From: Aquisphaera insulae
GTDB lineage: Bacteria > Planctomycetota > Planctomycetia > Isosphaerales > Isosphaeraceae
Direction: 5' to 3'
Length of the DNA: 64,000 nt
Assembly: GCF_011064615.1 (NCBI RefSeq)
Contig: NZ_JAALJH010000018.1
Span: 1 to 64,000, forward strand
Shown here: positions 1 through 64,000 of the stretch, in pieces
How positions within the stretch are numbered: the first letter of the stretch is position 1
Layout: each line of letters opens with the position of its first letter
The notes under the pieces: model-generated
Told to the model about the DNA's origin: nothing
What the model saw: only the letters and a program-made list of their open reading frames with translations
Databases searched by the model: none
Translations under genes and position numbers: made by a program

Positions 1-23
1 TATGGGGAATCACTCGGGAGGAC

Positions 24-255
24 GAGGCTCCTGCCGAGTTGGCTGAGGCCATGCGCCGCCGCACGGCCTGCGATCTCGCGCGACAATTCCGGGACAAGGT
101 GTCCAGGTCGTCCAGGCCAACGTTTCACCGCGCCAGGGCGAGGCTCCTGCCGAGCCAGGAGCAAGCCGAGGCATGCCGACAGGCCTCGTTCCCGCGCAAC
201 AAATCCCGGACAAGACGCCCGGGTCGTCCAGGCCAACTCTTCATCGCGCCAGGGC
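24..255. repeat. Imperfect tandem repeat, two units of 116 bp
   Basis: Two consecutive units occupy 24-139 and 140-255. Each starts with GAGGCTCCTGCCGAG and ends with a block reading roughly GTCCAGGCCAAC, then TTCA, then CGCGCCAGGGC. The central 60 bp differ more than the ends. A partial third copy of the edge motif may precede position 24. The copy lies upstream of the MOSC gene and I see no supported coding region in 1-469. Function is unknown; it resembles intergenic repeat families rather than a mobile element, as no terminal inverted repeats or transposase are present. Confidence 0.7.
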
Positions 256-469
256 GGCCCTCCCGGTGGCCGACGAGGATTGTTTGAGCGACATCCCGCG
301 GAGATAATGGATAGGCTCTCGAGGTCGTATCGCCCTCTTGCTCCGAGGCAGAAGGGCCAAACCCTCGGAGTTCGCCGCGCGGCATCCCCATCTCCTCGCC
401 GATCCGCCACGGCCAGGGCGACCTGCATCGGGCGGCGGGCTCTTCCTCATCCTCGAACTGAAGGCGTCG

Positions 470-1153
470 ATGGCTCTGCCGACTCTCGTCTCCATCCAGG
501 TTGGCCGGCCTCGACTCCTCGACGCCGATGTTCCGGAAGGGCCGATGCAGGGGCCGTGGACCTCCGGGTTCTCCAAGGAGCCGGTCGCCGGACCGGTGCG
601 CGTGACGGCCGCGAACCTCGACGGCGACGGCCAGGCGGACCTCGAAAACCACGGCGGGCCCGACAAGGCCGTCTGCGTCTATTCGGCCGACCACCTGCCG
701 TACTGGGCTGAACATCTCGGGCTGACGGAGATGACCTTCGGCGCCTTCGGCGAGAATTTCACGCTCGGCAACCTGGTCGAGCCGGGCGTCTGCATCGGCG
801 ACGTCTGGGAGATCGGCTCGGCGGTCTTCCAGGTCTCGCAGCCGCGTCAGCCGTGCTGGAAGCTGGCGCGGCGATGGCGGGTCAAGACCCTCGCGGCCCA
901 GGTCCAGCAGACCGGGTTCACGGGCTGGTACTTTCGGGTGCTGGCCGAGGGGATCGTGGAGGCCGGCCAGACGCTGCGACTCGCGGATCGCCCCTGCCCG
1001 GAGTGGACCGTGGCGCGGGCCAACCGGGTCATGCACATCGACAAGGACGACCACCGCCAGGCCGCCGAGCTCGCCACATTGCCCTGGCTGGCGGCGAGCT
1101 GGCGGCATCAGCTCGACAAGCGGGTGGCTACAGCCGCGGCGGGGCCGGCTTGA
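470..1153 (+). CDS. MOSC domain-containing protein (YiiM-like)
   Basis: A 227-residue protein of the MOSC family, which carries sulfur or other ligands bound to a conserved cysteine in molybdenum-cofactor-linked reactions. The N-terminal two thirds shows the YiiM-type signatures: a GGPDKAVCVY block (around residues 60-70), then FGAFGENFT and a QPRQPCWKL block holding the likely functional cysteine. The C-terminal part (FTGWYFRVLAEG onward) matches the small helical domain of YiiM proteins. The frame stays open upstream, but the ATG at 470 begins the family's usual N-terminus. The 3' end overlaps the convergent esterase gene by 26 bp. YiiM of E. coli reduces N-hydroxylated purines; the same activity here is inference. 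Confidence 0.85.
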   Translation: MALPTLVSIQVGRPRLLDADVPEGPMQGPWTSGFSKEPVAGPVRVTAANLDGDGQADLENHGGPDKAVCVYSADHLPYWAEHLGLTEMTFGAFGENFTLGNLVEPGVCIGDVWEIGSAVFQVSQPRQPCWKLARRWRVKTLAAQVQQTGFTGWYFRVLAEGIVEAGQTLRLADRPCPEWTVARANRVMHIDKDDHRQAAELATLPWLAASWRHQLDKRVATAAAGPA

Positions 1154-2870
1154 AGGGGGCCTCGTAGGAATTGGTTGCCTTCGCCTTGACCTTGCGGCGA
1201 TAGACCTTATCGCCGCAGGCGGCGTAGAGGACGTCGAATCCGGGGCCGCCGAAGGTGAGGTTGGAGACCTTGCCGTTGGGCGTCGGGATGATCGCATTCA
1301 CGCGGCCGGCCTGGTCGCAGACCTGGATGCCCAGCCGCGTGGCCACGTAGAGGAGGCCGTTGCGATCGGTCCGCAGGCCGTCCGCGCCGGCGTCGTCGGC
1401 ATTGTCCGGCGCGTGCAGGTGGAAATACTTCTGCTTGTGGGCGAGGCCGCCGTCGGGCTGAACCCGGTAGCTGTAGACCCAGTGGGACCTCGTGTCCGCG
1501 ACGTAGAGGAGCGACTGGTCGGGGGAGAGCGTCACGCCGTTGGGGAACTTCAGCCCGGTGTCCACCGCCCGCTTCTCGCCGGTTGGGCTGACGTACCAGA
1601 CCTTGCCCGGCTCGCGGGAATCGGCGGCGGGGCTGGTGACGTAGACGCCGCCGTCGTGGCGGACCACCAGGTCATTGGGCGGGAAGCCCTCGGCGAGGAC
1701 GCGGAGCGGCTGCGAGCCGGTCACGTCGCGGGCGGCGACCTGCCCCGTCCGCGCCAGCGCGGAGATGAGCCGGCCGTCGGGCCCGAATGCCTGGCCGTCG
1801 GCGCCGTCGGACGAATCCAGGAAGAGGACGGGCTTGCCGTCGGGCCCGATCCGGTAGGACTTGCCCGCCCCGGAGTCGTTGAAGTAGACCTCCCCGGCGG
1901 CGTTCACGGCGGGGCCTTCGGTGAATTTGTACCCCTCGCCGACGAGCTCCCAGCCCTCGCCCGGGAGGAGGATGGCCTGGAGCTGCGTCGAGCCGGCGCC
2001 GGGCTTGATTGGCGCGGGCCAGCCTTTCCAGAGCCAACGCATGGCGTCCGGGAAGACGACGTCCGCGTGCTTGTGGTCGTGGCCCCCGGTCCCCCAGTCG
2101 TGGTTGACCTCGTAGCCGGCGAAGGTGAGCGCTCGCTCCAGCTCCTGGTTGGCCATCCACCAGTCGCCCCCGTAGATGTTCAGGTCGTTCGAGCCGTCCT
2201 GGAGGAAGATCCGGAGGGGCTTCGGCTCGTACTTCCGGACGAGCGTCGGGTAGTCGTTGGCCCCGCGGAGCCCGACGTAGGTGCCGATCGAGCTGAAGAC
2301 CCGGCGGAAGGCGTCCGGCCGCTCCCAGGCGGCCGTGAAGGCGCAGACGGCCCCGCTGCTCGATCCGCCGATCGCTCGGTCGTTCCCGTCCTTCGAGAGG
2401 CGGATCGGCCGGCCGTCGGCCGTCGCCAGCTTCTCGACCTCCGGCAGCAATTCCTCGAGCAGGAACCGGGCGTAGTTGTCGCCGAGGCCGTCGTATTCGT
2501 AGCTGCGATTGAAGCGGTCGAGCGCCTGGGGAGAGGGCGCCTTGACGCGGCCGTGCATCACGAAGACGCCGATCGTGACGGGCATGGCCTTCTCGGCGAT
2601 CAGGCGGTCGAAGACGGCGGGGGCGTTGTACTGGATGCCGTCCTGGTTGACGTACAAACACGCGGGCTTCGCCGGATCGTACTGGGCCGGGACGTAGACC
2701 CAGTAGTCGCGAATGGTGCCGGGGAAGATGCGGCTCCCTTCGAAAACATGCTTCGTCACCTCCCCCTTCGCGGAGTCGCCGGCGACGGCCGCGGCGGCGA
2801 TCTGGAGGAGGACGGCCAGGAAGGCCGCGGCCGGGCCGAAATCGCGGAGGCGATCCAGGGAGCGTGTCAT
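1128..2870 (-). CDS. Secreted esterase / SMP-30 gluconolactonase-like fusion protein
   Basis: A 580-residue two-domain secreted protein. Residues 1-31 form a signal peptide. Residues 40-285 are an alpha/beta-hydrolase of the esterase D/enterochelin esterase type, with the nucleophile elbow GGSSSG at 168-173 (Ser171 by the GxSxG pattern), a candidate Asp near 229 (GSNDLN) and His in GGHDHKH near 264-268. Residues 300-575 are a six-bladed SMP-30/gluconolactonase/LRE beta-propeller with FTEGPAV, PNDLVV and FPNGVTLSPD motifs, typical metal-binding and blade signatures. Such proteins release carboxylate esters or sugar lactones outside the cytoplasm; the exact substrate cannot be read from sequence. 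It is transcribed alone, convergent with the MOSC gene. Confidence 0.85.
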   Translation of the reverse strand: MTRSLDRLRDFGPAAAFLAVLLQIAAAAVAGDSAKGEVTKHVFEGSRIFPGTIRDYWVYVPAQYDPAKPACLYVNQDGIQYNAPAVFDRLIAEKAMPVTIGVFVMHGRVKAPSPQALDRFNRSYEYDGLGDNYARFLLEELLPEVEKLATADGRPIRLSKDGNDRAIGGSSSGAVCAFTAAWERPDAFRRVFSSIGTYVGLRGANDYPTLVRKYEPKPLRIFLQDGSNDLNIYGGDWWMANQELERALTFAGYEVNHDWGTGGHDHKHADVVFPDAMRWLWKGWPAPIKPGAGSTQLQAILLPGEGWELVGEGYKFTEGPAVNAAGEVYFNDSGAGKSYRIGPDGKPVLFLDSSDGADGQAFGPDGRLISALARTGQVAARDVTGSQPLRVLAEGFPPNDLVVRHDGGVYVTSPAADSREPGKVWYVSPTGEKRAVDTGLKFPNGVTLSPDQSLLYVADTRSHWVYSYRVQPDGGLAHKQKYFHLHAPDNADDAGADGLRTDRNGLLYVATRLGIQVCDQAGRVNAIIPTPNGKVSNLTFGGPGFDVLYAACGDKVYRRKVKAKATNSYEAPFKPAPPRL

Positions 2871-3053
2871 GGGCGTGATCTCGCGGGGTGAGGAACCGCC
2901 GGGGAGCCGGCGCGTCGCGTGGCGGGAGCCGGTATCCTCGTTTCGTGCCTCGGGCTCCGGCGAGGGGTCCGAGGATTCTACTCGCCCCTCGGGGCGGGCA
3001 CAAACCCCGGGGCGGTCGCCGACAGGCCATGCCGGGATGGAGGAGGCTGGATC

Positions 3054-3500
3054 ATGAGCTGGGTGGCCTACGCGGGCCTCTCCGCGCTCTTCGCGGGCCT
3101 GACGGCGGTGCTCGCGAAGATCGGCGTGGAGCAGGTCCCTTCAAACGTGGCGACGATGGTGCGGACCCTGGTGGTGCTGGCGTTCGCGGCGGCCATCGTC
3201 GCGGCCGCCGGCCAGATGCCCGCCGTGCGGTCGATCTCCGGCCGGGCCTGGCTGGCGCTGGTCCTCTCCGGGGTGGCCACGGGCTGCTCGTGGATCTTCT
3301 ACTTCGCCGCGCTCAAGGCCGGCCCGATCTCCGGCGTGGCTCCGATCGACAAGCTCAGCTTCGTGATCGCCATGACCCTGGGCGTCCTGGTCCTGGGCGA
3401 GTCGGTGAAGCCGCTCACGCTGCTGGGCGCGGGCTTGATCGTCTGCGGGGTCCTGCTGACGCTGCCGGCGGTGCAGGAGGCGGTCGGTCGGCTGTTCTGA
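3054..3500 (+). CDS. Short EamA-family (DMT) transporter
   Basis: A 148-residue integral membrane protein with about five hydrophobic helices, corresponding to a single EamA unit; full-length drug/metabolite transporters have two. The final part, FYFAALKAGPISGVAPIDKL followed by FVIAMTLGVLVLGE, is the typical EamA half-repeat. Single-unit members of this family work as dimers (family knowledge). The ATG at 3054 is preceded by GGAGGAGG at good spacing, so the longer upstream frame is not used. The substrate is unknown. Confidence 0.85.
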   Translation: MSWVAYAGLSALFAGLTAVLAKIGVEQVPSNVATMVRTLVVLAFAAAIVAAAGQMPAVRSISGRAWLALVLSGVATGCSWIFYFAALKAGPISGVAPIDKLSFVIAMTLGVLVLGESVKPLTLLGAGLIVCGVLLTLPAVQEAVGRLF

Positions 3501-3507
3501 CGGGGCG

Positions 3508-6111
3508 TCAGCGCGCGGCGGCGTGCGGGGCGTTCCCCATCCGCTGCCGCCACCACCGGCCCAGGCGGTCGAGGCGGATTCGGTTCTGGTCGCGGGTGCG
3601 CATGTTGGCCTTGATCCGGTCGACTTCCTGGGCGGAGAGGTGCCAGTTCAGGGTCTCCACCTGCTGCTCGTCGGTGCCGCCGACGGCGGTGTCGCAGGTG
3701 AAGATCACGGTCTTGAAGAACTCCGGGTCGGCCGGGGTCCTGTCCTGGAAATAGCGCCCCAGGACCTCGACCTGGCCGTCGTTGCGGTAGTGCATGACGG
3801 CGGTTCGGGCCTCGGCCAGGCCCGTGACCGGCGAGGTGACCCAGCGCAGGCCTCGCCAGAGGACGTTCACCACGGTGCTCGCGGTCGTGATGAACCCTTG
3901 CTGGAGGATCGGCTGGTCGAGCACCTTGAGCTGCTTCTCGTTGCGGAAGGCGCGGATTTGGACCAGGAGCACGCCCGAGGTGTTGCGCAGGATCCACTCG
4001 CGGTGCGAGAAGAGGAGCGACGTGGCGAGGTCCACGCCGTAGTTGTCGTAGTAGCCGGCGTCCACCACCTGCCGCGGGGCCTCCGTGGGGAGCACGCCGG
4101 CCGGCGTGACGAAGGGGAAGGTCGCGTTCATCCGGACGGCCGTCACCACGCGGAGCCGATCGCGGGCCCGGGGGAACAGGCGGAAGAGCTCGATCGCGGA
4201 GATGGCGTTGATCCGGCGGAATTCCAGGCGGTCGCGGCGCGGCAGCTTGACGGCGGCCTTCGCCTCGATCAGCTCGACGATCTCGCGCGGGTCCTCCGAG
4301 AGGGTGCTGTCGCCGTCGAAGACGGCGATGTCGGCGAGGTCCAGGTTGCTGATCAGGAGCCGCCGGCCATCCTCGACCAGCATCGGCGAGAAGATGATCG
4401 AGGGGAGCCGGCCCGCCCGCTCGTCCTCCCGGAGGTCGTCGAACGTCCGGGACAGCCCGGGGATCCCGTCGGGGGAGGTCAGGGCGTCTTCCAGGGCGTG
4501 GCCGCGGTCGTAGCGTTGCCGCCAGGGGAAGATGAAGAGCGGGACGTCACGGAGGATGAACTGGCGCGCGATCGGGCTCAGGTAGTCGCTGGCGAAGCAG
4601 TCCACGGCCGGCCGGGGCGATCGCGGATCGGCGGCTCCGGCTTCGGCCTCGCGCGCCCGGGAGATCCGGTCCTGATGGGTGGTGACGAATCCCGCCGCGC
4701 CGACCATCCCGCCGGAGGCGCCCGTCACGAACCGGACGTGCTCGGGGAACTCCGGGACCTCCCGGGCGAGCGCCTCGAGGACCGAGGCCGTCCAGAGGCC
4801 CGCTCGCAGCGCACCGCCGCCGGTCGCCACCACCACGAGGATCGGCTTGCGGGCGCCGGAACGGGCATCGGCCAGGTTCCGCCTCCAGTTCTCGAGGATA
4901 CGCGTGCGGCTCTCGACGGCGTCCTCTCGGGCCTTGCGGCCGCCGTTCTTCTCCTGGAAGTCGACGAGATCGACGGGCGAGCCGTCGCCGCTGGAGAACG
5001 GCGAGGGGAGGCCGAGGGCCGAGCGGAGGGGATCGGGCGGGTAGTAATCCTCGAGCCCCCGGTAGCACGAGTCGTAGGTCTGGATCCCGTTGAGCAGCAG
5101 GGCCGCCGGGATGACCAGGAGCCCGAGCCGTCGGGCCCGGCGATTGCGGATCGCGAAGTAGAAGGCGACGGAGACGGCGATCATGGCCAGCATGAGGCAG
5201 ATCAGGGCCGCCGGGACGATCAGGTCGGGCCGGAAGCGATCGAGGACCAGGCAGGTGACATAGACGAGCCCGAGGCTCCAGAGCAAGATCCCGGGGCGGA
5301 GGATCACCTCGCCTTCGTTGTCGTCGGCCCTGCTCGCGCGAGCCCGGAATCGTCGGATCACGCCGTCGAGAAAGACGAGCGGCCGCGCCGTCAGCAGCGC
5401 GTGGGGCAGCATCGCCCCGGCGGCCAGCCCGACCAGCCACGGCCACTCCAGGTCTCGGGCCGTGCCGCCGGGCCGTATGGCCGGCAGGAACGCCGGCAGG
5501 GCCAGCAGGAAGAGTCCCGGCATCATGGCGGCCGCCAGGCAGCAGGCGAACTGCCGCCGCGTGGAGAGGCCCGCCGTCTTGAGCCGCAGCAGGGCCGGGA
5601 TGCCGGACGCGATCACGACGGGCTCGAGCTGATCCCAGTTCAGGCGCCTCTGCCGGCTCCGCGACGGCCCGGAGACGTCCAGCAGGTAGATCGCATACCA
5701 GGCCAGCGACAGGAAGGCCGCCGCGCCGAATCCGGCCACCCCGACCGTGAGCGGCGGGTCGTCCCAGAAGAGCTCGGGCACGCCGAAGCTGGAGAAGGCG
5801 CCGTAGACGATGGACAGCAGCAGCACGATCTCGAGGCCGATGAACCAGTTCCGGGCCATCGTCCCCAGCAGGAAGAGGAGGACTCGCCACTGATGCCGCG
5901 CGAAGAGCGCCACCATCGCCGTGAACGCCAGGTGCTGGAGCAGCGTGGACGACGCGTCTTCCGGCGGCTCGACGCCGCTCGCGACCATCGCCGCGACCCG
6001 CGATTGCCAGGCGGCGACCATGGCGGTGCTCGCGGCCAGGATCAGGGCGATCAGCACCATCGGCCAGGCCCGACCGCGGCGTTCGGAGAGATCGGCGGTC
6101 ATCGCGGCCAT
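3508..6111 (-). CDS. Membrane-anchored patatin-like phospholipase
   Basis: A large protein of about 867 residues. The first 360 residues carry roughly eight or nine hydrophobic segments. The C-terminal half (from about 415) is a patatin domain: oxyanion loop GGGALRAGLW, nucleophile elbow GASGG around residue 465, and the catalytic aspartate in VVDAGYYDNYG around 690. This is the Ser-Asp dyad of bacterial patatin lipases, which hydrolyse acyl chains from membrane lipids. A GTG at 6117 and ATGs at 6111 and 6102 are possible starts; AAGGGG lies just upstream of 6111. It converges on the EamA gene with 7 bp between them. The fusion to a polytopic membrane region suggests action on the cell's own membrane, which is inference. 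Confidence 0.85.
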   Translation of the reverse strand: MAAMTADLSERRGRAWPMVLIALILAASTAMVAAWQSRVAAMVASGVEPPEDASSTLLQHLAFTAMVALFARHQWRVLLFLLGTMARNWFIGLEIVLLLSIVYGAFSSFGVPELFWDDPPLTVGVAGFGAAAFLSLAWYAIYLLDVSGPSRSRQRRLNWDQLEPVVIASGIPALLRLKTAGLSTRRQFACCLAAAMMPGLFLLALPAFLPAIRPGGTARDLEWPWLVGLAAGAMLPHALLTARPLVFLDGVIRRFRARASRADDNEGEVILRPGILLWSLGLVYVTCLVLDRFRPDLIVPAALICLMLAMIAVSVAFYFAIRNRRARRLGLLVIPAALLLNGIQTYDSCYRGLEDYYPPDPLRSALGLPSPFSSGDGSPVDLVDFQEKNGGRKAREDAVESRTRILENWRRNLADARSGARKPILVVVATGGGALRAGLWTASVLEALAREVPEFPEHVRFVTGASGGMVGAAGFVTTHQDRISRAREAEAGAADPRSPRPAVDCFASDYLSPIARQFILRDVPLFIFPWRQRYDRGHALEDALTSPDGIPGLSRTFDDLREDERAGRLPSIIFSPMLVEDGRRLLISNLDLADIAVFDGDSTLSEDPREIVELIEAKAAVKLPRRDRLEFRRINAISAIELFRLFPRARDRLRVVTAVRMNATFPFVTPAGVLPTEAPRQVVDAGYYDNYGVDLATSLLFSHREWILRNTSGVLLVQIRAFRNEKQLKVLDQPILQQGFITTASTVVNVLWRGLRWVTSPVTGLAEARTAVMHYRNDGQVEVLGRYFQDRTPADPEFFKTVIFTCDTAVGGTDEQQVETLNWHLSAQEVDRIKANMRTRDQNRIRLDRLGRWWRQRMGNAPHAAAR

Positions 6112-6226
6112 CTTCACCCCTTCGCGCCGTGCTTCGGCTTGCCGGACAATCCTATATCAGCACGGAGGGGCAGGCGGCGCAAAGTCGGCCTCACGCGGCG
6201 GATCAGAATCGCGGACCGGCGGCCGG

Positions 6227-7564
6227 TCAGTCGTCCCCTTCCAGCTCCAGGACCCCCTCGTCGCGGAGGGCCTGGGCCTGGCGGCGGAGCTTCGCCCGCG
6301 TGGGCTCGAGCTCGGCGGGGAAGCGACCGGCCGGGATCTCGTCGAGGATCCGGAGGGCCGCCGCCGGACGCTGGCACCTGAGGATGAGGACCTGGGCGAG
6401 CTTCAGCCGCATCTTCGCGGAGTCCGCGGGATAGAGCCGACAGTGGTCGCGCATCAGCGGGACGGATTCCACATCGGCCTGGCGCGCGTGCATCGCCTTG
6501 ATCAGGTTGTACAGCTCGGGCTGGGCGGGCCAGGCCCGCAGGCTCCGGGCCGCCTTCGAGTAGGCGGCGACCGCGGCCTCGTAGTCAGCCTCGTCGATCA
6601 GCCGGCGGACCTTCCGGAGGGCCACGGCGGCACGCTCCTCGGGACTCTGCGACGATCCGGAGATGCTCGCGCCTCCGGCTTCGTCGGCCCGCGCCGCGGC
6701 CTCGGTCCACGGCCGCTTCTTCCTCCCCGAGCGGCCCCTCAGGTGGACCGGCGATTCGTCCACCCGGTCCAGCCGCTCCCCGCGCTTCTTCCACTCCTGG
6801 CCGAGCTTCCGGTATCGCGCCCACCGCGAGAAGACGTCCCAGTCCTCGCAGTCGACGAGGCCCGCCTTGAGGAGCACGATCGCCACGACCGTCCCCCAGA
6901 AGGCGCCGGAGAGGTGCCCCATCTCCGTGACCACCACGTCGCCGCTGAGCACGCCCCAGACGACGAGGTTGAGGACCTGCTGGCCGATGTAGATGAGGGC
7001 CACGGTCGTGTAGTAGAGGTCCCAGTGGAAGACCAGCGTGCGGAAGCCGATCATCAGGATCGCGATGCAATTCAGCTCATTCCGGGGCGCCCAGATCATG
7101 CAGGCCGCCAGCAGCGCATAGACCTCCGCCGACGCCCCCGCCGCGTGGACCTCGGTGCTCGACCCCATCATCAGCGTCTGGACCGAGGCCCCGTGGAGGG
7201 TGCCCATCGCCAGGTAGGCCAGCAGGAACTTGATCAGCCCGAGCTTCCCCTCCACCACGATCCCGAACGCCCAGAGGAAGAGCATGTTGCCGGCAAGGTG
7301 CATCAGCCCGTAGTGGAGGAAGTTGTGCGTCACCCACTGGACGGGGACGAGTCGGTGCGTGCCGAGTTCGAGCGCATATCGGTTGAAGAGCGGCTCCTCC
7401 TCGAACTTCACCGCGGCCGAGTCGTCGTCGGGGTCGATCTCGAGGATCGACCGCGACGGGGGCGGGACCAGGAAGTAGAGCGCGATGTTGAGCGCGATCA
7501 TCCCGACCGTGGCATACGGCCAGTGATAGATCGGGGCGTCGGTCCCGGTCGGGATGATGAGCAT
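6227..7564 (-). CDS. Rhomboid-family intramembrane serine protease with C-terminal helical tail
   Basis: A 445-residue protein. Residues 10-235 are a six-helix rhomboid core: FLHYGLMHLAGNMLFLWAFG (the HxxGN helix that builds the oxyanion region), the serine segment AGASAEVYALLAA (Ser about 145), and the catalytic histidine in EMGHLSGAFWG (about 217). The usual GxSG reads GASA here, so the residue after the serine is Ala rather than Gly, as in some planctomycete members. Residues 240-445 are soluble, basic then helical, with TPR-like segments (for example SLRAWPAQPELYNLIKAMH). Rhomboids cut transmembrane substrates within the bilayer; the tail may recruit partners (inference). ATG at 7564. Confidence 0.85.
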   Translation of the reverse strand: MLIIPTGTDAPIYHWPYATVGMIALNIALYFLVPPPSRSILEIDPDDDSAAVKFEEEPLFNRYALELGTHRLVPVQWVTHNFLHYGLMHLAGNMLFLWAFGIVVEGKLGLIKFLLAYLAMGTLHGASVQTLMMGSSTEVHAAGASAEVYALLAACMIWAPRNELNCIAILMIGFRTLVFHWDLYYTTVALIYIGQQVLNLVVWGVLSGDVVVTEMGHLSGAFWGTVVAIVLLKAGLVDCEDWDVFSRWARYRKLGQEWKKRGERLDRVDESPVHLRGRSGRKKRPWTEAAARADEAGGASISGSSQSPEERAAVALRKVRRLIDEADYEAAVAAYSKAARSLRAWPAQPELYNLIKAMHARQADVESVPLMRDHCRLYPADSAKMRLKLAQVLILRCQRPAAALRILDEIPAGRFPAELEPTRAKLRRQAQALRDEGVLELEGDD

Positions 7565-7650
7565 GGTAACGCTCCGCGTGAAGCGAAGGCCGGAACGTCA
7601 TCGGCACCAGGCGTATCATACCATGGGTGCGAGAGTCCTGGAGCCGGCGC

Positions 7651-8151
7651 TCAATGCGTGATCTTGACTGTGGGTAAAACCCGCTTCAAGAAGCGGAGCC
7701 CGTCGTCCGTGACGCACGTCCCGGTGAGGTTCAGGGTCTCAAGCGTCGGGATGCGAGCCAGGCAGGACAACCCGGCATCGGTGACGTCTGTGTTGGTAAG
7801 GTTCAGTTCCTGGAGTTTCACGAAGGCGGCCAGGTGAGCAAGTCCGGCGTCGGTCACCTTTGACCGAGTCAGATCGAGGCAATCGATTTCGGGGTACGGG
7901 CCGTGCGAGGAAAGAACGGCCAGATCGGAATCATCCGGTTGCTCGTCACTAGAGATGTCCGGCAACCAGCCGTGACTACTCACCGGGCCAACGATCCGGC
8001 AGTAAGCGACGTAGTACCTGTAATACTCCGCCTCAACTTTGCGATCGAGCTCGACACGCCGTCTAATCTCGACGTATGTACCCATGACGACGGCCGCAAC
8101 CGCGACCGCCGCCATGATCGTGCGAAGCTTCCAGCGGATGGGGAGACGCAT
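7651..8151 (-). CDS. Leucine-rich-repeat membrane-anchored protein
   Basis: A 166-residue protein with an N-terminal single membrane anchor (LRTIMAAVAVAAVVMGTYVEI, residues 9-29) of the type common at the start of planctomycete surface proteins. From residue 85 it has three leucine-rich repeats of about 24 residues with the consensus LxxLNLTxTxVTDAGLxxLxx. The LRR count is small, so this is a minimal member; it may bind proteins at the membrane. It stands alone between the rhomboid and NIPSNAP genes on the same strand. Base composition is slightly lower in GC than its neighbours. Confidence 0.75.
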   Translation of the reverse strand: MRLPIRWKLRTIMAAVAVAAVVMGTYVEIRRRVELDRKVEAEYYRYYVAYCRIVGPVSSHGWLPDISSDEQPDDSDLAVLSSHGPYPEIDCLDLTRSKVTDAGLAHLAAFVKLQELNLTNTDVTDAGLSCLARIPTLETLNLTGTCVTDDGLRFLKRVLPTVKITH

Positions 8152-8203
8152 CGATCGCCTCCGGGAGAATCAAGCACTCGCCCCCGTCAAGCTTCTCCAC
8201 GCC

Positions 8204-9007
8204 TCACACCTGCGAATACTCCGCCGGGGTGAGCACGATGTTGGTGATCCCGCTAAGGATCTTCTTGTCGGAATACTCGGCGCGGCCCTTGAGGGCCTGC
8301 CACTCGGGGGATTCGACGAACTTCTTCCAGTTGGCGTCGAGTTCGGCGTGGCTCTCGAAGGCGAGCATGTAGGTAAGGTTGGGGAGCTTGTCGCCGAAGA
8401 TCGCCTGGCCGAAGAAGACGGGGTGGAGGCCGACCTTGCGGAAGAGGGGGATCTCGCCGGCGTCGTTGAACATCTCGATCTTCTTGAGGTTCGTCTTCAC
8501 GCTCGGGCTCTCGTAGATCCGGAGCTGGAGGATCCGGCCAGCCGACTTCGGCGGCGTCTCGATCTCCGGCATCCCCTTGAAGGCGTAGAGGACGCTGCTC
8601 TCCACCCGCTTGTAGGCAGGCTTCTCCGCCGGGGCGTCCAGGAACGAGGCGCCGGCCTTGAGGTAATCGGCATCGGCCTGGAGCTTGTGGCCGGTCGTCA
8701 GGAGCGAGTCCGCGGTCTTGTGGCGGAGGAGGGCGTAGACGACCTTCAGCGCCTTGTCCTCTGGGTAGAAGACGCCGACGGGCGAGACGCCCAGGCGATT
8801 CAGGGCGGGGATCGCCGCGTCCCTGAGGTAGGCGTCTAGGCCGCTCTTCTGCTCGTCGGTCTCGACGTGGTAACGGCGGAGCTCGTAGAGGTCGCGGGCG
8901 GATTCGTCCTTGGCGTCTGCCTTCGCCGGCGCCGCATGGGCCTCGCTCCAGGTCGCGGCCAGCCCCACGCCCCCCATCGCCGCCAGGATCTCGCGTCGCG
9001 TCGTCAT
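8204..9007 (-). CDS. NIPSNAP family protein, exported
   Basis: A 267-residue protein with a twin-arginine-like leader (TTRREILAAMGGVGLA) ending at about residue 26. Two NIPSNAP ferredoxin-like domains follow: the first starts with LYELRRYHVETDEQ (around 42) and the second with LQLRIYESPSVKTNLKKIEMF (around 165). The second ends with a conserved block WKKFVESPEWQALKG. NIPSNAP proteins are dimeric alpha-beta barrels of uncertain activity; planctomycetes often carry several exported copies. ATG at 9007. Followed downstream by the LRR gene after a 52 bp gap. Confidence 0.85.
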   Translation of the reverse strand: MTTRREILAAMGGVGLAATWSEAHAAPAKADAKDESARDLYELRRYHVETDEQKSGLDAYLRDAAIPALNRLGVSPVGVFYPEDKALKVVYALLRHKTADSLLTTGHKLQADADYLKAGASFLDAPAEKPAYKRVESSVLYAFKGMPEIETPPKSAGRILQLRIYESPSVKTNLKKIEMFNDAGEIPLFRKVGLHPVFFGQAIFGDKLPNLTYMLAFESHAELDANWKKFVESPEWQALKGRAEYSDKKILSGITNIVLTPAEYSQV

Positions 9008-9071
9008 GATGTCACCTCATTCGGATCGGGGATGCTCGATGCAACGATCGAGCCTACCGTGTCCCATTTCG

Positions 9072-9632
9072 TCAGGCAACGTCCGGGCGGCGTGCGGCCT
9101 CGAGGGTCTCCGCCAGCTCTTCCGGGCGCTGGCTGCCGATCAGGAGCTTCGTGCCGTCGGCCAGCTCGAGGCGGACGCCGCGGTTGCCGCGGGCGTTGAG
9201 GGCGCGCTCGCCATTGCGGCCGGCGCGGATGCCCCAGCCGCCGTAGTCGGCGATCGGCCGGTACTCGACGACCTGGTGGCGGACGATGCCGGAGACCTGG
9301 ATCGCCCGGCGATAGATCGGGATCCAGCCGAACCAGACCCGGAGCTCGTCGGGCGTGACCTCGGTCGTCATCCGCAGGAGCGCCAGGACCAGCAGCAGCG
9401 GCATCGCCACCGCCGGCAGCAGGCAGAGGAGGAACTCGAGCGACGCCTTGTGCGAGAGCAGGGTGGCGACCGGTGCCCATTGCCGGGCGAACCAGAGCAT
9501 GCCGATGCCGGCGGCCAGCTCGGCCGCGGCGATGAAGGCGTAGACGCGCCAGTCGAAGTACTGCTCCTCGTGGAAGACGGTCGCAGCGGGTTGCAACGTC
9601 GCCACGGTGGACACGCTCAGGCACCTCCCCAT
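9072..9632 (-). CDS. Hypothetical two-helix membrane protein
   Basis: A 186-residue protein not recognised as a named family. It has two long hydrophobic segments (about 31-50 and 66-88) and a C-terminal beta-rich region resembling the PH-like bacterial membrane proteins: MTTEVTPDELRVWFGWIPIYRRAI, then GNRGVRLELADGTKLLIGSQRPEELA. That final block (LELxDGxxxLIGSQRPxEL) is typical of conserved uncharacterised planctomycete membrane proteins. The start overlaps the end of the upstream TIM-barrel gene by 16 bp, so the two are probably co-translated. No function is assigned. Confidence 0.7.
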   Translation of the reverse strand: MGRCLSVSTVATLQPAATVFHEEQYFDWRVYAFIAAAELAAGIGMLWFARQWAPVATLLSHKASLEFLLCLLPAVAMPLLLVLALLRMTTEVTPDELRVWFGWIPIYRRAIQVSGIVRHQVVEYRPIADYGGWGIRAGRNGERALNARGNRGVRLELADGTKLLIGSQRPEELAETLEAARRPDVA

Positions 9633-10459
9633 GGGGCCGATTCGTCGTTCCAGCGGCCGAGGACGCGGCGGATGGCCTGGTGGCCGAGGTCGGCCACGCG
9701 GTCGGCCGGCACCTGCCAGAGCTGCGGGTTGAACAGCTCCAGCGAGACGCCCCCGTCGTAGCCGATCGCCCCCAGGTGATCGAAGATCGGGCCGATCTGG
9801 AAGTCGCCCTCGCCGGGGAAGACCCGGTCGCCGTCGCCGGCGAGCTCGCGGGGCGTGCCGCTGACGTCGCAGGCCTGGACCCAGGCGAGGTTGTCCCGGG
9901 TCAGGAACCCGAGGTCCTCGAACTTGCTGGGCCCGGTGTAGTAGTGGAAAAGATCCAGGCAGACGCCCAGGTTGGCGGCGCCGGACTCGGCGACCAGCGC
10001 CAGGGCGGTGTCCAGGCTGGCGCAGAACCCGCTGGACTTCTGGAACTCGAGCGCCAGGCGGATGCCCGACGAACCGGCCAGCGCGGCGGCCTCGGCGAGC
10101 GACGCGGCGGCGCGGCCGTAGTCCTCCGCGGCGGGCTCTCGCACGAAGTCGGCCGCCACGATCAGGAGCGGGACTCCCAGCTCCCCGAGGATCGCCAGTC
10201 GCCGGGCGAAGTGGTCCCAGTGCGCCCGGCGTTCCTCGCCCCTGGAGACCAGGAGCCCCCCCTGCCCCGCCGCGGCCTCGGCCCGCAGGCCCTCGGCGTG
10301 CAGGCGGGCGCGGAGGTCGGACACGGCGTGCGACTCGAGGAAGGTCTCCAGCTTCGTGAGCCAGAGCTCGACGGACCGCCAGCCTGCTCGCGCGATGGCC
10401 GGCAGGTCGTCCTCCAGAGGAGTGCTCAGGGTCGTGGCCAGGCTGATGCAGGGCTTCAT
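9617..10459 (-). CDS. Sugar phosphate isomerase/epimerase (xylose isomerase-like TIM barrel)
   Basis: A 280-residue cytoplasmic TIM-barrel protein of the AP endonuclease 2/IolE/hexulose isomerase superfamily. It shows the expected metal-ligand strands: LALEFQ (Glu near 162), VCLDLFHYY (Asp and His near 194-197), DVSG, GEGDFQIGPIF and VSLELFN (Glu near 253). Such proteins isomerise or epimerise small sugars; substrate is not predictable here. ATG at 10459. It follows the glycyl-tRNA synthetase gene by 28 bp and overlaps the downstream membrane-protein gene, suggesting one transcript. Confidence 0.85.
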   Translation of the reverse strand: MKPCISLATTLSTPLEDDLPAIARAGWRSVELWLTKLETFLESHAVSDLRARLHAEGLRAEAAAGQGGLLVSRGEERRAHWDHFARRLAILGELGVPLLIVAADFVREPAAEDYGRAAASLAEAAALAGSSGIRLALEFQKSSGFCASLDTALALVAESGAANLGVCLDLFHYYTGPSKFEDLGFLTRDNLAWVQACDVSGTPRELAGDGDRVFPGEGDFQIGPIFDHLGAIGYDGGVSLELFNPQLWQVPADRVADLGHQAIRRVLGRWNDESAPWGGA

Positions 10460-10487
10460 GGGTTCGCGTCGATCGCTCGGGGTGGGA

Positions 10488-12050
10488 TCAGCCGGCCTGC
10501 TCGCCCGCCTCGCCGGCCGGCGGCGCCGGGTCTCCCGCGGGGATGGCCTTGCCGTCCAGAAGGTCGCGGATCGCCGCCGTGATGCCCGCCGCGGGGACCC
10601 GCCACTGGCGGCAGCTATCGCGGTCGCGGAGGGTGACGGTGTCGTCGGTCAGGCTCTGGCTGTCCACCGTGATGCAGTACGGCGTCCCGGCCTCGTCCTG
10701 GCGGCGGTAGCGGCGGCCGATGGCCCCCTTCTCGTCGTAGAAGACCGAGAACTGGCGGCGGAGGTCGTCGTGGATCGCCCGGGCCTTCTCCGGCATGCCG
10801 TCGCGCTTCACCAGCGGGAAGATCGCCGCCTTCACCGGGGCGATCCGCGGGTGGAACTTGAGGACGGTCCGCGCCTCGCCGCCGACCTGGTCCTCGGTAT
10901 ACGCCTCGCAGAGGAAGGCCAGGGTCGCGCGGTCGGCGCCGGCGGAGGGCTCGATCACGTGGGGGACGAACCGCTCCTTCTTCTCCTCGTCGAAGTAGCT
11001 CAGGTCCTTGCCGCTGAACTTCTGGTGCTGGGTCAGGTCGTAGTCGCCGCGGTGGGCGATCCCCTCCAGCTCGCTGACGCCGAACGGGAACGAGTACTCG
11101 ATGTCGGCCGTGGCCGTCGAGTAGAAGGCCAGCTCCTCCGCGTCGTGGTCGCGGAGCCGGAGCCGGTCGGACCGGAGGCCGAGGTCCACGTACCACTGGA
11201 ACCGGGCCTTCCGCCAGTAGGCGTACCACTCCTTCGCCTCGTCGGGCCGGCAGAAGAACTCAATCTCCATCTGCTCGAACTCGCGGGAGCGGAACGTGAA
11301 GTTGCGAGGGTTGATCTCGTTGCGGAAGCTCTTGCCGACCTGAGCGATGCCGAACGGCAGCTTCACCCGGCCGGTGTCCACCACGTTCTTGAAATTCGCG
11401 AAGATCCCCTGGGCCGTCTCGGGCCGGAGGTAGGCGACGTTCGAGTCGCTCTCGAGCGCCCCGACGAAGGTCTTGAACATGAGGTTGAACGACCGCGGCT
11501 CGGTGAGCGTGCCGGCCTCGTCCGTGGAGGGGCCGATGACCTTGATGCGGTCGGCCTCGGCCACCTGCATGAAGGGGATCACCGTCGGGGCGTCCGTGGG
11601 CTTGCCGAATTTCCTGGCGAGCTTCCCGGCCTTCTTCTCCGGCCCCTCCGCCGCCTCCTCGGGCGACGAGCCGAGGCCGGCGAGCCAGGCCTCGGTCGGC
11701 TCCCCCTTCTGGTTCACGGCCGGGAAGAGGTAGGCGAAGACATAGAGCTGGTCGGCCCGATAGCGCTCCTTCGTGGCCCGGCAATCGACCATGGGGTCGC
11801 TGAAGCCGCCGACGTGGCCGGACGCCTCCCAGACCCGGGGATTCATGATGATCGAGCAGTCCAGGCCGACCATGTCGTCGCGCATCTGGACGTTGTCGCG
11901 CCACCAGGCTTCCTTGATGTTCCGCTTCAGCTCGACCCCGAGCGGGCCGTAGTCCCAGAAGCCGTTGATGCCGCCGTAGATCTCGCTCGAGGGGAAGATG
12001 ATGCCCCTGCGCTTGCAGAGCGAGACCAGCTTGTCCATTCCCACGTCCAT
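10488..12050 (-). CDS. glyQS: Glycine--tRNA ligase (single-chain, class II)
   Basis: A 520-residue glycyl-tRNA synthetase of the alpha2 type, charging tRNA-Gly in the cytoplasm. It starts MDVGMDKLVSLCKRRGIIFPS and has the family markers SEIYGGINGFWDYGPLGVELK, the class II motif 2 region (SFRNEINPRNFTFRSREFEQMEIEFF) and the later SAGADRATLAFL motif 3 region, followed by the anticodon-binding domain to the C-terminus. This differs from the alpha2beta2 enzyme of E. coli and matches the type found in planctomycetes. An insertion around residues 100-140 is acidic/basic and variable in the family. The preceding gene on the strand is comB. Confidence 0.95.
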   Translation of the reverse strand: MDVGMDKLVSLCKRRGIIFPSSEIYGGINGFWDYGPLGVELKRNIKEAWWRDNVQMRDDMVGLDCSIIMNPRVWEASGHVGGFSDPMVDCRATKERYRADQLYVFAYLFPAVNQKGEPTEAWLAGLGSSPEEAAEGPEKKAGKLARKFGKPTDAPTVIPFMQVAEADRIKVIGPSTDEAGTLTEPRSFNLMFKTFVGALESDSNVAYLRPETAQGIFANFKNVVDTGRVKLPFGIAQVGKSFRNEINPRNFTFRSREFEQMEIEFFCRPDEAKEWYAYWRKARFQWYVDLGLRSDRLRLRDHDAEELAFYSTATADIEYSFPFGVSELEGIAHRGDYDLTQHQKFSGKDLSYFDEEKKERFVPHVIEPSAGADRATLAFLCEAYTEDQVGGEARTVLKFHPRIAPVKAAIFPLVKRDGMPEKARAIHDDLRRQFSVFYDEKGAIGRRYRRQDEAGTPYCITVDSQSLTDDTVTLRDRDSCRQWRVPAAGITAAIRDLLDGKAIPAGDPAPPAGEAGEQAG

Positions 12051-12152
12051 GGAGCCGTCCTGCCTCTCGATGCCGCCTCTCGCTGCAGCTTGTTAGTAAA
12101 GATATCGATCCCGCCCGGGGCCGTCCGCGAGGGCCCGGTCGGGTGCGCCGGA

Positions 12153-12944
12153 TCACGTCAGGGCCAAGATCCGGAGCGGGTCGCGCCTCAGCTCGGCGAC
12201 GACCTGGAAGCCGGGCCGGTTCAGCCGGGCGGCGTCCGCGACGTCCGCCGCGAGCCCCAACTCTACCACGCGTCGGCCCCCCTGTCCCCGGGTCAGGTAG
12301 CGGACCAGGGGCTCGTTCCCGCCGGGGCGGGTCCGCGACCGATCCGCCTCGCCGGTCGCCCAGATCGATTCCTCGACGCGGGCCCAGAGCCCAGCGGCGA
12401 TCTCGGCCTCGTCGTTGCCCAGCGAATGGCCGAGGTCCCGGAAGTGCCGGGCGAACGACCCGGCGAGGAGCGTATCCTCGTAGCTGATCGCCCCCTCGGT
12501 CCCGGCGCAGACGATGTGGATGGGCTTCTCCTCGTGGAGCAGCCGCTGCGCCGTGGCGGCGAAGTTCACGAACGAGCCGACGACCACGGGCTCCGCGTCG
12601 AGCGCCGCCAGGATCGCCCGCGTGCCGTTCGTCGTGGTGATGACCATGGTCTTGCCGGCGCAGATCTCGGCCGTGCACTGCCCGGGCGAGTTCCCCAGGT
12701 CGAAGCCCGGGATCGGCACGCCATGGCGCTCGCCGGCCAGGATCGCCGTCCCCGGCGGCATGGCCGCGGCCAGCGCCTTGGCCTCCTCGATCTCCCCGCA
12801 CGGGATGACCTCGCGGCAGCCGGCGACCAGGGCGTGCACGATCATCGTCGAGGCGCGGAGGACGTCGATCACGACGGCTATCCCCCCGCGCAAGGCATCG
12901 CGCGGGATCAGGCTTGGTAGCGAATGGACGTGGACCGTGGACAT
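12153..12944 (-). CDS. comB: 2-phosphosulfolactate phosphatase
   Basis: A 263-residue ComB-family protein, which hydrolyses 2-phosphosulfolactate to sulfolactate in coenzyme M biosynthesis in archaea; in bacteria the family is widespread and its role is less certain. Family blocks are IAVVIDVLRASTMIVHAL, VIPCGEIEEAKALA, AGERHGVPIPGFDLGNSP and MVITTTNGTRAI. An ATG at 12944 with GCAGGAG 11 bp upstream is preferred over the longer frame start at 13001. No comA, comC or other sulfolactate genes are nearby. Lies between the DUF190 gene and glyQS, with gaps of 93 and 102 bp. Confidence 0.85.
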   Translation of the reverse strand: MSTVHVHSLPSLIPRDALRGGIAVVIDVLRASTMIVHALVAGCREVIPCGEIEEAKALAAAMPPGTAILAGERHGVPIPGFDLGNSPGQCTAEICAGKTMVITTTNGTRAILAALDAEPVVVGSFVNFAATAQRLLHEEKPIHIVCAGTEGAISYEDTLLAGSFARHFRDLGHSLGNDEAEIAAGLWARVEESIWATGEADRSRTRPGGNEPLVRYLTRGQGGRRVVELGLAADVADAARLNRPGFQVVAELRRDPLRILALT

Positions 12945-13037
12945 TCGGACGGATCTCCTGCGGGACTTGGACGCCGCCGCGATTATCGCACAGCGGAGCA
13001 TCCATGAGGAGTGCCCGGCGACCGTCGCCCGGTCGGA

Positions 13038-13772
13038 TCAGGCCCGCGAGGCGTGGGGGCCATGCTTCACGACCCGGACATCCTGGACCACGATCAGGCC
13101 GCCGTCCACCATCTCCGCCAGGATCGGGAGGACCTCCGCGATCCGCTCCGGCCGGTCGATGATCTCCACCTTCTCGGGCACGTCAGAGGAGAGCCCGAGC
13201 AGGCTCGCCCGGTGGATGATGGAATGGCGCCCGAACCCCATCACGCCCAGGCTGGCCGTGGCGCCGGCGATTCCCAGCTCTCGGCAGCGGAGGACGATCG
13301 CCGCGGCCAGGTTGCGGCCGTCGCGCGTGTCGGCGTTCCCGATGTAGATGGTGACGCGCCGGGCGATGTCGTCGAGTGCCATCGCGAGAGCTCCTGGGCC
13401 CGGCCCGGTCGACGGGCTCGACTCGCCGTCGGCCCCGGCACGGGCGTGGTGGGAATAGGCGACGACGCGGACCGGCTCGACGACGGCCAGGCCGCCCGGC
13501 TCCATCGAGCCGAGATCGGCCAGGAACGATTCGATCCGGTCGCGGCCGTCGACGATCTCGATGACGACGGGGATGTCGATGGCCTGATACTCGCTCCGGG
13601 CGTCGCGGAGCTTCCGGTCGGCCCCGTAGCTCAGGTCGACGAGGAAGACCGACGCCCCGGCGAGCCGGAGCGATCGGGCGGCCTCCACGACGGCGCTGTA
13701 GCAGGGCTTGCCGCGCCATCGATGGCTCGCGTTCATGTGCAGGCTCAGCCGTGCGGCGTCCGACGGGATCAT
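13038..13772 (-). CDS. Tandem DUF190 protein
   Basis: A 244-residue soluble protein made of two DUF190 units. Unit one (about 6-112) has HRWRGKPCYSAVVEAAR and unit two (about 137-240) has the better conserved GNADTRDGRNLA, GVMGFGRHSIIHRASLLGLS and VEIIDRPERIAEVLPIL. They are joined by a Ser/Pro/Gly linker. DUF190 proteins resemble PII-like regulators in fold and commonly accompany FluC fluoride channels. Here the gene follows fluC by 16 bp, so it is probably a fluoride-response partner. The first unit is divergent and lacks the GFG core, so it may have lost ligand binding (inference). Confidence 0.85.
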   Translation of the reverse strand: MIPSDAARLSLHMNASHRWRGKPCYSAVVEAARSLRLAGASVFLVDLSYGADRKLRDARSEYQAIDIPVVIEIVDGRDRIESFLADLGSMEPGGLAVVEPVRVVAYSHHARAGADGESSPSTGPGPGALAMALDDIARRVTIYIGNADTRDGRNLAAAIVLRCRELGIAGATASLGVMGFGRHSIIHRASLLGLSSDVPEKVEIIDRPERIAEVLPILAEMVDGGLIVVQDVRVVKHGPHASRA

Positions 13773-13788
13773 GGCGGTATCCTCCGTC

Positions 13789-14319
13789 CTAGCCGGGACC
13801 CCTCTCGGCCGTCTCGCTGGTCAGGATGTCGGGCGGCAGCTCGAGGTCCGGAGATCCGTCCGTCTCGAGGGCGAGCCGCAGGTCCTCCGCCGGGATGGCC
13901 GCCCCCGGCGACGCCCCGGGGACGGCCGGCTCGGCCGCCGCGATCAGCACGTCACGGGCCAGGACGATCCCGAGGAACGCGGCCAGGACGCCGAGGACGA
14001 CGCTGCCGATGACGTTCGCCAGCGCCGTGAACGACTCGCCGCGCTCCCAGAGGGTCACCGACTCGAACGCGAACGTGGAGAACGTCGTGTAGCCACCCAG
14101 GAACCCGGTCAGCACCGCGAGCCGGGCGTGCGGATGCGGCAGCCAACGGGCCATCGCCATCGACAGGAAGCCGATGGCGAACGAGCCGCTGACGTTGATC
14201 ACGAAGGTCGCCCAGTGGGACGCCGCCCACCGGCTGATCAGGACCCCCAGCCAGTAGCGGGCGTTCACGCCCAGGATGCCGCCCAGGGACAGTACCGCGA
14301 TCCGGACCAGGATCTCCAC
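13789..14319 (-). CDS. fluC: Fluoride ion channel FluC/CrcB
   Basis: A membrane protein of about 176 residues. The first 125 residues hold four helices with the FluC signatures GGILGVNARYWLG, FVINVSGSFAIGF (Asn of the pore) and TGFLGGYTTFSTFAFE (the Phe-box and polar track). Dual-topology dimers export fluoride. The C-terminal 50 residues are an extra acidic, disordered tail. A GTG at 14325 is also possible, but the GTG at 14319 has GGGAG at proper spacing. Together with the downstream DUF190 gene this forms a fluoride-resistance pair. I looked for a fluoride riboswitch upstream and could not support one. Confidence 0.9.
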   Translation of the reverse strand: MEILVRIAVLSLGGILGVNARYWLGVLISRWAASHWATFVINVSGSFAIGFLSMAMARWLPHPHARLAVLTGFLGGYTTFSTFAFESVTLWERGESFTALANVIGSVVLGVLAAFLGIVLARDVLIAAAEPAVPGASPGAAIPAEDLRLALETDGSPDLELPPDILTSETAERGPG

Positions 14320-14473
14320 ACGCACCTCCCGCCGTCGTCGTCCGGCCGGTCCATTGTCCCGCCCTCGTCCGGGCCGTCAATGGCGGCGTCCCCCGATCGG
14401 TTGCCCATCGGGCAGGATCGAGCATACAATCGCCCGCTGGATGTCCCGTCCCCCCGCCCCGGAGCCCTACATC

Positions 14474-15556
14474 ATGACGTGTGCGATTTTGTTGATGGCA
14501 TCCCTGCTGCCGGCCCAGGTCACGGATGCGGGCAAGCCCGGCGGATCCGACAAGGTCTTCGTCGGCTACCTCTTCGGGCCGGTCAAGGACATCGATTACT
14601 CGCTGTATACCCACCTTTGCCATGCGTTCCTGACGGCCGACGGCGACGGCAAGCTGAAGCAGGCGCGGAACGTCCCCAGCCGCGACCTGACCACCCAGGC
14701 CCACGCGGCCGGCGTCAAGGTGCTGATCTCCGCCGGGGGATGGGGCTGGGACAAGCAGTTCGCGGAGATCGTCGCCAGCAAGGAGGCGGAAGACCGCTAC
14801 GTCCAGGCCGTGCTGGCGATGGTCCGCGAGTACGATTACGACGGCATCGACCTCGACTGGGAATACCCCGACACCGACGCGGAGGTCCCCGGCTTCGAGC
14901 GGCTCACTCGCCGGCTCCGCGCCGGGGTGGACGCGATCGGCAAGGACAAGGGCCGCAAGATGTTCATCACCATGGCCCTGTCCTCCAATCCCGGCACGAT
15001 CCGCTGGCTCTCGACCGCCTTCCTGGTCGAGACCATGGACTGGATCAACGTCATGACCTATGACTACACGGGCGACTGGACCGATTACGCCGGCCACCAG
15101 TCCCCCCTCTTCGGCTCGTCGAAGCAGCCCGGCAAGCCGCGGTCCACGGCGCAGACGATCGAGTACATGCTGAATGACCGCAAGGTCCCGGCCGACCGCA
15201 TCGCCCTGGGCATCCCGCTCTACGGCCGCGGATTCTCGGTCGCCGAGCCCTATGCCTCCACCAAGGGCGCACCGAAGGTCCGCCTCCCCGGGGGCTCCTA
15301 CCGCGGCCTCGCCGAGCTCCCCGGCAAGGGCTGGAAACGCGTCTGGGACGACGAGACGAAGAACCCGTGGCTGCTGTCCCCCGACCACAAGGCCGTCATC
15401 GGCTACGACGACGCCGAGTCGGTCGAGCTGAAGGCGAAGTGGGCCCGCGAGAAGAACCTCCGCGGCGTCTTCTTCTGGCAGGTCCACGGCGACCGCATGC
15501 CCGACGGCTCCAACCCGCTCCAGAAGGCCGCGCGGAAGGGGTTGTTTGGCGGTTGA
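14474..15556 (+). CDS. Glycoside hydrolase family 18 (chitinase-like), secreted
   Basis: A 360-residue single-domain GH18 enzyme. A short hydrophobic leader (MTCAILLMASLLPAQV) suggests export. The catalytic DxxDxDxE motif is intact as DGIDLDWEYP, with the acid/base Glu at residue 130. Later barrel strands are recognisable: FITMALSSN, DWINVMTYDYTGDW, LGIPLYGRGF and GVFFWQVHGD (the conserved Trp). GH18 enzymes cleave beta-1,4-GlcNAc linkages in chitin or peptidoglycan-like polymers by substrate-assisted catalysis. The frame is open further upstream (14276), but the ATG at 14474 starts the export signal. No chitin-binding module is present. Confidence 0.9.
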   Translation: MTCAILLMASLLPAQVTDAGKPGGSDKVFVGYLFGPVKDIDYSLYTHLCHAFLTADGDGKLKQARNVPSRDLTTQAHAAGVKVLISAGGWGWDKQFAEIVASKEAEDRYVQAVLAMVREYDYDGIDLDWEYPDTDAEVPGFERLTRRLRAGVDAIGKDKGRKMFITMALSSNPGTIRWLSTAFLVETMDWINVMTYDYTGDWTDYAGHQSPLFGSSKQPGKPRSTAQTIEYMLNDRKVPADRIALGIPLYGRGFSVAEPYASTKGAPKVRLPGGSYRGLAELPGKGWKRVWDDETKNPWLLSPDHKAVIGYDDAESVELKAKWAREKNLRGVFFWQVHGDRMPDGSNPLQKAARKGLFGG

Positions 15557-15696
15557 TTTGGTCCCGCGGCCTGGGTATCGAGACAGGATGAGCGGCCATA
15601 CGCCCGCTCCATCGCGACGAGCCGACCACGCCCGCTGATGATTCGCGAAAGAGACAGCCGGGGTAGTCCCCTTGTTTCCGTGGAAAATCGGGTGCT

Positions 15697-17007
15697 ATGG
15701 TCGATGGATCTCACGATTCTGACCAGGCACGGACCCCCATGGGTTCCCGGCCCCGTCGCCCCAACGACCCTCCAGGTGTGATTTTTCGAATGAAGGACGT
15801 GAGACCGGCAACGATTGAGTCTCAGGCGCCCCCCGCTCCCGATAGCTCCTTGAAGGACGAGGCCCCGCCGCGAGGGGTCATCCGCCACGTCCCTGCTCTT
15901 GACGGTGTTCGCACGATCGCGATCGGTGCCGTCATGGGATACCACGCGGGAGTGCCCGGTCTGCAACTGGGATGGCTGGGGGTCGACCTGTTTTTCGTCC
16001 TCAGTGGATTTCTGATCACGACCTTGCTTCTCGAAGAGCGCTCTCGGACCGGCACGATCAGTTTGCCAAGGTTCTGGGGACGGCGTTTCCTGAGGCTGAT
16101 GCCCGCTTACATGCTGTATGCGGCAGGGCTGACCCTGGCGATGCTTGTCTTCCACGTCGGGACGCTCCAGACGAGCCATGGATGGTCGCCGGCGGATCTC
16201 ATCCGCGCGATCTGGCTGTACTATTACAACTATTTGCCGGTTTCCGACATCTGGTCGTATCAGCATCTTGCGGCGCATCTCTGGTCGCTGGCCGTTGAGG
16301 AGCAGTTCTACCTCGTCTGGCCAATCCTCCTGGTTCTGGGTTTGCGGCTGGGCGTCGCGGAAGCGATGGCCTGGGGACTGGCCCTGGCTATTGCGGCCAA
16401 CGCCTTGCTCAGCGATCGCTACGAGTTCAACAGGTTGGAGTTTCGAGGCCTGGCGATGGTGCTTGGCTGCGCCTTCGCGATCCGGCTTTACCGCGATCCG
16501 ATCCTCGCTCGCATCGTGAGTCGGCCGATCGTCGTCGGAGGCGCCGCGGTGATGGCGGTGGTGATCATGGCGGCGGCGACCTTTGGACAAACGCGTGGCG
16601 TCCTTCCGCAGGGCTGGGGTGTGCTGAGATGGCTCTCTCCCGCATTCTGCCCCGTGCTGGCGGCGTTTATCGGCGGTCTTTGGTACGGGGCAGATGGGTT
16701 CCTTCCCCGACTTCTCAGTCTGCGACCGCTGCAGTATCTGGGACGGATCTCATACGGCCTTTACCTCTATCACATCCTCGTCCAGTACATGGTCTGGCAT
16801 GTAATCCTAACAGGCTTTTCGTCCTGGAACCCCTATATTCGCTACGGCTTACGCCTCGCCGTCTACGCGGGGCTCACGGTCGCGATCGCCTCGTTGAGCT
16901 ATCGCCTCGTTGAGATCCCCTTCCTACGCCTGAAGTCTCGCCTCGAGCCGCGTCCTGCGCCCATGCGGCCGGAGAGGCCCGCGGTGCTGATCGCTGAGTC
17001 CGGCTGA
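15697..17007 (+). CDS. Acyltransferase 3 family protein (OafA/YrhL-like)
   Basis: A 436-residue polytopic membrane protein with about ten helices from residue 70 onward. Family markers are VPALDGVRTIAIGAVMGYHAG (with the catalytic-type His), GVDLFFVLSGFLIT, RRFLRLMPAYM, LWSLAVEEQFYLVWPILL, and the late ISYGLYLYHILVQ helix. Such enzymes O-acylate sugars in surface polysaccharides or peptidoglycan. The N-terminus is uncertain: starts at 15697, 15738 and 15790 are all possible and none has a clear Shine-Dalgarno. GC content is lower than in neighbouring genes. Confidence 0.85.
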   Translation: MVDGSHDSDQARTPMGSRPRRPNDPPGVIFRMKDVRPATIESQAPPAPDSSLKDEAPPRGVIRHVPALDGVRTIAIGAVMGYHAGVPGLQLGWLGVDLFFVLSGFLITTLLLEERSRTGTISLPRFWGRRFLRLMPAYMLYAAGLTLAMLVFHVGTLQTSHGWSPADLIRAIWLYYYNYLPVSDIWSYQHLAAHLWSLAVEEQFYLVWPILLVLGLRLGVAEAMAWGLALAIAANALLSDRYEFNRLEFRGLAMVLGCAFAIRLYRDPILARIVSRPIVVGGAAVMAVVIMAAATFGQTRGVLPQGWGVLRWLSPAFCPVLAAFIGGLWYGADGFLPRLLSLRPLQYLGRISYGLYLYHILVQYMVWHVILTGFSSWNPYIRYGLRLAVYAGLTVAIASLSYRLVEIPFLRLKSRLEPRPAPMRPERPAVLIAESG

Positions 17008-17059
17008 GCAGGTTCGCAGGCGAGGGGATCCCCGTGCCATGGTCCACGTGCCTTGAAGC

Positions 17060-17265
17060 CTGGAGCGAGGACCGGATCGTCGCGGAGGGCCTGATGGTCG
17101 TTGAGGTCCTCGTAGCCCAGGGCGATGGCGATGATCCGCCGAGCGATGAGGGCCCGCTGCTCGTGGACGATGAACCGGGGATCGCGCGGGTCGGGGATGA
17201 CCGCGTCGATGGCGCCGAAGAGTCCGGTTCGTTCGGCGACCTCGCGGAGCAGGAGGGCGCCGTCT
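17060..17265 (-). pseudogene. IS1380-family transposase, N-terminal fragment
   Basis: Translation of the reverse strand in the frame beginning near 17265 gives GDGALLLREVAERTGLFGAI, then DAVIPDPRDPRFIVHEQRAL and IARRIIAIALGYEDLNDHQA, ending LRDDPVLAPGFK near 17060. This is the N-terminus of an IS1380-type DDE transposase (the DPRDPR, HEQRALIARRI and GYEDLNDH blocks are diagnostic). The rest of the transposase and its catalytic DDE residues are missing, and no terminal inverted repeats are visible. It directly follows the DUF433-like fragment on the same strand. It cannot be active. Confidence 0.8.
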
Positions 17266-17527
17266 CCGCAGCGTGGTGGAGGGCTGCCCGGATGTCCGCC
17301 TCGGCGAGACCCGGATCACTCCGAAAGATCTCGTCCCGGCTCCCGCCCCCGGCAAGGATCTCGAGCAGGGATTCGACGGCGATGCGCGTTCCCCGGATGG
17401 CCGGCTCGACTGTCAGGATCGCGGAGTCGACCGCAATTCGGTCTTGCCCATGATGGCCTCCCGAACTCCAAGCGCAGAAAGCCGAAGGTCGCCGAGGATC
17501 GATATTCGTTGTGCGCTTGCAGTCCAC
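17258..17527 (-). pseudogene. DUF433 antitoxin-like fragment
   Basis: About 50 residues in this frame match the DUF433 family: AILTVEPAIRGTRIAVESLL then EILAGGGSRDEIFRSDPGL and AEADIRAALHHAAE. DUF433 is the antitoxin-like helix-turn-helix partner of DUF5615 PIN-like proteins. No DUF5615 partner is found; the frame instead runs into the IS1380 remnant, giving an artificial 217-residue open frame. The start is unclear. It looks like a toxin-antitoxin pair that lost its second gene, but an intact small stand-alone protein cannot be excluded. Confidence 0.6.
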
Positions 17528-17589
17528 GCAGTCTATAGTCTGACGTAGGCCCCTGCGTTCTGTCCACGATCCTGGTAGAGGAAGTGTTC

Positions 17590-19257
17590 ATGTCCCCCAT
17601 CGAGCCCGGAAAGACGGATTGCGACGTCCTGGTCGTCGGTGCCGGGCCGACCGGATTGATGGCGGCGACGCTCCTGAAACGGCAGGGCGTGGACGTCCGT
17701 ATCGTGGAGAAGCGGGCGGAGCCGTCGCGGGAATCGCGGGCGTTCGCGATCCAGGCTCGGTCGCTCGAGCTGTTCCTCAGCATCGGCCTGGCCGATCGGG
17801 TGCTCCGGGACGGATTCATCAGCCACACCGTCGACCTCTACTCCGGCGGCAAGCACGTCGGCGGGATGGACTTCGATCGGGCGGGATCGCCGGACACGCC
17901 CTTTCAGTTCATCTATCTGCTGCCCCAGTCCGAGACCGAGGCGATCCTCATCGAGGACCTGGCCAGGCAGGGAATCGAGGTGGAACGTGGCCTCGAGATT
18001 CATGGCCTGGAGCAGGACGACGACGGCGTCGTGGTTCGGGGATCGAAGGCGGGCGGGGGCGAGACGACGATCCGGGCCCGGTATGCGATCGGCGCCGACG
18101 GCGCGCACAGCATCGTCCGCAAGTCCCTGGGCCTTTCGTTCGAGGGGGCGCCCTATCCCCAGACGTTCCTGCTGGCCGATTGCCGGGTCTCGTGGCCCCT
18201 CGATCACGGTCGGTTTCGGGTCTTCGTCCACGGCTCCTCGATCGGCCTCTTCCTGCCGCTCGGTGGCGAGTCCCGGTCCCGCCTGATGGCCATCGATCGA
18301 TCCGCCCATGGGGAAAGCGGGGAGACCGGGCCGGCGGCGATGGAGCTGCACGAGCTCGAGGCCGCCTTCCGGGAGGCTTCCGGCATGGAGGTGGCGCTCT
18401 CGGACGCGGTATGGACCTCACGCTACCGGGTGCATCACCGGAGCGTGAATCGTTACGCGATCGGGCGAGTCTTCCTGGCGGGAGACGCGGCCCACATCCA
18501 TTCTCCGGCCGGCGGCCAGGGGATGAACACCGGGCTCCAGGACGCCGCGAACCTCGCCTGGAAGCTCGCCCTCGCCATTCGCGAGGAGGCTGGCGAGGGC
18601 CTGCTCGCGACCTACGACGCGGAGCGCCGGCCCGTCGGCGCCCAGGTCGTCTCGCGGAGCGACCGGCTTTTCGAGGCGATGGCGGGCCGATCCGGCTGGG
18701 AGGCGACGATCCGCGACTGGCTGGCCTGGCCCGTCGGCGCGGCGATCTCTCACATGCCGTCGATCCAGCATCGGGCCTTCCGGATGATCGGCGAGCTGGA
18801 CATCACCTACGACGCGGGCCGCTTCGTGGAGGACTCGGCGTCGAAATTGGGGGATGCCGGCCCGGCGCCGGGGAGCCGGGCACCCAACGCGGCCGTCGCT
18901 CGCCATCGAGACGTCTTCGACCTCATCTCGGGATACGCCTTCACGGTCCTGGCCCTCTCGCGAAGGCCCCTGGATGCGCGCGAGGCCGCTCCGGTCGCGG
19001 ACGGGCTGGCGAGCCTGTGCGCGGCGGCCGACGGGATTCCGATCCGGGCCCACCTCGTCAGCCGGACCTCGAACGGCCGGAATCCCCGGATCGTCTTCGT
19101 GGAAGACGCGGCGGTCTTCGACGCCTACGGCCTGGCGGGCACCGACGCCCAGGCGACTTACCTGATCCGCCCGGATGGTTACGTCGCCTGGCGGTCCGAC
19201 GGCCTGGATATCGAGGGCTGCCGGCGGTTCCTGGCCCGCTTCCATGGGGCTTCTTGA
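17590..19257 (+). CDS. FAD-dependent aromatic monooxygenase (PheA/TfdB type)
   Basis: A 555-residue cytoplasmic flavoprotein. It has the Rossmann GxGxxG at VLVVGAGPTGLMAATLLKRQ (residues 13-32), the DG motif GADGAHSIVRKSLG (about 165), and the GD motif FLAGDAAHIHSPAGGQGMNT (about 295), which bind FAD and NADPH. The C-terminal 170 residues resemble the thioredoxin-like domain of phenol hydroxylase-type enzymes. Substrates are usually phenols or polyketide aromatics; the exact one is not predictable. ATG at 17590 follows GGTAGAGGAAG. No regulator is adjacent. Confidence 0.85.
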   Translation: MSPIEPGKTDCDVLVVGAGPTGLMAATLLKRQGVDVRIVEKRAEPSRESRAFAIQARSLELFLSIGLADRVLRDGFISHTVDLYSGGKHVGGMDFDRAGSPDTPFQFIYLLPQSETEAILIEDLARQGIEVERGLEIHGLEQDDDGVVVRGSKAGGGETTIRARYAIGADGAHSIVRKSLGLSFEGAPYPQTFLLADCRVSWPLDHGRFRVFVHGSSIGLFLPLGGESRSRLMAIDRSAHGESGETGPAAMELHELEAAFREASGMEVALSDAVWTSRYRVHHRSVNRYAIGRVFLAGDAAHIHSPAGGQGMNTGLQDAANLAWKLALAIREEAGEGLLATYDAERRPVGAQVVSRSDRLFEAMAGRSGWEATIRDWLAWPVGAAISHMPSIQHRAFRMIGELDITYDAGRFVEDSASKLGDAGPAPGSRAPNAAVARHRDVFDLISGYAFTVLALSRRPLDAREAAPVADGLASLCAAADGIPIRAHLVSRTSNGRNPRIVFVEDAAVFDAYGLAGTDAQATYLIRPDGYVAWRSDGLDIEGCRRFLARFHGAS

Positions 19258-19363
19258 CCACGCCCCGCGGGGAGACGGTCACGAGGGCCCTGACGAACGA
19301 TAATATCGCAGGGCGGGGCCTCCAGAGCCTCGCGTTGCGATCTCAACTCGCAGGAAACCACCC

Positions 19364-20698
19364 ATGCTGCGTGTTCTAATCGGGTTCGTCGTCTCCTCCT
19401 CGGCCTTGGTCGTGGCGTCGGCCGGGCCGCTCCCGGCGCAGGAACCCGCGACCCTTGCCGACGCGGCGCGGGTGATCGACCTTCGGACCTTTCCCCTGAT
19501 GCCGGGGGGGACGGCTCGCGGGCTTCGGCGGCTGGCGGAGCTGGACCAGGTGGTCCGCCGGCCCGTCGGCGAGGCGTTCGCCTACCAGAAAAAGGCGCTC
19601 GAGGAACTCGGCTGGAAGGAGCTGCCCGGCGGCTACCTGAGCGATCAGTCGTGCTCCGGGACCTTCGGCAAGGGCGGCTTCAAGGTCAGCGTGATGGTGA
19701 TGCCCGCCTCGGGCGACAATTCGGCGGGGCTCGCCACCATCCTGCTGAAGAATCTTGGCAACGTGGACGCGAGTGAGCTGCCGGTCCCGCCCGGCGCGAA
19801 GCTCCTCTACTCGTTCCCCACGGTGACCGCCTACGTCACCGACGCCAAGGTCAAGGAGACCGCGGAGTCCCTCCGTGCGCTGCTTTCCGCCCGGGGATGG
19901 GAGCCTTACGGGGTCGCGGGCGATTCGATGTTCTTCAAGAAGAATGCGGTCCGGCTCACGGCCTGGCCTTCCGCGGCGCCGGCGCAGGGGGGGAAGACCG
20001 TGATCCAGCTCTCGAGCGAGCTGATGTCGGCCGACTTGCCTGCACCCCCGGCGTTCCAGGACGCCTCCTACGCCGACTCGACCCGGGCCCTGTCGATCGA
20101 GGTCGCCTCGACGCCCGAGTCCCTGGCGGCCTTCTACAAGGAAGCGCTCGGGAAGACCGGCTGGAAGGCGACCACGGAACGGCCGTTCAAGGACGATTTC
20201 CGCGAGGCGATGATCTTCCGCAACGACGCGAAGGACATCTCGATCCTGAAGATGACCCGGGTCGGCGACCGGTTGCGGGCGACCCTCGATGTCCGTACCG
20301 AGGCCGAATGGAACGAGGCGATCGCCGAGGCGAAGGCCCGGGACGAGCAGCGAAAGGCCGAGGCGATGCGGCAGGCGCAGGCGGCCGGGCGAGGCCGGAA
20401 AAGCGTCGTCGTGTCCGTCCCCGGGGAGGCTCGCGACGTCGCGTACACGTCATCCGACATCCGGTTCAAGCTGGATGCGGGGAAGGGCAAGGCCGCGGCG
20501 GAGGCCATCCGCGACGGGCTCGTGAAGGCGGGCTGGACGGACAGGCCCGAACGCCTTGAATCGATCGCCGGCCTGGTGCGGCTCGAGAAACCGGAGGGCA
20601 TCAGCCTGGTCATCGTCTATCAGGACGCGGGATTCGGAGACGCCGAGGTGACGATCTCGGCCTTCGGTGCGGATGTCCGCTCCCCGGAGGCCCCATGA
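19364..20698 (+). CDS. Conserved secreted protein of unknown function, three-repeat
   Basis: A 444-residue protein that I do not recognise. Residues 1-25 form a signal peptide ending around LPAQEP. The mature region seems to contain repeated units with a shared pattern of aromatic/glycine near the start and DFREA-like or VMV strands: AFAYQKKALEELGWKELPG (about 70), SLRALLSARGWEPYG (about 170), FYKEALGKTGWKATTERPF (about 255) and EAIRDGLVKAGWTDRPERL (about 390). Each unit ends a helix with GW. This four-fold K/R-x-GW recurrence suggests tandem small alpha/beta modules. ATG at 19364 follows CAGGAAACC. The SGNH hydrolase gene follows 74 bp downstream. Confidence 0.75.
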   Translation: MLRVLIGFVVSSSALVVASAGPLPAQEPATLADAARVIDLRTFPLMPGGTARGLRRLAELDQVVRRPVGEAFAYQKKALEELGWKELPGGYLSDQSCSGTFGKGGFKVSVMVMPASGDNSAGLATILLKNLGNVDASELPVPPGAKLLYSFPTVTAYVTDAKVKETAESLRALLSARGWEPYGVAGDSMFFKKNAVRLTAWPSAAPAQGGKTVIQLSSELMSADLPAPPAFQDASYADSTRALSIEVASTPESLAAFYKEALGKTGWKATTERPFKDDFREAMIFRNDAKDISILKMTRVGDRLRATLDVRTEAEWNEAIAEAKARDEQRKAEAMRQAQAAGRGRKSVVVSVPGEARDVAYTSSDIRFKLDAGKGKAAAEAIRDGLVKAGWTDRPERLESIAGLVRLEKPEGISLVIVYQDAGFGDAEVTISAFGADVRSPEAP

Positions 20699-20772
20699 AC
20701 CGCCCCGTCGGCGGCGGGCGTTCCGCCGATGGCCAGGGAACCTGTACTATTGTGAAACGAGGAACTTCGCTG

Positions 20773-21498
20773 ATGCCGAAATGGACCGTCGCCGCGATCG
20801 TGATCCTGGCCAGCCTCACCCCGGGCGCGGCCCTGCGATGCCAGGAGACGCCCGGAAGCCCGCCCGGAAGTCAAAGCCCGCCCGGAGGCCAGTCACCCGC
20901 GCACGACTTCGCGAAGTGGGAGAAGGAGGTCGCGGCCTACGAGGCGTCCGACCGGACGAGCCCGCCGCAGAAGGGGGCGATCCTGTTCATCGGCTCGTCG
21001 ACGATCCGGCTCTGGACGACGCTGGCCGCGGATTTCCCCGGCCACAAGCTCCTCAACCGGGGCTTCGGCGGGACCGAGATCGTGGACGCAACCCACTACG
21101 CCGACCGGCTGATCTTCCCCCACGAACCGAAGCAGATCTTCCTCCGGGCCGGCGGGAACGACATCAACGCGGGCAAGGTGCCGTCCCAGGTCGCGCACGA
21201 CTTCGCGGAGTTCGTCCGGGTGGTCCGCGCCCGACTGCCGAAGACGGAGATCGTCTTCATCGGCCTGAGCCCGGCCCCGGTCCGCTGGGGCCAGGCCGAC
21301 AAGAACCGCGAGCTGAACCGGCTGGTCCGTCAGATGACCCTCGAACTACCTCGCGTCGCCTTCGTGGATGCCTTCGACGTCTCCCTCGGCCCCGACGGCC
21401 AGGCCCGGCCGGATCTGTTCGCCAAGGACCGCCTGCACTTCTCGCCGGAGGGATACCGCCTGCTCGCGAATCGCGTCCGCCCGTTCCTGCTCGATTAG
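20773..21498 (+). CDS. SGNH/GDSL hydrolase, exported
   Basis: A 241-residue protein with a signal peptide (residues 1-24). The catalytic blocks are ILFIGSSTIRLW (block I, Ser about 75), LNRGFGGTEIVD (block II), LRAGGNDINAGKVPS (block III, Asn) and DRLHFSPEGYRLLA (block V, Asp and His). This is a family used for esterase, acetyl-xylan or carbohydrate deacetylation. The ATG at 20773 is preferred over an upstream in-frame start at 20695, because it begins the signal peptide and has AGGAAC upstream. Confidence 0.85.
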   Translation: MPKWTVAAIVILASLTPGAALRCQETPGSPPGSQSPPGGQSPAHDFAKWEKEVAAYEASDRTSPPQKGAILFIGSSTIRLWTTLAADFPGHKLLNRGFGGTEIVDATHYADRLIFPHEPKQIFLRAGGNDINAGKVPSQVAHDFAEFVRVVRARLPKTEIVFIGLSPAPVRWGQADKNRELNRLVRQMTLELPRVAFVDAFDVSLGPDGQARPDLFAKDRLHFSPEGYRLLANRVRPFLLD

Positions 21499-22082
21499 GT
21501 TCAAGCACGGCGCGGTCGCGCAAGGGTCAGCTTCCTGGCCCGATGCCCAGAGCAGATCGGCCCTTTGGAGCCAACCCCCATCGTCCGCGTCTGGTTGAGC
21601 GCGGAGGGCCCGCCGGAGGGGGCCGTGGATGGCACGCGAGGGTGGAAAACTTGGGGCCACCTATGGCCGGCCTTCTTCGGGGAACCAGAACGACCCGTTG
21701 GGCCCCCGGAATTGGTGCCGCTGAGCGTGCTGGTCTGGATCGCAGTGAGGAGGCCAGCGTCGGACGACCAATCGACGCCCCTTCGATGGAGGCTGGAGCC
21801 GAGCATCCCGCAGGTGACCACGCCGAGGGCGCCCACAGTCATCGACTCCGTCGGCGAGTCCGCAAGCGTGCCGGAGCCCCAGCCTCGCGACGACGGCGGG
21901 CCGCTGGCCGGCCACGCCACATCGACGAGCCGCTGGCTTTGATATGCCTCGTTTGCCACCAGGCCATGGCCTTGAGCGAGGCCCACCGACGCTAATGTGC
22001 TCTTGCCACGAGACAGCTCGGGATCGATCAGAGATCCTGGATGCGTTTGACCTCCCGAACTGTCAAGGTGACGGGGGGCACG
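21499..22082. other. Intergenic region, no supported gene
   Basis: 584 bp between the SGNH hydrolase and the sulfite-oxidase-like gene. Open frames here (the longest about 160 residues on the minus strand) have no recognisable motif, no convincing start and no family-like composition. No tRNA, terminator or repeat was identified with confidence. Confidence 0.5.
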
Positions 22083-23324
22083 TCATGCCACGGTGACGGG
22101 GTGTCCCGCGATGGCCGAGAATAGATAGCCCATGCTGTTGTACGGAACGGTCAGGGGTTGGGTGTTGCCGAGGTCGTCCACCGCGCGAGCCTTGAGGGTG
22201 TATTGCCCGGGGCGTGCCACCCATGGAATCTGCCATTCCGCCCAGGCTTGATAGCCGTTGGAATTGGGCTTCAACGTGGCGCGCGTGTAAGTCGCGCCGT
22301 TGTTGATGCTGACGTCCACACGGGCGATCGTGCCGGCGGCCGACCAGGAACGGCCGGTGATCAGGTTGATTCCCGGCTTAAGGGTGGCCGGGAAGGGAAG
22401 TTCGAAGGCGCTCTTGATGGTCTGCGTGGTCAGGATCGGATCCCCCGGATAGTCCACGGGATTGCCGAAGAAGCGATACTGCGTCGTGTTCCACGTCGTG
22501 AACACCGGCTCTTCATAGACCGTGATCCGGCCCAGCCATTTGATGTTCGCGATGCCGATCCAACCGGGCACCAGCAAGCGCGCCGGGAAGCCGTGGTCGG
22601 GCGGTAAGAGCTCGCCGTTCAGGCCATAGACCACGAGTACGTCGTCGTCCAGGGCTCGGCCGATGGGGATCGGCCGGCGCACGTGGCCGGACGTGCCGAC
22701 CTCGCTGTCGAGCCCTTCCGGGAGGACGTCCACGGCCGACGCCTTCACGCCGGCCAGTTCCAGCAAGGTGGAGAGGCGAACCCCGGTCCACTCGCCGACG
22801 CCGATGGCGCCAAGCAGCCACGCGGTGCCGGAAACGGTCTGTTTCTGCTGGCTGGTGAAGAAGCTGCGGCCGTTTCCGGCGCATTCAATCGCCCGGGTCA
22901 CCGTCACCGACGGGAGCGCGTGCAGGTCATCGAGGGTGAACGTGATGGGCCTCGCGACGCCACTCCCTTCGATGCTCAGCGACCAGGTGTCGGCGTCAAT
23001 CCGCGGCGTCGACGTGTGGTTGCGGACGAAAAACAGCGACGCGGGGGTGAGATAGCCCTGGCCCTTGAACGCCTGGAAGAGCGTCTCGCGATTCGTCCCC
23101 AGGATTCGGAACTTGTCGGGCGGCGTCGGCTTTACGATCGGCGGCGCCGACTGGCCGTAGGATCGCAGCGGAGAGCCCGCGAACGCCGAGACGCCCGCTG
23201 CCAGGCCGGCGAGATTCCTCATGACGCTCCGCCGAGACAGGCCGGTGGTGCGTTGGCGTTCCCAGACGTGACGTTCGAGGCGATCCTGATCGTAGTTCCG
23301 CTCATTATCAGAATGATTGTTCAT
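22083..23324 (-). CDS. Molybdopterin-dependent sulfite oxidase-family enzyme, Tat-exported
   Basis: A 413-residue protein. The Tat signal is LSRRSVMRNLAGLAAGVSAF (about residues 29-48). The Moco-binding sulfite oxidase domain follows (about 75-290): the strictly required cysteine ligand lies in AIECAGNGRSFF (Cys148), and the HGFPARLLVPGWIGIANIKW block matches the family, as does VYEEPVFTTWNTTQYRF. The C-terminal part is the Mo-co dimerisation Ig-like domain (SWSAAGTIARVDVSINNGAT, then AWAEWQIPW). Family members oxidise sulfite or sulfane sulfur and need a cytochrome c partner; none is adjacent. ATG at 23324, with TAGGAACT upstream. The PEP-CTERM gene precedes it on the same strand by 8 bp. 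Confidence 0.9.
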   Translation of the reverse strand: MNNHSDNERNYDQDRLERHVWERQRTTGLSRRSVMRNLAGLAAGVSAFAGSPLRSYGQSAPPIVKPTPPDKFRILGTNRETLFQAFKGQGYLTPASLFFVRNHTSTPRIDADTWSLSIEGSGVARPITFTLDDLHALPSVTVTRAIECAGNGRSFFTSQQKQTVSGTAWLLGAIGVGEWTGVRLSTLLELAGVKASAVDVLPEGLDSEVGTSGHVRRPIPIGRALDDDVLVVYGLNGELLPPDHGFPARLLVPGWIGIANIKWLGRITVYEEPVFTTWNTTQYRFFGNPVDYPGDPILTTQTIKSAFELPFPATLKPGINLITGRSWSAAGTIARVDVSINNGATYTRATLKPNSNGYQAWAEWQIPWVARPGQYTLKARAVDDLGNTQPLTVPYNSMGYLFSAIAGHPVTVA

Positions 23325-23332
23325 GGGAGTTC

Positions 23333-24085
23333 CTATCTCGGAAAGACCCTGGTCGGGATGGTGTCGGTTCGGCAAATTCGCCCGGCGAGCGATCCGCCCC
23401 GTCTCCGCCGCTTGATCAGCAGGGCGATCATGCCCGAAGCGAGCAGCGTCGCGGCACCGGGTTCGGGAACGGCCGTGTAGGCCTGAAGCGTGATGGGCGA
23501 TGGCGCAACGTCATCCGGGCCGGTGTACTCGAGCACCTTGACCACCAGCAGATCCGTCCCGACGAGCACCGGATCGAAGGTGAAACTCGCCAGCGTGGGG
23601 CTCAGGCTCAGGTGGAACCCGCTCACCAATTCGGAGGTGGCGCTATCGAAGATGGCAGCGTCGCTCCATCGCCAGCCGGGGGTGAGGATCTTCTGATACC
23701 AGTTCTGCAGCGCGAAATCCCCGCTGTCGATCCGGAGAAATTCCTGCAGGAGGAAGGTGTCGCCGGTTCGCAAATTCGGGAATCCCCCGCCGAAAAGGAG
23801 CTCCTGCGTCCAGCGGCCGGCGCTCAGGCTCGGCGAGATTTCCAGCGGCGTCGGCGTGACGGGATCGCCGAGATCGGCGACCAGCCACGAGCCGTAATCG
23901 GCCTGGTAGGTGAACTGACTGACCGTCCCGCCGGTAGGGTCCGAGCCGATCGAAATCGACACCCCCCGGGCAGGCTGCGGGCCAGGCGCGGCGAAGAGGC
24001 CGACGAGGACCGCCCATTTCCAGGCGTGCCCCAGCCACCACGGAGATGCGCCTTGCGCTCTCGTTGATCGAGGATCAGGTTTCAT
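23333..24085 (-). CDS. PEP-CTERM sorting-domain protein
   Basis: A 250-residue secreted protein with an N-terminal signal region around residues 10-45 and a C-terminal PEP-CTERM sorting tail: AVPEPGAATLLASGMIALLI followed by RRRR. The tail is a PEP motif, a hydrophobic stretch and basic residues, which is recognised by exosortase for surface processing. The middle region is beta-rich (no recognised domain). The stop is 8 bp upstream of the sulfite-oxidase-like gene on the same strand, suggesting co-transcription. The tail is followed by 29 further residues, longer than usual for this signal. Confidence 0.75.
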   Translation of the reverse strand: MKPDPRSTRAQGASPWWLGHAWKWAVLVGLFAAPGPQPARGVSISIGSDPTGGTVSQFTYQADYGSWLVADLGDPVTPTPLEISPSLSAGRWTQELLFGGGFPNLRTGDTFLLQEFLRIDSGDFALQNWYQKILTPGWRWSDAAIFDSATSELVSGFHLSLSPTLASFTFDPVLVGTDLLVVKVLEYTGPDDVAPSPITLQAYTAVPEPGAATLLASGMIALLIKRRRRGGSLAGRICRTDTIPTRVFPR

Positions 24086-24550
24086 GAATGTAGGAATCGT
24101 GTGCTGAAGTGTTATTTGTTTGCTGCAACGGGACTTGTGGGCCCGCGAAGCGACGAACGCCGCCGCCCGTCCGGTAAAGGTCAAGAAGCGTCCTGGATGG
24201 TCCGAATAGGCTCGCGATCGAATACCATACTTGTCCTACAGGCATTGTCAAGTTTTATCTGCGTGGTTTGTTCGCACGCTTGTGCCTTGCTCGAGTCCTG
24301 AGATCGTCCCTCGATCAGCGAGCGAGGAGTCGCTCCCCGCATCTCCGCACGAAGAATGATGCACGTGCCTCATTCGCCCCGGGCGCAGGTCCCCAGGGTC
24401 ACATGGCCTCTCATCGTCGTCGGAAGATCTCCTGGACGCACCGAAGTGAGCTGTCTTCAGGGGACGGAGAACCTCTCCGCTGTCTCCCCTCATGCGAGGT
24501 GGCACGGGATCGGTGCCGCCCCGGACGCGGCACCTTCGTCCCGATCCGGC
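24086..24550. other. Intergenic region, no supported gene
   Basis: 465 bp between the PEP-CTERM gene start and the M19 dipeptidase stop. It includes the promoter side of the PEP-CTERM gene. GC content drops between about 24215 and 24265. I see no gene, repeat or RNA here; small open frames have no family features. Confidence 0.5.
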
Positions 24551-25843
24551 TCAACGTCTAGGAATTTGCGCATCGGCGGTGCGCGAGCGCCGGGCCACGG
24601 ACTCGACGTCTCGGAAGACGCGGAGGAAATTGCCGCCCCAGAGCTTGGCGATTTGCTCCTCGCCGTATCCGCGACGGACGAGCTCGCGCGTGACGTTCGC
24701 GGCCTCCGCCTCGCTATTCCAGCCGATCACGCCGCCGCCGTGGTTGAAGTCCGAACTGATCCCGACGTGATCGATGCCGATCCGCTTGACGGCGTAGTCG
24801 ATCGCGTCGACCAGGTGGGCGACCGTGGCCTCCTTCGGCAATGCCGCGTAGATTTCCTTGTGGTATGCCTCTTCCTGGGCCTCCGTCAGGTCGCGTGCGT
24901 CGGCCGTGTACTTCGCCAGGACGCGCTTGATCTCGGCGTCCGCCCCCGACCGGGGCGATTTCAGGTAATAGTCGAAGGCCACGATATGAACGACTCCACG
25001 CGTCGACTTGATCGCGTCCAGTTCCGCGTCCGTCAGGTTCCTGGGCGAATCGACCAGGGCCCGGACCGCGGAATGGGAAGCGATGACGGGCGCGCGGGAG
25101 AGCTTCGCGGTCTGGAGGACTGCGTCGCGTGTGAGTTGAGAGACGTCGATGATGACCCCCAACTCGTTGAGTCGCTCCACGGCCTGCCGTCCGAGGGGCG
25201 AGAGCCCCCCGTGCTCGTTCGGCCGGTCGTCGCCCAGCGGCCGCGAGGAATCCGCCAGGTCATTGTTGCCGGCGTGCACGAAGCCGAAGGTCCGGACGCC
25301 GGCTCGATAAAGGCGGTCGATCTGCGAGAGGTCCGCGCCGATCGGCTGGCCGTTCAGGAAGCCGACGATGACCGCGACCTTGCCTTGCTCATGCAGCCGT
25401 CCCACGTCCTCGGCCGTCAGCGCAATACCGGCTCGATCGGGATGCTTCGCGGCGATCTCGTTGATCGCCTTCAGCTTGACCTCGGCATCAGCCTTCGCCC
25501 GCGCGAGCCCCTCGGGGGTACGCCTTCGCTGCTTGGCGAAGACGGAGAAGACGGCCGCGTCGACTCCACCCCGCTCGAGCTTCGGCAGGTCGACCTGCGT
25601 GTCGCCGTCGACATCCGGCGCATGCTTGCCGGCCCCGTAGTCGAGCGGGATGTCGACGTGCCCGTCGATCACGAGCACTTTCCTGTGGATCCGCGCGGCG
25701 TCGGCGTCAAGTTGATTGTCGTCCCCGGCGATCGCACCCCCGGCGGGTATCGCCAGGGATAGGACCGCGGAGAGGATTCGCCCGGCGCTGCGAGCCCTCC
25801 TCTTTGCGCCATGGCCGCTGGCAGTCGTAGAGAACCTTCGCAT
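24551..25843 (-). CDS. Membrane dipeptidase (peptidase family M19), exported
   Basis: A 430-residue zinc dipeptidase of the renal dipeptidase type. A signal region covers residues 1-40. The Zn ligands are HxD in VLVIDGHVDIPLDYG (about 60), later His in FGFVHAGNNDLADS (about 200), HSAVRAL (about 255) and the Asp in HVGISSDFNHGGGVIGWN (about 365). The family hydrolyses L/D- or L/L-dipeptides and some lactams outside the cytoplasm. The ATG at 25843, preceded by AGAGGGAG, is the start; the reading frame is open further upstream through a DUF1559 gene in another frame, which is an artefact. Confidence 0.9.
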   Translation of the reverse strand: MRRFSTTASGHGAKRRARSAGRILSAVLSLAIPAGGAIAGDDNQLDADAARIHRKVLVIDGHVDIPLDYGAGKHAPDVDGDTQVDLPKLERGGVDAAVFSVFAKQRRRTPEGLARAKADAEVKLKAINEIAAKHPDRAGIALTAEDVGRLHEQGKVAVIVGFLNGQPIGADLSQIDRLYRAGVRTFGFVHAGNNDLADSSRPLGDDRPNEHGGLSPLGRQAVERLNELGVIIDVSQLTRDAVLQTAKLSRAPVIASHSAVRALVDSPRNLTDAELDAIKSTRGVVHIVAFDYYLKSPRSGADAEIKRVLAKYTADARDLTEAQEEAYHKEIYAALPKEATVAHLVDAIDYAVKRIGIDHVGISSDFNHGGGVIGWNSEAEAANVTRELVRRGYGEEQIAKLWGGNFLRVFRDVESVARRSRTADAQIPRR

Positions 25844-26118
25844 CGTCCATCTCCCTCTTCCCGGCAATCGTCCGGGACGTCGTTTCAAGCCCGCGTCTTC
25901 TGAGATGCAACCTGTGCGAGCGACGAATCGCCTCGCGTTGATGGCCCGATCCGTCGCGTCGGTTCGCGGGCTGGGGGCCCCGCCCCCCGGCGTCAGGACT
26001 CGTCCCACTCTCCTGGACGTTCCCCGCACGATCGGGGGACGGGGCCTCCAGCCCGCGAACCGGATCGATGGCAGCAGACCCGGACCGGCATCGCCGGGCG
26101 GCCTCCGGGCGGGTCGGT

Positions 26119-27195
26119 TCAGAGTGCGTCCGCGCTGATGACCTCGCCGCCGGCCCTGGTGGAGAGCGCCTGCCAGACGCCGAGCCGGCTCCCGGCCTTG
26201 AACGAGTAGAGGGGCGCCGATCCGGGGCAGCTCCCGTTGCCGGTGGCCGTGAGGCCGGTCGGGATGCCCGTGGCCTGGTCGAACGGCATCGTGTTGATCG
26301 AGTCCTTGATGAACCTGACCGAGCCGTCGGCGAAGGCCGCGTTGATGCCACCGGGGTGGAAGCTGGACGCGGCCGATTCGAAGGTGTCGATCGAGACGAC
26401 CGTCGTGTTCGGGTCGCCGCCGAGCTTCGACTGGGGGTTGATCGGGTAGAGCGTGGTGAACATCGTGTCGCCGTAATTCCCGGACGTCCACCAGCCGAAG
26501 AAGATGGCATCCTGGCCCGCGAGCTTTCCGTAGGCGCTCTCGGCGATGAGAAGCGTATTGCTCGTCCCGTCGGTGACCGAGGCGATCGTGTTCCGGCTGT
26601 AGTAGTAGATCAGGCCATTGGCCTGCCCGAGCGCCGCCCCGAACGTGGAGTCGGTCGGGTAGTCGGACATGCCGGGCGAGAACCAGGTGCCGGAATTCCC
26701 CTTGTAGCTGTTGTACGACATCCGCTGGATCGGCGGCGGATTCACCCCAATCGCCGCCGAAATGTAGGGCGACAGGTCCCGGATCTCGGAGACCTTCGCG
26801 TCGCTCGGGCACCAGAGTGCGCTCATGCCGATGCCGTGGACGGTCACATTCGAGAAGTCATAAATATTCGCGGACGAATTATAGGCGTTGAACACCTGCG
26901 ACTGCTCGAAATAGGGCGAGAGGCCCACGAAGAAGCCCTGCTCGTGGGTCGTCCCGCACGGGGTGATGAACTGGGGCTTCTGGTAGCTGCCGAGCGGGAA
27001 GACGTTGGTCGCCTGGATGTAGTTGTGCACCGCCAGGCCGAGTTGCTTGAGGTTGTTGGTGCATTGGGCGCGTCGGGCCGCCTCGCGGGCCGACTGCACC
27101 GCGGGCAGGAGCAGGGCGATCAGGACGGCGATGATCGCGATCACGACCAGCAACTCGATCAGCGTGAAGCCGCGCCTCGGATTCCGCGTGGACAT
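26119..27195 (-). CDS. DUF1559 domain protein with type IV pilin-like N-terminus
   Basis: A 358-residue secreted/fibrillar protein. The first 40 residues match the prepilin motif [20 protein letters not shown], cut after Gly by a prepilin peptidase and then inserted into a pseudopilin-like structure. The middle (about 60-320) is DUF1559, typical of planctomycetes, with the [17 protein letters not shown] block. It ends with the H-x9-DG motif [23 protein letters not shown] at 27195 has GAGGT upstream; the longer frame to 27288 is not needed. It follows a small lipoprotein gene on the same strand, as does the second DUF1559 gene in this window. Confidence 0.9.
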
Positions 27196-27301
27196 GTTCG
27201 ACCTCATGGGGGATTGGCCGACCGATCGCGGTCGGAGTGGGTTCGGGTCAATGTGCACGGTGCAGGTGGGGGCCGGCCTCGCCCTCAAGGCCGGGCGGCC
27301 G

Positions 27302-27508
27302 TCAGCGGCCGGTGCGCTGGGAGTCGGGCGACCGGCGGTCGGTCAATCGCGGTTTGCCCTTGCCGACGACGTTCAGGGGGTTGGATAGGGTCGCCTTGTC
27401 ATTGAGGACCGTGGATCTCCCGCCGATCGGTCGCTCGCTTTCGCCGCAACCGGCGACGAGGAGCGTGGCGATCGCGAGGGCGGCTCGTGCAAGTCCGGCG
27501 GGTCTCAT
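27302..27508 (-). CDS. Small lipoprotein upstream of a DUF1559 gene
   Basis: A 68-residue protein with a type II signal peptide: [21 protein letters not shown], lipobox LVAGC (Cys21). The mature part is 47 residues, hydrophilic, with [20 protein letters not shown] near the end. Function is unknown. It lies 106 bp upstream of a DUF1559 gene on the same strand, as does the 46.6 kb lipoprotein gene, so the pairing is probably meaningful. Start at ATG 27508. Confidence 0.7.
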
Positions 27509-27557
27509 CGGGCATCGATCCTTTCATGAGATGGGGGCCGCAAGCCCCTCGGTAGCA

Positions 27558-27586
27558 GGCCGGGCGGCCCGGCGGGCCGCCCGGCC
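27558..27586 (-). terminator. Hairpin downstream of the TlpA-like gene
   Basis: Perfect 13-bp inverted repeat (27558-27570 with 27574-27586) around a 3-nt loop, entirely G/C. It begins 8 bp beyond the stop codon of the TlpA gene on the minus strand. A T-tract is absent, so it is a strong hairpin with terminator or mRNA-stabilising role rather than a standard intrinsic terminator. Confidence 0.55.
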
Positions 27587-27594
27587 CTGGATCC

Positions 27595-28833
27595 TCAGCG
27601 TGAGGCCGTCTTCCCTTCGTCCAGGAGCCGCTCCACGGTCGCCGCGAACTCCTCCTTGAGCTGCCTGTGGTATTCGCCGCTCGCCGGGCTCGCGAAGCCC
27701 GCGTGGATGCTCTTCACCTTGCCGTCGCGGCCGATGAAGAGGGTCGTCGGCCACGAGTTCAGGTTGTTGGCCTGGGGCACCTTCTCCCACATCTCGACCG
27801 GGGCGCCGGCGACCAGATAGGGGTATTCGACGCCATACTTCTTGATGAAGGCCCGGGCCCGCGTGAGGCCGTCCTCCTGCTGCTCAGGCTCCTCGAAGTC
27901 CAGCGCCACGACCTCCAGGCCCCGGTCTCGGTACTTGCGATGGAGCTGCACGAGGTACTGGGCCTCGTCGTGGCAGTTCGGGCACCAGGTCCCCGTCACC
28001 ACGGCGACGATCACCTTGTCCTGGAACCGAGAGTCGGAATTCGAGACGACCTTGCCATCCAGGTCGGGGAAGCGGAACGAGAAGACGGCGTTCGGGTCCT
28101 TGATGGTCGTGTGCGAATTGAAGTCCGCCGGCTTGGGCAGCCCCTTGGCGTTGGCCGCCTCCGGTCGGTACGCCACCAACGCGTCCTTCGCCGTGAAGGC
28201 GCCACGGGGAGAAATGGAGAGGGTGCCGTCCCCGCGCGGGGTGATCTCCAGGAGTAGCGGCCGCGAGCCCGAGAAATGGCTGACGACGAACTTGCCGTCG
28301 TGGTACGAGCCGGAGAGCGTCCCCGTGTCGCCGTCAACTCGGAGAATCGACGCCGCCACCTCGGGGCCGTTCTGGCGGACGATGAACCGCCAGGACGTCT
28401 CGCCCTTGGGGCTCTTGATCGGGATCACCCAGTGCCCGCCAATCTCCGGCACTTTCCCGGATGACGCGGGCGCATCGACGTGGCGATGGGCGTGGAATTC
28501 GTAAGGGGCGATGTACTTATCGCGCTCGAACCGACCCTCCACTCGGCCCTCGAGCCGGCCGTCCTTCAGGTGCGCCTTCACCCGAGTCAGGTAATGGCCG
28601 AAGTCCGCGACGAGGTCCTCGCGCTCGAGCCGGCCGGACGTTGAAGTCACCTTCAGGTCGCCGTCGAACAGGGTGGCGACGAAATCCTGGCCTTCGCCGG
28701 AGAAGTCGATGCGGAACGGGATCTCATTCCCCTGGATCTTCACCGTGGCGTCCCACCGGCCGTCCAAGGTGCCGGCCATCGCGACGGGGGTCGCGACCAG
28801 GGCCAATGAGGCAATTGCGATCAGTCGTCTCAT
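27595..28833 (-). CDS. Exported TlpA-like thiol-disulfide oxidoreductase with beta-sandwich N-region
   Basis: A 412-residue protein. Residues 1-20 are a signal peptide. Residues 22-235 form a repetitive beta-rich region with no clear named domain (LEREDLVADFGHYLTRVKAH and similar). Residues 255-405 are a thioredoxin-fold domain of the TlpA/ResA type with the active-site WCPNC (Cys284 and Cys287) and cis-Pro region NSWPTTLFIGRDGKV. These proteins reduce disulfides or apo-cytochrome c outside the cytoplasmic membrane. This fits the gene upstream on the strand, which encodes a CxxCH haem protein. The proteins are separated by a 183 bp gap with two hairpins. Confidence 0.85.
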   Translation of the reverse strand: MRRLIAIASLALVATPVAMAGTLDGRWDATVKIQGNEIPFRIDFSGEGQDFVATLFDGDLKVTSTSGRLEREDLVADFGHYLTRVKAHLKDGRLEGRVEGRFERDKYIAPYEFHAHRHVDAPASSGKVPEIGGHWVIPIKSPKGETSWRFIVRQNGPEVAASILRVDGDTGTLSGSYHDGKFVVSHFSGSRPLLLEITPRGDGTLSISPRGAFTAKDALVAYRPEAANAKGLPKPADFNSHTTIKDPNAVFSFRFPDLDGKVVSNSDSRFQDKVIVAVVTGTWCPNCHDEAQYLVQLHRKYRDRGLEVVALDFEEPEQQEDGLTRARAFIKKYGVEYPYLVAGAPVEMWEKVPQANNLNSWPTTLFIGRDGKVKSIHAGFASPASGEYHRQLKEEFAATVERLLDEGKTASR

Positions 28834-28940
28834 GCGTCGTTCCTTTGGTTGAAGGCGTCAGTCGGGCCGTCGGGCCTGCTTCAGCCCGGACGGCGATCGC
28901 TCGGGCCCTTCGCGGGGCCGATACCAGGTCGGATGGAGGT

Positions 28941-28992
28941 GGGGGCGCAGGGGAGGGTCTGCGCCCCCGGGCCCGCGGGGCGGCCGCGGGCC
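28941..28992 (-). terminator. Two tandem hairpins downstream of the haem protein gene
   Basis: First inverted repeat: 28941-28950 with 28959-28968 (10 bp, 8-nt loop). Second: 28970-28978 with 28984-28992 (9 bp, 5-nt loop). Both are GC-only and lie 24-76 bp beyond the haem-protein stop on the minus strand. No clear poly-T tract is seen. They may end the haem-gene transcript or trim its 3' end. Confidence 0.5.
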
Positions 28993-29016
28993 ATGGGTAC
29001 TTCGGGGCCCCAGGCC

Positions 29017-30474
29017 TCAGGGGCAGGGACAGGGATAAGGGGAACTACGGGCGGCCGTCTGCGACGGCCCGCCGGAGCGATTCGGTCCCGGAGAGGCGGC
29101 GGTCTCGCTGGCCGCCTGTTTCCACGCCTCCGGGAGGTTGGACTTGGTGGCAGCCAGGATCTCCAGGATCGCCCGGCGATCCGCGGCCGAGAGCCTGTCG
29201 AACCCGCGGCCCGCCTGAGGACCCCCCGTCAGCACGTCGAGGAGCCGCCGGTAGACGTGATCCCTGGCGAGCGAGGGGAGGGCATCGAACGCGTCGGAGT
29301 AGATGAGATAACTGCACGGATAGCGGAAGAGCCGGCGATCGAGGTCGAACTCGCGGAGTGAGCGCCCCTTGGCGTCGCGCGGCCCTCGCGAGGCGAACTC
29401 GCGAGCGAACGTCGTGGTGCCCGTGACGGGGGCGTCCAGCGTGACCTCGTCGGCGAACAGCAGATATCGGACGAGCTCCTCGGCGGGCTTCTCGAATTGC
29501 TCGCGGAGCGAGGACGACAGCGGGGCGTCCGGTCGTGCCCCCGACCTGGCATGGGCGTGCAGCGCCAGGCGGGTCTGAAAATTCGTCAACGTGATCAGGT
29601 TGTGCATCTGAGTCTGATGGGCGAGGACGAGATGCGCCACGATGTCGCTGTGGCCCGACAGGTAGGGCGTCGCGTCGAAGCGGCCCGACAGGTCCACGAC
29701 GTTGGCACCGGCGCGGCGGTCCAGCTCCTCCGGCTTGCTCGGATCCCGGACGAAGGCGTTCCCCATGTGCTCGCGGCCGCCGTGGGTCCCGGTGACGTAC
29801 CAACCGCCGAATCGCTCCCGGAGCGGGCTCTCGTGCCCCGTGATGAACGACTCGGAGCCCGTCGCCTGCGAGCCCGAAGGCCGGGCGAAGATCGACCGGA
29901 CCAGCACCCCGGGCACGCCCCGAGTGCCGGCGGCGACGTGGCACTGCGTGCAGTCCAACGCGGCCCGCACGAACGCCGGCTGGTCGCTCCGGGCCTGATC
30001 CAGGAGGTAGAAGATCGCCCCCTGGTTCGCGTCGAACGACGCGATCTCCAGCGAATGCCCGTCGCGGACCCAGCCCACGTAGACGTTGTCATTGAAGTAG
30101 AGGGCCCGGGGCGATGCCGGTGCGATCTTCCGGTACTGGAAACTCGTCTTGGAAAAGACCAGCGTCTGCGAGGATGCGGGCACGTCCAGGAGCTTCAGGA
30201 CCGATTCCAGATATCCATGCCGGTCGTCGTGCCGAAGCGACGCCTGACCGCGATCGATCCGCTCCTGGAGCCTGGCCACCGGGTCGTCCACCCGGTCGTT
30301 GAGATACCTGATCGGCTCTTCGCTGTACGGGACGAATCCCTGATCTCGCCCCGCGACCTTCACCTGGCCGTAAACAGGCACACCGAGGACGAGCAACGAA
30401 ACGATGAGCCCAATCCGTGCGGTGGCGCCTGTCGTGAGGCAAGCCCGGTTCGTCTCGCGCCCTTCATCGGTCAT
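29017..30474 (-). CDS. c-type haem protein of unknown function, secreted
   Basis: A 485-residue exported protein that I do not place in a named family. The N-terminal 35 residues form a signal peptide. A single c-type haem site is present, CTQCH (Cys175 to His179), in the context AALDCTQCHVAAGTRGVPG. Downstream features include SFITGHESPLRERFGGWYVT, a HMGNAF segment, a His/Gln-rich block VLAHQTQMHNLITL and SYLIYSDAFDALP near the C-terminus. The start at ATG 30474 has GGAG at correct spacing. The family occurs in planctomycete and acidobacterial genomes. The proximity to a TlpA-type thioredoxin is consistent with cytochrome c maturation, but haem attachment is inferred. Confidence 0.8.
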   Translation of the reverse strand: MTDEGRETNRACLTTGATARIGLIVSLLVLGVPVYGQVKVAGRDQGFVPYSEEPIRYLNDRVDDPVARLQERIDRGQASLRHDDRHGYLESVLKLLDVPASSQTLVFSKTSFQYRKIAPASPRALYFNDNVYVGWVRDGHSLEIASFDANQGAIFYLLDQARSDQPAFVRAALDCTQCHVAAGTRGVPGVLVRSIFARPSGSQATGSESFITGHESPLRERFGGWYVTGTHGGREHMGNAFVRDPSKPEELDRRAGANVVDLSGRFDATPYLSGHSDIVAHLVLAHQTQMHNLITLTNFQTRLALHAHARSGARPDAPLSSSLREQFEKPAEELVRYLLFADEVTLDAPVTGTTTFAREFASRGPRDAKGRSLREFDLDRRLFRYPCSYLIYSDAFDALPSLARDHVYRRLLDVLTGGPQAGRGFDRLSAADRRAILEILAATKSNLPEAWKQAASETAASPGPNRSGGPSQTAARSSPYPCPCP

Positions 30475-31090
30475 CAGGTCGCTCCGTGCGAAAGTTCCCA
30501 CCCTCGAGAGACATCCCTCACAAACAAATCAAACGATGTGATGGGACGAATGAATATCAGAATCCTATGACGTGTGTCTTTTGCTTTCGCGACGTAAGGT
30601 TCACTGTGTCATGGGTTTTGGAAATCAAGGTGGCGACAATCAGGCTCGCGAGATGGGAAGCTTGTTGAATTCAGACTAAATCTACATGACTAGTATGAAT
30701 TTCGTCAAGTGGGTCCTGACGAATGCCACGGAGTTCGGCTGCAAGTATCCTGTGCAAGGGAATTTCCAGCCGGGACAACTGGCAATCAACGGGATCGTTC
30801 CCGATCGAAGAAGGGCATCGCAGGCCGGGGATCGCAGGCTGCAGGGCACAGGCCAGGTATCCAGGAGGAACGAGGGGCGGACGACGCGGGGGAACGGGCG
30901 GGTGTGGAGCGGCTGGGAGCCGGCGGCGGACGGCGGGGAGGGATCGGACGAGGACCGGGGCGTCTGGCCCCCGGGCCGGCGGCCTGATGGCCGCGGCTTG
31001 TGGGAGAGGACTCAGCGATGGGGCGATCAGGTGCCGGCCGCGAGGCTCATTTGAGCCGGGTGCGAAGGGCGCAAGGCGGGGCGCCGCGAA
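30475..31090. other. Intergenic region, no supported gene
   Basis: About 615 bp upstream of the haem-protein gene. The first 250 bp have lower GC content and probably contain its promoter, though no consensus boxes are convincing. The remainder is GC-rich with no recognisable protein or RNA. Confidence 0.45.
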
Positions 31091-31104
31091 GGCCGGCCGG
31101 CGAG

Positions 31105-31390
31105 GCGGCCGCGGGCGGCCCAGCGCCTCGAGCATGTCCCGCCAGTGCGATTCGTCCAGGCCCAGGCGGACGAAGATCGAGGCCGCTTCCCGCGCAAGGA
31201 TGCCTTGCCGGCTCGCTCGAGCCGGGCGGCGATGTCGACCAGTTGCAAGTGGTTGGCCAGTGTATAGCCCGGGGCCAGTCCGTAGCGGCCCCCCGGCTCG
31301 CCGCGATCGTCGGTCGGCGAGAGCCACAGGCCGTCCTCGAGGCGATGGTCTTCGGTTACAGTGGTCGCGCCGGCGCCCGTGGCCTCGGTC
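31105..31390 (-). pseudogene. Unidentified protein remnant
   Basis: The reverse strand gives a protein-like stretch that crosses frames: GRYGLAPGYTLANHLQLVDI, AARLERAGKASLR, then in another frame EAASIFVRLGLDESHWRDML and EALGR. The helix-rich pattern is coherent only if one frameshift (near 31195) is allowed. I do not recognise its family. It is contiguous with the broken glycosyltransferase upstream on the same strand. Confidence 0.4.
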
Positions 31391-31424
31391 GCGACCGGCG
31401 ACCGCGCATGATCGTGATCGAGCC

Positions 31425-31880
31425 GGGCACGAAACCCGGATGCCGCGGGCCCTCGCCCGCCGCATCAGCTCGAGGCTCGCAGGGGTGGCCGCCGTAGGTG
31501 AGCAGGGCGTCGGGCCGGAAGCGGTCGAGGACCTGCGTGGCCAGCTCGAGGAAGCTCGCCGATTCCTCCCGGTCCGGCGATCGCTCCGCGCGGCTCGACC
31601 GGGTGGCCAGGATCGTGCACCTGACGCGCCCCGCCTCCACGTCGATGACCTCCACCGCGCGTCCCCCGCCCAGGTCCGCCGCGAACCGAGCCGCCGGCAG
31701 CCCGAGCGTGCCGAGGGCCTGGTCCAGGGACGTCTCCTCCTCATAGTCGAGCACCCCGGCCGTGAACGCCCGACATTCGGACCCGCGGCCGGAGAGCAAC
31801 TCCACCAACTCACGGGTGGCGATCGCCGCGCCGCTGGAGGGGTCGAGGAGGCAGTGGATCGACGAGAAGAGGAGCCTCAT
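31425..31880 (-). pseudogene. Glycosyltransferase (family 4 type), truncated and frameshifted
   Basis: The start at ATG 31880 gives the N-terminus of a GT4-like glycosyltransferase: MRLLFSSIHCLLDPSSGAAI, RELVELLSGRGSECRAF and VLDRFRPDALLTYGGHP. After the His-Pro at about 31480 the frame shifts (+1) to continue ASLELMRRARARGIRV, the usual sequel of this family. Similarity then stops, so the acceptor and UDP-sugar-binding C-terminal domain is absent. At best it encodes a non-functional 130-residue protein. No other polysaccharide genes lie next to it. Confidence 0.65.
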
Positions 31881-32071
31881 GGAGGAGGAGCCTGTCCGGT
31901 GTACCGCCTGCCGCCGCGCGATTGTAGGGGCACGCCCGCCGATTTTCTCCATTTTGGTGAAACTGGGATCGGGCTCTCCGGGACTGTATTGAATAGGGAG
32001 GGATTCTTGCGCGCCGTGCGCGCGGGAACCTCGGTAGGCTCCTTGACAATTCGGTCTCGGTGAGGAACGCA

Positions 32072-32098
32072 CCGGCCCGCGCGGAGGACGCGGGCCGG
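32072..32098. other. Perfect inverted repeat (hairpin)
   Basis: CCGGCCCGCG and CGCGGGCCGG form a 10-bp stem around a 7-nt loop, in the 351 bp gap between the broken glycosyltransferase and the E2-like gene. It could terminate transcription in either direction, but no T-run follows on either strand. The rest of this gap shows no gene. Confidence 0.45.
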
Positions 32099-32231
32099 CG
32101 GAATTCGAAGAAAATGGGGGGGCAAAGCCAATTTGAGAAATGGACTTAAAGTGTTTTAGGATGTCGTCTTGGGTCGAAATCGCCGGAGAAGACGCGAGAC
32201 GATCGAACCCAATTCGCGACTCTGGCGGCGG

Positions 32232-33260
32232 ATGAGGACGTTCGCCTTCCCCGTTGATCTCCTTTGGGGTAATCTTCCGTCCGACGGGAAGGGACGGTCG
32301 GCGGCGAGCCAGGACGGCCCGGCCGCGGATCGCCCTGGAACCCGGGTCGTCACTCTGCGAGGCGCATGGATGCAAGAGCCGAAGGGGCGATATCTTCCGC
32401 TCGCCGGTCCGCGACGGTTCATCGGCGACCTGGTGCACTTCGCGCACAAGGTCCCCTCGGCCCCGGTCAGCCGGACGTTCGACGTCTCCGCGCTGATGGG
32501 GCCAAGATCCCGGCATCCGCGGCGGCCGTCGTGGGCCTGCCTCTTCATGAAGGCGTACGCCCTGGTCGGTGCCGACAACCCGCCGCTCCGACGTTCCTAC
32601 CTGGAGTTCCCCTGGCCCCGGCTCTACGAGCACCCGTGGATGAACTGTGCGCTCGCCATCGAGCGGGTCTATCAGGGGGAAGAAGGGGTCTTCGTGGGCA
32701 TCTTCCGGGCTCCGGAGCGGCAGAGCCTCGTCCAGATCGCGGATGCGCTGGCCTGGTACAAGAATGAGCCCCTGGAGCGGATCGGTTTCTATCGCCAGGC
32801 CTTACGCTTCAGCCGCGTGCCCACGCCGGTGCGCCGCGCCTTCTGGTGGGTCACGCTCAATACCTCGGGCTACAAGCGGTGCAAGCGATTCGGCACGTTC
32901 GGGCTTTCCACCTATGGGAACCTGGGTGCAGAGAACATGCACCCGATTTCCCCGCTGACGACGACGCTGACATTCGGGCCGATCGATCGGACGACGGGGA
33001 AGGTCGTGGTGAAGCTCATCTACGATCATCGCGTGCTCGACGGGGCCTACATCGCCCGGCGGCTGGTCGACATCGAGGGGGCCCTCGCCGGCCCCATCCT
33101 CGAGGAGCTGGAACGGGTTCAGGACGATGTCGGCGTCGCCACGCCGGTGCCGACGACGCCCCCCCCCAATGTCGGGCCGCTCCTGAAGCCCCACCTGAAT
33201 ATGCCGGCCCTGGACCTCGCCCCTCATGACGGGGGCGAGGCCGCGAGCCGACGCTCCTGA
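32232..33260 (+). CDS. 2-oxoacid dehydrogenase E2-like acyltransferase lacking lipoyl domain
   Basis: About 342 residues. The catalytic region matches the chloramphenicol-acetyltransferase/E2 fold: start LPLAGPRRFIGDLVHFAHKV, aligning with the R-x-x-IA-x-x-M element of E2 proteins, then SAPVSRTFDVSALM, LFMKAYALVGADNPPLRRSY and the active-site DHRVLDGAYIARRLVDIEGA (His266, Asp270 by this start). The lipoyl and peripheral-subunit-binding domains are missing. The acyl donor could be an acyl-CoA. The start is uncertain: ATG at 32232 or 32370 (the latter begins exactly at the domain). No E1 or E3 genes are nearby. Function is unknown. Confidence 0.7.
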   Translation: MRTFAFPVDLLWGNLPSDGKGRSAASQDGPAADRPGTRVVTLRGAWMQEPKGRYLPLAGPRRFIGDLVHFAHKVPSAPVSRTFDVSALMGPRSRHPRRPSWACLFMKAYALVGADNPPLRRSYLEFPWPRLYEHPWMNCALAIERVYQGEEGVFVGIFRAPERQSLVQIADALAWYKNEPLERIGFYRQALRFSRVPTPVRRAFWWVTLNTSGYKRCKRFGTFGLSTYGNLGAENMHPISPLTTTLTFGPIDRTTGKVVVKLIYDHRVLDGAYIARRLVDIEGALAGPILEELERVQDDVGVATPVPTTPPPNVGPLLKPHLNMPALDLAPHDGGEAASRRS

Positions 33261-33286
33261 GGTGGCCGACATCTCGACCCGCCCGC

Positions 33287-34135
33287 TCACCCGACCGTGT
33301 CGCCGACCTCCTGATCGGTCGTGATCCGGACCTCCAGGCGGCTCATCAATCGCTTCAGCGCCTCTTCCTTGGAATTGATGAACAGCACGTTGTCCATCAC
33401 CAGCGCCTTCTCCACGTTGGGGATGTGCAGGACCAGCCGCCCCGAGCCGAGCAGGGCGTGCTCGAGCACGTCGGGGATCTCCTTGTCGAACTTCAGGTTC
33501 ATGGTGGGGAATCGCTCGAGGTCGCTGAGCGGGCCGTGGTGGTGGAGGATCTCGTTGGGGAGGACCTCCCAGTAGTCGAGCCACCGCGTGGCCCACACGA
33601 CCAGGAGCAAGAGGAAGACGAGGATCGCGAAGGTGAAGTAGAACCCCGCGTTGGCCACGACGTAGATCGATTCGAAGAGGGCGTGGATCGGCTTCATCAG
33701 GTCCCAGTGGAAATACGCCCCCAGCCAGAGCGTGAAGAAGAGCGCGAAGAGGATCGCCAGGATCACGCCTATGAGCTCGAACCGCGGGAAGTCCAGGGCC
33801 ATGACCAGCAGGTTGAACATCAGGACCGAGAGGAAGAGGACGCCGAGCAAGTTCTGGGGCGTCCGGAAGCGGTCAAGCTTGGGGATCAGGTCGGTCGTGG
33901 TGACCACGGTCTCGCCGGTGGGGGCCTTGGTGGTGACCTGCTGCGGCGTCTTGCTCGGGTCGGCGATGACCCCGCCGAGGGAGTACATCCACGCCGCGCA
34001 GATCAGGGCGATGAAGATCGAGGGGTAGATGTAGACCATCTTCGGCCAACTGAAAATCTTGATCCCCTTGTCGCGATCCTTCACGCGCGGAGTCGGAGTC
34101 GCGGCGCTCGCGGGCGGTTTCGTATCCATGGCCAT
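33287..34135 (-). CDS. Conserved polytopic membrane protein (planctomycete type), unknown function
   Basis: A 282-residue protein with about four membrane helices (about 33-55, 95-112, 120-145 and 165-185) separated by polar loops, after a short proline-rich N-terminus (AASAATPTPRVKDRDK-like). The C-terminal 85 residues are soluble and contain ERFPTMNLKFDKEIPDVLEH and VMDNVLFINSKEEALKRLMS. I cannot assign a family. ATG at 34135 has TTGGAG upstream. It converges on the E2-like gene, with 26 bp between stop codons. Confidence 0.7.
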   Translation of the reverse strand: MAMDTKPPASAATPTPRVKDRDKGIKIFSWPKMVYIYPSIFIALICAAWMYSLGGVIADPSKTPQQVTTKAPTGETVVTTTDLIPKLDRFRTPQNLLGVLFLSVLMFNLLVMALDFPRFELIGVILAILFALFFTLWLGAYFHWDLMKPIHALFESIYVVANAGFYFTFAILVFLLLLVVWATRWLDYWEVLPNEILHHHGPLSDLERFPTMNLKFDKEIPDVLEHALLGSGRLVLHIPNVEKALVMDNVLFINSKEEALKRLMSRLEVRITTDQEVGDTVG

Positions 34136-34527
34136 GGGCGGACATCTCCAAGCAGGGACGCGATTGGCGTGGGTTCGTGGGCCGTGAATGTCGGTCGCAA
34201 ATCAAAATGAGCCTTGACGTAGCGTGCAATCTATCCGATCCGGGGCGTCATCGTAACGGCGCCGTCGGTCGTGGTAAAGGACCCGGGCCGGCGGCGCCGC
34301 GGATCCTCCCGCGGGTGTCGCGTGCCTCGGGAGATTCTTCGCCTGTCCGGGCTCAAGCTTGGATGGCCGGAGGCGGGGCCTGTTGACGTCGGGCCTCATC
34401 GCATCCGATCCGGTCGGTTGCGCGACGAGGCACTGGTTTCCGAACACGGCCGGACATAAATTGGACTGTGCGTTCTTGCATCCGATTGGGTCCGTTCTTC
34501 CGTCCCATCGAGAAAGGTCCAAGATCG
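34136..34527. other. Intergenic region, no supported gene
   Basis: 392 bp divergent gap between the membrane protein gene (minus) and the coiled-coil secreted protein (plus). It should contain both promoters. No RNA gene, clear promoter box or repeat was identified. Confidence 0.45.
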
Positions 34528-34992
34528 ATGATCCTCCCCTTCCGCCGCTCGCTCGCAACGTTTGCCAGCGCCGCGATGATGACGTCGCTCCTGGCGGGAA
34601 GCTATCCCCTGGTGGCCCAGGAGGGCGCCTCGAAGCCCCAGACCAAGAAGGCCGACGGGAAGGCCGAGCCCGCGACGCCGGAGAAGGCCCGGGGCAAGGT
34701 CGCCCCCCCGGATCCGACGCATCGGGTCCCGCCTGGCTTCTCCAAGCTCAACCTGAGCGACGAGCAGAAGGAGGCGATATACAAAATCCAGGCCAAGTAC
34801 TATTCCCAGATCCAGAAGCTGGAGAAGGAAGCCGACGATCTCCGCGACAAGCGTGAGAAGGAGTGCGAGGCGGTGCTGAAACCCGCCCAGAAGCGTCACC
34901 TCGCGGAGCTCGAGAAGGAGAAGAAGGACGCCGCCGCCGCCAGGAGGGCCGCCGCCGCCAAGGAGGCCGAGAAGGAGCGAGAGAAGCCCTGA
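34528..34992 (+). CDS. Small secreted coiled-coil protein (Spy/CpxP-like)
   Basis: A 154-residue protein with a signal peptide (about 1-32). The mature N-part is Lys/Pro/Ala-rich, followed by a long helical region: FSKLNLSDEQKEAIYKIQAK and KLEKEADDLRDKREKECEAV, which resembles the LTxxQ/Spy periplasmic chaperone pattern. It ends in a charged Ala/Lys/Glu-rich helix. ATG at 34528 follows AGAAAGGTCC. I place it in this group by composition and the LSDEQ helix only. Confidence 0.65.
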   Translation: MILPFRRSLATFASAAMMTSLLAGSYPLVAQEGASKPQTKKADGKAEPATPEKARGKVAPPDPTHRVPPGFSKLNLSDEQKEAIYKIQAKYYSQIQKLEKEADDLRDKREKECEAVLKPAQKRHLAELEKEKKDAAAARRAAAAKEAEKEREKP

Positions 34993-35010
34993 TCGACGTC
35001 GCTTGCGGGC

Positions 35011-35496
35011 TCAGGCCGGTCCGGCCTCGCCCGCGTCGGCTTCCTTTCGGAGGAACCGCGTGCGGAGGTCCGGCGTGATCCGCCTCAGGCGCATGGTCCG
35101 GGAATCGACGGCCACCCAGACCGTCCGCACGCGAGCCACGATCTCTCCGCCCGCCGCCTGCCGGATCTCGACGAAGCGATCCATGGAGGCCGCGCCCACG
35201 TCCCCGATCCACGTCCGGGCCACCAGGGCGTCGCCCTCGTGCGCCGGTCGGAGATAGTCGATCTCGTGCCGGCGGACCACCCAGTCGAGGTCCCCCCGAT
35301 TCTCCGGGGGGACCGCCGCCTTCCAGTGCGCCACCGCGGCATCCTGGGCGTATTTCAGGTAGACCACGTTGTTGACATGACCTTGGCGGTCGATATCGCC
35401 CGCCGCGACCACGAATTCCCGTTCGTAGATCCAGGGCCCCTCCACGATCCCCTCCCGGTCTCTGATCCCCTTCCGGATATCCTGGTCACGACCCAT
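35011..35496 (-). CDS. Acyl-CoA thioesterase, 4-hydroxybenzoyl-CoA thioesterase-type hotdog
   Basis: A 161-residue hotdog-fold enzyme. It has the family motif in VVAAGDIDRQGHVNNVVYLK (the D-x-x-GH-V-NN block with catalytic Asp), and later ENRGDLDWVVRRHEIDYLRP and RVRTVWVAVDSRTMRLRRI. These enzymes hydrolyse acyl-CoA or acyl-ACP thioesters in the cytoplasm. ATG at 35496 is a better start than the ORF end at 35559. It is divergent from the histidine kinase gene, with a 112 bp gap. Confidence 0.85.
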   Translation of the reverse strand: MGRDQDIRKGIRDREGIVEGPWIYEREFVVAAGDIDRQGHVNNVVYLKYAQDAAVAHWKAAVPPENRGDLDWVVRRHEIDYLRPAHEGDALVARTWIGDVGAASMDRFVEIRQAAGGEIVARVRTVWVAVDSRTMRLRRITPDLRTRFLRKEADAGEAGPA

Positions 35497-35608
35497 TATT
35501 GCAGATAGGCGCGCGGGGATGGATCTCGTGGCGATCTCGCGCTGAGCGAGGGCCGGCACGCGACGTGCACGCGCATGGGTCGGGATTCCGTCGAACGGAG
35601 ATCGGGCC

Positions 35609-37267
35609 GTGAAGGGACAGGCCGGATCTCCCCTTTCCGAGGAGCCTCAGCTCGTCATGGATCGCACCGTCCAGGCCCTCCGGGAGAGGAATGAGGAGCT
35701 GGAACGCCGGGTCGCCGAGCTGACTCGCGCCAACGAGGCGCTGGCGAGGCGTGAGGCGGAGATGCGCAGCCTGGCGGACAGCACGCCGGAGGTCCTGGCC
35801 CGCTTCGACCCGGGGCTGCGAGTCGCCTTCGTCAACGCGGCCGCGGAGGAGCTCCTGGGGCGGCCCCGCGAAGATTACCTCGGGCGGGCGATCGGCGACC
35901 TCGGGCTCCCGGACTCGGAGCGGTCGCGGTGGCAAGAGGCCCTCCGCGTGGTCTTCTCCTCGGGTCGAGCCCGGGCGATCGAGTTCGACCATGCCCCCCG
36001 CCGGGTCGTGCGTCACTATTCCGCGCGGCTGGTCCCCGAGCCCGGGCCCTCCGGGGCCGTCGAGTCCGTGCTGGCGGTCGTCCAGGACGTCACGGAGCGG
36101 AAGCGGACCGCGGAGGCCCTCCAGGATGCCGATCGTCGGAAGGACGAGTTCCTCGCCACGCTCGCCCACGAGCTGCGCAATCCGCTGGCCCCCATCCGGA
36201 CCGGGCTGCACCTCCTGGGACTCTCGCAGGATCCGGAGCTCGCGGCGCGGACCCGAGAGATGATGGCCCGCCAGCTCGCGAACATGGTCCGCCTGATCGA
36301 CGACCTCCTGGAGATCTCCCGGATCACCAGCGGGAAGGTCAAGCTCCGTCCCGAGCGGGTGTCGCTCCGTTCGGTGGCGGAGGCGGCGGTGGAGGCCAGC
36401 CGGCCGGCCATCGAGGCCGCCGGGCACTCGCTGTCGCTCGATCTGCCCGAGTCGCCCGTGACCCTCTCGGCCGACCCGACGAGGCTCTCCCAGGTCATCA
36501 CCAACCTCCTCACCAACGCGGCCAAGTACACGCCCGAGGGGGGGCAAATCGAGCTCTCGGCCCGGGGCGACGGGCGGGAGGCCGTGGTCCTCGTGAAGGA
36601 CACCGGCCTCGGCATCCCGCCGACGATGCTCGACGAGGTCTTCGCGATGTTCACCCAGGTGAACCGGACGCTCGACCGCTCCCAGGGGGGACTCGGCATC
36701 GGCCTGGCGCTGGTGAAGCGCCTGGTGGAGCTGCACGGGGGGACCGTCGTCGCGGAGAGCCAGGGCCTGGGCATGGGGAGCACCTTCACCGTCCGCCTCC
36801 CCCTGGTGGCGGAGGGTTCCACGATCGAGGCGCCGTCGCCGGCGCCGGGGGCCTTGCCGCCCGTCGACAACACGGCCCGGCGGATCCTCGTCGTGGAGGA
36901 CAACGCCGACATGGCCGAGGTCCTGGCGAAGGTGCTCCGGATTGGCGGCCATGAGATCCGGACCGCGCTCGACGGCCCGAAGGCCATCGAGCAGGCCCGC
37001 ACCTTCCGGCCCGACGTCGTCTTCCTGGACATCAGCCTCCCGGGCCTGAGCGGCTACCAGGTCGCCCGCCAGCTCCGCGAGGATTCCTCGCTCCGCGACG
37101 TCCTGATCGTCGCGCTGACCGGCGGCGGCCTCGACGAGGACAAGCGGCAGGCGAAGCGGGCCGGGATCGATCTCCACCTCACCAAGCCCGTCGACTTCCA
37201 CCAGATCGAGGAGGCCTTCCAGCGGCTCCCTCGCCCGGCCGGGCCACGCAAGGAGACGAAGCGTTGA
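35609..37267 (+). CDS. Hybrid sensor histidine kinase with PAS and C-terminal receiver
   Basis: A 552-residue soluble signalling protein. Order: coiled-coil (about 15-50), PAS domain (about 50-165, ending VLAVVQDVTERKR), HisKA with the H-box LATLAHELRNPLAP (His187), HATPase_c with N-box LITNLLTNAAKYTP (about 300), G1 DTGLGIPP and G2 GGLGIGLALVK, then a receiver domain (429-545) with the acceptor Asp474 in VVFLDISLPG and Lys near 528. No transmembrane helix is present, so it senses a cytoplasmic signal. No partner regulator is adjacent. GTG at 35609 follows GGAG; an ATG at 35657 is an alternative. Confidence 0.9.
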   Translation: MKGQAGSPLSEEPQLVMDRTVQALRERNEELERRVAELTRANEALARREAEMRSLADSTPEVLARFDPGLRVAFVNAAAEELLGRPREDYLGRAIGDLGLPDSERSRWQEALRVVFSSGRARAIEFDHAPRRVVRHYSARLVPEPGPSGAVESVLAVVQDVTERKRTAEALQDADRRKDEFLATLAHELRNPLAPIRTGLHLLGLSQDPELAARTREMMARQLANMVRLIDDLLEISRITSGKVKLRPERVSLRSVAEAAVEASRPAIEAAGHSLSLDLPESPVTLSADPTRLSQVITNLLTNAAKYTPEGGQIELSARGDGREAVVLVKDTGLGIPPTMLDEVFAMFTQVNRTLDRSQGGLGIGLALVKRLVELHGGTVVAESQGLGMGSTFTVRLPLVAEGSTIEAPSPAPGALPPVDNTARRILVVEDNADMAEVLAKVLRIGGHEIRTALDGPKAIEQARTFRPDVVFLDISLPGLSGYQVARQLREDSSLRDVLIVALTGGGLDEDKRQAKRAGIDLHLTKPVDFHQIEEAFQRLPRPAGPRKETKR

Positions 37268-37479
37268 GACCGGTTGGCGGCGAATGCTCCGAGGCAGGCT
37301 CGTGGAGGAGCTCGCTCCGTCCGACGATCGGGCGGGCCGTGAGGCAAGCTCTCCCGTCGGGACCTTTCCCGGCCGCGTGCCCGATCCGTGTATGATGGGC
37401 CGACGATCCGGGCGTTCGCTGCGATCGAGCCCGCGGATCGATATACTTCGCATCAAGATATTGGAAATTCGAGGTTCCC

Positions 37480-38295
37480 ATGATCGCGAACATGGTCTTC
37501 GCCGCGTCCGTCGCCTCGCTTTCCCTCGGGCCGCCTGATCGCAGGGAGCCGCCGAGCAAGGAGGATCTCGCCGCGATCACCGCGCGGGGCCGCGACCTCG
37601 CCGGCTACGACGCCGCGGCGTGGCATGCGTCGGATGCCCTCGAGAAGGCGCATCCTCGGGAGGGGAGCGTGGCGCGCTACATCGCCCGCAAGTCCGATAA
37701 GGGCTGGACCGTCGCCTTCGGCAGGCTCGACGGCCAGGGCAAGACATTCCTGATCGCCTATGAGGCAAAGCCCGGCGCGAAGCCCGACGAGTTCACCGTG
37801 GAGGAGCATCTCCCGGCGGTCCGGGAAACCGGCTATTACCGATCGGCGAGCAAGGCCATCGACACGGCGCTCGCGGATCTCGCCGCGCACTTCGATCCGC
37901 CGCGGCGTGCCTACAACGTCGCCGTCCTCCCCGCCGATCAGGGCCGATGGTGGGTCTATGTCTTCCCCGCGCCGACCGAGGAAGGTGTCTGGCCGCTCGG
38001 CGGCGATTTCCGATTCCGGTTGTCGGCCGACGGCACGAAGGTCGAGGCGACCCGCCAGCTCCACAAGTCGATCATCGAGGTTCGACCGCCGGCGGACGGG
38101 AAGAACCAACAAGTCGGCGGAGTTCATTCACACGTCCTCGACAGCGTCCCCGAGGATACCGACGTCTATCACGTCCTGAGCCGCAAGCCGAGCGTACCGG
38201 AGATCGTGATCACGCCCGCGTTCCAGTACAGCATCGATCGCGATGGCTCGATCCACTATGTCGGAAAGACCGACGACCTTCGGAAGCGGCCGTAA
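37480..38295 (+). CDS. Conserved secreted protein of unknown function
   Basis: A 271-residue protein that I do not recognise. A short hydrophobic leader (1-17) suggests export. The sequence holds a regular beta/alpha pattern, with a conserved-looking block HSHVLDSVPEDTDVYHVLSR (about 215-235) followed by PEIVITPAFQYSIDRDGSIH. The HxH and DTD residues resemble a metal site but do not match the JAMM consensus spacing exactly. ATG at 37480 has CGAGGT upstream. Neighbours on both sides are unrelated. Confidence 0.7.
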   Translation: MIANMVFAASVASLSLGPPDRREPPSKEDLAAITARGRDLAGYDAAAWHASDALEKAHPREGSVARYIARKSDKGWTVAFGRLDGQGKTFLIAYEAKPGAKPDEFTVEEHLPAVRETGYYRSASKAIDTALADLAAHFDPPRRAYNVAVLPADQGRWWVYVFPAPTEEGVWPLGGDFRFRLSADGTKVEATRQLHKSIIEVRPPADGKNQQVGGVHSHVLDSVPEDTDVYHVLSRKPSVPEIVITPAFQYSIDRDGSIHYVGKTDDLRKRP

Positions 38296-38419
38296 TGTCG
38301 CCGGCGGTCCGGCGGCCGAGAGGATGTTGATTCCGTTCCGGATCTCGGATAGCGATTGGAGGGCGGGCTGCCGGCATGCTGAGTCCGCGGGCCCATCGCG
38401 AGGTGAATAGCGGCTCGCG

Positions 38420-39457
38420 TCACGACAGCTCGCTCGTCAACCGTCGGTCGAGATCATCGACTACCGTGCGCGAGACCTCGAGGGCCCGCCGGAACATGGC
38501 TTCGACCATTGCGACGTCGGCCAGGTATTCGACCTGGCTTATATGTCCAGCCCGCCCGAAGGAGACGCTGGCACTCCGATCTGCCTGTCGGTCCTTCGTC
38601 GCGATGGCGGAGAACCTCTCGACAAGCTCGGGGAACGCGAAGGTCCCATCGGGGACCTGCACGCTTCGGAGTGCCTGCCCCATTCGGCGATACTCGAGGT
38701 GAGCTCCCCCGCTCGCGGAGATCTCCAACTTCCATGATCCCCCGAATCCGAGGCGAAGGCTGTTCACCGGCCCCCGGTTCTCCTCGAGGAATCGCAGGCC
38801 CTCCTCGTCGTTGGTGGCGAGCCAGTAATCGCGGTGACCCATGTCCGCCACGAGGACGTGCCCCCACAGGTGGAAGCTGTAGCTCTGGTCGCTTCCGTAG
38901 GCGTAGGGCCCGTCGATCCAGACCGGCGTCACCGAGTTCCGCATCCCGAAGAACTTCGTGCTCAGGGCGTCGTCCGTCATGCGGTGGAGCGATCCGAACA
39001 CCAACTCCTGGAGGACGTAGGTGATGAGCAGGCGAGAGAGCGACACGGAGACGAGCTCTTCGGCCTCGGAGTAGACGCCGAACCGGTCCGGCTTCTGAGA
39101 GTAGCTCCAGACGGGCGGGTCCTCGCCGGAGGGAAGGGTGCGGCACTGCCAGACCTGTTGACTCTCCTCGAGGAAGACCACCTTGCCGGATTCGTCGTGG
39201 GTCAGGCCGTCGGGGCCGTTGAGCCAGTCCTGGTTCGGGTAGAAACCGAGGAATCCGCCGTTCGACCGATCGTAGCGGCCGGCGAACTCGTAGAGGCGTC
39301 GCAGGGGCATCGGAACCCGGAGATCGTCGGGCACCGACGCGAGCTCCCCGAGGGCCGGCCGGGCCGGCCGGAGCCAGTACTCGATGAACTCGCAGAGGGC
39401 ATCCATTCGCCCCGCCGCGGATCTTGCCTCCATCAGCCTCGGCCGGTAGGCGCTCAT
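38420..39457 (-). CDS. Unknown protein, SMI1/KNR4-like, last gene of an accessory operon
   Basis: A 345-residue cytoplasmic protein. Segments such as PMPLRRLYEFAGRYDRSNGG, WLNGPDGLTHDESGKVVFLE, VWSYSQKPDRFGVYSEAEEL and YWLATNDEEGLRFLEENRGP resemble the SUKH (SMI1/KNR4) fold seen in immunity proteins against toxins. The similarity is by pattern only. The gene starts 45 bp after the DUF4276-like gene ends on the same strand. It may be the immunity or accessory component of that module, or merely a bystander. Confidence 0.55.
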   Translation of the reverse strand: MSAYRPRLMEARSAAGRMDALCEFIEYWLRPARPALGELASVPDDLRVPMPLRRLYEFAGRYDRSNGGFLGFYPNQDWLNGPDGLTHDESGKVVFLEESQQVWQCRTLPSGEDPPVWSYSQKPDRFGVYSEAEELVSVSLSRLLITYVLQELVFGSLHRMTDDALSTKFFGMRNSVTPVWIDGPYAYGSDQSYSFHLWGHVLVADMGHRDYWLATNDEEGLRFLEENRGPVNSLRLGFGGSWKLEISASGGAHLEYRRMGQALRSVQVPDGTFAFPELVERFSAIATKDRQADRSASVSFGRAGHISQVEYLADVAMVEAMFRRALEVSRTVVDDLDRRLTSELS

Positions 39458-39502
39458 GGTCGACCCTGGAGTCCTCGCTTGAACGGAGCCGAGTCCGAAT
39501 CG

Positions 39503-40209
39503 TCAGTGAAGTCTCGCGTCGCGGATCTGGCGGTCGAGCCAGGCAGTGAAGGTCTTGAAGCGTGGACATCGGACTGCGACCTTCTCGGGATCGATCATTG
39601 CCAGCAATTTGCTGGCATGCTTGATCTTGGAGTTGTTCTTCTCTGTATATGCCTTCTTGATGGTATCCTTCGTCGCTTCGGCCAGCTTTGCGTAGAGATC
39701 TTGCTTCGGCTCCTCCTCCAGATTCTGACGCTGAGGGAGTTTGCCAGGGCGGAAGCCCTGTTTGTAGAACTCCGACAGGGCGGCCGGATCGGCCACGATC
39801 CAGGTTTCCATGCAGGTGACCATGAGATGGATGTTTTCAACGTCGATGCCCTTCAGGTCCCAACGATCTCTCTTGAAGAGATGGTCGCGGCGATCCTCGG
39901 CGTTGCGTCGCTCTCGACGCTCGATCTCATCGGACGGCTCCGAATCGGCCGAGGTGTGCTCGGCGGGCAAGAGGGCTTCCGAATCCACGAGCAAGATGAT
40001 CAGGGTCGACCCGTCTCCCTTGTACACAGCGTCTTTGAATGCTCTGTAGGCGCTCTCTCGGCCGCCGCAGGGCACGAGCCTCCATTTGAGTCGGCAAACA
40101 CGAGCGGCTTCCTTCTGCCTTCGGAGTAGGCGATCGAAACCAATTCGCAGCTCTGCCTTCTGCTGGCAGAGTCACCCCCACCTTCCAAGTAGATGACGAT
40201 GGATGTCAC
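39503..40209 (-). pseudogene. DUF4276 (TOPRIM-like) protein, frameshifted
   Basis: The GTG at 40209 overlaps the ATPase stop by 4 bp (GTGA) and starts MTSIVIYLEGGGDSAS, a typical DUF4276 N-terminus with the TOPRIM-like EGGGDS element. That frame then diverges; the family continues in another frame as QKAELRIGFDRLLRRQKEAA, then WRLVPCGGRESAYRAFKDAV, STLIILLVDSEALL and AALSEFYKQGFRPGKLP down to 39503. The join is at about 40165, with a TGA in the second frame just upstream (about 40172). No obvious slippery heptamer is visible. So it is a broken gene, a programmed frameshift, or a sequencing error. Both TOPRIM-type elements, Glu near the start and LLVDSE, are otherwise preserved. Confidence 0.7.
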
Positions 40210-41396
40210 GGATTCCCCCCGAGCTCACCGATCCTCCAGAGCTCGCCGAGACGGTACTTCTCGAGCCAGGAGGCGAGCGATTCGGGATCGACCCTCTCGA
40301 GAACCGTGCCGTTTCGGTACTCGCACGTGAGGACAGCTTGGGGTTGGTCCGACAGACCGGAGATGAGTTCGTCGGAGTGGGTCGTGACGATCAGTTGCGT
40401 GCGTTCCGAGGCTTCCATGAAGAGGTCAGCCAGGATCGAAACCGCGTCGGGGTGGAGACCTAGCTCCGGCTCCTCGATACAGGTTAGCGGAGGTGGTGAT
40501 GGGTCGAGAAGCAAGGCCAGGATGGCCATGAATCGGATCGTCCCGTCGGATAGCCGCGTCGCGGGGATGGGGGCTTTGAGTCCCTTCTCGTGAAGGTAGA
40601 ACTGGACGGTCCCTCCCTGGACTCGCGTCGAGAAGTGGGCATACCGAGGCATGAAGAGAGCGAGCAGGCGATTGAATTCCGCCCCCGCGTTGCTGTGCTC
40701 GATCTCGTTCAGGAGCAGACCAAGATTGCGAGAATCGGCCAGGAGAGGGCTTGAAGGTAGATCGGCGGGCTGAGGCTGTCGCAGGGAGACATGACGTCCG
40801 ATGCTCCATTCCCTGAAGATCTGGATGAGCCTGTACTGTTCGCCTAGCCAGGTCACTTCGGGATAGGATTCAGGATCCTTTCGTTGCGAGAGGACCGATT
40901 CATCCGGCTTGAGGTCCTCTCGCCTGAGAGCGCGTCTCTCTTGCTTTCCTTCGGTCGTACGAACATTCAGCGCCGGCCGTCCCTCCTGATAGCGGTAATA
41001 GAAGAAGACGTCGACTTGATTGTCATAGCGTGGGTTTGGCTCCTCGATGGCCTCATTGAGGATTTCGGTCCTCGCTCCGCTGGCCGCGAAAGAAAGCTGA
41101 TGTCTGAGGTCGGAAATAAAACGATCAGTGTGAATGACGACATCGATCTCGGCCGACTGAGGCGTCGGGTCTCCCTTCCAGAGCCATTCACGCGGGCCTC
41201 CCCCATCCCGGATCGCGTTCGCGAACGCCGTGGGGGCAGCGTGCAGCAGCTCGATTGCCTCGATCAGGTTCGATTTTCCCCCTCCATTCGGTCCGATGAT
41301 CACGTTGAGCGGCTCCAGGTCGATGGGTGCCGATCCTGGGGGAAAGGACAGGAAGCCATCCAGGCGAATCGACTTGAGGAATCCGTGACGGGGCAT
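40206..41396 (-). CDS. AAA/OLD-type ATPase (AAA_15/21)
   Basis: A 396-residue soluble ATPase. Walker A is GPNGGGKSN (35-43), the ABC-like signature is LSDGTIRFMAILALLL, Walker B is LTCIEEPELGLHPDAV, and a switch His follows in LIVTTHSDELISGL. The central 200 residues are a variable insertion, as in OLD/AAA_15 proteins. The ATG at 41396 starts the classic HGFLKSIRLDGFLSF opening. It overlaps the DUF4276 gene by 4 bp, so both are co-translated. In OLD and PARIS-like defence systems such ATPases pair with TOPRIM partners; assignment of defence function here is inference. Confidence 0.85.
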   Translation of the reverse strand: MPRHGFLKSIRLDGFLSFPPGSAPIDLEPLNVIIGPNGGGKSNLIEAIELLHAAPTAFANAIRDGGGPREWLWKGDPTPQSAEIDVVIHTDRFISDLRHQLSFAASGARTEILNEAIEEPNPRYDNQVDVFFYYRYQEGRPALNVRTTEGKQERRALRREDLKPDESVLSQRKDPESYPEVTWLGEQYRLIQIFREWSIGRHVSLRQPQPADLPSSPLLADSRNLGLLLNEIEHSNAGAEFNRLLALFMPRYAHFSTRVQGGTVQFYLHEKGLKAPIPATRLSDGTIRFMAILALLLDPSPPPLTCIEEPELGLHPDAVSILADLFMEASERTQLIVTTHSDELISGLSDQPQAVLTCEYRNGTVLERVDPESLASWLEKYRLGELWRIGELGGNP

Positions 41397-41461
41397 CGTC
41401 GTTGCCTCCGAAGTTTGAGCAACCGCTTCGGCACCATCTTACGGCATGCGATCGATGGGAT

Positions 41462-42262
41462 TCAAAGGGAGCCATCACGACTCGATGACTCCCCGGTCTT
41501 CATCCTGATCCTCACCAGCAGGTCATCCAGCGCAGCCCTGGACGTCGGCCCCTCGGGCAGCCGGCTCGCCTTATGGGCCGACTCCAGGTCGCCGCGAAGC
41601 CGCTCGTACTCCGAACGATGAAATTCGACGTCCGAATCCTCGAGGGTCGCCCGCTCCGGACCGGCGAGCTTCCGTGCGATCAGGTCGCCGACATGCCCCA
41701 ATCTTGCCTCGTCCGCGAGCCGAACCAGGTTCGCCTCCACCTCGCCGGTCCGCATCAGGTGGATTCCCGTCAGGAGGACGCGGTACACGTAGAGCAGCGG
41801 CTTCACGCGTCGGGGCCGCTCCCCGTCGAAGAGCCTCCACTGGGTCTCGGCGAAGCCGAAGTAATGATGGCTGTGATGCCGCGTGATGCAGCCCGCGGCG
41901 ATGGCCTTCAGCTCCTCGTGCTCCGGAGTCGCGACGACGACCAGGGGCGAGAAGACCTGCTCCAGGACATAGCCGTTCTTCTTCAGCAGGAGCCGGAAGA
42001 ACTTGAGGGCGTCGTGCGTGACCATGTCGAGCTCGAAGCCCTGTTCCACCCGCTCGATCTCGACGGTCTCTCGTCCCGGGTCGAGCCCGATGACGTCGCG
42101 GAGCGGCAGCAGGTGACAGCCCCGGAGGTCGTAGTCCGAGTCGGGCGATGGGAAACCGTAGAGATGCGCCCCGCTGACCGTCGCGAAGAGGAGCGGGAAT
42201 GGATGGCCCTCGGCCGCTTCCCGCAGCCGGCGCATCGCATCGGGAGTCACGATGTCGTTCAC
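41462..42262 (-). CDS. RlaP-type nucleotidyltransferase (second copy)
   Basis: A 266-residue protein of the DNA polymerase-beta-like nucleotidyltransferase superfamily, RlaP branch. The active site is LLFATVSGAHLYGFPSPDSD followed by YDLRG (G-x-x-x-G-x-x-x-x-D-S-D-x-D). It includes ELDMVTHDALKFFRLLLKKN, a helical tail and a His-rich region HHSHHYFGFAETQWRLF. The start is GTG at 42262, overlapping the previous gene's TGA (42261-42259) in a GTGA junction. RlaP proteins were named for association with RNA ligases; the reaction and substrate are unproven. It forms a pair with the upstream paralogue. Confidence 0.8.
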   Translation of the reverse strand: MNDIVTPDAMRRLREAAEGHPFPLLFATVSGAHLYGFPSPDSDYDLRGCHLLPLRDVIGLDPGRETVEIERVEQGFELDMVTHDALKFFRLLLKKNGYVLEQVFSPLVVVATPEHEELKAIAAGCITRHHSHHYFGFAETQWRLFDGERPRRVKPLLYVYRVLLTGIHLMRTGEVEANLVRLADEARLGHVGDLIARKLAGPERATLEDSDVEFHRSEYERLRGDLESAHKASRLPEGPTSRAALDDLLVRIRMKTGESSSRDGSL

Positions 42263-43161
42263 AGGATGTCCCTCACGCGCTCCAACTCGGCCCGGATGGC
42301 CCGCAGGGCACTCACGGCCCGGTCGGGGTCCTCTACGCATCCTTCGAGGCGACCGTAATGCTCCTCCAGGCAATCCAGCAGCAAGCGGCGGATCCTCGGC
42401 TCGTCGGGCGTCGCCGGCAGGGTGCTCGCGGCGTACGCACGCTCGAGCTGCGATTCCTTCTCCGCGCACCAGACCCGGAGGCGTTCCTCGGTCCACTCGC
42501 CCCGGCGGATGGCCTTGAGCGGCTCGTTGTTCCGCTGGAGGTCGATGTCGTGCTCGGTCAGGATCATCTCGACCTCGCCGAGCAGGCGGACGACGTGATA
42601 GGCGAACTTGACATCGTAGCCGTGCTCCCGCACGAGCTCCGCGCGACGGCCCTGGGGCGCCTTGATCGCGATCTTGTGCAACTGAGAATAGGCATACCCC
42701 TTGAACTTCGGCCACGCTCCGCGGTGCAGGAAGATCCGGCGGTTCTCGCGGACGAGGTTGCCGACCCGCGTGCTGTGCAGGACGCAGTTGACGGGCGTGA
42801 ACAGGCTGTCCAGGATGTTCGGGTTGTTCTCCATCGCCAGGTTGAAGAACTTGACGATCCCGTAAATCGTCACGTCATAGACCCTGCCGCGGCCACCGAG
42901 GGCATCGTCGTCGCGGATGTGGTGCTGCTGGAACTGCTCGAACCGCGGGCCCGGCGTGCCGAAGCCCTCGACCTCCCCGCGAAGGTGCGGGAAGACGTCG
43001 TCCCTGGGCGGGATCGCCCAGCCGTAGACGTCCAGGTCGCTCGTGTCGGACGAGACGCCGTAGGCGACGGACCCCATGATCGTCTCGTACTGGACGTTCC
43101 CCGGCAGCCATCGCGGCGGCTTCGCGAGCCCCCGGTCGGTCAGGCGTTGCAGCGTGCTCAT
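42259..43161 (-). CDS. RlaP-type nucleotidyltransferase (first copy)
   Basis: A 300-residue protein with the same fold: YETIMGSVAYGVSSDTSDLD then VYGWAIPP is the G-S-x-x-x-G ... SDxD active site. Other family blocks are YDVTIYGIVKFFNLAMENNP and NILDSLFTPVNCVLH, then KFKGYAYSQLHKI and HGYDVKFAYHVVRLLGEVEM. ATG at 43161 has GGAGGT 8 bp upstream, while the upstream frame extension to 43233 is not needed. It is the first gene of a five-gene minus-strand run, 99 bp downstream of the sulfatase-like gene. Confidence 0.8.
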   Translation of the reverse strand: MSTLQRLTDRGLAKPPRWLPGNVQYETIMGSVAYGVSSDTSDLDVYGWAIPPRDDVFPHLRGEVEGFGTPGPRFEQFQQHHIRDDDALGGRGRVYDVTIYGIVKFFNLAMENNPNILDSLFTPVNCVLHSTRVGNLVRENRRIFLHRGAWPKFKGYAYSQLHKIAIKAPQGRRAELVREHGYDVKFAYHVVRLLGEVEMILTEHDIDLQRNNEPLKAIRRGEWTEERLRVWCAEKESQLERAYAASTLPATPDEPRIRRLLLDCLEEHYGRLEGCVEDPDRAVSALRAIRAELERVRDIL

Positions 43162-43260
43162 GGGCGAAGACCTCCGCGCTTCTGGACATCCTCTCCTTGC
43201 AGAGGATCGGCGGCACGCTCCGGTTCGCGGCACGTCGCGAGCGGCCCGCGCCGGCGGTCG

Positions 43261-45210
43261 CTACGGCTTCTTCCCCTTCAGGATGCTGCCGAGGCTGGAG
43301 CGGAATCGCTGGAGGGCCTCGGCGGCCGCCGGGGCGCCGGCCAGGTTGAATCGCTCCTCGGGGTCTCCCCGCAACGAGTAGAGCTCCTCGGAGCCGTCGC
43401 CGGACTGGATGTAGTGCATCCCTCCGGCGACGAGGGAGCTCATCGGGCCCTTCGCGACGGGCTCGCGGCCCTCATTCATCATCACCAGCGGCGGAGTCGT
43501 CTCGAGCAGGAGCGGCTCCGAGGTTCCGCCGGCGTCGGGCCCGGAGGCATCGCCGAGGAGTCGGGCCAGCGACCGGCCGGGGAATGTGACCCCCTGGGGC
43601 TTCCCGACGAGCTCGGCGATGGTCGCCGGAAGGTCGCGGAGGCCGACGGGGCCGGCCACGACCCGGCCGGTCGCCGCGACCCTCGGATCCGCGACGACGA
43701 GCGGGACGTGCACGAGCTGCCGGTAGAGGCTGCAGCCGTGGAAGAACAGGAGGTGATCGCCGAGGTGCTCGCCGTGGTCCGCGGTGACGATGACGATCGT
43801 GTTCCCGAGCACGCCGCGGCGGTCGAGGTCGTCGAGGAGCCGTCCGAGTCGACGGTCGAGGTAGGCGATGCACTCGTCGTAGACGTCCGCGGCCATCTGG
43901 ACGTCGTTGCGCGTCAGGCTCGCCTTGGGCATCTGGTTCCAGCGCTGGAGGGTGAGGAAGTCGCGGAGGGTCGTCGGCCGGATGCCGAATGCGGGTGCGG
44001 CCGGGTCCGGGACCTCGTAGGGCGAGTGGGCGTCGTTGTAGTTCAGGAAGGCGAAGAACGGGCGGCTCCGGCCGCGTTGCCAGGAGAGCCAGTCGAGGAA
44101 TCCGCGATCGACGTCGGGCGCACGCTTCGCATGTTCGCGCGAGCGCCCGAGCCGGCCCATCGGACGGCCGGTGACCTTCTCCGCGATGGCCGACACGATG
44201 CTCCCCCAGGTGGAGAGCTCCATCCGATGGCCGAGCCCGATGTAGCGGTCCAGGGTGTCGAGGAGGTCGACGGGGTAGTCCTCGTAGTGGTCGAACCCGC
44301 GAGTCAGGCCGGTCTCGCCGCTCGTGTAGTCGAGGTTGGCCACGAAGCCGGCCGTGTCGTAGCCGCGGCCGCGGAGGTACTCGGCGATGGTCGGGGTGTC
44401 GCGGCGAAGCGGCGAGGTCCAGTCGACTCCCAGCTCATGGGGCCAACGCCCGGTGAAGAGGCCGGCGTGCGCCGGCAGGGTCCACGACGAGGTCGAGAAG
44501 GCCAGGTCGAACCGAGTCCCGCGGGCGGCCAGTCGCTCCAGGTTGGGCGTCGTCGGGCGGGCATATCCGTGGAGGCTGAGGTTGGCGGCCCGGACCGTGT
44601 CCCAGACGATCAGCAGCACGTTCGGGGCGTCGGCGGAGGCCGGAGGCACGGTCGACACGGCCCGGTGCTCCGTCCAGGCACGCTTGCCGCGGGTCGCCAG
44701 CAGGACCGCGAGCAGGGTCACCGCGAGGATCGGGAAAGACCGGCGAGCCCACGCGAGCGGGAGCTCGGGGCGACGTCCGGCCCACCGCCCGAGCTGGACC
44801 GCCACCCCCGCGGACAGGAGGAGCGAGGCCCAGAGCTCCAGCGGCAGGCGGGCACAGGCGTTGAGGGAAGCCACGAGGACGAGGATTCCGACGACCGCCC
44901 GCGCCGAAAGCCGCCGACGGCGGACCAGGGCCAGGCCGGCGAGGACCATCCCGACGGCGAGCAGGAGGGCGGTCACTCCCGAGGGGATGAGCCAGGGGAA
45001 ATCCCCGCCCAGCCGGTCGAAATCCCGCTGGATGACCCGGCTGTTGAGGAGCATGAGCCCGAGATCGACCCAACCGGCCAGGAGTCCGATGGACGCCGCC
45101 AGGAGCAGGATCTCTGCGGGCGACATCCCGCCCGACCGCGGGGACGGACTCGCCGTTGCATCGACCGGCCCGACGGCGCCGGCATTCCTGGTCCCAGATC
45201 CGGATTCCAT
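43261..45210 (-). CDS. Membrane-anchored sulfatase-superfamily hydrolase/transferase
   Basis: About 650 residues. Five hydrophobic helices in the N-terminal part (about 30-200) precede an alkaline-phosphatase-superfamily domain: NVLLIVWDTVRAANLSLHGY (metal-binding Asp), the active-site segment STSSWTLPAHAGLFTGRWPH, FFAFLNYNDAHSPYEVPDPA and VIVTADHGEHLGDH. At the place where sulfatases have Cys/Ser-x-Pro-Ser-Arg for formylglycine, this one has Thr-Leu-Pro-Ala-His, so it should not act as a classic sulfatase. A Thr nucleophile is typical of phosphoethanolamine or phosphoglycerol transferases. Starts at 45222 and 45210 are alternatives. Confidence 0.8.
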   Translation of the reverse strand: MESGSGTRNAGAVGPVDATASPSPRSGGMSPAEILLLAASIGLLAGWVDLGLMLLNSRVIQRDFDRLGGDFPWLIPSGVTALLLAVGMVLAGLALVRRRRLSARAVVGILVLVASLNACARLPLELWASLLLSAGVAVQLGRWAGRRPELPLAWARRSFPILAVTLLAVLLATRGKRAWTEHRAVSTVPPASADAPNVLLIVWDTVRAANLSLHGYARPTTPNLERLAARGTRFDLAFSTSSWTLPAHAGLFTGRWPHELGVDWTSPLRRDTPTIAEYLRGRGYDTAGFVANLDYTSGETGLTRGFDHYEDYPVDLLDTLDRYIGLGHRMELSTWGSIVSAIAEKVTGRPMGRLGRSREHAKRAPDVDRGFLDWLSWQRGRSRPFFAFLNYNDAHSPYEVPDPAAPAFGIRPTTLRDFLTLQRWNQMPKASLTRNDVQMAADVYDECIAYLDRRLGRLLDDLDRRGVLGNTIVIVTADHGEHLGDHLLFFHGCSLYRQLVHVPLVVADPRVAATGRVVAGPVGLRDLPATIAELVGKPQGVTFPGRSLARLLGDASGPDAGGTSEPLLLETTPPLVMMNEGREPVAKGPMSSLVAGGMHYIQSGDGSEELYSLRGDPEERFNLAGAPAAAEALQRFRSSLGSILKGKKP

Positions 45211-45444
45211 CGCGATTCCCATCGGGGGCGGTATGAGGATCGGGACTACTAGACCGGAAGGCGCCGACGAATACAAGGCGGCGAGTGCTTGACGCGCCGT
45301 CGTCGAGAGTGGAGTCTATCGCGGTCGAGGTCCGATGTGCCGGGCGCACCACCGCGGATGGTGACAGAGCCCGACACGAGATCGCAGCATCGAATCCCCG
45401 CGTCGCGAGGCGGCGTCCGCCTCGATCTCCGGAGGCGTAGGCCC

Positions 45445-46278
45445 ATGCAGAACGACGAGGTTTCCCCTTCCGATCCGGGCTCCAGGGACCCCCTCCTCGA
45501 TCCGAGCGAGCGGGGCGACCAGGCCGCGGCCGTCGACCCGACGGCCGCGCGATTGCCCCGCCGCGCGTGGCCTCTGGTCGTCGCGGCGGGCCTGCTCGCG
45601 GGCCTGGCGGGCTTCGCCGGCGGCGAGTACGCCGCCAAGGTCTTCGCCCCCTCGCTCGATCTGCCGCCCGGGATCCGGGGCGATCGCGAGAAAGCCCCCG
45701 CCGAGCACTTCCGGCGGCTCATCGAATCCGAGTTCCGGACCGCGATCGCCAGCCACGGGACCTTCGGTGCCTTGCTCGGCCTGGCGCTCGGCGCGGCGGG
45801 TGGACTGGCCCGCCGATCGGCGAGGGCTGCCCTCACGTCGGCCGTGATTGGCCTGCCGCTGGGGGCCGCGGCCGGCGCCCTGAGTGCCTCGCTCCTCGTT
45901 CCTTTCTACAACGCCCATCACTCCGCTCCCTCGCCCGAGAATGCCACGGAGGAGTTCTTCCTGGCGATGGGGACGCACGGCGGCATCTGGGCGGCGATCG
46001 GCGGCGTGGCGGGGCTGGCGCTGGGACTCGGCCTTGGAGGCCGGAGATCGGCCCTCGCCCTCGTCGGCGGAGTGCTCGGTGCCTTGCTGGCGACGGTCCT
46101 CTACGAGCTGGGTAGCCCCGTCATGTTCCCGCAACAGAAGACCTTCCAGCCCCTGGGCCCGATCCCCGAGCTGAGGCTCTTCGGCCATCTCGCCACGGCC
46201 CTCCTCGTCGCCGCGGGCGCGCTCTGGGCCGCAACGAATCTGAGCGTCCGACGGCCACCGCCGGCCGTTTCGTCCTGA
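45445..46278 (+). CDS. Conserved membrane protein, unknown function
   Basis: A 277-residue protein with about five hydrophobic, glycine-rich helices, for example LPRRAWPLVVAAGLLAGLAG, GTFGALLGLALGAAGGLARR, GLPLGAAAGALSASLLVPFY, GIWAAIGGVAGLALGLGLGG and GHLATALLVAAGALWAATNL. The repeated G-x-x-G pattern suggests a glycine-zipper membrane protein. No family is assigned. ATG at 45445 follows GGAGGCG. It is divergent from the sulfatase-like gene (234 bp gap). Confidence 0.75.
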   Translation: MQNDEVSPSDPGSRDPLLDPSERGDQAAAVDPTAARLPRRAWPLVVAAGLLAGLAGFAGGEYAAKVFAPSLDLPPGIRGDREKAPAEHFRRLIESEFRTAIASHGTFGALLGLALGAAGGLARRSARAALTSAVIGLPLGAAAGALSASLLVPFYNAHHSAPSPENATEEFFLAMGTHGGIWAAIGGVAGLALGLGLGGRRSALALVGGVLGALLATVLYELGSPVMFPQQKTFQPLGPIPELRLFGHLATALLVAAGALWAATNLSVRRPPPAVSS

Positions 46279-46589
46279 CTCGGCTCGACCCCGCCGCGCC
46301 GGATGGATCAATAAACCCGGGGTGAAATTCCCTGAGAATGAAGGGAAATCCCACAATTCTTTAACCGCCCACGGAATTGTCTTGATCTTGTGGACGGGGC
46401 GAAATATACCTTGGCTCGATATTCGGCGTTCGCCTTCCCACCACTCTTCAGGGCTATCCGTACCAATTTCATAAGGTCCGGCCGCGCTGTCTCTCCGACC
46501 CACCCTACTTGATCAACCTGTCTCATGTAGGGAGTCCTTCCCCTCAAGGCGTTTTCGATACGCCAGGTCTTACTGAGGCTTGTTTATTC
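46279..46589. other. Intergenic region upstream of lipoprotein/DUF1559 pair
   Basis: 311 bp of lower GC content than average, without a gene. It probably carries the promoter of the lipoprotein gene at 46590. I cannot single out -35/-10 boxes with confidence. Confidence 0.45.
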
Positions 46590-46784
46590 ATGCGTGATTT
46601 GCGGCTTGTTCGTGCGTTCGCGTTGGTCCCGCTGGCCGGCTTCCTGCTCCTGACCGTGGGCTGCTCGGGCCAGGTTTCCGTGAATTCGACTCCCCCTTCC
46701 AAGGAGGAGGCGAAGAAGATCGCCGAGGAGACAAAATCGTCGATGCGGGACGCCATGAAGGCTCGCGGACAGAAGGGGCATTGA
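46590..46784 (+). CDS. Small lipoprotein upstream of a DUF1559 gene
   Basis: A 64-residue protein with a lipoprotein signal, lipobox LLTVGC (Cys25). The mature part is 40 residues with a charged helix PPSKEEAKKIAEETKSSMRD and a Lys/Arg-rich end. It lies 204 bp upstream of the DUF1559 gene at 46989. The arrangement repeats that at 27.3 kb. Start at ATG 46590; the frame open from 46509 is not required. Confidence 0.7.
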   Translation: MRDLRLVRAFALVPLAGFLLLTVGCSGQVSVNSTPPSKEEAKKIAEETKSSMRDAMKARGQKGH

Positions 46785-46988
46785 TGAGTTCCGGGCCGGT
46801 CCTCGCGAATCGTCTCGACCTCGACCGGCGTTCGCGAGCCGACCATGGAGGCCGTAACGGCGAAGTGACGACCTCCCGGTGGCAAGTCATCATCGATTCG
46901 CTTGATCCGTCCCGGCTGCAAGCAGTCCGGCTCGATTCGGGCCGGCTTGCGGTTTTCATTCCGACCTCATACGAGGAGGATTCATGTC

Positions 46989-48056
46989 ATGAGAGCGGTA
47001 TCTCGCCGAGGGTTCACCCTCATCGAATTGCTGGTGGTGATCGCGATCATCGCCGTCCTCATCGCCCTGCTGCTGCCCGCCGTCCAGTCGGCGCGAGAGG
47101 CGGCGAGGAGGGCCCAGTGCATCAACAATCTCAAGCAGGTCGGCATCGGGCTCCATAACTACCATACCGCCCACAATACCTTCCCGCTGGGCGGGACGAG
47201 GAACTGGTCTTCGTACGGGTACATGGCCTCCTGGGGGACCTGGAGCGCCTCGGCGCTCTTGCTGGGCTACATGGAAGGCCAGCCGCTCTACAACTCGATC
47301 AACTTCAACTGGGTCTGCTGCTGGAGCGCCGGGTGGGCGATCAACTCCACGGTGACCAACGTGACCATCAACACGTACATCTGCCCCTCCGACGGGCTCT
47401 CGCCGGTACCCACGCAGAATGACCAGTGGACCGGGATGACGAACAACTATCACGCGTCGGTCGGCGCCTCGACGGACTTCTACAACCCGTCGGGGCTGTT
47501 CGCCGAGGCGGAGAAGTGCTACGGCATCCAGACGTGTACGGACGGCAGTTCCAACACGATCGCCTTCGGCGAGGCCCTCGTCGGTTCCGGCAACACGCCC
47601 CAGGTGAAATTCCGGAGCGGGCCGGTGCTCTCCGCCGGTTCGGCCCTCTGCTCGGGAGGGTGGTGCGGCGTCACCAATGTCAGCTCGCAATACAACTCCG
47701 TGCTGGCCGACCTTCAGACCTGCGAGCAAGGCTATGTGGCGCAGACCAGCAGCACGGGCAACGGCAAGGGATTCCGCTGGGCCGAGAATCTCGGCGGCTT
47801 CACGCTCATCAACACGGTCGTGCCGCCCTCCGCGAACAACTATCGGTTCGGCTGGTGCGCCCTCCGCGGCGGCAGTCCCAACTCCAATGCCTCCGACGGC
47901 CAGTACCAGAACGCCAACAGCAACCACCCCGGGGGCGCCAACTTCCTGTTCGGCGACGGTAGCGCCCGCTTCCTCAAGTCGACGATCTCGATGCAGACCT
48001 ACTGGGCCCTGGGCACCAGGAATGGCGGCGAGGTCGTCTCATCCGACAGCTATTGA
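46989..48056 (+). CDS. DUF1559 domain protein with type IV pilin-like N-terminus
   Basis: A 355-residue protein with the pilin-like segment [20 protein letters not shown], the [20 protein letters not shown] block and the terminal H-x9-DG motif [20 protein letters not shown]. The central region has many Asn, Ser, Gly and aromatic residues, typical of the family. ATG at 46989 follows GAGGAGGATT at optimal spacing. It is the second member of this family in the window. Confidence 0.9.
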
Positions 48057-48092
48057 TCGCTCCGGATGAGACCCAGGCCGCAAAGCTTGCCG

Positions 48093-48120
48093 TTCCGGGC
48101 TCGCCTCGGCGAGCCCGGAA
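48093..48120. terminator. Perfect GC hairpin downstream of DUF1559 gene
   Basis: A 13-bp perfect inverted repeat, TTCCGGGCTCGCC and its complement at 48108-48120, with a 2-nt spacer (so the practical loop is larger). It begins 36 bp after the DUF1559 stop codon. No T-run follows. It may also serve the convergent FG-GAP gene, whose stop is at 48255. Confidence 0.5.
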
Positions 48121-48254
48121 TCGACAGCTCTCCACCCCGTTCCGGTCGCGTGCTGCCCGCTCGACCGTCCGGATCTCGCCCCGTGGGCCTCGCGGCTCCG
48201 GGGCATTTTCATTCCGCTACCTCGATCGGGTCGATTCCGCCCGGTGGAAGTCCT

Positions 48255-51179
48255 TCAAGGCAACGCCGAGCCGGCCCCCTCGGGAAGCGGTAGGGCTCGA
48301 GGGGGCGCTTCTCCCTCGCGGAATCGATAGCCGGCGTCGGGACGCAGGTTTTCGTGGACGTCCGTCTTCCCGGAAGGCCAGCGAATCTCGACGCGATCCA
48401 CCCGCCGGGCCGTTCCCAGGCCGAAATGCAGCCGGGGATCGCCCGACGACTGGTAGCTGCCGCCGCCGAACCGGGCGGCGGTCCGAGTCCGCCCGTCGGC
48501 CGTCACCGTGACGATGGAGCCGACCCCGTCGCGATTGGAGGCGACCCCCTCGAGGGCGACCGAGAGGTGATGCCCCCCCGCGGGATTCGACGAATTGTGG
48601 AAGAGGGCCAGGGGATCGCCCTGGCCGAGGACCAGGATGTCCATCCGGCCGTCATTGTCGACGTCGCCTGTGGCCAGGCCGCGTCCTAAGAGCAGGCCAT
48701 GCCACGCCGGCCCGGCCCGCTCCGTGGGGTCGACGAAGCGGCCCGAGTCGTCGCCGAGCAGGAGCTGAGGCCTCATCGCGTAGGGGAAGACCGGTCGGAG
48801 ATCGGCCACGTGCCCGTTCGCCTGCACCAGGTCGAGGCGGCCATCATTGTTGGCATCGAACGCCGAGACCCCGAATCCCAGCACCTGCCTGGTGGCGGCC
48901 GCCAGGCCGGTGGCGGCCGATCGATCGCTGAACAGGCCTCCGCCGTGGTTGTGGTAGAGGGTCGTCGACTCATTGAAGAAGTTGCAGACGACCACGTCGA
49001 GTCGGCCGTCCCCGTCCATGTCGCCGTATCCGACGCCCATGCCGGCCAGGTGCCCCCCCTCGGCCCCGGCGGCCAGGCCCGCCTCGATCGCCTGCGGGGC
49101 GAATCGGAAGCCGCCGAGATTGCGGAAGAAATGGTTCGCCGACAGGTCGTTGGTCACGAATATGTCGAGTTTTCCATCTTCGTCGAGGTCGGCGGTGATC
49201 ACGCCCAGGCCCCGGCCATCCTCGTCGACGATCCCCGATTCCCCGGTGACATCGACGAAACGCCCGCCGTCGTTGCGGAACAGGTGGTCCGCCTCCGCGG
49301 GGAACAGGAGGGGGCCGCAGTACATGACGCCGGGCTTCGTCCGCCCGGGATACTCGCAGAGCGTCGGATGTTCGGAGTCCCATCTCAGGTAGTGGGCGAC
49401 GTACAGGTCGAGGTCGCCGTCGTTGTCGAAGTCGCCCCAGGCCGCGGAGGTGGGCCAGCCGCGGTCTCCCGAGAGTCCCGCCCGGGCCGTGGCGTCCTCG
49501 AACCGCCCGCCGCCGACGTTGTGGTAGAGGGCGTAGGACCGCCAACGGGTCACGAAGAGGTCCGGCCGTCCGTCGTTGTCGTAGTCGCCCACCGCGACGC
49601 CGTGCCCGTATCCGCCCGGCAGCGAGGCAAGGCCGGACTCCGCGGTGACGTCGCGGTATCGGCCCTGCCCCAGGTTCCGGAAGAGTCGGTCGCCGAAGGC
49701 CGGCCGGGCTTCCCGAGGCGGGAACGGCCCCCCCTGCACGGCGTAGATGTCGAACCATCCGTCGCCATCGAAATCCAGCACGGCCACCCCGCCGGACATG
49801 GTCTCGGGAAGCTGATGCTCGGGGCTGGGCCCGTGATCGTGCCGGAAGTCCAGTCCCCGAGACGCCGCCTGGTCCTCGAAGCGAGGTATGATCGGCTCGG
49901 GCCCGACCGACGAACCGCCCCGGCCGGGAGACGAGCCCGCGCCGAGATGGTCCACGAGGAGCCCCTCTCCGACGTTCTCCGACGCCTCTTCCGCGGCGAC
50001 CATGCGGGCGATGGCCGATCGGGCCTCGTCGGCGACCGCCGGATCCCGGCGGGCCGCCAGCGTCCACCAGAGCTTCGCCTCGAACCAGAGGCCCAGGGAC
50101 TCCGCGATCCGCCCGAGCTCGACGGCATGCGATGCCATCTCGGGCAAGTCGATCAGGCGCTTGTACTCGTCGACCGCCGCATCGACCGCCGCCTCACGCC
50201 GCCGCAGCTCGGCGGCCCTCGCACGGTCGCCGGACTGGCTGTCGAGGTCGGCCAACCGCGTCAGGACGGCGTGATCGGCGGGGACCAGGTTGAGCATCAT
50301 CTCCAGCGTCGAGACCTCGGACTCGCGATCGCCGGACCGCTCGGCCAGCCACGCGCGTGTCGCCAGCATCTCGCCGCGGGAGACGGCCGTCAGGGGCAGA
50401 TGTCCCGCGGCGCGGCGGGCCTCATCGGGAAGGCCCGCCGCCCTGGCCAGATCGAGGCGGGCTTTCCAGACCGCAAGGCCCTCGGGCCGCGTCCGCTCGC
50501 ACCGATCCAGCCAGGCAGCCGCCTCGTCGAATCGCCCCGTCCGGATCGCCAGGTCCGCCGATGCCAGCCAGACCATCTCGTCGTCCGGGGCCGACAGCCG
50601 GGCCTTCGCCAGGTTCGCGCCGATGGCATCCACCGGGTAAGGCCCGCGGTCGGCGATCCAGAGCTCGCGGAGCGTCCCGGAAGGATCCGCTTCACGACGG
50701 GCCCTGTCCCGGAGCATCCCCCGATGCGCGTCCCGCCGACCCGTCGTCCAGTAGAGGACCTCCAGGAGTCGTCGGGCCTCCTCGCCGGACTCGCCGGAGG
50801 ACCGCATGGCGACGAGGAGGCTGGGCTCGGCGATCCGATAGCACCCCCTGGCCAGGGCCAGCCTGCCCCTCGCCAGCGCCGCCTTCGAACCCTCCGGCGA
50901 ACCTTCGGGGATCCGGCCCCAGACGGCGAGCGCGTCGTCCGGTCGCCCGAGCTGCCTTTCGCATTCTCCCAGCAGGAGCAGGAGCTCGCCGTCGGCCGGT
51001 CGCCGCGACGCGAGCCGGGAAAGACGGCTCCGGGCCGTCGAATAGCGATGTGCATCCAGATCCTCACGGACGCGGGCCAGCTCGCCGCGGAAACGCCGGG
51101 CTTCCCCCGCGCGGACCACCAGCCAGGTGCCCAGCACGAGCACGGCCACGACCATCGTGATCAGGAGCGGGCGACGCAT
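48255..51179 (-). CDS. TPR/FG-GAP-VCBS repeat protein with ASPIC/UnbV domain, membrane-anchored
   Basis: A 974-residue protein: an N-terminal membrane anchor (about 5-22), TPR-like helical repeats (about 25-410), then FG-GAP/VCBS beta-propeller repeats (about 430-890) with many calcium-type loops such as VLDFDGDGWFDIYAV, GDYDNDGRPDLFVTRW, GDFDNDGDLDLYVAHY, ADLDEDGKLDIFVTND, GDMDGDGRLDVVVCNF and FDANNDGRLDLVQANG. The C-terminal ASPIC/UnbV domain reads NRDGVGSIVTVTADGRTRTA and later VDRVEIRWPSGK. It is likely an adhesive or scaffold surface protein. It is divergent from a similarly built paralogue at 51390. Confidence 0.9.
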   Translation of the reverse strand: MRRPLLITMVVAVLVLGTWLVVRAGEARRFRGELARVREDLDAHRYSTARSRLSRLASRRPADGELLLLLGECERQLGRPDDALAVWGRIPEGSPEGSKAALARGRLALARGCYRIAEPSLLVAMRSSGESGEEARRLLEVLYWTTGRRDAHRGMLRDRARREADPSGTLRELWIADRGPYPVDAIGANLAKARLSAPDDEMVWLASADLAIRTGRFDEAAAWLDRCERTRPEGLAVWKARLDLARAAGLPDEARRAAGHLPLTAVSRGEMLATRAWLAERSGDRESEVSTLEMMLNLVPADHAVLTRLADLDSQSGDRARAAELRRREAAVDAAVDEYKRLIDLPEMASHAVELGRIAESLGLWFEAKLWWTLAARRDPAVADEARSAIARMVAAEEASENVGEGLLVDHLGAGSSPGRGGSSVGPEPIIPRFEDQAASRGLDFRHDHGPSPEHQLPETMSGGVAVLDFDGDGWFDIYAVQGGPFPPREARPAFGDRLFRNLGQGRYRDVTAESGLASLPGGYGHGVAVGDYDNDGRPDLFVTRWRSYALYHNVGGGRFEDATARAGLSGDRGWPTSAAWGDFDNDGDLDLYVAHYLRWDSEHPTLCEYPGRTKPGVMYCGPLLFPAEADHLFRNDGGRFVDVTGESGIVDEDGRGLGVITADLDEDGKLDIFVTNDLSANHFFRNLGGFRFAPQAIEAGLAAGAEGGHLAGMGVGYGDMDGDGRLDVVVCNFFNESTTLYHNHGGGLFSDRSAATGLAAATRQVLGFGVSAFDANNDGRLDLVQANGHVADLRPVFPYAMRPQLLLGDDSGRFVDPTERAGPAWHGLLLGRGLATGDVDNDGRMDILVLGQGDPLALFHNSSNPAGGHHLSVALEGVASNRDGVGSIVTVTADGRTRTAARFGGGSYQSSGDPRLHFGLGTARRVDRVEIRWPSGKTDVHENLRPDAGYRFREGEAPPRALPLPEGAGSALP

Positions 51180-51389
51180 CGCGTCCTGGACCCGGGACGA
51201 CGGAGCATTGCATGATGACCGAGCCGCGTGGGAGCGGCCGGCTCATCATCTCATGATTCAACCGCTTCCGCGAGTCGGAAGCGGCGGAGTCCTCCAGATC
51301 GCGGCCCCCCACCCTCCCGGGCCGCAGGTATCGGCGGCCTTGACCGCCCCACCTCGATCGGCCAGGATGAGGTCGGCATTGTTGGGCCG

Positions 51390-54332
51390 ATGGGAATTCG
51401 AATGCGGCGACGCTGGCGACGACTCGCGATCGGGGCGGGGCTTCTGGCCCTGGCCTGGGGCGCCTTCATGCGTCTCGATGCCTGGCGGTCGCGCGGGCAG
51501 CTCGGCCTCGCCCAGCGGGAGATCGGCCGCGGCCAGTTCGAAATCGCCCGTCAGCGGCTGACGGCCCTCGCGGCCCGTGACGGCGCGCTCGACGGCATGG
51601 CCAACTACTGGTTGGGCATCTGCGAGTCGCTCGACGGCCACTCCGACGCCGCGGCCCGAGCCTTCGACCGCGTCCCTCCCGGGTTCGCGTTCGACCCGAT
51701 CGGCGCCTATCACGAAGCGAAGGCGAACCTGTCGCGGGGCCGGCTCTTGCCCGCGGAGCGTCGACTCGAGGCGGCCCTCGGTCAGGACGGGCCGGTCCGT
51801 GAGAAGATCCGGGAGTTGCTCCGCCGGGTCTACGAGCTCGAGGTCCGGTTCGACGACGTCAGGGGGCTCGTCCGCGACCGCCTGGCCGCCGCGGAGGATC
51901 CCCTGAACGACCTGAGAGACCTCAGCAATCTCGACCTCAACCGCCTCCCCTACGAGGGCCTGAGGGGGGCGATCGAGAAGGCCGGCACGGCCGCGCCGGA
52001 GGACGCTCGCGTCTGGCTGGGGAAGTCCAGGCTGGCGATCGAGGCCGGGCACTGGGACGAGGCGGACGACTGGTTGCGAAAGTGCCGGCAAGCCGGGGCC
52101 GACGCGCCGGTCTGGCGCGCTCAACTGGAATGGGCTCGTGGCACGTCGCGGACCGCCGAGGCGATCGAGGCGGCCCGACGGCTCGGCCGGGATGGCCTCG
52201 ACCCGGCCGCGAGGCTCGACCTCCGCGCCTGGCTCGCGGGGCAGGATGGCGACCGCGAGGCGGAAGCCTCCGCACTCGATGCCTTGCTCGTGCTCGAGCC
52301 GGGGGCGATCCGGGCGATGGAGCGGCTCGTCGACCTGGCCCATCAGGCCGGCCGCGCGGAACGCGTTGCGGAGTTGCGACGACGCCAGGGCGACGTCGAG
52401 GGGGCGATGGCGGCGTACCGCGTCCTCCTCTGGCGAAAGGCACCCCCGCACACGCCCTCGGAGCGGATCGAGCTAGCCCGCCTTGCGGAGGCGGCCGGCC
52501 TTCGTCACGAGGCCCGCGCGCTCTTCGCCTGGGGCCTGCGGGCGACCCCTGATGACCCGGCGGCCCGCGAGGGGCTCGCCCGACTCGATCGCGACGACCC
52601 GGAGCGGCGGCAGGCGCTCGCCGAGTCGGCCCGCGATCTGCCCCAGGAAGGGGACCATGGGGCCGGTCGGCCGGCCATGCCCAGCCGTCCTGCGGATAGC
52701 CGCCTCGCCTTCACCGACGACGCCGAGTCGGCCGGCCTCCGCTTCGTCTTCGACAACGCCGAGACGATCCTCCATCAACTCCCCGAACCGTTCAGCGGCG
52801 GTCTGGCGGTGCTCGACGTCGACAACGACGGCTGGCTCGACGTCTTCTGCGTCCAGGGCGGCCCCTACACCCCGGATCCGTCGGCAGCCCGGCCCGCCGC
52901 CGACGCGGGGGACCGGCTCTTCCGCAATCGCGGAGACGGAACCTTCGAGGACATCACGGCGCGATCGGGCATCGACTGCTTTCCCCGGGGTCACGGTCAT
53001 GGCGTGGCGGTGGGCGACGTCGACAACGACGGGCTCCCCGACCTGTTCGTGACCCGCTGGCGGTCCTACGCCCTCTACCGGAACCTCGGCGGCGGACGCT
53101 TCGAGGACGCGACCGATCACTGGGGCCTGGGTGGGAGCCGCGACTGGCCCACCTCCGCGGCGTTTGCCGACCTCGACGGTGACGGCGACCTCGACCTCTA
53201 CGTCTGCCACTACGCGGCCTGGGATCTCGACCATCCCCAGATTTGCCGCGACGCCAAGACGCAGGCGTACCTCAACTGCAACCCGCTCGACTCCGAGGCC
53301 CTCCCCGACCACCTCTTCCGCAACGACGGCGGCCGGTTCGTCGACGTCACGGCAGAGGCCGGGATCGTCGACGGCAACGGCCGCGGACTCGGCGTGGTCG
53401 CCGCCGACCTCGACGCCGACGGCCGCGTGGACCTCTTCGTCGCCAACGATTCCTCGGCCGATTACCTCTTCCACAATCGGGGAGGCATGCGGTTCGAGGA
53501 GATCGGCCATCTCGCCGGAGTGGCCAGCAACTCGTCCGGGATCTACCAGGCCGGCATGGGGACCGCCGCGGGCGATCTCGACGGCGACGGGCTGATCGAC
53601 CTGATCGTCACCAACTTCTACGGCGAGTCCACGACCTTCTTCCGCGGACTGGGCGGCGGGACCTTCACGGACACGACGGAGGCAATCGGCCTGACGATCG
53701 CCAGCCGCCACCTCCTCGGCTTCGGGGTCGGCCTCGTCGACGTCAACGACGACGGTCGGCTCGACATGGTCACGGCCAATGGCCACGTCAACGACCTCCG
53801 ACCCAACTACCCCTACCAGATGCCGGCCCGGGTCCTGCTCGCCGGCGCCGACGGACGGTTGAAGGACGTCTCCGACCTCTCCGGCGACGCGTGGAAGGTC
53901 CCCCGCATGGGACGTGGCCTCGCGGTCGTTGACCTGGACAACGACGGTCGCCAGGACGTGCTGATCCTCTCGCACAATCAACCGATGGCTTATTTCCACA
54001 ACCGGACCGAGGGCGGCCGGTTCCTGACCCTTCGGCTGGAGGGCACCCGGTCAAACCGGGACGCCGTCGGCGCGAAGGTCACGCTGATCCGCCCCGGTGG
54101 GAACCGCGTGGCCTGGCGGACCGGCGGTGGCAGCTTCCAGTCCGCCTCCGATCCCCGGATCCATTTCGGGCTCGGCGCGGACGGTCGGATCGAGGCCGTG
54201 GAAGTCGCCTGGCCCTCGGGGCGCGTCAATCAGTTCCGCGGCTTCCAGCCCGACTCCGGCTACCTGCTGCGCGAGGGGCATGACCGTCCGGAACAGCTCG
54301 ACGGTTTCCGCGGGAGGTCGCCTCGCCCGTGA
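51390..54332 (+). CDS. TPR/FG-GAP-VCBS repeat protein with ASPIC/UnbV domain (paralogue)
   Basis: About 980 residues with the same architecture as the preceding gene: an N-terminal anchor (LAIGAGLLALAWGAFMRLD), TPR-like region, FG-GAP repeats (VLDVDNDGWLDVFCVQGGPY, GDVDNDGLPDLFVTRWRSYA, ADLDGDGDLDLYVCHYAAWD, DLDADGRVDLFVAND) and the C-terminal ASPIC/UnbV block (NRDAVGAKVTLIRPGGNRVA and then WPSGRVNQFRGFQPDSGYLL). Similarity to the neighbour runs through every domain, so the pair arose by duplication in divergent orientation. Starts at 51390 and 51402 are both possible; none has a strong Shine-Dalgarno. It ends 4 bp before the convergent pnkp stop. Confidence 0.9.
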   Translation: MGIRMRRRWRRLAIGAGLLALAWGAFMRLDAWRSRGQLGLAQREIGRGQFEIARQRLTALAARDGALDGMANYWLGICESLDGHSDAAARAFDRVPPGFAFDPIGAYHEAKANLSRGRLLPAERRLEAALGQDGPVREKIRELLRRVYELEVRFDDVRGLVRDRLAAAEDPLNDLRDLSNLDLNRLPYEGLRGAIEKAGTAAPEDARVWLGKSRLAIEAGHWDEADDWLRKCRQAGADAPVWRAQLEWARGTSRTAEAIEAARRLGRDGLDPAARLDLRAWLAGQDGDREAEASALDALLVLEPGAIRAMERLVDLAHQAGRAERVAELRRRQGDVEGAMAAYRVLLWRKAPPHTPSERIELARLAEAAGLRHEARALFAWGLRATPDDPAAREGLARLDRDDPERRQALAESARDLPQEGDHGAGRPAMPSRPADSRLAFTDDAESAGLRFVFDNAETILHQLPEPFSGGLAVLDVDNDGWLDVFCVQGGPYTPDPSAARPAADAGDRLFRNRGDGTFEDITARSGIDCFPRGHGHGVAVGDVDNDGLPDLFVTRWRSYALYRNLGGGRFEDATDHWGLGGSRDWPTSAAFADLDGDGDLDLYVCHYAAWDLDHPQICRDAKTQAYLNCNPLDSEALPDHLFRNDGGRFVDVTAEAGIVDGNGRGLGVVAADLDADGRVDLFVANDSSADYLFHNRGGMRFEEIGHLAGVASNSSGIYQAGMGTAAGDLDGDGLIDLIVTNFYGESTTFFRGLGGGTFTDTTEAIGLTIASRHLLGFGVGLVDVNDDGRLDMVTANGHVNDLRPNYPYQMPARVLLAGADGRLKDVSDLSGDAWKVPRMGRGLAVVDLDNDGRQDVLILSHNQPMAYFHNRTEGGRFLTLRLEGTRSNRDAVGAKVTLIRPGGNRVAWRTGGGSFQSASDPRIHFGLGADGRIEAVEVAWPSGRVNQFRGFQPDSGYLLREGHDRPEQLDGFRGRSPRP

Positions 54333-54335
54333 GGA

Positions 54336-56912
54336 TCAGAGCCTCGGATCAACGGGCTCGCTCTCGAGGGCGAGGACCCCGAAGACGCACTCGTGGACAC
54401 GTCGCAACGGCTCGCGGCGGACGAACCGTTCGAGGCCCTCGATCCCGAGCGCGAACTCGCCGAGGGCGAGCGAACGCTTGCGTCCGAGCCCGCGCGAGCG
54501 AAGACGGCTGAGGTTCTCTTCCGCCGTGTACTCGGGCCCGTAGATGATCCGCAGGTACTCGCGGCCGCGACACTTCACGGCCGGCTGCACGAGTCCGCGC
54601 CGTCCTCGATGGAGGAAGGCCAGCGGCTTCACGACCATCCCCTCGCCGCCCCGTCCCGTGTGCTCGAGCCACCAGGCAATCCCCGCCTCCTGGCTGGCCG
54701 GATCGGTGACGTCGACGACCAGGGACCGGGTCGCGACCAGGAGCGCGGGATCGGCCCGGCTGAATTCGGCGAGGGTCTCCATGTGCCAGAGGTGATCGCG
54801 GTCGACGTGGACCCGCCCCTCGGAGGCCAGCAGATGAAACGGCGCCAGCTTCAGGTCGTCGAGCGACTCCACCTTCCAGCAGTACTGACGGTAGGCGGCC
54901 ACGAACTTCGCGATGTCCTGCTCCCGACGGCGGTAGACCGACTCCGCGGCGAGGATCTTCTCCCGCTCCTCGCCGTCCAGCCGGCCCGCCGTTCGCTCGA
55001 GCGCGGCGACGGCCCGGGGCGTCGCGGCCGACCCCGCGGCTCCGACGGCCGCGTACTGCGTCTTCAGCAGCTCCTGGGCCTTGGCCGACCACGGCATGAG
55101 TTCGCAGTCGAGCAGGACCCAGGAGGTGTCGATCCGGCCCCAGATATCCGCCGCCGAGAGGGCCTCGCGGACACGGTCGAGGAATCGTCGTTCCAGGTCC
55201 GGGTCGTTGAAGAACCGTCGGCCGGTCCGCGTGGCGACGACGCCAAGCTCCCCCGTCGTCACGCCGAACCGCTGCGCGGCCGCCGCCTCGTCCTTGCAGG
55301 CGACGACGACCGCGCGGGAGCCCATGTGCTTCTCCTCGCAGATCACCTGCGGCACGCCCTCGGCCCGGTAGTAGGCGAACGCCTCCGCGGGATGTTCGAG
55401 CAGGCCCTCGGCCCGGCTGGTCTCGCATGGGGACATCGTCGGCGGCAGGTAGACCAGCCAGCGCGGGTCGGCGGCGAACCGGCTCATGACCTCGAGCGCC
55501 GCGGCGGCGTTCTCCTCGCGGATCGTCACGTTGCCGCGGAGGCCGGTGGAGATGATTCGCTTGCCCAGCACGTCCTCGGCGTCGAGTACCTCGTCGTGCG
55601 CCTGCTGGGCCGTGAGCCTCGGCGCCTGCTCTTCGACCGGCAGGAACGGACGGGCCGGCTCGCAGTAGGTCCGCGCGGCGGGGACCGAGACGAGCTCCTT
55701 CTCCGGGTAGCGGAGCGCCGTGAGCTTGCCGCCGAAGACGCAACCGGTGTCGATGTTGATCGTGCGGTTGAGCCACTCCGGAGTGGGGACCGGCGTGTGG
55801 CCATAGACAACCATGGCCTCGCCGCGATACTCCTTCGCCCAGTTGTAACGCACGGGGAGGCCGAACTCGTCGGTCTCGCCCGTCGTTTCTCCGTAGAGGG
55901 CGAACTCGCGGACCTTGCCGGATCCCCTGCCCTGCATCTCCTGCTTCATCCCGGCGTGGGCGACGACGAGCTTGCCGCCGTCGAGGACGTAATGGCTGAC
56001 GAGCGCGTCGAGGAATTCCGCCGCGGCACGGCGGAATCCGCCGTGATGTCCCTCGAAGGCTTCGAACTGGCTGAGCGATTCCGCGAGGCCGTGCCTGACC
56101 TGGACGTTCCTGCCCGAGACCGCGCGCACGAACTTGACGTCGTGGTTTCCCGGCACGCAGAGCGCGGTCCCGGCCCTGACGCTGTCCATGACCAGCCGGA
56201 CCACGTCCGGGATGCGTGGTCCGCGGTCGACCAGATCGCCCACGAAGACCATCTTGCGCCCCTCCGGATGCGACCAGGCGCCGTCGGGTCCGGTATGAGC
56301 ATAGCCCAGCAACCCGAGCAGCAGCTCCAGCTCATCGCCGCAGCCGTGGACGTCGCCGATGATGTCGAACGGCCCGTGGTCGTCCGTCCGGTCATTCCAG
56401 AGCGGCACGCGCTCGATGACCGCGTCCTCGACCTCCTCCGACGATTCGAGCCGGAAGACGTGGCGAAAGCCCTCCTTGCTCAGCCCGCGGAACGACCGCC
56501 GCAACTGCGACGCCTGGTTGCGGATCACGTGCGGGCCGAACGCGCGATCCAGCCGCGCGGCGTTGCGCTCGTGGCAGATCCGCTCCGGCAGGTCCAGCAC
56601 GATCGCCACCGGCAGGCAGTGATACTGCCGGGCCAGCTCCACGAGCGGCCTGCGTGCCTCGGGCTGGACGTTGGTCGCGTCGATGACCGTCAGCTTCCCG
56701 AGCGCCAGCCGCTTGCTCGCCACGTACCGGAGCACGTCGAACGCGTCCCTCGTCGCCTCCTGGCTGTTCTCATCGTCCGAGACCATGCCGCGGAAGACGT
56801 CGGAGGAGAGCACCTCGGTGGGCTTGAAGTGCTTGTGCGCGAACGTGCTCTTGCCCGATCCGCTGGGGCCGACCAGGACGACGAGGCTGAGTTTGGGGAT
56901 CTTGATGGTCAT
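54336..56912 (-). CDS. pnkp: Polynucleotide kinase-phosphatase / ligase, RNA repair enzyme
   Basis: An 858-residue three-domain RNA repair enzyme. The N-terminal kinase has P-loop GPSGSGKST (15-23, Lys21, Ser22). The central metallophosphatase has GDVHG (Asp187, His189), GDLVDRGPR, GNHD, and VYGHTPVPTPEW. The C-terminal ligase domain has the nucleotidyl-Lys in EEKHMGSRAVVV (about Lys528). These positions coincide closely with those known for Clostridium thermocellum Pnkp (Lys21, Asp187, His189). The enzyme heals broken RNA ends (5' kinase, 2',3' phosphatase) and, with Hen1, seals them. ATG at 56912. It is the last gene of a four-gene operon. Confidence 0.92.
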   Translation of the reverse strand: MTIKIPKLSLVVLVGPSGSGKSTFAHKHFKPTEVLSSDVFRGMVSDDENSQEATRDAFDVLRYVASKRLALGKLTVIDATNVQPEARRPLVELARQYHCLPVAIVLDLPERICHERNAARLDRAFGPHVIRNQASQLRRSFRGLSKEGFRHVFRLESSEEVEDAVIERVPLWNDRTDDHGPFDIIGDVHGCGDELELLLGLLGYAHTGPDGAWSHPEGRKMVFVGDLVDRGPRIPDVVRLVMDSVRAGTALCVPGNHDVKFVRAVSGRNVQVRHGLAESLSQFEAFEGHHGGFRRAAAEFLDALVSHYVLDGGKLVVAHAGMKQEMQGRGSGKVREFALYGETTGETDEFGLPVRYNWAKEYRGEAMVVYGHTPVPTPEWLNRTINIDTGCVFGGKLTALRYPEKELVSVPAARTYCEPARPFLPVEEQAPRLTAQQAHDEVLDAEDVLGKRIISTGLRGNVTIREENAAAALEVMSRFAADPRWLVYLPPTMSPCETSRAEGLLEHPAEAFAYYRAEGVPQVICEEKHMGSRAVVVACKDEAAAAQRFGVTTGELGVVATRTGRRFFNDPDLERRFLDRVREALSAADIWGRIDTSWVLLDCELMPWSAKAQELLKTQYAAVGAAGSAATPRAVAALERTAGRLDGEEREKILAAESVYRRREQDIAKFVAAYRQYCWKVESLDDLKLAPFHLLASEGRVHVDRDHLWHMETLAEFSRADPALLVATRSLVVDVTDPASQEAGIAWWLEHTGRGGEGMVVKPLAFLHRGRRGLVQPAVKCRGREYLRIIYGPEYTAEENLSRLRSRGLGRKRSLALGEFALGIEGLERFVRREPLRRVHECVFGVLALESEPVDPRL

Positions 56913-56926
56913 TTCTCGTCCTGGCC

Positions 56927-57592
56927 TCACCATCTCTCGATGACCCCTCGATCGTGGAGCCAGTCCGCCTCTGTCCGGGGCGGGATGGAGTCTTCGGACG
57001 GGGGAAACAATGCTTCGATGTCGGATTTCTCGCGGGAAAGGAACACGACCACGCCATCTCGTGCGTTGAAGAAGCCCAGGAAGTAGGCCCATGAGTCGTC
57101 GATTCGAATCGCGCTCAGGATCCGAGCCAGCCTCTCGCCGCTTGGGCCCTCACGCCGCAAGTTGCGACGCGGGGTGATGTAGAAGGATTCGTGCAGGCGT
57201 CGCATGCCCTGTATTTCCACGACCTGCATCTCGGCCAAAAGCCGCATGGCCTCGGCGTCGGGGATCGGGCCGGGCAGGGCCAACGCCGCGGAGCTTTTGT
57301 AGCAAGAGCAGCGGTCGCACATCTCCACGAATCGTCTCTCGGACCTCGGCTCATACCGGGCGTACTCGGTCGGTTCGCCCATTCTCAACGGGCTATCGAG
57401 GAAGAGGGTTGGAGATTCGCCGACCTCGATCCCGGCCGCGGGTGCCCAGAGGCGTGACGCCACCTCATCGCCGTAGCGTTGAAGCCGATCCTCTGCGTAA
57501 AGCGCGATGTCCTGGCCTCGAGAACAAGCCAGGCCCCAGATTCGCGAGTCCGGGCTGGCCGTATGATGGAACATGACGACGCCGTGATTCAC
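56927..57592 (-). CDS. Unknown protein between HEAT and pnkp genes
   Basis: A 221-residue protein with no recognised domain. The start is a GTG at 57592 that overlaps the HEAT gene stop (57591-57589, GTGA junction), giving MNHGVVMFHHTASPDSRIWG. It contains a Cys cluster EMCDRCSCYKSS (about 85-95), which may bind metal, a central helix, and the ending PPRTEADWLHDRGVIERW. It ends 14 bp before pnkp starts. Its place within an RNA repair operon points to a role there, but no direct evidence exists. An ATG at 57574 would be a shorter alternative. Confidence 0.65.
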   Translation of the reverse strand: MNHGVVMFHHTASPDSRIWGLACSRGQDIALYAEDRLQRYGDEVASRLWAPAAGIEVGESPTLFLDSPLRMGEPTEYARYEPRSERRFVEMCDRCSCYKSSAALALPGPIPDAEAMRLLAEMQVVEIQGMRRLHESFYITPRRNLRREGPSGERLARILSAIRIDDSWAYFLGFFNARDGVVVFLSREKSDIEALFPPSEDSIPPRTEADWLHDRGVIERW

Positions 57593-58440
57593 GATGACTC
57601 CCCAGCGTCTGAACCCTCCACTGAACACGCCTGGATCGCCTCTTCGAGCTCCGATTCGCGAACATTTGGCTGACCGCGAAAGGCGACGAGAAGCGGATAC
57701 AGCTCGGGGGCGCGAATCAGGGCTGCGGACTCCATGAGATTCGACCCGATCAGACCCGCGGCAAGCTCCTCGCGGAGCATCGGCAGCATCCTCCGATCGC
57801 CCCGACGGGCGAGGCCGAGGATCGCCTCCTCCCTCGTCTCGAGATCCTCGTCGGCCAGTCGGGCGGCGAGGGCCGCGCGGATTTCCGGCGTGTCCAGGTC
57901 CGTCTGCGATCCGAGCCCGAACGTCGCCCAGTCCCGGACGTAGTCGACCGGATCACGCGTCAGCTCGATCAGTGCCGCAACGGCCTCGGGGTTCGCGAGA
58001 CCCGTCATCGCGAAGGCGACGGCGTGGCGGATGTCGGGATTCCCGTGCTTTCGGAAACGGCCTGCGATCGCGGCCGTTTCCTCCCGCCTGAGATGCGACA
58101 GGGCCGTCATGATAGCGGCTAGACTCTCCTCATCCCGCTCTGCTTCGATCATCATGCGAAGCGTGCGGTAGCATTCCTCCGGAAATGTCCGTTCGGGCAG
58201 GCCAAGCTGCCCGAGGATGTGTGCCCCGACACGACGCTCGACCGGACAGGTGCTTCGGCAGAGCGCGACGGCCCGGTCCATGATCTCTCGCGATCCTCTC
58301 CACTGCAGGATCGAGATGGCTTGCCAGGTAAGATCCTCGTCACTCTCGCAGAGAGCCGACGTCATCAGCTCATCGACCGTTCGCGGATCGTCGGGCGGGT
58401 TCAGGGGCCAAGCGACGGTGATCGGCGCGTCTTCAGTCAC
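57589..58440 (-). CDS. HEAT-repeat protein in the RNA repair operon
   Basis: A 283-residue all-helical protein, with HEAT/armadillo-like repeats such as DEDLTWQAISILQWRGSREI, RVGAHILGQLGLPERTFPEE, HAVAFAMTGLANPEAVAALI, YVRDWATFGLGSQTDLDTPE and TREEAILGLARRGDRRMLPM. HEAT repeats form protein scaffolds. The GTG at 58440 overlaps the hen1 stop by 8 bp (58440-58433), and its own stop overlaps the next gene by 4 bp. No enzymatic motif is seen. Confidence 0.75.
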   Translation of the reverse strand: MTEDAPITVAWPLNPPDDPRTVDELMTSALCESDEDLTWQAISILQWRGSREIMDRAVALCRSTCPVERRVGAHILGQLGLPERTFPEECYRTLRMMIEAERDEESLAAIMTALSHLRREETAAIAGRFRKHGNPDIRHAVAFAMTGLANPEAVAALIELTRDPVDYVRDWATFGLGSQTDLDTPEIRAALAARLADEDLETREEAILGLARRGDRRMLPMLREELAAGLIGSNLMESAALIRAPELYPLLVAFRGQPNVRESELEEAIQACSVEGSDAGESS

Positions 58441-59839
58441 GATGGAAGACTCCCATCTGCGTCGGGGGCCCCAGCCGGTCATCGACCGGCCCGATCGGCA
58501 GGAAGCGGACCTCGTAACCATGCCGAGCGGCGATCCTCTCCGCCCAGGCGTGGAACTCAGCCCTTGTCCACTCGAAACGGTGGTCGGGATGGCGGAGGCG
58601 ATCGGCCCCGACGTTCTCCCAGGTCACGTTGTACTCGCGGTTGGGCGTCGTGAGGATGATCGTGGATGGCCGGGTGAACGCGAACAGGACTCGCTCGAAG
58701 GCGGCCAACCGGGGCGGGTCCAGGTGCTCGACGACTTCCACGACGGCCGCGGCGTCGAACCCCTCTAGTCGCCGATCACGGTAGATCAGCGAGCCGTGGA
58801 GCAGCTTGATGCGGGCCGCCTGGCGCTCGGGAAGGCGGTCGAGCTTCAATCGGTCGCGGGCATTTTCCAGCGAGCGGATCGACACGTCCATGCCGACGAT
58901 CTCGGCGAATTCGGGATCCTTGAGCAGCTCTCGGAGCAGCTTCCCCTCGCCGCAGCCGAGGTCAAGGACCCGTCGGGCTCCGCTCGACCGGAGTGCAGCC
59001 AGGACGGCGCCGATCCGCTGTTCGTGGAGGCTCAACGGCTTCTCGAGAATGCTTTCGGCCTGGTCGCTCCGTCGCGGTTCCTCCTCGTTCGTGCTCGCTT
59101 CCGCGGGTTCTTCCTCCTCGACCAGCCGGGCGAGGGCCTGCCTGTAGAGGCTCGGTTGCGACCGGAGATAGCGGCGGGTGATCGCCTCCCGCGCGGGATG
59201 GTTGGCCAGCCAGCCGGCCCCCTTGGTCAGGAGCTTCTCGATCTCGTCGTCGCCCACGAAGTAGTGCTTCTGGTTGTCGAAGACGGGGACCAGGACGTAC
59301 AGGTGCGTGAGCAGGGCGGAGAGCGTGACATCGCCGGCGACCGTCACCGAGTAGTACGGGCCCTCGCCCCACTCCGGGAACCGATCGTCGAGCGGATGCC
59401 GTGTGGCCTCGACGCGGTAGCCGAGCGGTTCGAAGAGGGCGCGGAGGAAGGGTTCGCCGCCGCGGACGGGGAGGACGTCAAGCCGGGCCTCGAGCGGGAT
59501 CGGCGTCCTCGCCAGCTCGGGCCGATCGTTGCATCGGCCCTGGAGCGCCGTGCCGAGCACCTGGGAGATCGCGACGCTGAGGAACGACGAGGCGACATAC
59601 GGCCGGTCGTTGACGTACTGGTCCAGCAGCCCTTCCCCGGCTCCCCTGCCCCGGACCACGCCGACCGGGTCCACGTCCAGCAGCAGGCACGCCGTGCAGC
59701 GCTCCGCCGACGCCTCGGGATAGAAGGCATGTGCCTTACCGAAGCTCAGCTCGTAGGTCTGGAACCGCCCCGGATGCTTATGCAGCAGGTAGCTGAGATC
59801 CGCGGCGGGCCGGTGGGTGGTGGTAATCGTCAGGAGCAT
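58433..59839 (-). CDS. hen1: 3'-terminal RNA ribose 2'-O-methyltransferase Hen1
   Basis: A 468-residue bacterial Hen1. The N-terminal half (about 1-240) is the Pnkp-activating ligase-accessory domain with LDVLPVRGGEPFLRALFEPL, and THLYVLVPVFDNQKHYFVGD. The C-terminal methyltransferase has the SAM-binding VLDLGCGEGKLL and the metal site VVEVVEHLD (Glu368, Glu371, His372), followed by TIILTTPNREYNV and LRHPDHRFEWTRAEFHAWAE. It methylates the 2'-OH of the 3'-terminal nucleotide at an RNA break before ligation, protecting the repaired RNA. ATG at 59839. It heads the operon; pnkp is the last gene. Confidence 0.92.
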   Translation of the reverse strand: MLLTITTTHRPAADLSYLLHKHPGRFQTYELSFGKAHAFYPEASAERCTACLLLDVDPVGVVRGRGAGEGLLDQYVNDRPYVASSFLSVAISQVLGTALQGRCNDRPELARTPIPLEARLDVLPVRGGEPFLRALFEPLGYRVEATRHPLDDRFPEWGEGPYYSVTVAGDVTLSALLTHLYVLVPVFDNQKHYFVGDDEIEKLLTKGAGWLANHPAREAITRRYLRSQPSLYRQALARLVEEEEPAEASTNEEEPRRSDQAESILEKPLSLHEQRIGAVLAALRSSGARRVLDLGCGEGKLLRELLKDPEFAEIVGMDVSIRSLENARDRLKLDRLPERQAARIKLLHGSLIYRDRRLEGFDAAAVVEVVEHLDPPRLAAFERVLFAFTRPSTIILTTPNREYNVTWENVGADRLRHPDHRFEWTRAEFHAWAERIAARHGYEVRFLPIGPVDDRLGPPTQMGVFHRD

Positions 59840-60187
59840 GGCGCTCTCGATCCGGGATCGCGGGATGGGTGCAGGGGCGTAGAGCATCATCCTCGATGCC
59901 GATGAAGCGTTGAAGGGCCGCCCAATCGGCCCTGAGAACCGACAATCCGTCGGGAAGTCAGGTTCGCCTCGCCCGGAGGATGTTCGGAGGCCGCTGGTCC
60001 GCCCGGAACAGCAATCTGGCGGCGATCGTTCGATCGGCCCGAAAGGTGGATTGCCTGAATGCCCGAAGCCCCTTAAACTAGGACCTGAGTCGATCGCTCT
60101 GCCATCATCCACTTGCTCCGGCCGTTGATGGCTGCTCATGCAAGGGGATGACCGCAAAGAGGCGATCTGACAACTCGTTACGAGGAC
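59840..60187. other. Intergenic region between hen1 and tRNA-Ser
   Basis: 348 bp, probably containing the promoter of the hen1 operon and that of the tRNA. No gene recognised. Small open frames here are not supported. Confidence 0.45.
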
Positions 60188-60275
<88 letters not shown>

Positions 60276-60290
60276 TGACAACACGAACTG

Positions 60291-60328
60291 AAAGAGCCTG
60301 CGTTCGATCAACGCAGGCTCTTTTCTTT
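60291..60328 (+). terminator. Rho-independent terminator after tRNA-Ser
   Basis: A perfect 14-bp stem, AAAGAGCCTGCGTT (60291-60304) with its complement (60310-60323), a 5-nt loop and a TTTTCTTT tract following. It lies 16 bp beyond the tRNA. Confidence 0.9.
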
Positions 60329-60789
60329 GCGCCTAAAAGCCCGCTTCATCTCGCAAGCCACGACGGTCAAACGGGATAAAGAGTCTCTGGGCAGCCAGCC
60401 GTGGTGGAACACTTCGGGACCGCGGTGGTCCGAGAGCAAGCCCCGTCCAGCGTCATGCTTTCCGGTGGTCTTCCACTTCTTGGTTGCCTTTGAAGGGTCT
60501 CTCTGACAACGATCTTGCGGTCGACGCCCGGAAAGCAGCCACACCGGACAAGCCGATCTTAGAGGCGCTCAAGGAAGATCTTGGAGGGTTGAACCGATCG
60601 CTCGCCTGAGCTTCTTGATAGGCGTCCACCAGAGGATGACCGCGCTGTCTGACGCTGGTCACCATGATGTGTACTCGATCGATTTACGGCGGTTAAGGGT
60701 GAAAAGCATCGTTTCTGACAGGCATATTTCGGGGCCGATCAGTCCTCTTTGAGTTGTTGTGCGTAATTGATTGACGAGCCGGGGGGCGA
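60329..60789. other. Intergenic region, no supported gene
   Basis: About 460 bp between the tRNA terminator and the IS66 fragment, with lower GC content than the window average. No gene or repeat is supported. This could be remnant mobile DNA, which I cannot show. Confidence 0.4.
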
Positions 60790-61080
60790 TCAGGCGAGCC
60801 GAGGGGCGACGGGATGGATGAGCCGGACGACGGCGTCGAGCAGCTCCGGGCCCGCGAGGGTCCGCGACAGCGTCGCCAGGACGTTCGTCCAGGCCTCGAA
60901 CGCCCGCGTGCCCCGCTCGGTCTTCGTGCAGTGCGACACCTTCCGCGCGATCACCGCCGGCCGCAACGCCCGCTCGGCGCGGTTGTTCGTCGGCTCGATC
61001 GACGGGTCGTCCAGGAACCGCAACAGCGACCAGGCGTCGTTGCACCCGCCCAGCCCATCCAGCAACCGTTGGTTGTCTAC
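60790..61080 (-). pseudogene. IS66-family transposase, C-terminal fragment
   Basis: The reverse frame gives NDAWSLLRFLDDPSIEPTNN, RAERALRPAVIARKVSHCTK and TERGTRAFEAWTNVLATLSR, the C-terminal block of an IS66 TnpC transposase (EPTNNRAERALRP is diagnostic and includes the catalytic Glu). The N-terminal two thirds, TnpA/TnpB and terminal repeats are missing. The fragment joins a decayed secreted-protein gene at about 61080. Confidence 0.8.
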
Positions 61081-61590
61081 GTAAAGGTGCTGTAGTCGTC
61101 GGGATCCTGGGCGCCGGCCCGGGAATCGACGCCCTCGATCGAGACGGCCAGCGCCTGGACCAGGGGCCATGACAGGCCGGCCTTGGTGAGGTCGACGGAG
61201 AGGATGCCGAGGAGGTAGTTGCCGGAGGGGAGGAGATCGACGATCGCGGCGTACTGCACCGCGCCCGAATTGGCCCGCGGCCGAAGTCGCTGATCAGGGC
61301 CCTATCGCCGCCGAACTGGGCGCTATCCAGGGCGAAGGAGAAGGCCGAGAAATCCGCTCCGCTCCCCGTCAGGGCGCCGCTGCTGGGCGTGACGTCCAGG
61401 CCGAAGAGCCGAGCTCGTAGCTCGACTCGGTGCCGGAGGGGGCGAAGTTCAGGTTGACGTCAAAGCTCAAGATGTCGCCGGAGACGCCCGCCGGACCGAG
61501 CGAGTAGACCGCCGTGATGTCCGCCATCGCGGGAGGGCTCGCCATCTGGACCCCGACTTACGCGGCCAGCCGCAGGGCCCGTGACAACAT
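61077..61590 (-). pseudogene. Secreted protein gene, frameshifted and truncated
   Basis: An ATG at 61590 with AGGAG upstream starts MLSRALRLAA and then a stop (TAA). Other frames continue with MADITAVYSLGPAGVSGDIL, FDVNLNFAPSGTESSYELG, FGLDVTPSSGALTGSGADFS, FALDSAQFGGD and AVQYAAIVDLLPSGNYLLGI down to 61077. The pattern fits a beta-sandwich secreted protein of the PEP-CTERM kind (no sorting tail remains). At least two to three frameshifts are needed, and the 3' end is cut by the IS66 fragment. Confidence 0.6.
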
Positions 61591-61832
61591 GCGAGTCTCC
61601 TCGTCCGTGGTTCGTGGATCGCGATTTGAACCATCCTTACGCCACGAGCCGAATGAGCTTCGCCCGGGGGCGAGGTCTCGTCACCATGCGCCGGGGCCGG
61701 TGCGTTGCCTCATCGTCGCGGGAACCATGGCACGGGACGCCTTGCGAATCCGTCAAACCATCCAGTTCGATTGATCTCGGCAACATCGGTTCCGAATCCG
61801 AGAGCGATCCACGTTCGGTTGATCGCGACGGT

Positions 61833-61852
61833 GCTCCCGCCCGGGCGGGAGC
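61833..61852. terminator. 20-bp palindrome downstream of the Gly/Pro-rich secreted protein
   Basis: A perfect palindrome (GCTCCCGCCC and its complement) located 27-47 bp beyond the stop of the secreted protein gene at 61880 on the minus strand. It could form a cruciform or terminator hairpin. No T-run is present. Confidence 0.4.
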
Positions 61853-61879
61853 CTTCAGGGCCGCGCCCGAGCGGGCGAG

Positions 61880-62467
61880 TTACCGGCCCGGGGGCGTCGT
61901 GCCCAGGCTCGTGGGGCCGCCGCCGGCTGCGGAGCTGAAGGGGGCGAAGGTCGACTCGGGATAGGGGAGGACGCCGTGGAAGCGGCCGTAGTCGGACTCG
62001 GGCGGGGCGCCGACGATCTGCACGACCGGGTTGTCGCCGGCCAGGGGGCCGGGTTCGCCGTAGAAGTTCGGGCAGGTCGGGGTCGGGCCGCCGGGGCCCA
62101 TGAAGTGCGGGAACGGGTTGATCCCGCCGATCCGTCGCAGCCTCGGCGCGGGGTGCGGGTAGCCGGGGCCGCCGTAGAACGGATAGCCTCCCTCGGCGCC
62201 CGTCCCCAGGGCCTGGCCGCCGTAGCCGTATCCGCGGTGCCAGTTCAGGCCGAAGCCCTGGAAGCCCGGATGAATGCCCGGCGGCCCGTAGCCGAGCGTC
62301 CCGGCGGCCGGCATGGTCGCTTCGCCATGATGGGCGTGCGGGAGCTTGCAGCCCCGGGCGCACCGCCGGACGTCGTCGGCGAGGGCTCGATTCGCGATCC
62401 CCGCGAAGCCGACCGCTCCGGCCAGCATCACCACCAGTCTCGTCGCGGTCCTGGCTCTCGACGGCAT
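61880..62467 (-). CDS. Secreted Gly/Pro/Tyr-rich protein, unknown function
   Basis: A 195-residue protein with a signal peptide (about 1-30) followed by a mature region dominated by Gly, Pro, Tyr, His and Phe: GLNWHRGYGYGGQALGTGAE, YPFYGGPGYPHPAPRLRRIG and NPFPHFMGPGGPTPTCPNFY. The composition suggests an unstructured surface or matrix protein. ATG at 62467 has AGGAGGAG upstream. No domain is recognised. Confidence 0.7.
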   Translation of the reverse strand: MPSRARTATRLVVMLAGAVGFAGIANRALADDVRRCARGCKLPHAHHGEATMPAAGTLGYGPPGIHPGFQGFGLNWHRGYGYGGQALGTGAEGGYPFYGGPGYPHPAPRLRRIGGINPFPHFMGPGGPTPTCPNFYGEPGPLAGDNPVVQIVGAPPESDYGRFHGVLPYPESTFAPFSSAAGGGPTSLGTTPPGR

Positions 62468-62533
62468 GATCCTGCTCCTCCTGTGCTTTCCTGGAATCGG
62501 GGCGTCACGCGACGCGAGGCACACCGCGACCGG

Positions 62534-63223
62534 TCAGAAATACCCGCTGAAATCGATCCGGTTCGTCTTCGCGGAAACGAACTCGGCGACGTTCGTGACG
62601 GGCAGGCCGTACTTGTACCCCGCGCCTCCCTGCGAGCCGGGGCCGAAGGCGGTGATCCAGTCGAGCGTTCGGGCGAAGGTCGCCGGGTCGTACTTGACCC
62701 GCTGGAAGATCCCGGATGGGCCGGGGATCGCCACCGACCGCGCGCCGTCGAGGTTGAACAGGAAGCCGGATTTCACCTGCGAGGGGACCGGGTAGTACTT
62801 CTTCGTCAGGACGTAGAAGACGATCCACTCCCCCGGCTTCCACTGCTGATCGCCCGTCAGGATCGGCGTGGTGTAATTCTGCTGGGAGAGCCTCACCTCC
62901 AGGCCGTCCGCCGCGACGAACGTCCGGGCGGTGCCGTTGCGGACGACGACCGACAGCACGTTGTATGTCTGGCCGGGGATCGGCTGGTCGCGCTGGACGA
63001 TGACCTGGTGGAAGGGAGGTTTGACGACCGAGTTGAACCGGTCCGGGTTGGTGATCCGGTAGATCAGGTAGCCGTGGCTCGGCTTCACCGCGGACGGATG
63101 GGCCTGCCGTGACGTCTCGGCGGCGACTCGATGCCCGGCCGCGCTCGCGACCGTGCTCGGGAGCTGCTTCGCCTCGAGGCTCTCGAGGTTCGGGCGATAC
63201 CTGGCGGAAGGACGGTCGGGCAC
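62534..63223 (-). CDS. Conserved secreted protein with LESLE/LPST N-terminal motif
   Basis: A 229-residue protein with the N-terminal pattern RPNLESLEAKQLPSTV, a variant of the planctomycete surface-protein leader (LExLExRxLLS). The body is beta-rich, with HGYLIYRITNPDRFNS, PFHQVIVQRDQPIPGQTYNV, VADGLEVRLSQQNYTTPILT and EWIVFYVLTKKYYPVP. The start is GTG at 63223 with AAGGAG upstream. It precedes the Gly/Pro-rich protein by 66 bp on the same strand. Function unknown. Confidence 0.7.
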   Translation of the reverse strand: MPDRPSARYRPNLESLEAKQLPSTVASAAGHRVAAETSRQAHPSAVKPSHGYLIYRITNPDRFNSVVKPPFHQVIVQRDQPIPGQTYNVLSVVVRNGTARTFVAADGLEVRLSQQNYTTPILTGDQQWKPGEWIVFYVLTKKYYPVPSQVKSGFLFNLDGARSVAIPGPSGIFQRVKYDPATFARTLDWITAFGPGSQGGAGYKYGLPVTNVAEFVSAKTNRIDFSGYF

Positions 63224-63492
63224 GAGACGTGGACTCCTTGACCTGGCCGTTGTCCGTTCGCAACGTCCCGGCTGACGGGCCGCGCCTGGCTCCTATATCG
63301 GCCTTCTTCATCCCGGTCGGTTGCGAGAATCGCAGGGGCTTCTGTGGGTTGTGTCGATTGTGCCGAAGGTGCCATGTCGGGCCGTCGTTTCATGGCGACC
63401 ATCGCCGGGGGCTGCTAAGATCAGGGGCAAGACACCGGTTCGGTGCCCTGCCTCCTCGCGGCGCGTCCGCCCGCCTTCCCTCCGAGGAACGA

Positions 63493-64000
63493 ATGCACAA
63501 GCTCCTCCAGCCCGACCCGTTCCGGATCGCGCCCCGCGACCACGTCCCCGCTCGAGATCACGCCCCGGTCGAGGTCGCCGAGGGGACGCCCGCGTGGCTC
63601 CGCGAGGACATGGCCGCCATCGTGGGCAAGGATCGGGTCCTGTCGCGGACGATCGACCTGGTCATGTTCGCGTCGGACGCGAGCCCGTACCGGATGCTGC
63701 CGAAGGTCGTCGTCTTCCCCCGCGATACGGACGAGGTCGCGCGAATCTTCGAATACGCCCGGCGGAAGAGGCTGCCGGTGACGATCCGGTCCGCCGGGTC
63801 CAGCCTCAGCGGCCAGTCTCAGGGGGACGGCATCCTCATCGAGGCGAAACGACACTGGGCCGGCTGGAGCGTGGAGGACGGCGGCAGGCGGATCCGCGTC
63901 CGGCCCGGGACGGTGATGTTCCGCGCCAACCTCGCGCTCGCTCCCTATGGCTACCGCCTGGGCCCGGACCCGGCCAGCGGCGCGGTGGCGACGATCGGCG
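63493..64000 (+). CDS. FAD-linked oxidase (GlcD/D-lactate dehydrogenase type), partial at window edge
   Basis: The ATG at 63493, following GAGGAACGA, opens a frame that runs off the right end of the window (169 residues visible). It starts MHKLLQPDPFRIAPRDHVPA and includes the PCMH-type FAD-binding beginning: PKVVVFPRDTDEVARIFEYA, RKRLPVTIRSAGSSLSGQSQ, and the late YGYRLGPDPASGAVATIG. This is the glycolate oxidase/D-lactate dehydrogenase/VAO family N-terminus. The C-terminal part and any Fe-S domain lie outside. Confidence 0.85.
   Translation, partial: MHKLLQPDPFRIAPRDHVPARDHAPVEVAEGTPAWLREDMAAIVGKDRVLSRTIDLVMFASDASPYRMLPKVVVFPRDTDEVARIFEYARRKRLPVTIRSAGSSLSGQSQGDGILIEAKRHWAGWSVEDGGRRIRVRPGTVMFRANLALAPYGYRLGPDPASGAVATIG

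What the first reader, a model, noticed from the sequence alone, without database searches (positions are those of the whole stretch)
54336..59839. RNA-repair operon hen1-HEAT-unknown-pnkp with two extra genes in the middle
Hen1 and Pnkp are the known bacterial RNA repair pair: Pnkp heals and seals broken RNA and Hen1 adds a 2'-O-methyl mark and activates the ligase. Here they are separated by two unrelated genes, a HEAT-repeat protein and a protein of no known family, with overlaps of 8 bp and 4 bp and a 14 bp gap, so all four genes should be made together. Seen: gene order, overlaps and catalytic motifs. Inferred: the two middle genes are part of the repair machine, perhaps for target recognition or assembly.
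Basis: partly seen in the sequence, partly recalled or inferred. Interest (0 to 1): 0.85.

Follow-up and report, generated by a model that had tools for sequence, protein, structure and literature searches.

The report
RNA-repair operon with swappable middle genes
Some bacteria mend broken RNA with two enzymes, Hen1 and Pnkp, and in this group the gap between their two genes turns out to be a place where different helper genes are swapped in and out; here it holds an acidic repeat protein and a protein of unknown kind.

Summary
On the minus strand lie hen1 (58433-59839), a HEAT-repeat gene (57589-58440), an orphan gene 'UNK' (56927-57592) and pnkp (54336-56912), with overlaps of 8 and 4 bp and a 14-bp gap. 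The exact order was seen in no other of 103 fetched hen1-pnkp loci, but the place matters: the two genes are at most 200 bp apart in 52, 302 bp in 1, over 400 bp in 50. The slots hold 121 called genes, 119 co-directional; 27 of 50 slots hold RlaP, Thg1, kinase or RNA ligase genes. Contents turn over. The HEAT family sits directly behind hen1 in 7 of 23 genomes (3 with pnkp elsewhere) and behind RlaP pairs in 2; 11 of 23 show no repair neighbour. UNK was found in 3 genomes, just before pnkp or a pnkp remnant. HEAT resembles E. coli YibA and is strongly acidic, so it more likely binds a protein than RNA. Eleven kb downstream the window holds two RlaP genes, an HEC-01-like pair and an orphan, all of families seen in the slot elsewhere. 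Verdict: a cargo slot inside a known RNA-repair operon; HEAT and UNK are probable accessory modules; their mechanism is inferred.

The parts
58433..59839 (-). hen1, 3'-terminal RNA ribose 2'-O-methyltransferase, 468 aa
   Evidence: TIGR04074 708.9 bits, Hen1_L 367.9 bits
57589..58440 (-). HEAT-repeat protein, YibA/PRK09687-like, 283 aa, GTG start, pI 4.6; first gene of the slot, 8-bp overlap with hen1
56927..57592 (-). UNK, orphan family, 221 aa, GTG start, last gene of the slot, 4-bp overlap with HEAT
54336..56912 (-). pnkp, kinase-phosphatase-ligase, 858 aa
   Evidence: TIGR04075 1414.7 bits; AAA_33, Metallophos, PNKP_ligase
42259..43161 (-). RlaP-family nucleotidyltransferase (first of a pair) in a second cluster 11 kb downstream of pnkp on the same strand
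   Evidence: PF10127 61.4 bits; the genome search gave two RlaP matches, both here
41462..42262 (-). RlaP-family nucleotidyltransferase (second), 4-bp overlap with the first
   Evidence: PF10127 178.5 bits; 65-70% identical to slot genes of other genomes in the best matches listed
40206..41396 (-). AAA_21 ATPase, HEC-01A type
   Evidence: PADLOC HEC-01A 522 bits; 73% identical to a gene between hen1 and pnkp in L039
39503..40171 (-). DUF4276 protein (HEC-01B type); its open frame lacks the N-terminal residues of the L039 homologue, may be broken
   Evidence: PF14103 68.1 bits; 58% identical to a slot gene of L039
38420..39406 (-). F331, orphan family that also sits between hen1 and pnkp in L022 and L112
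   Evidence: 36-40% identity; no Pfam hit at E<=0.05

Best explanation
In the window's class the hen1-pnkp operon contains a cargo slot between the hen1 stop and the pnkp start. Accessory genes of an anti-ribotoxin toolkit are exchanged there: the end-restoring polymerases RlaP and Thg1, polynucleotide kinases, RNA ligase, and small proteins without a known enzyme domain. Nearly all cargo is read in the operon's direction, so cargo and repair enzymes are probably made together. In this genome the slot holds an acidic YibA-like HEAT solenoid, whose gene overlaps hen1, and the orphan UNK, whose gene precedes pnkp by 14 bp. Shown: the slot, its turnover, the repeated hen1-HEAT linkage, and purifying selection on both genes. 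Inferred: after a ribotoxin cleaves RNA, Pnkp heals and seals it and Hen1 marks the 3' end, while HEAT acts by binding a protein (the damaging nuclease or a repair enzyme) and not RNA, and UNK assists Pnkp.
For: 103 loci from 103 genomes: gap at most 200 bp in 52, 302 bp in 1, over 400 bp in 50 (48 with at least one co-directional called gene); 119 of 121 called slot genes co-directional; 27 of 50 slots with RlaP, Thg1, kinase or ligase, 31 if R2K ATP-grasp is added. On the Pnkp tree of 97 loci occupied/empty needs 21 changes; RlaP 14, F305 5, HEAT436 5, HEAT 1. L021 and L023 are 88-92% identical in hen1, kinase-Thg1 and pnkp, but the contents differ; the homology resumes exactly at the pnkp start codon and ends 8 bases before the hen1 stop of L021, 32 before that of L023. 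HEAT directly behind hen1 in 7 of 23 genomes, 3 of them with pnkp elsewhere, behind RlaP-RlaP in 2, one gene from KptA in 1. UNK just before pnkp in 2 of 3 and before a pnkp remnant in 1 of 3. Other phylum: Deinococcus gobiensis and D. ficus plasmids carry RlaP-RlaP (PF10127, 134-173 bits) in the same slot, and the D. ficus gene before pnkp is homologous to the gene before pnkp in L125 (34% over 216 aa). HEAT pI 4.6, net -20; 4.2% of 1251 called genes are as acidic.
Against: The exact gene order is unique to this genome among the loci seen. Eleven of 23 HEAT genes have no recognised RNA-repair neighbour. On the Pnkp tree the slot HEATs may be a single event (1 change), and the 3 hen1-HEAT loci without pnkp nearby are of one genus. 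UNK has only 3 known members and its model failed (pLDDT 32). No expression, binding or activity data. Outside the class only 2 of 22 tree rows are occupied, and 13 of 15 listed plasmid loci are empty, so the slot is not general. Some slot genes look unrelated to RNA.
Confidence: 0.68

Rival explanations
1. Sub-mechanism within the slot reading: HEAT (and perhaps F305, HEAT436, UNK) are orphan immunity proteins that bind and block incoming nuclease toxins; they share the operon because neutralising the toxin and repairing its damage are wanted at the same time.
For: HEAT's best natural relative in the PDB is E. coli YibA (1oyz, 108.8 bits). Expression of yibA neutralised growth inhibition by the RhsA C-terminal region (passage of PMC3150448). 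HEAT repeats are listed as immunity proteins, planctomycetes included (passages of PMC3482391). Strong acidity of HEAT, F305 and HEAT436. HEAT dN is 2.6-4.1 times that of hen1 and pnkp in the same pairs.
Against: No toxin gene was recognised beside a HEAT member when the gene lists were read by eye; no toxin family scan was made and the end of the L169 list was cut. The toxins named with HEAT in the passages of PMC3482391 are Tox-REase-7 and Ntox34, not known RNases in what I read. The match to PRK09687 is below its cut-off. HEAT dS is also higher than that of the neighbours, so part of the speed may be older divergence or transfer.
Confidence: 0.3
2. Sub-mechanism within the slot reading: HEAT and UNK are structural subunits of the repair complex; HEAT docks on Hen1 and UNK on Pnkp, and they decide which damaged RNA is taken up.
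For: Positional rule: HEAT first after hen1 in 4 of 4 slots, UNK last before pnkp in 2 of 2, F132 last in 4 of 4. HEAT behind hen1 with pnkp elsewhere in 3 genomes.
Against: Most hen1-pnkp loci have neither gene. Acidity argues against direct RNA binding by HEAT.
Confidence: 0.3
3. The junction is a neutral landing site: genes that land there in the right direction survive because they do not break expression, and HEAT and UNK have nothing to do with RNA repair.
For: Some slot genes look unrelated: transposase-like pieces and a small-protein pair in L122, a four-helix-type 122-aa gene in L112 (these identities are my reading, no family scan). Low GC3 of HEAT and UNK (0.76 each; window mean 0.88, sd 0.06 over 47 called genes) could mean recent arrival.
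Against: 27 of 50 slots carry known RNA-repair enzymes. HEAT stands beside RlaP, KptA and hen1 outside the slot too.
Confidence: 0.12

Closest known systems
Bacterial Hen1-Pnkp RNA repair pair
   Same: Full Hen1 and full three-domain Pnkp, same order, same operon
   Different: Two extra genes in the middle. PMC4411300 states that the genes for Pnkp and Hen1 are always in the same operon (passage); the four passages I saw mention no inserted genes
[quoted passage not shown] passages)
   Same: Hen1 working with kinase, phosphatase and ligase activities
   Different: There hen1 lies far from the operon with the other two genes; here Pnkp is one chain and shares an operon with hen1
RlaP, Thg1 and polynucleotide-kinase RNA repair neighbourhoods (passages of PMC7824862, and PMC2904730)
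   Same: The same enzyme families fill the slot in other genomes; an RlaP pair stands 11 kb away in this window
   Different: Those passages describe RlaP or Thg1 with RNA ligases and kinases, not a swap slot between hen1 and pnkp. The main survey (Burroughs and Aravind 2016) is not held and was not read
YibA / PRK09687 HEAT protein, RhsA-linked
   Same: Near full-length match; YibA (1oyz) is the best natural match in the PDB
   Different: Score below the family cut-off; in the class searched it is found beside RNA-repair genes in 10 of 23 genomes
HEC-01 candidate defence system (PADLOC) and PARIS (AriA/AriB)
   Same: AAA_21 plus DUF4276 genes in the second cluster of the window and in the slot of L039; the ATPase also matches AriA (127 bits)
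   Different: The window's DUF4276 frame lacks its N-terminus; a tRNase activity like that of AriB (passages of PMC12409363) is not shown for DUF4276

Membership tests
bacterial Hen1-Pnkp RNA repair system | Hen1 with Hen1_L and methyltransferase domains over the curated cut-off | tested here: met
   708.9 bits against 340
bacterial Hen1-Pnkp RNA repair system | Pnkp with kinase, phosphatase and ligase domains over the curated cut-off | tested here: met
   1414.7 bits against 750
bacterial Hen1-Pnkp RNA repair system | hen1 and pnkp in one operon | tested here: met
   Same strand, overlaps of 8 and 4 bp, gap of 14 bp, with two genes inserted; co-transcription itself not tested
bacterial Hen1-Pnkp RNA repair system | repair and methylation activity on cleaved RNA | not testable with these tools
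   needs biochemistry
YibA / PRK09687 family | score over the curated cut-off | tested here: not met
   182.7 bits against 275
YibA / PRK09687 family | near full-length HEAT-repeat match | tested here: met
   residues 22-273 against 24-280 of 285; 1oyz 108.8 bits
Imm-HEAT immunity proteins | adjacent toxin gene | tested here: inconclusive
   Neighbours read by eye (end of the L169 list cut); no toxin family scan
HEC-01 | HEC-01A ATPase next to a HEC-01B DUF4276 protein | tested here: inconclusive
   A: 522 bits. B: DUF4276 68.1 bits but N-terminus missing in frame; the window copy was not scanned with PADLOC, the L039 copy was (187.5 bits)
RlaP | PF10127 over the gathering score | tested here: met
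   61.4 and 178.5 bits against 23

The most novel reading that the evidence does not exclude
The hen1-pnkp junction is an evolvable countermeasure slot: beside repair enzymes it stores swappable acidic proteins (HEAT, HEAT436, F305) and orphans (UNK, F132) that neutralise particular RNA-cutting toxins, so one operon both disarms the attacker and mends the damage, and its contents record the ribotoxins that a lineage has met.
Probability: 0.28. Interest if true: 0.82.

Novelty: new variant of a known kind. Interest (0 to 1): 0.62.

Why it matters
It gives a list of candidate anti-ribotoxin proteins of unknown function, marked out by where their genes sit, and ties a YibA-type HEAT family to RNA repair. 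It also makes testable whether bacteria update RNA repair by swapping modules at one fixed place.

Tried and rejected
A fixed four-gene machine: rejected, because the exact order was seen once among 103 loci.

UNK in known families: no hit at E<=1 in Pfam, NCBIfam or PADLOC. Its profile finds nothing significant in the PDB (best E 0.45) and, in a sample of 392 phylum genomes, only two weak matches (E 0.004 and 0.009) besides the window and G021. The structure model failed (pLDDT 32). The HEAT model from a single sequence is all-helical but of modest confidence (pLDDT 58.6), so no fold search was run on it.

Phages: no Hen1 match at E<=1e-20. Rfam over 36000-64000: only the tRNA. Direct RNA binding by HEAT: thought less likely because of its acidity.

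Not examined: of 46 further phylum genomes with a Pnkp match 40 were fetched; of 81 further class genomes 60 were fetched; the matches left out were partial or split in the listings. Six of the 103 loci are missing from the tree (97 rows) because Pnkp was short or interrupted. Two of the 50 occupied loci (L080, L156) have no co-directional called gene. Gene calls come from my own codon-usage caller; starts are uncertain and it called HEAT and UNK of the window too short. Family labels come from clustering, with Pfam run on representatives only. The class comparison (44 of 75 against 2 of 22, Fisher 2.7e-5) and the HEAT p-values ignore relatedness. In the phylogenies FastTree warned of long branches. 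GC3 below 0.765 is also seen in two called window genes unrelated to this finding.

'The class' means the code groups. That it is Planctomycetia is inferred: the two named relatives of UNK are titled Planctomycetales, which NCBI places in Planctomycetia.
Full report
On the minus strand, in order of transcription, lie hen1 (58433-59839), a HEAT-repeat gene (57589-58440), an orphan gene here called UNK (56927-57592) and pnkp (54336-56912). Hen1 and Pnkp score far above the curated cut-offs. I take both middle genes to start with GTG: UNK at 57592, since its two homologues carry NHGVVMF at the same place. The genome belongs to a group of 45 held genomes of one order.

The four-gene order is not conserved, but the junction is special. 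I fetched hen1-pnkp loci from the window's order, class and phylum. In 103 loci of 103 genomes both genes lie on one strand of one contig within 9 kb. The gap is at most 200 bp in 52, 302 bp in one, and more than 400 bp in 50; 48 of these 50 hold at least one co-directional called gene. Of 121 slot genes 119 run with the operon. Pfam on representatives names RlaP (20 slots), Thg1 (8) and AAA_33 kinases (8), R2K ATP-grasp (7, plus L126), an RNA ligase with an HD-kinase (2) and a carrier-protein/FGE fusion (3). Families without a Pfam match over cut-off are HEAT436 (5; HEAT_2 below cut-off), F305 (5), F132 (4), F705 (2), F122 (2) and UNK (2). Twenty-seven of 50 slots contain RlaP, Thg1, kinase or ligase; 31 if R2K is counted. 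In the window's own family 11 of 18 loci are occupied.

The contents turn over. On a FastTree of 97 Pnkp proteins, occupied versus empty needs 21 changes, RlaP 14, Thg1 7, R2K 7, F305 5, HEAT436 5, F132 4, UNK 2 and HEAT 1. Occupation is 44 of 75 in the class and 2 of 22 outside it (relatedness ignored). L021 and L023 are 91% identical in hen1, 92% in the kinase-Thg1 stretch and 88% in pnkp, yet one has UNK and the other HEAT436 before pnkp, and one has an extra 705-aa gene after hen1. The homology resumes exactly at the pnkp start codon and ends 8 bases before the hen1 stop of L021 and 32 before that of L023. The window and its sister L024 share HEAT, but the sister has FGE, ligase, HD-kinase and F132 where the window has UNK; there too the homology resumes at the pnkp start.

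The slot exists beyond the phylum but is not common there. Among 15 listed plasmid records with Pnkp, hen1 is adjacent in 13 (two more records were not listed). In Deinococcus gobiensis and D. ficus the slot holds two RlaP genes (134-173 bits). D. ficus has a further gene before pnkp that is homologous (34% over 216 aa, E 6e-21) to the gene before pnkp in locus L125 of the window's class. D. taeanensis has hen1 followed by an RlaP pair, with no pnkp annotated in the 13-kb stretch shown.

HEAT is tied to RNA repair. The family occurs in 23 of 397 class genomes at E<=1e-45. Four are in the slot, always first after hen1. Three, of one genus, are directly behind hen1 although pnkp lies elsewhere. 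Two follow an RlaP-RlaP pair, one is a gene away from KptA, two stand with F305 (a remnant in one) and a gene with weak ATP-grasp likeness, and 11 have no recognised repair neighbour. HEAT is acidic in the seven proteins printed one by one (pI 4.5-4.6, net charge -20 to -27); 4.2% of 1251 called genes are as acidic. Its best natural match in the PDB is E. coli YibA, whose expression neutralised growth inhibition by the RhsA C-terminal region (passage of PMC3150448). HEAT dN is 2.6-4.1 times that of hen1 and pnkp in the same pairs, with dN/dS 0.30-0.47 against 0.16-0.29; its dS is higher too. I read this as a protein that binds changing protein partners and not as an RNA-binding subunit.

UNK is less well placed. 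It was found in three genomes: in two as the last gene before pnkp, in the third directly before a 56-residue C-terminal remnant of pnkp with no hen1 in the stretch. It is under purifying selection (dN/dS 0.26-0.30). Its fold is unknown. A role with Pnkp is inferred from position alone.

A second cluster lies 11 kb downstream of pnkp on the same strand (38420-43161): RlaP, RlaP, an HEC-01A-type ATPase, a DUF4276 protein and F331. The ATPase and DUF4276 genes are 73% and 58% identical to the two genes between hen1 and pnkp in L039, and F331 is 36-40% identical to slot genes of L112 and L022. The genome search gave no other RlaP match. The sister genome has the RlaP pair (90% and 84%) 8 kb downstream of its pnkp, without matches to the other three in the 20 kb read. 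HEAT, UNK and the HEC-01-like pair have low GC3 (0.70-0.76, against a window mean of 0.88), which could mean recent arrival; two unrelated window genes are as low.

Mechanism, shown and inferred. Shown: the slot, co-directional cargo, turnover, and the HEAT linkage to hen1 and RlaP. From established knowledge (recalled): Pnkp heals and seals RNA and Hen1 methylates the 3'-terminal ribose. Passages of PMC7824862 give the predicted role of RlaP and the role of Thg1 in restoring lost nucleotides, and passages of PMC2904730 the Thg1-kinase link. Inferred: HEAT binds a nuclease or a repair enzyme, and UNK helps Pnkp. Five literature searches (listings, with passages read from nine papers in all) showed me no description of the slot, but the main 2016 survey of RNA repair systems is not held, so priority is not settled.

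Noticed in passing
window 38420-43161 (-): Second cluster of five genes (RlaP, RlaP, HEC-01A-like ATPase, DUF4276, F331), all of families that sit between hen1 and pnkp in other genomes.
   Followed up: yes
window 39503-40171: The DUF4276 frame lacks the N-terminal residues of its L039 homologue; it may be broken.
   Followed up: partly
L185 5569-6809: Kinase-Thg1 pair elsewhere in the window's own genome (contig C201), of the families that fill the slot in L021 and L023.
   Followed up: partly
L090 7805-12628: A gene with weak ATP-grasp likeness, F305 and HEAT in a row outside the hen1-pnkp locus; HEAT is split by a gene that looks like a transposase (read by eye).
   Followed up: partly
L024 7806-9107: Fusion of a phosphopantetheine carrier domain and an FGE-sulfatase domain among the RNA-repair genes of the slot; the family recurs in the slots of L025 and L142. 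Its role there is unclear.
   Followed up: no
window 60188-60275 (+): tRNA-Ser(GGA) gene upstream of hen1 on the opposite strand; a fragment that looks like a transposase lies beyond it at 60790-61259 (read by eye).
   Followed up: no
window 48255-54332: Two long genes in opposite orientation with similar protein sequences (tetratricopeptide-like N-terminus, FG-GAP-like repeats; names recalled, no scan made).
   Followed up: no
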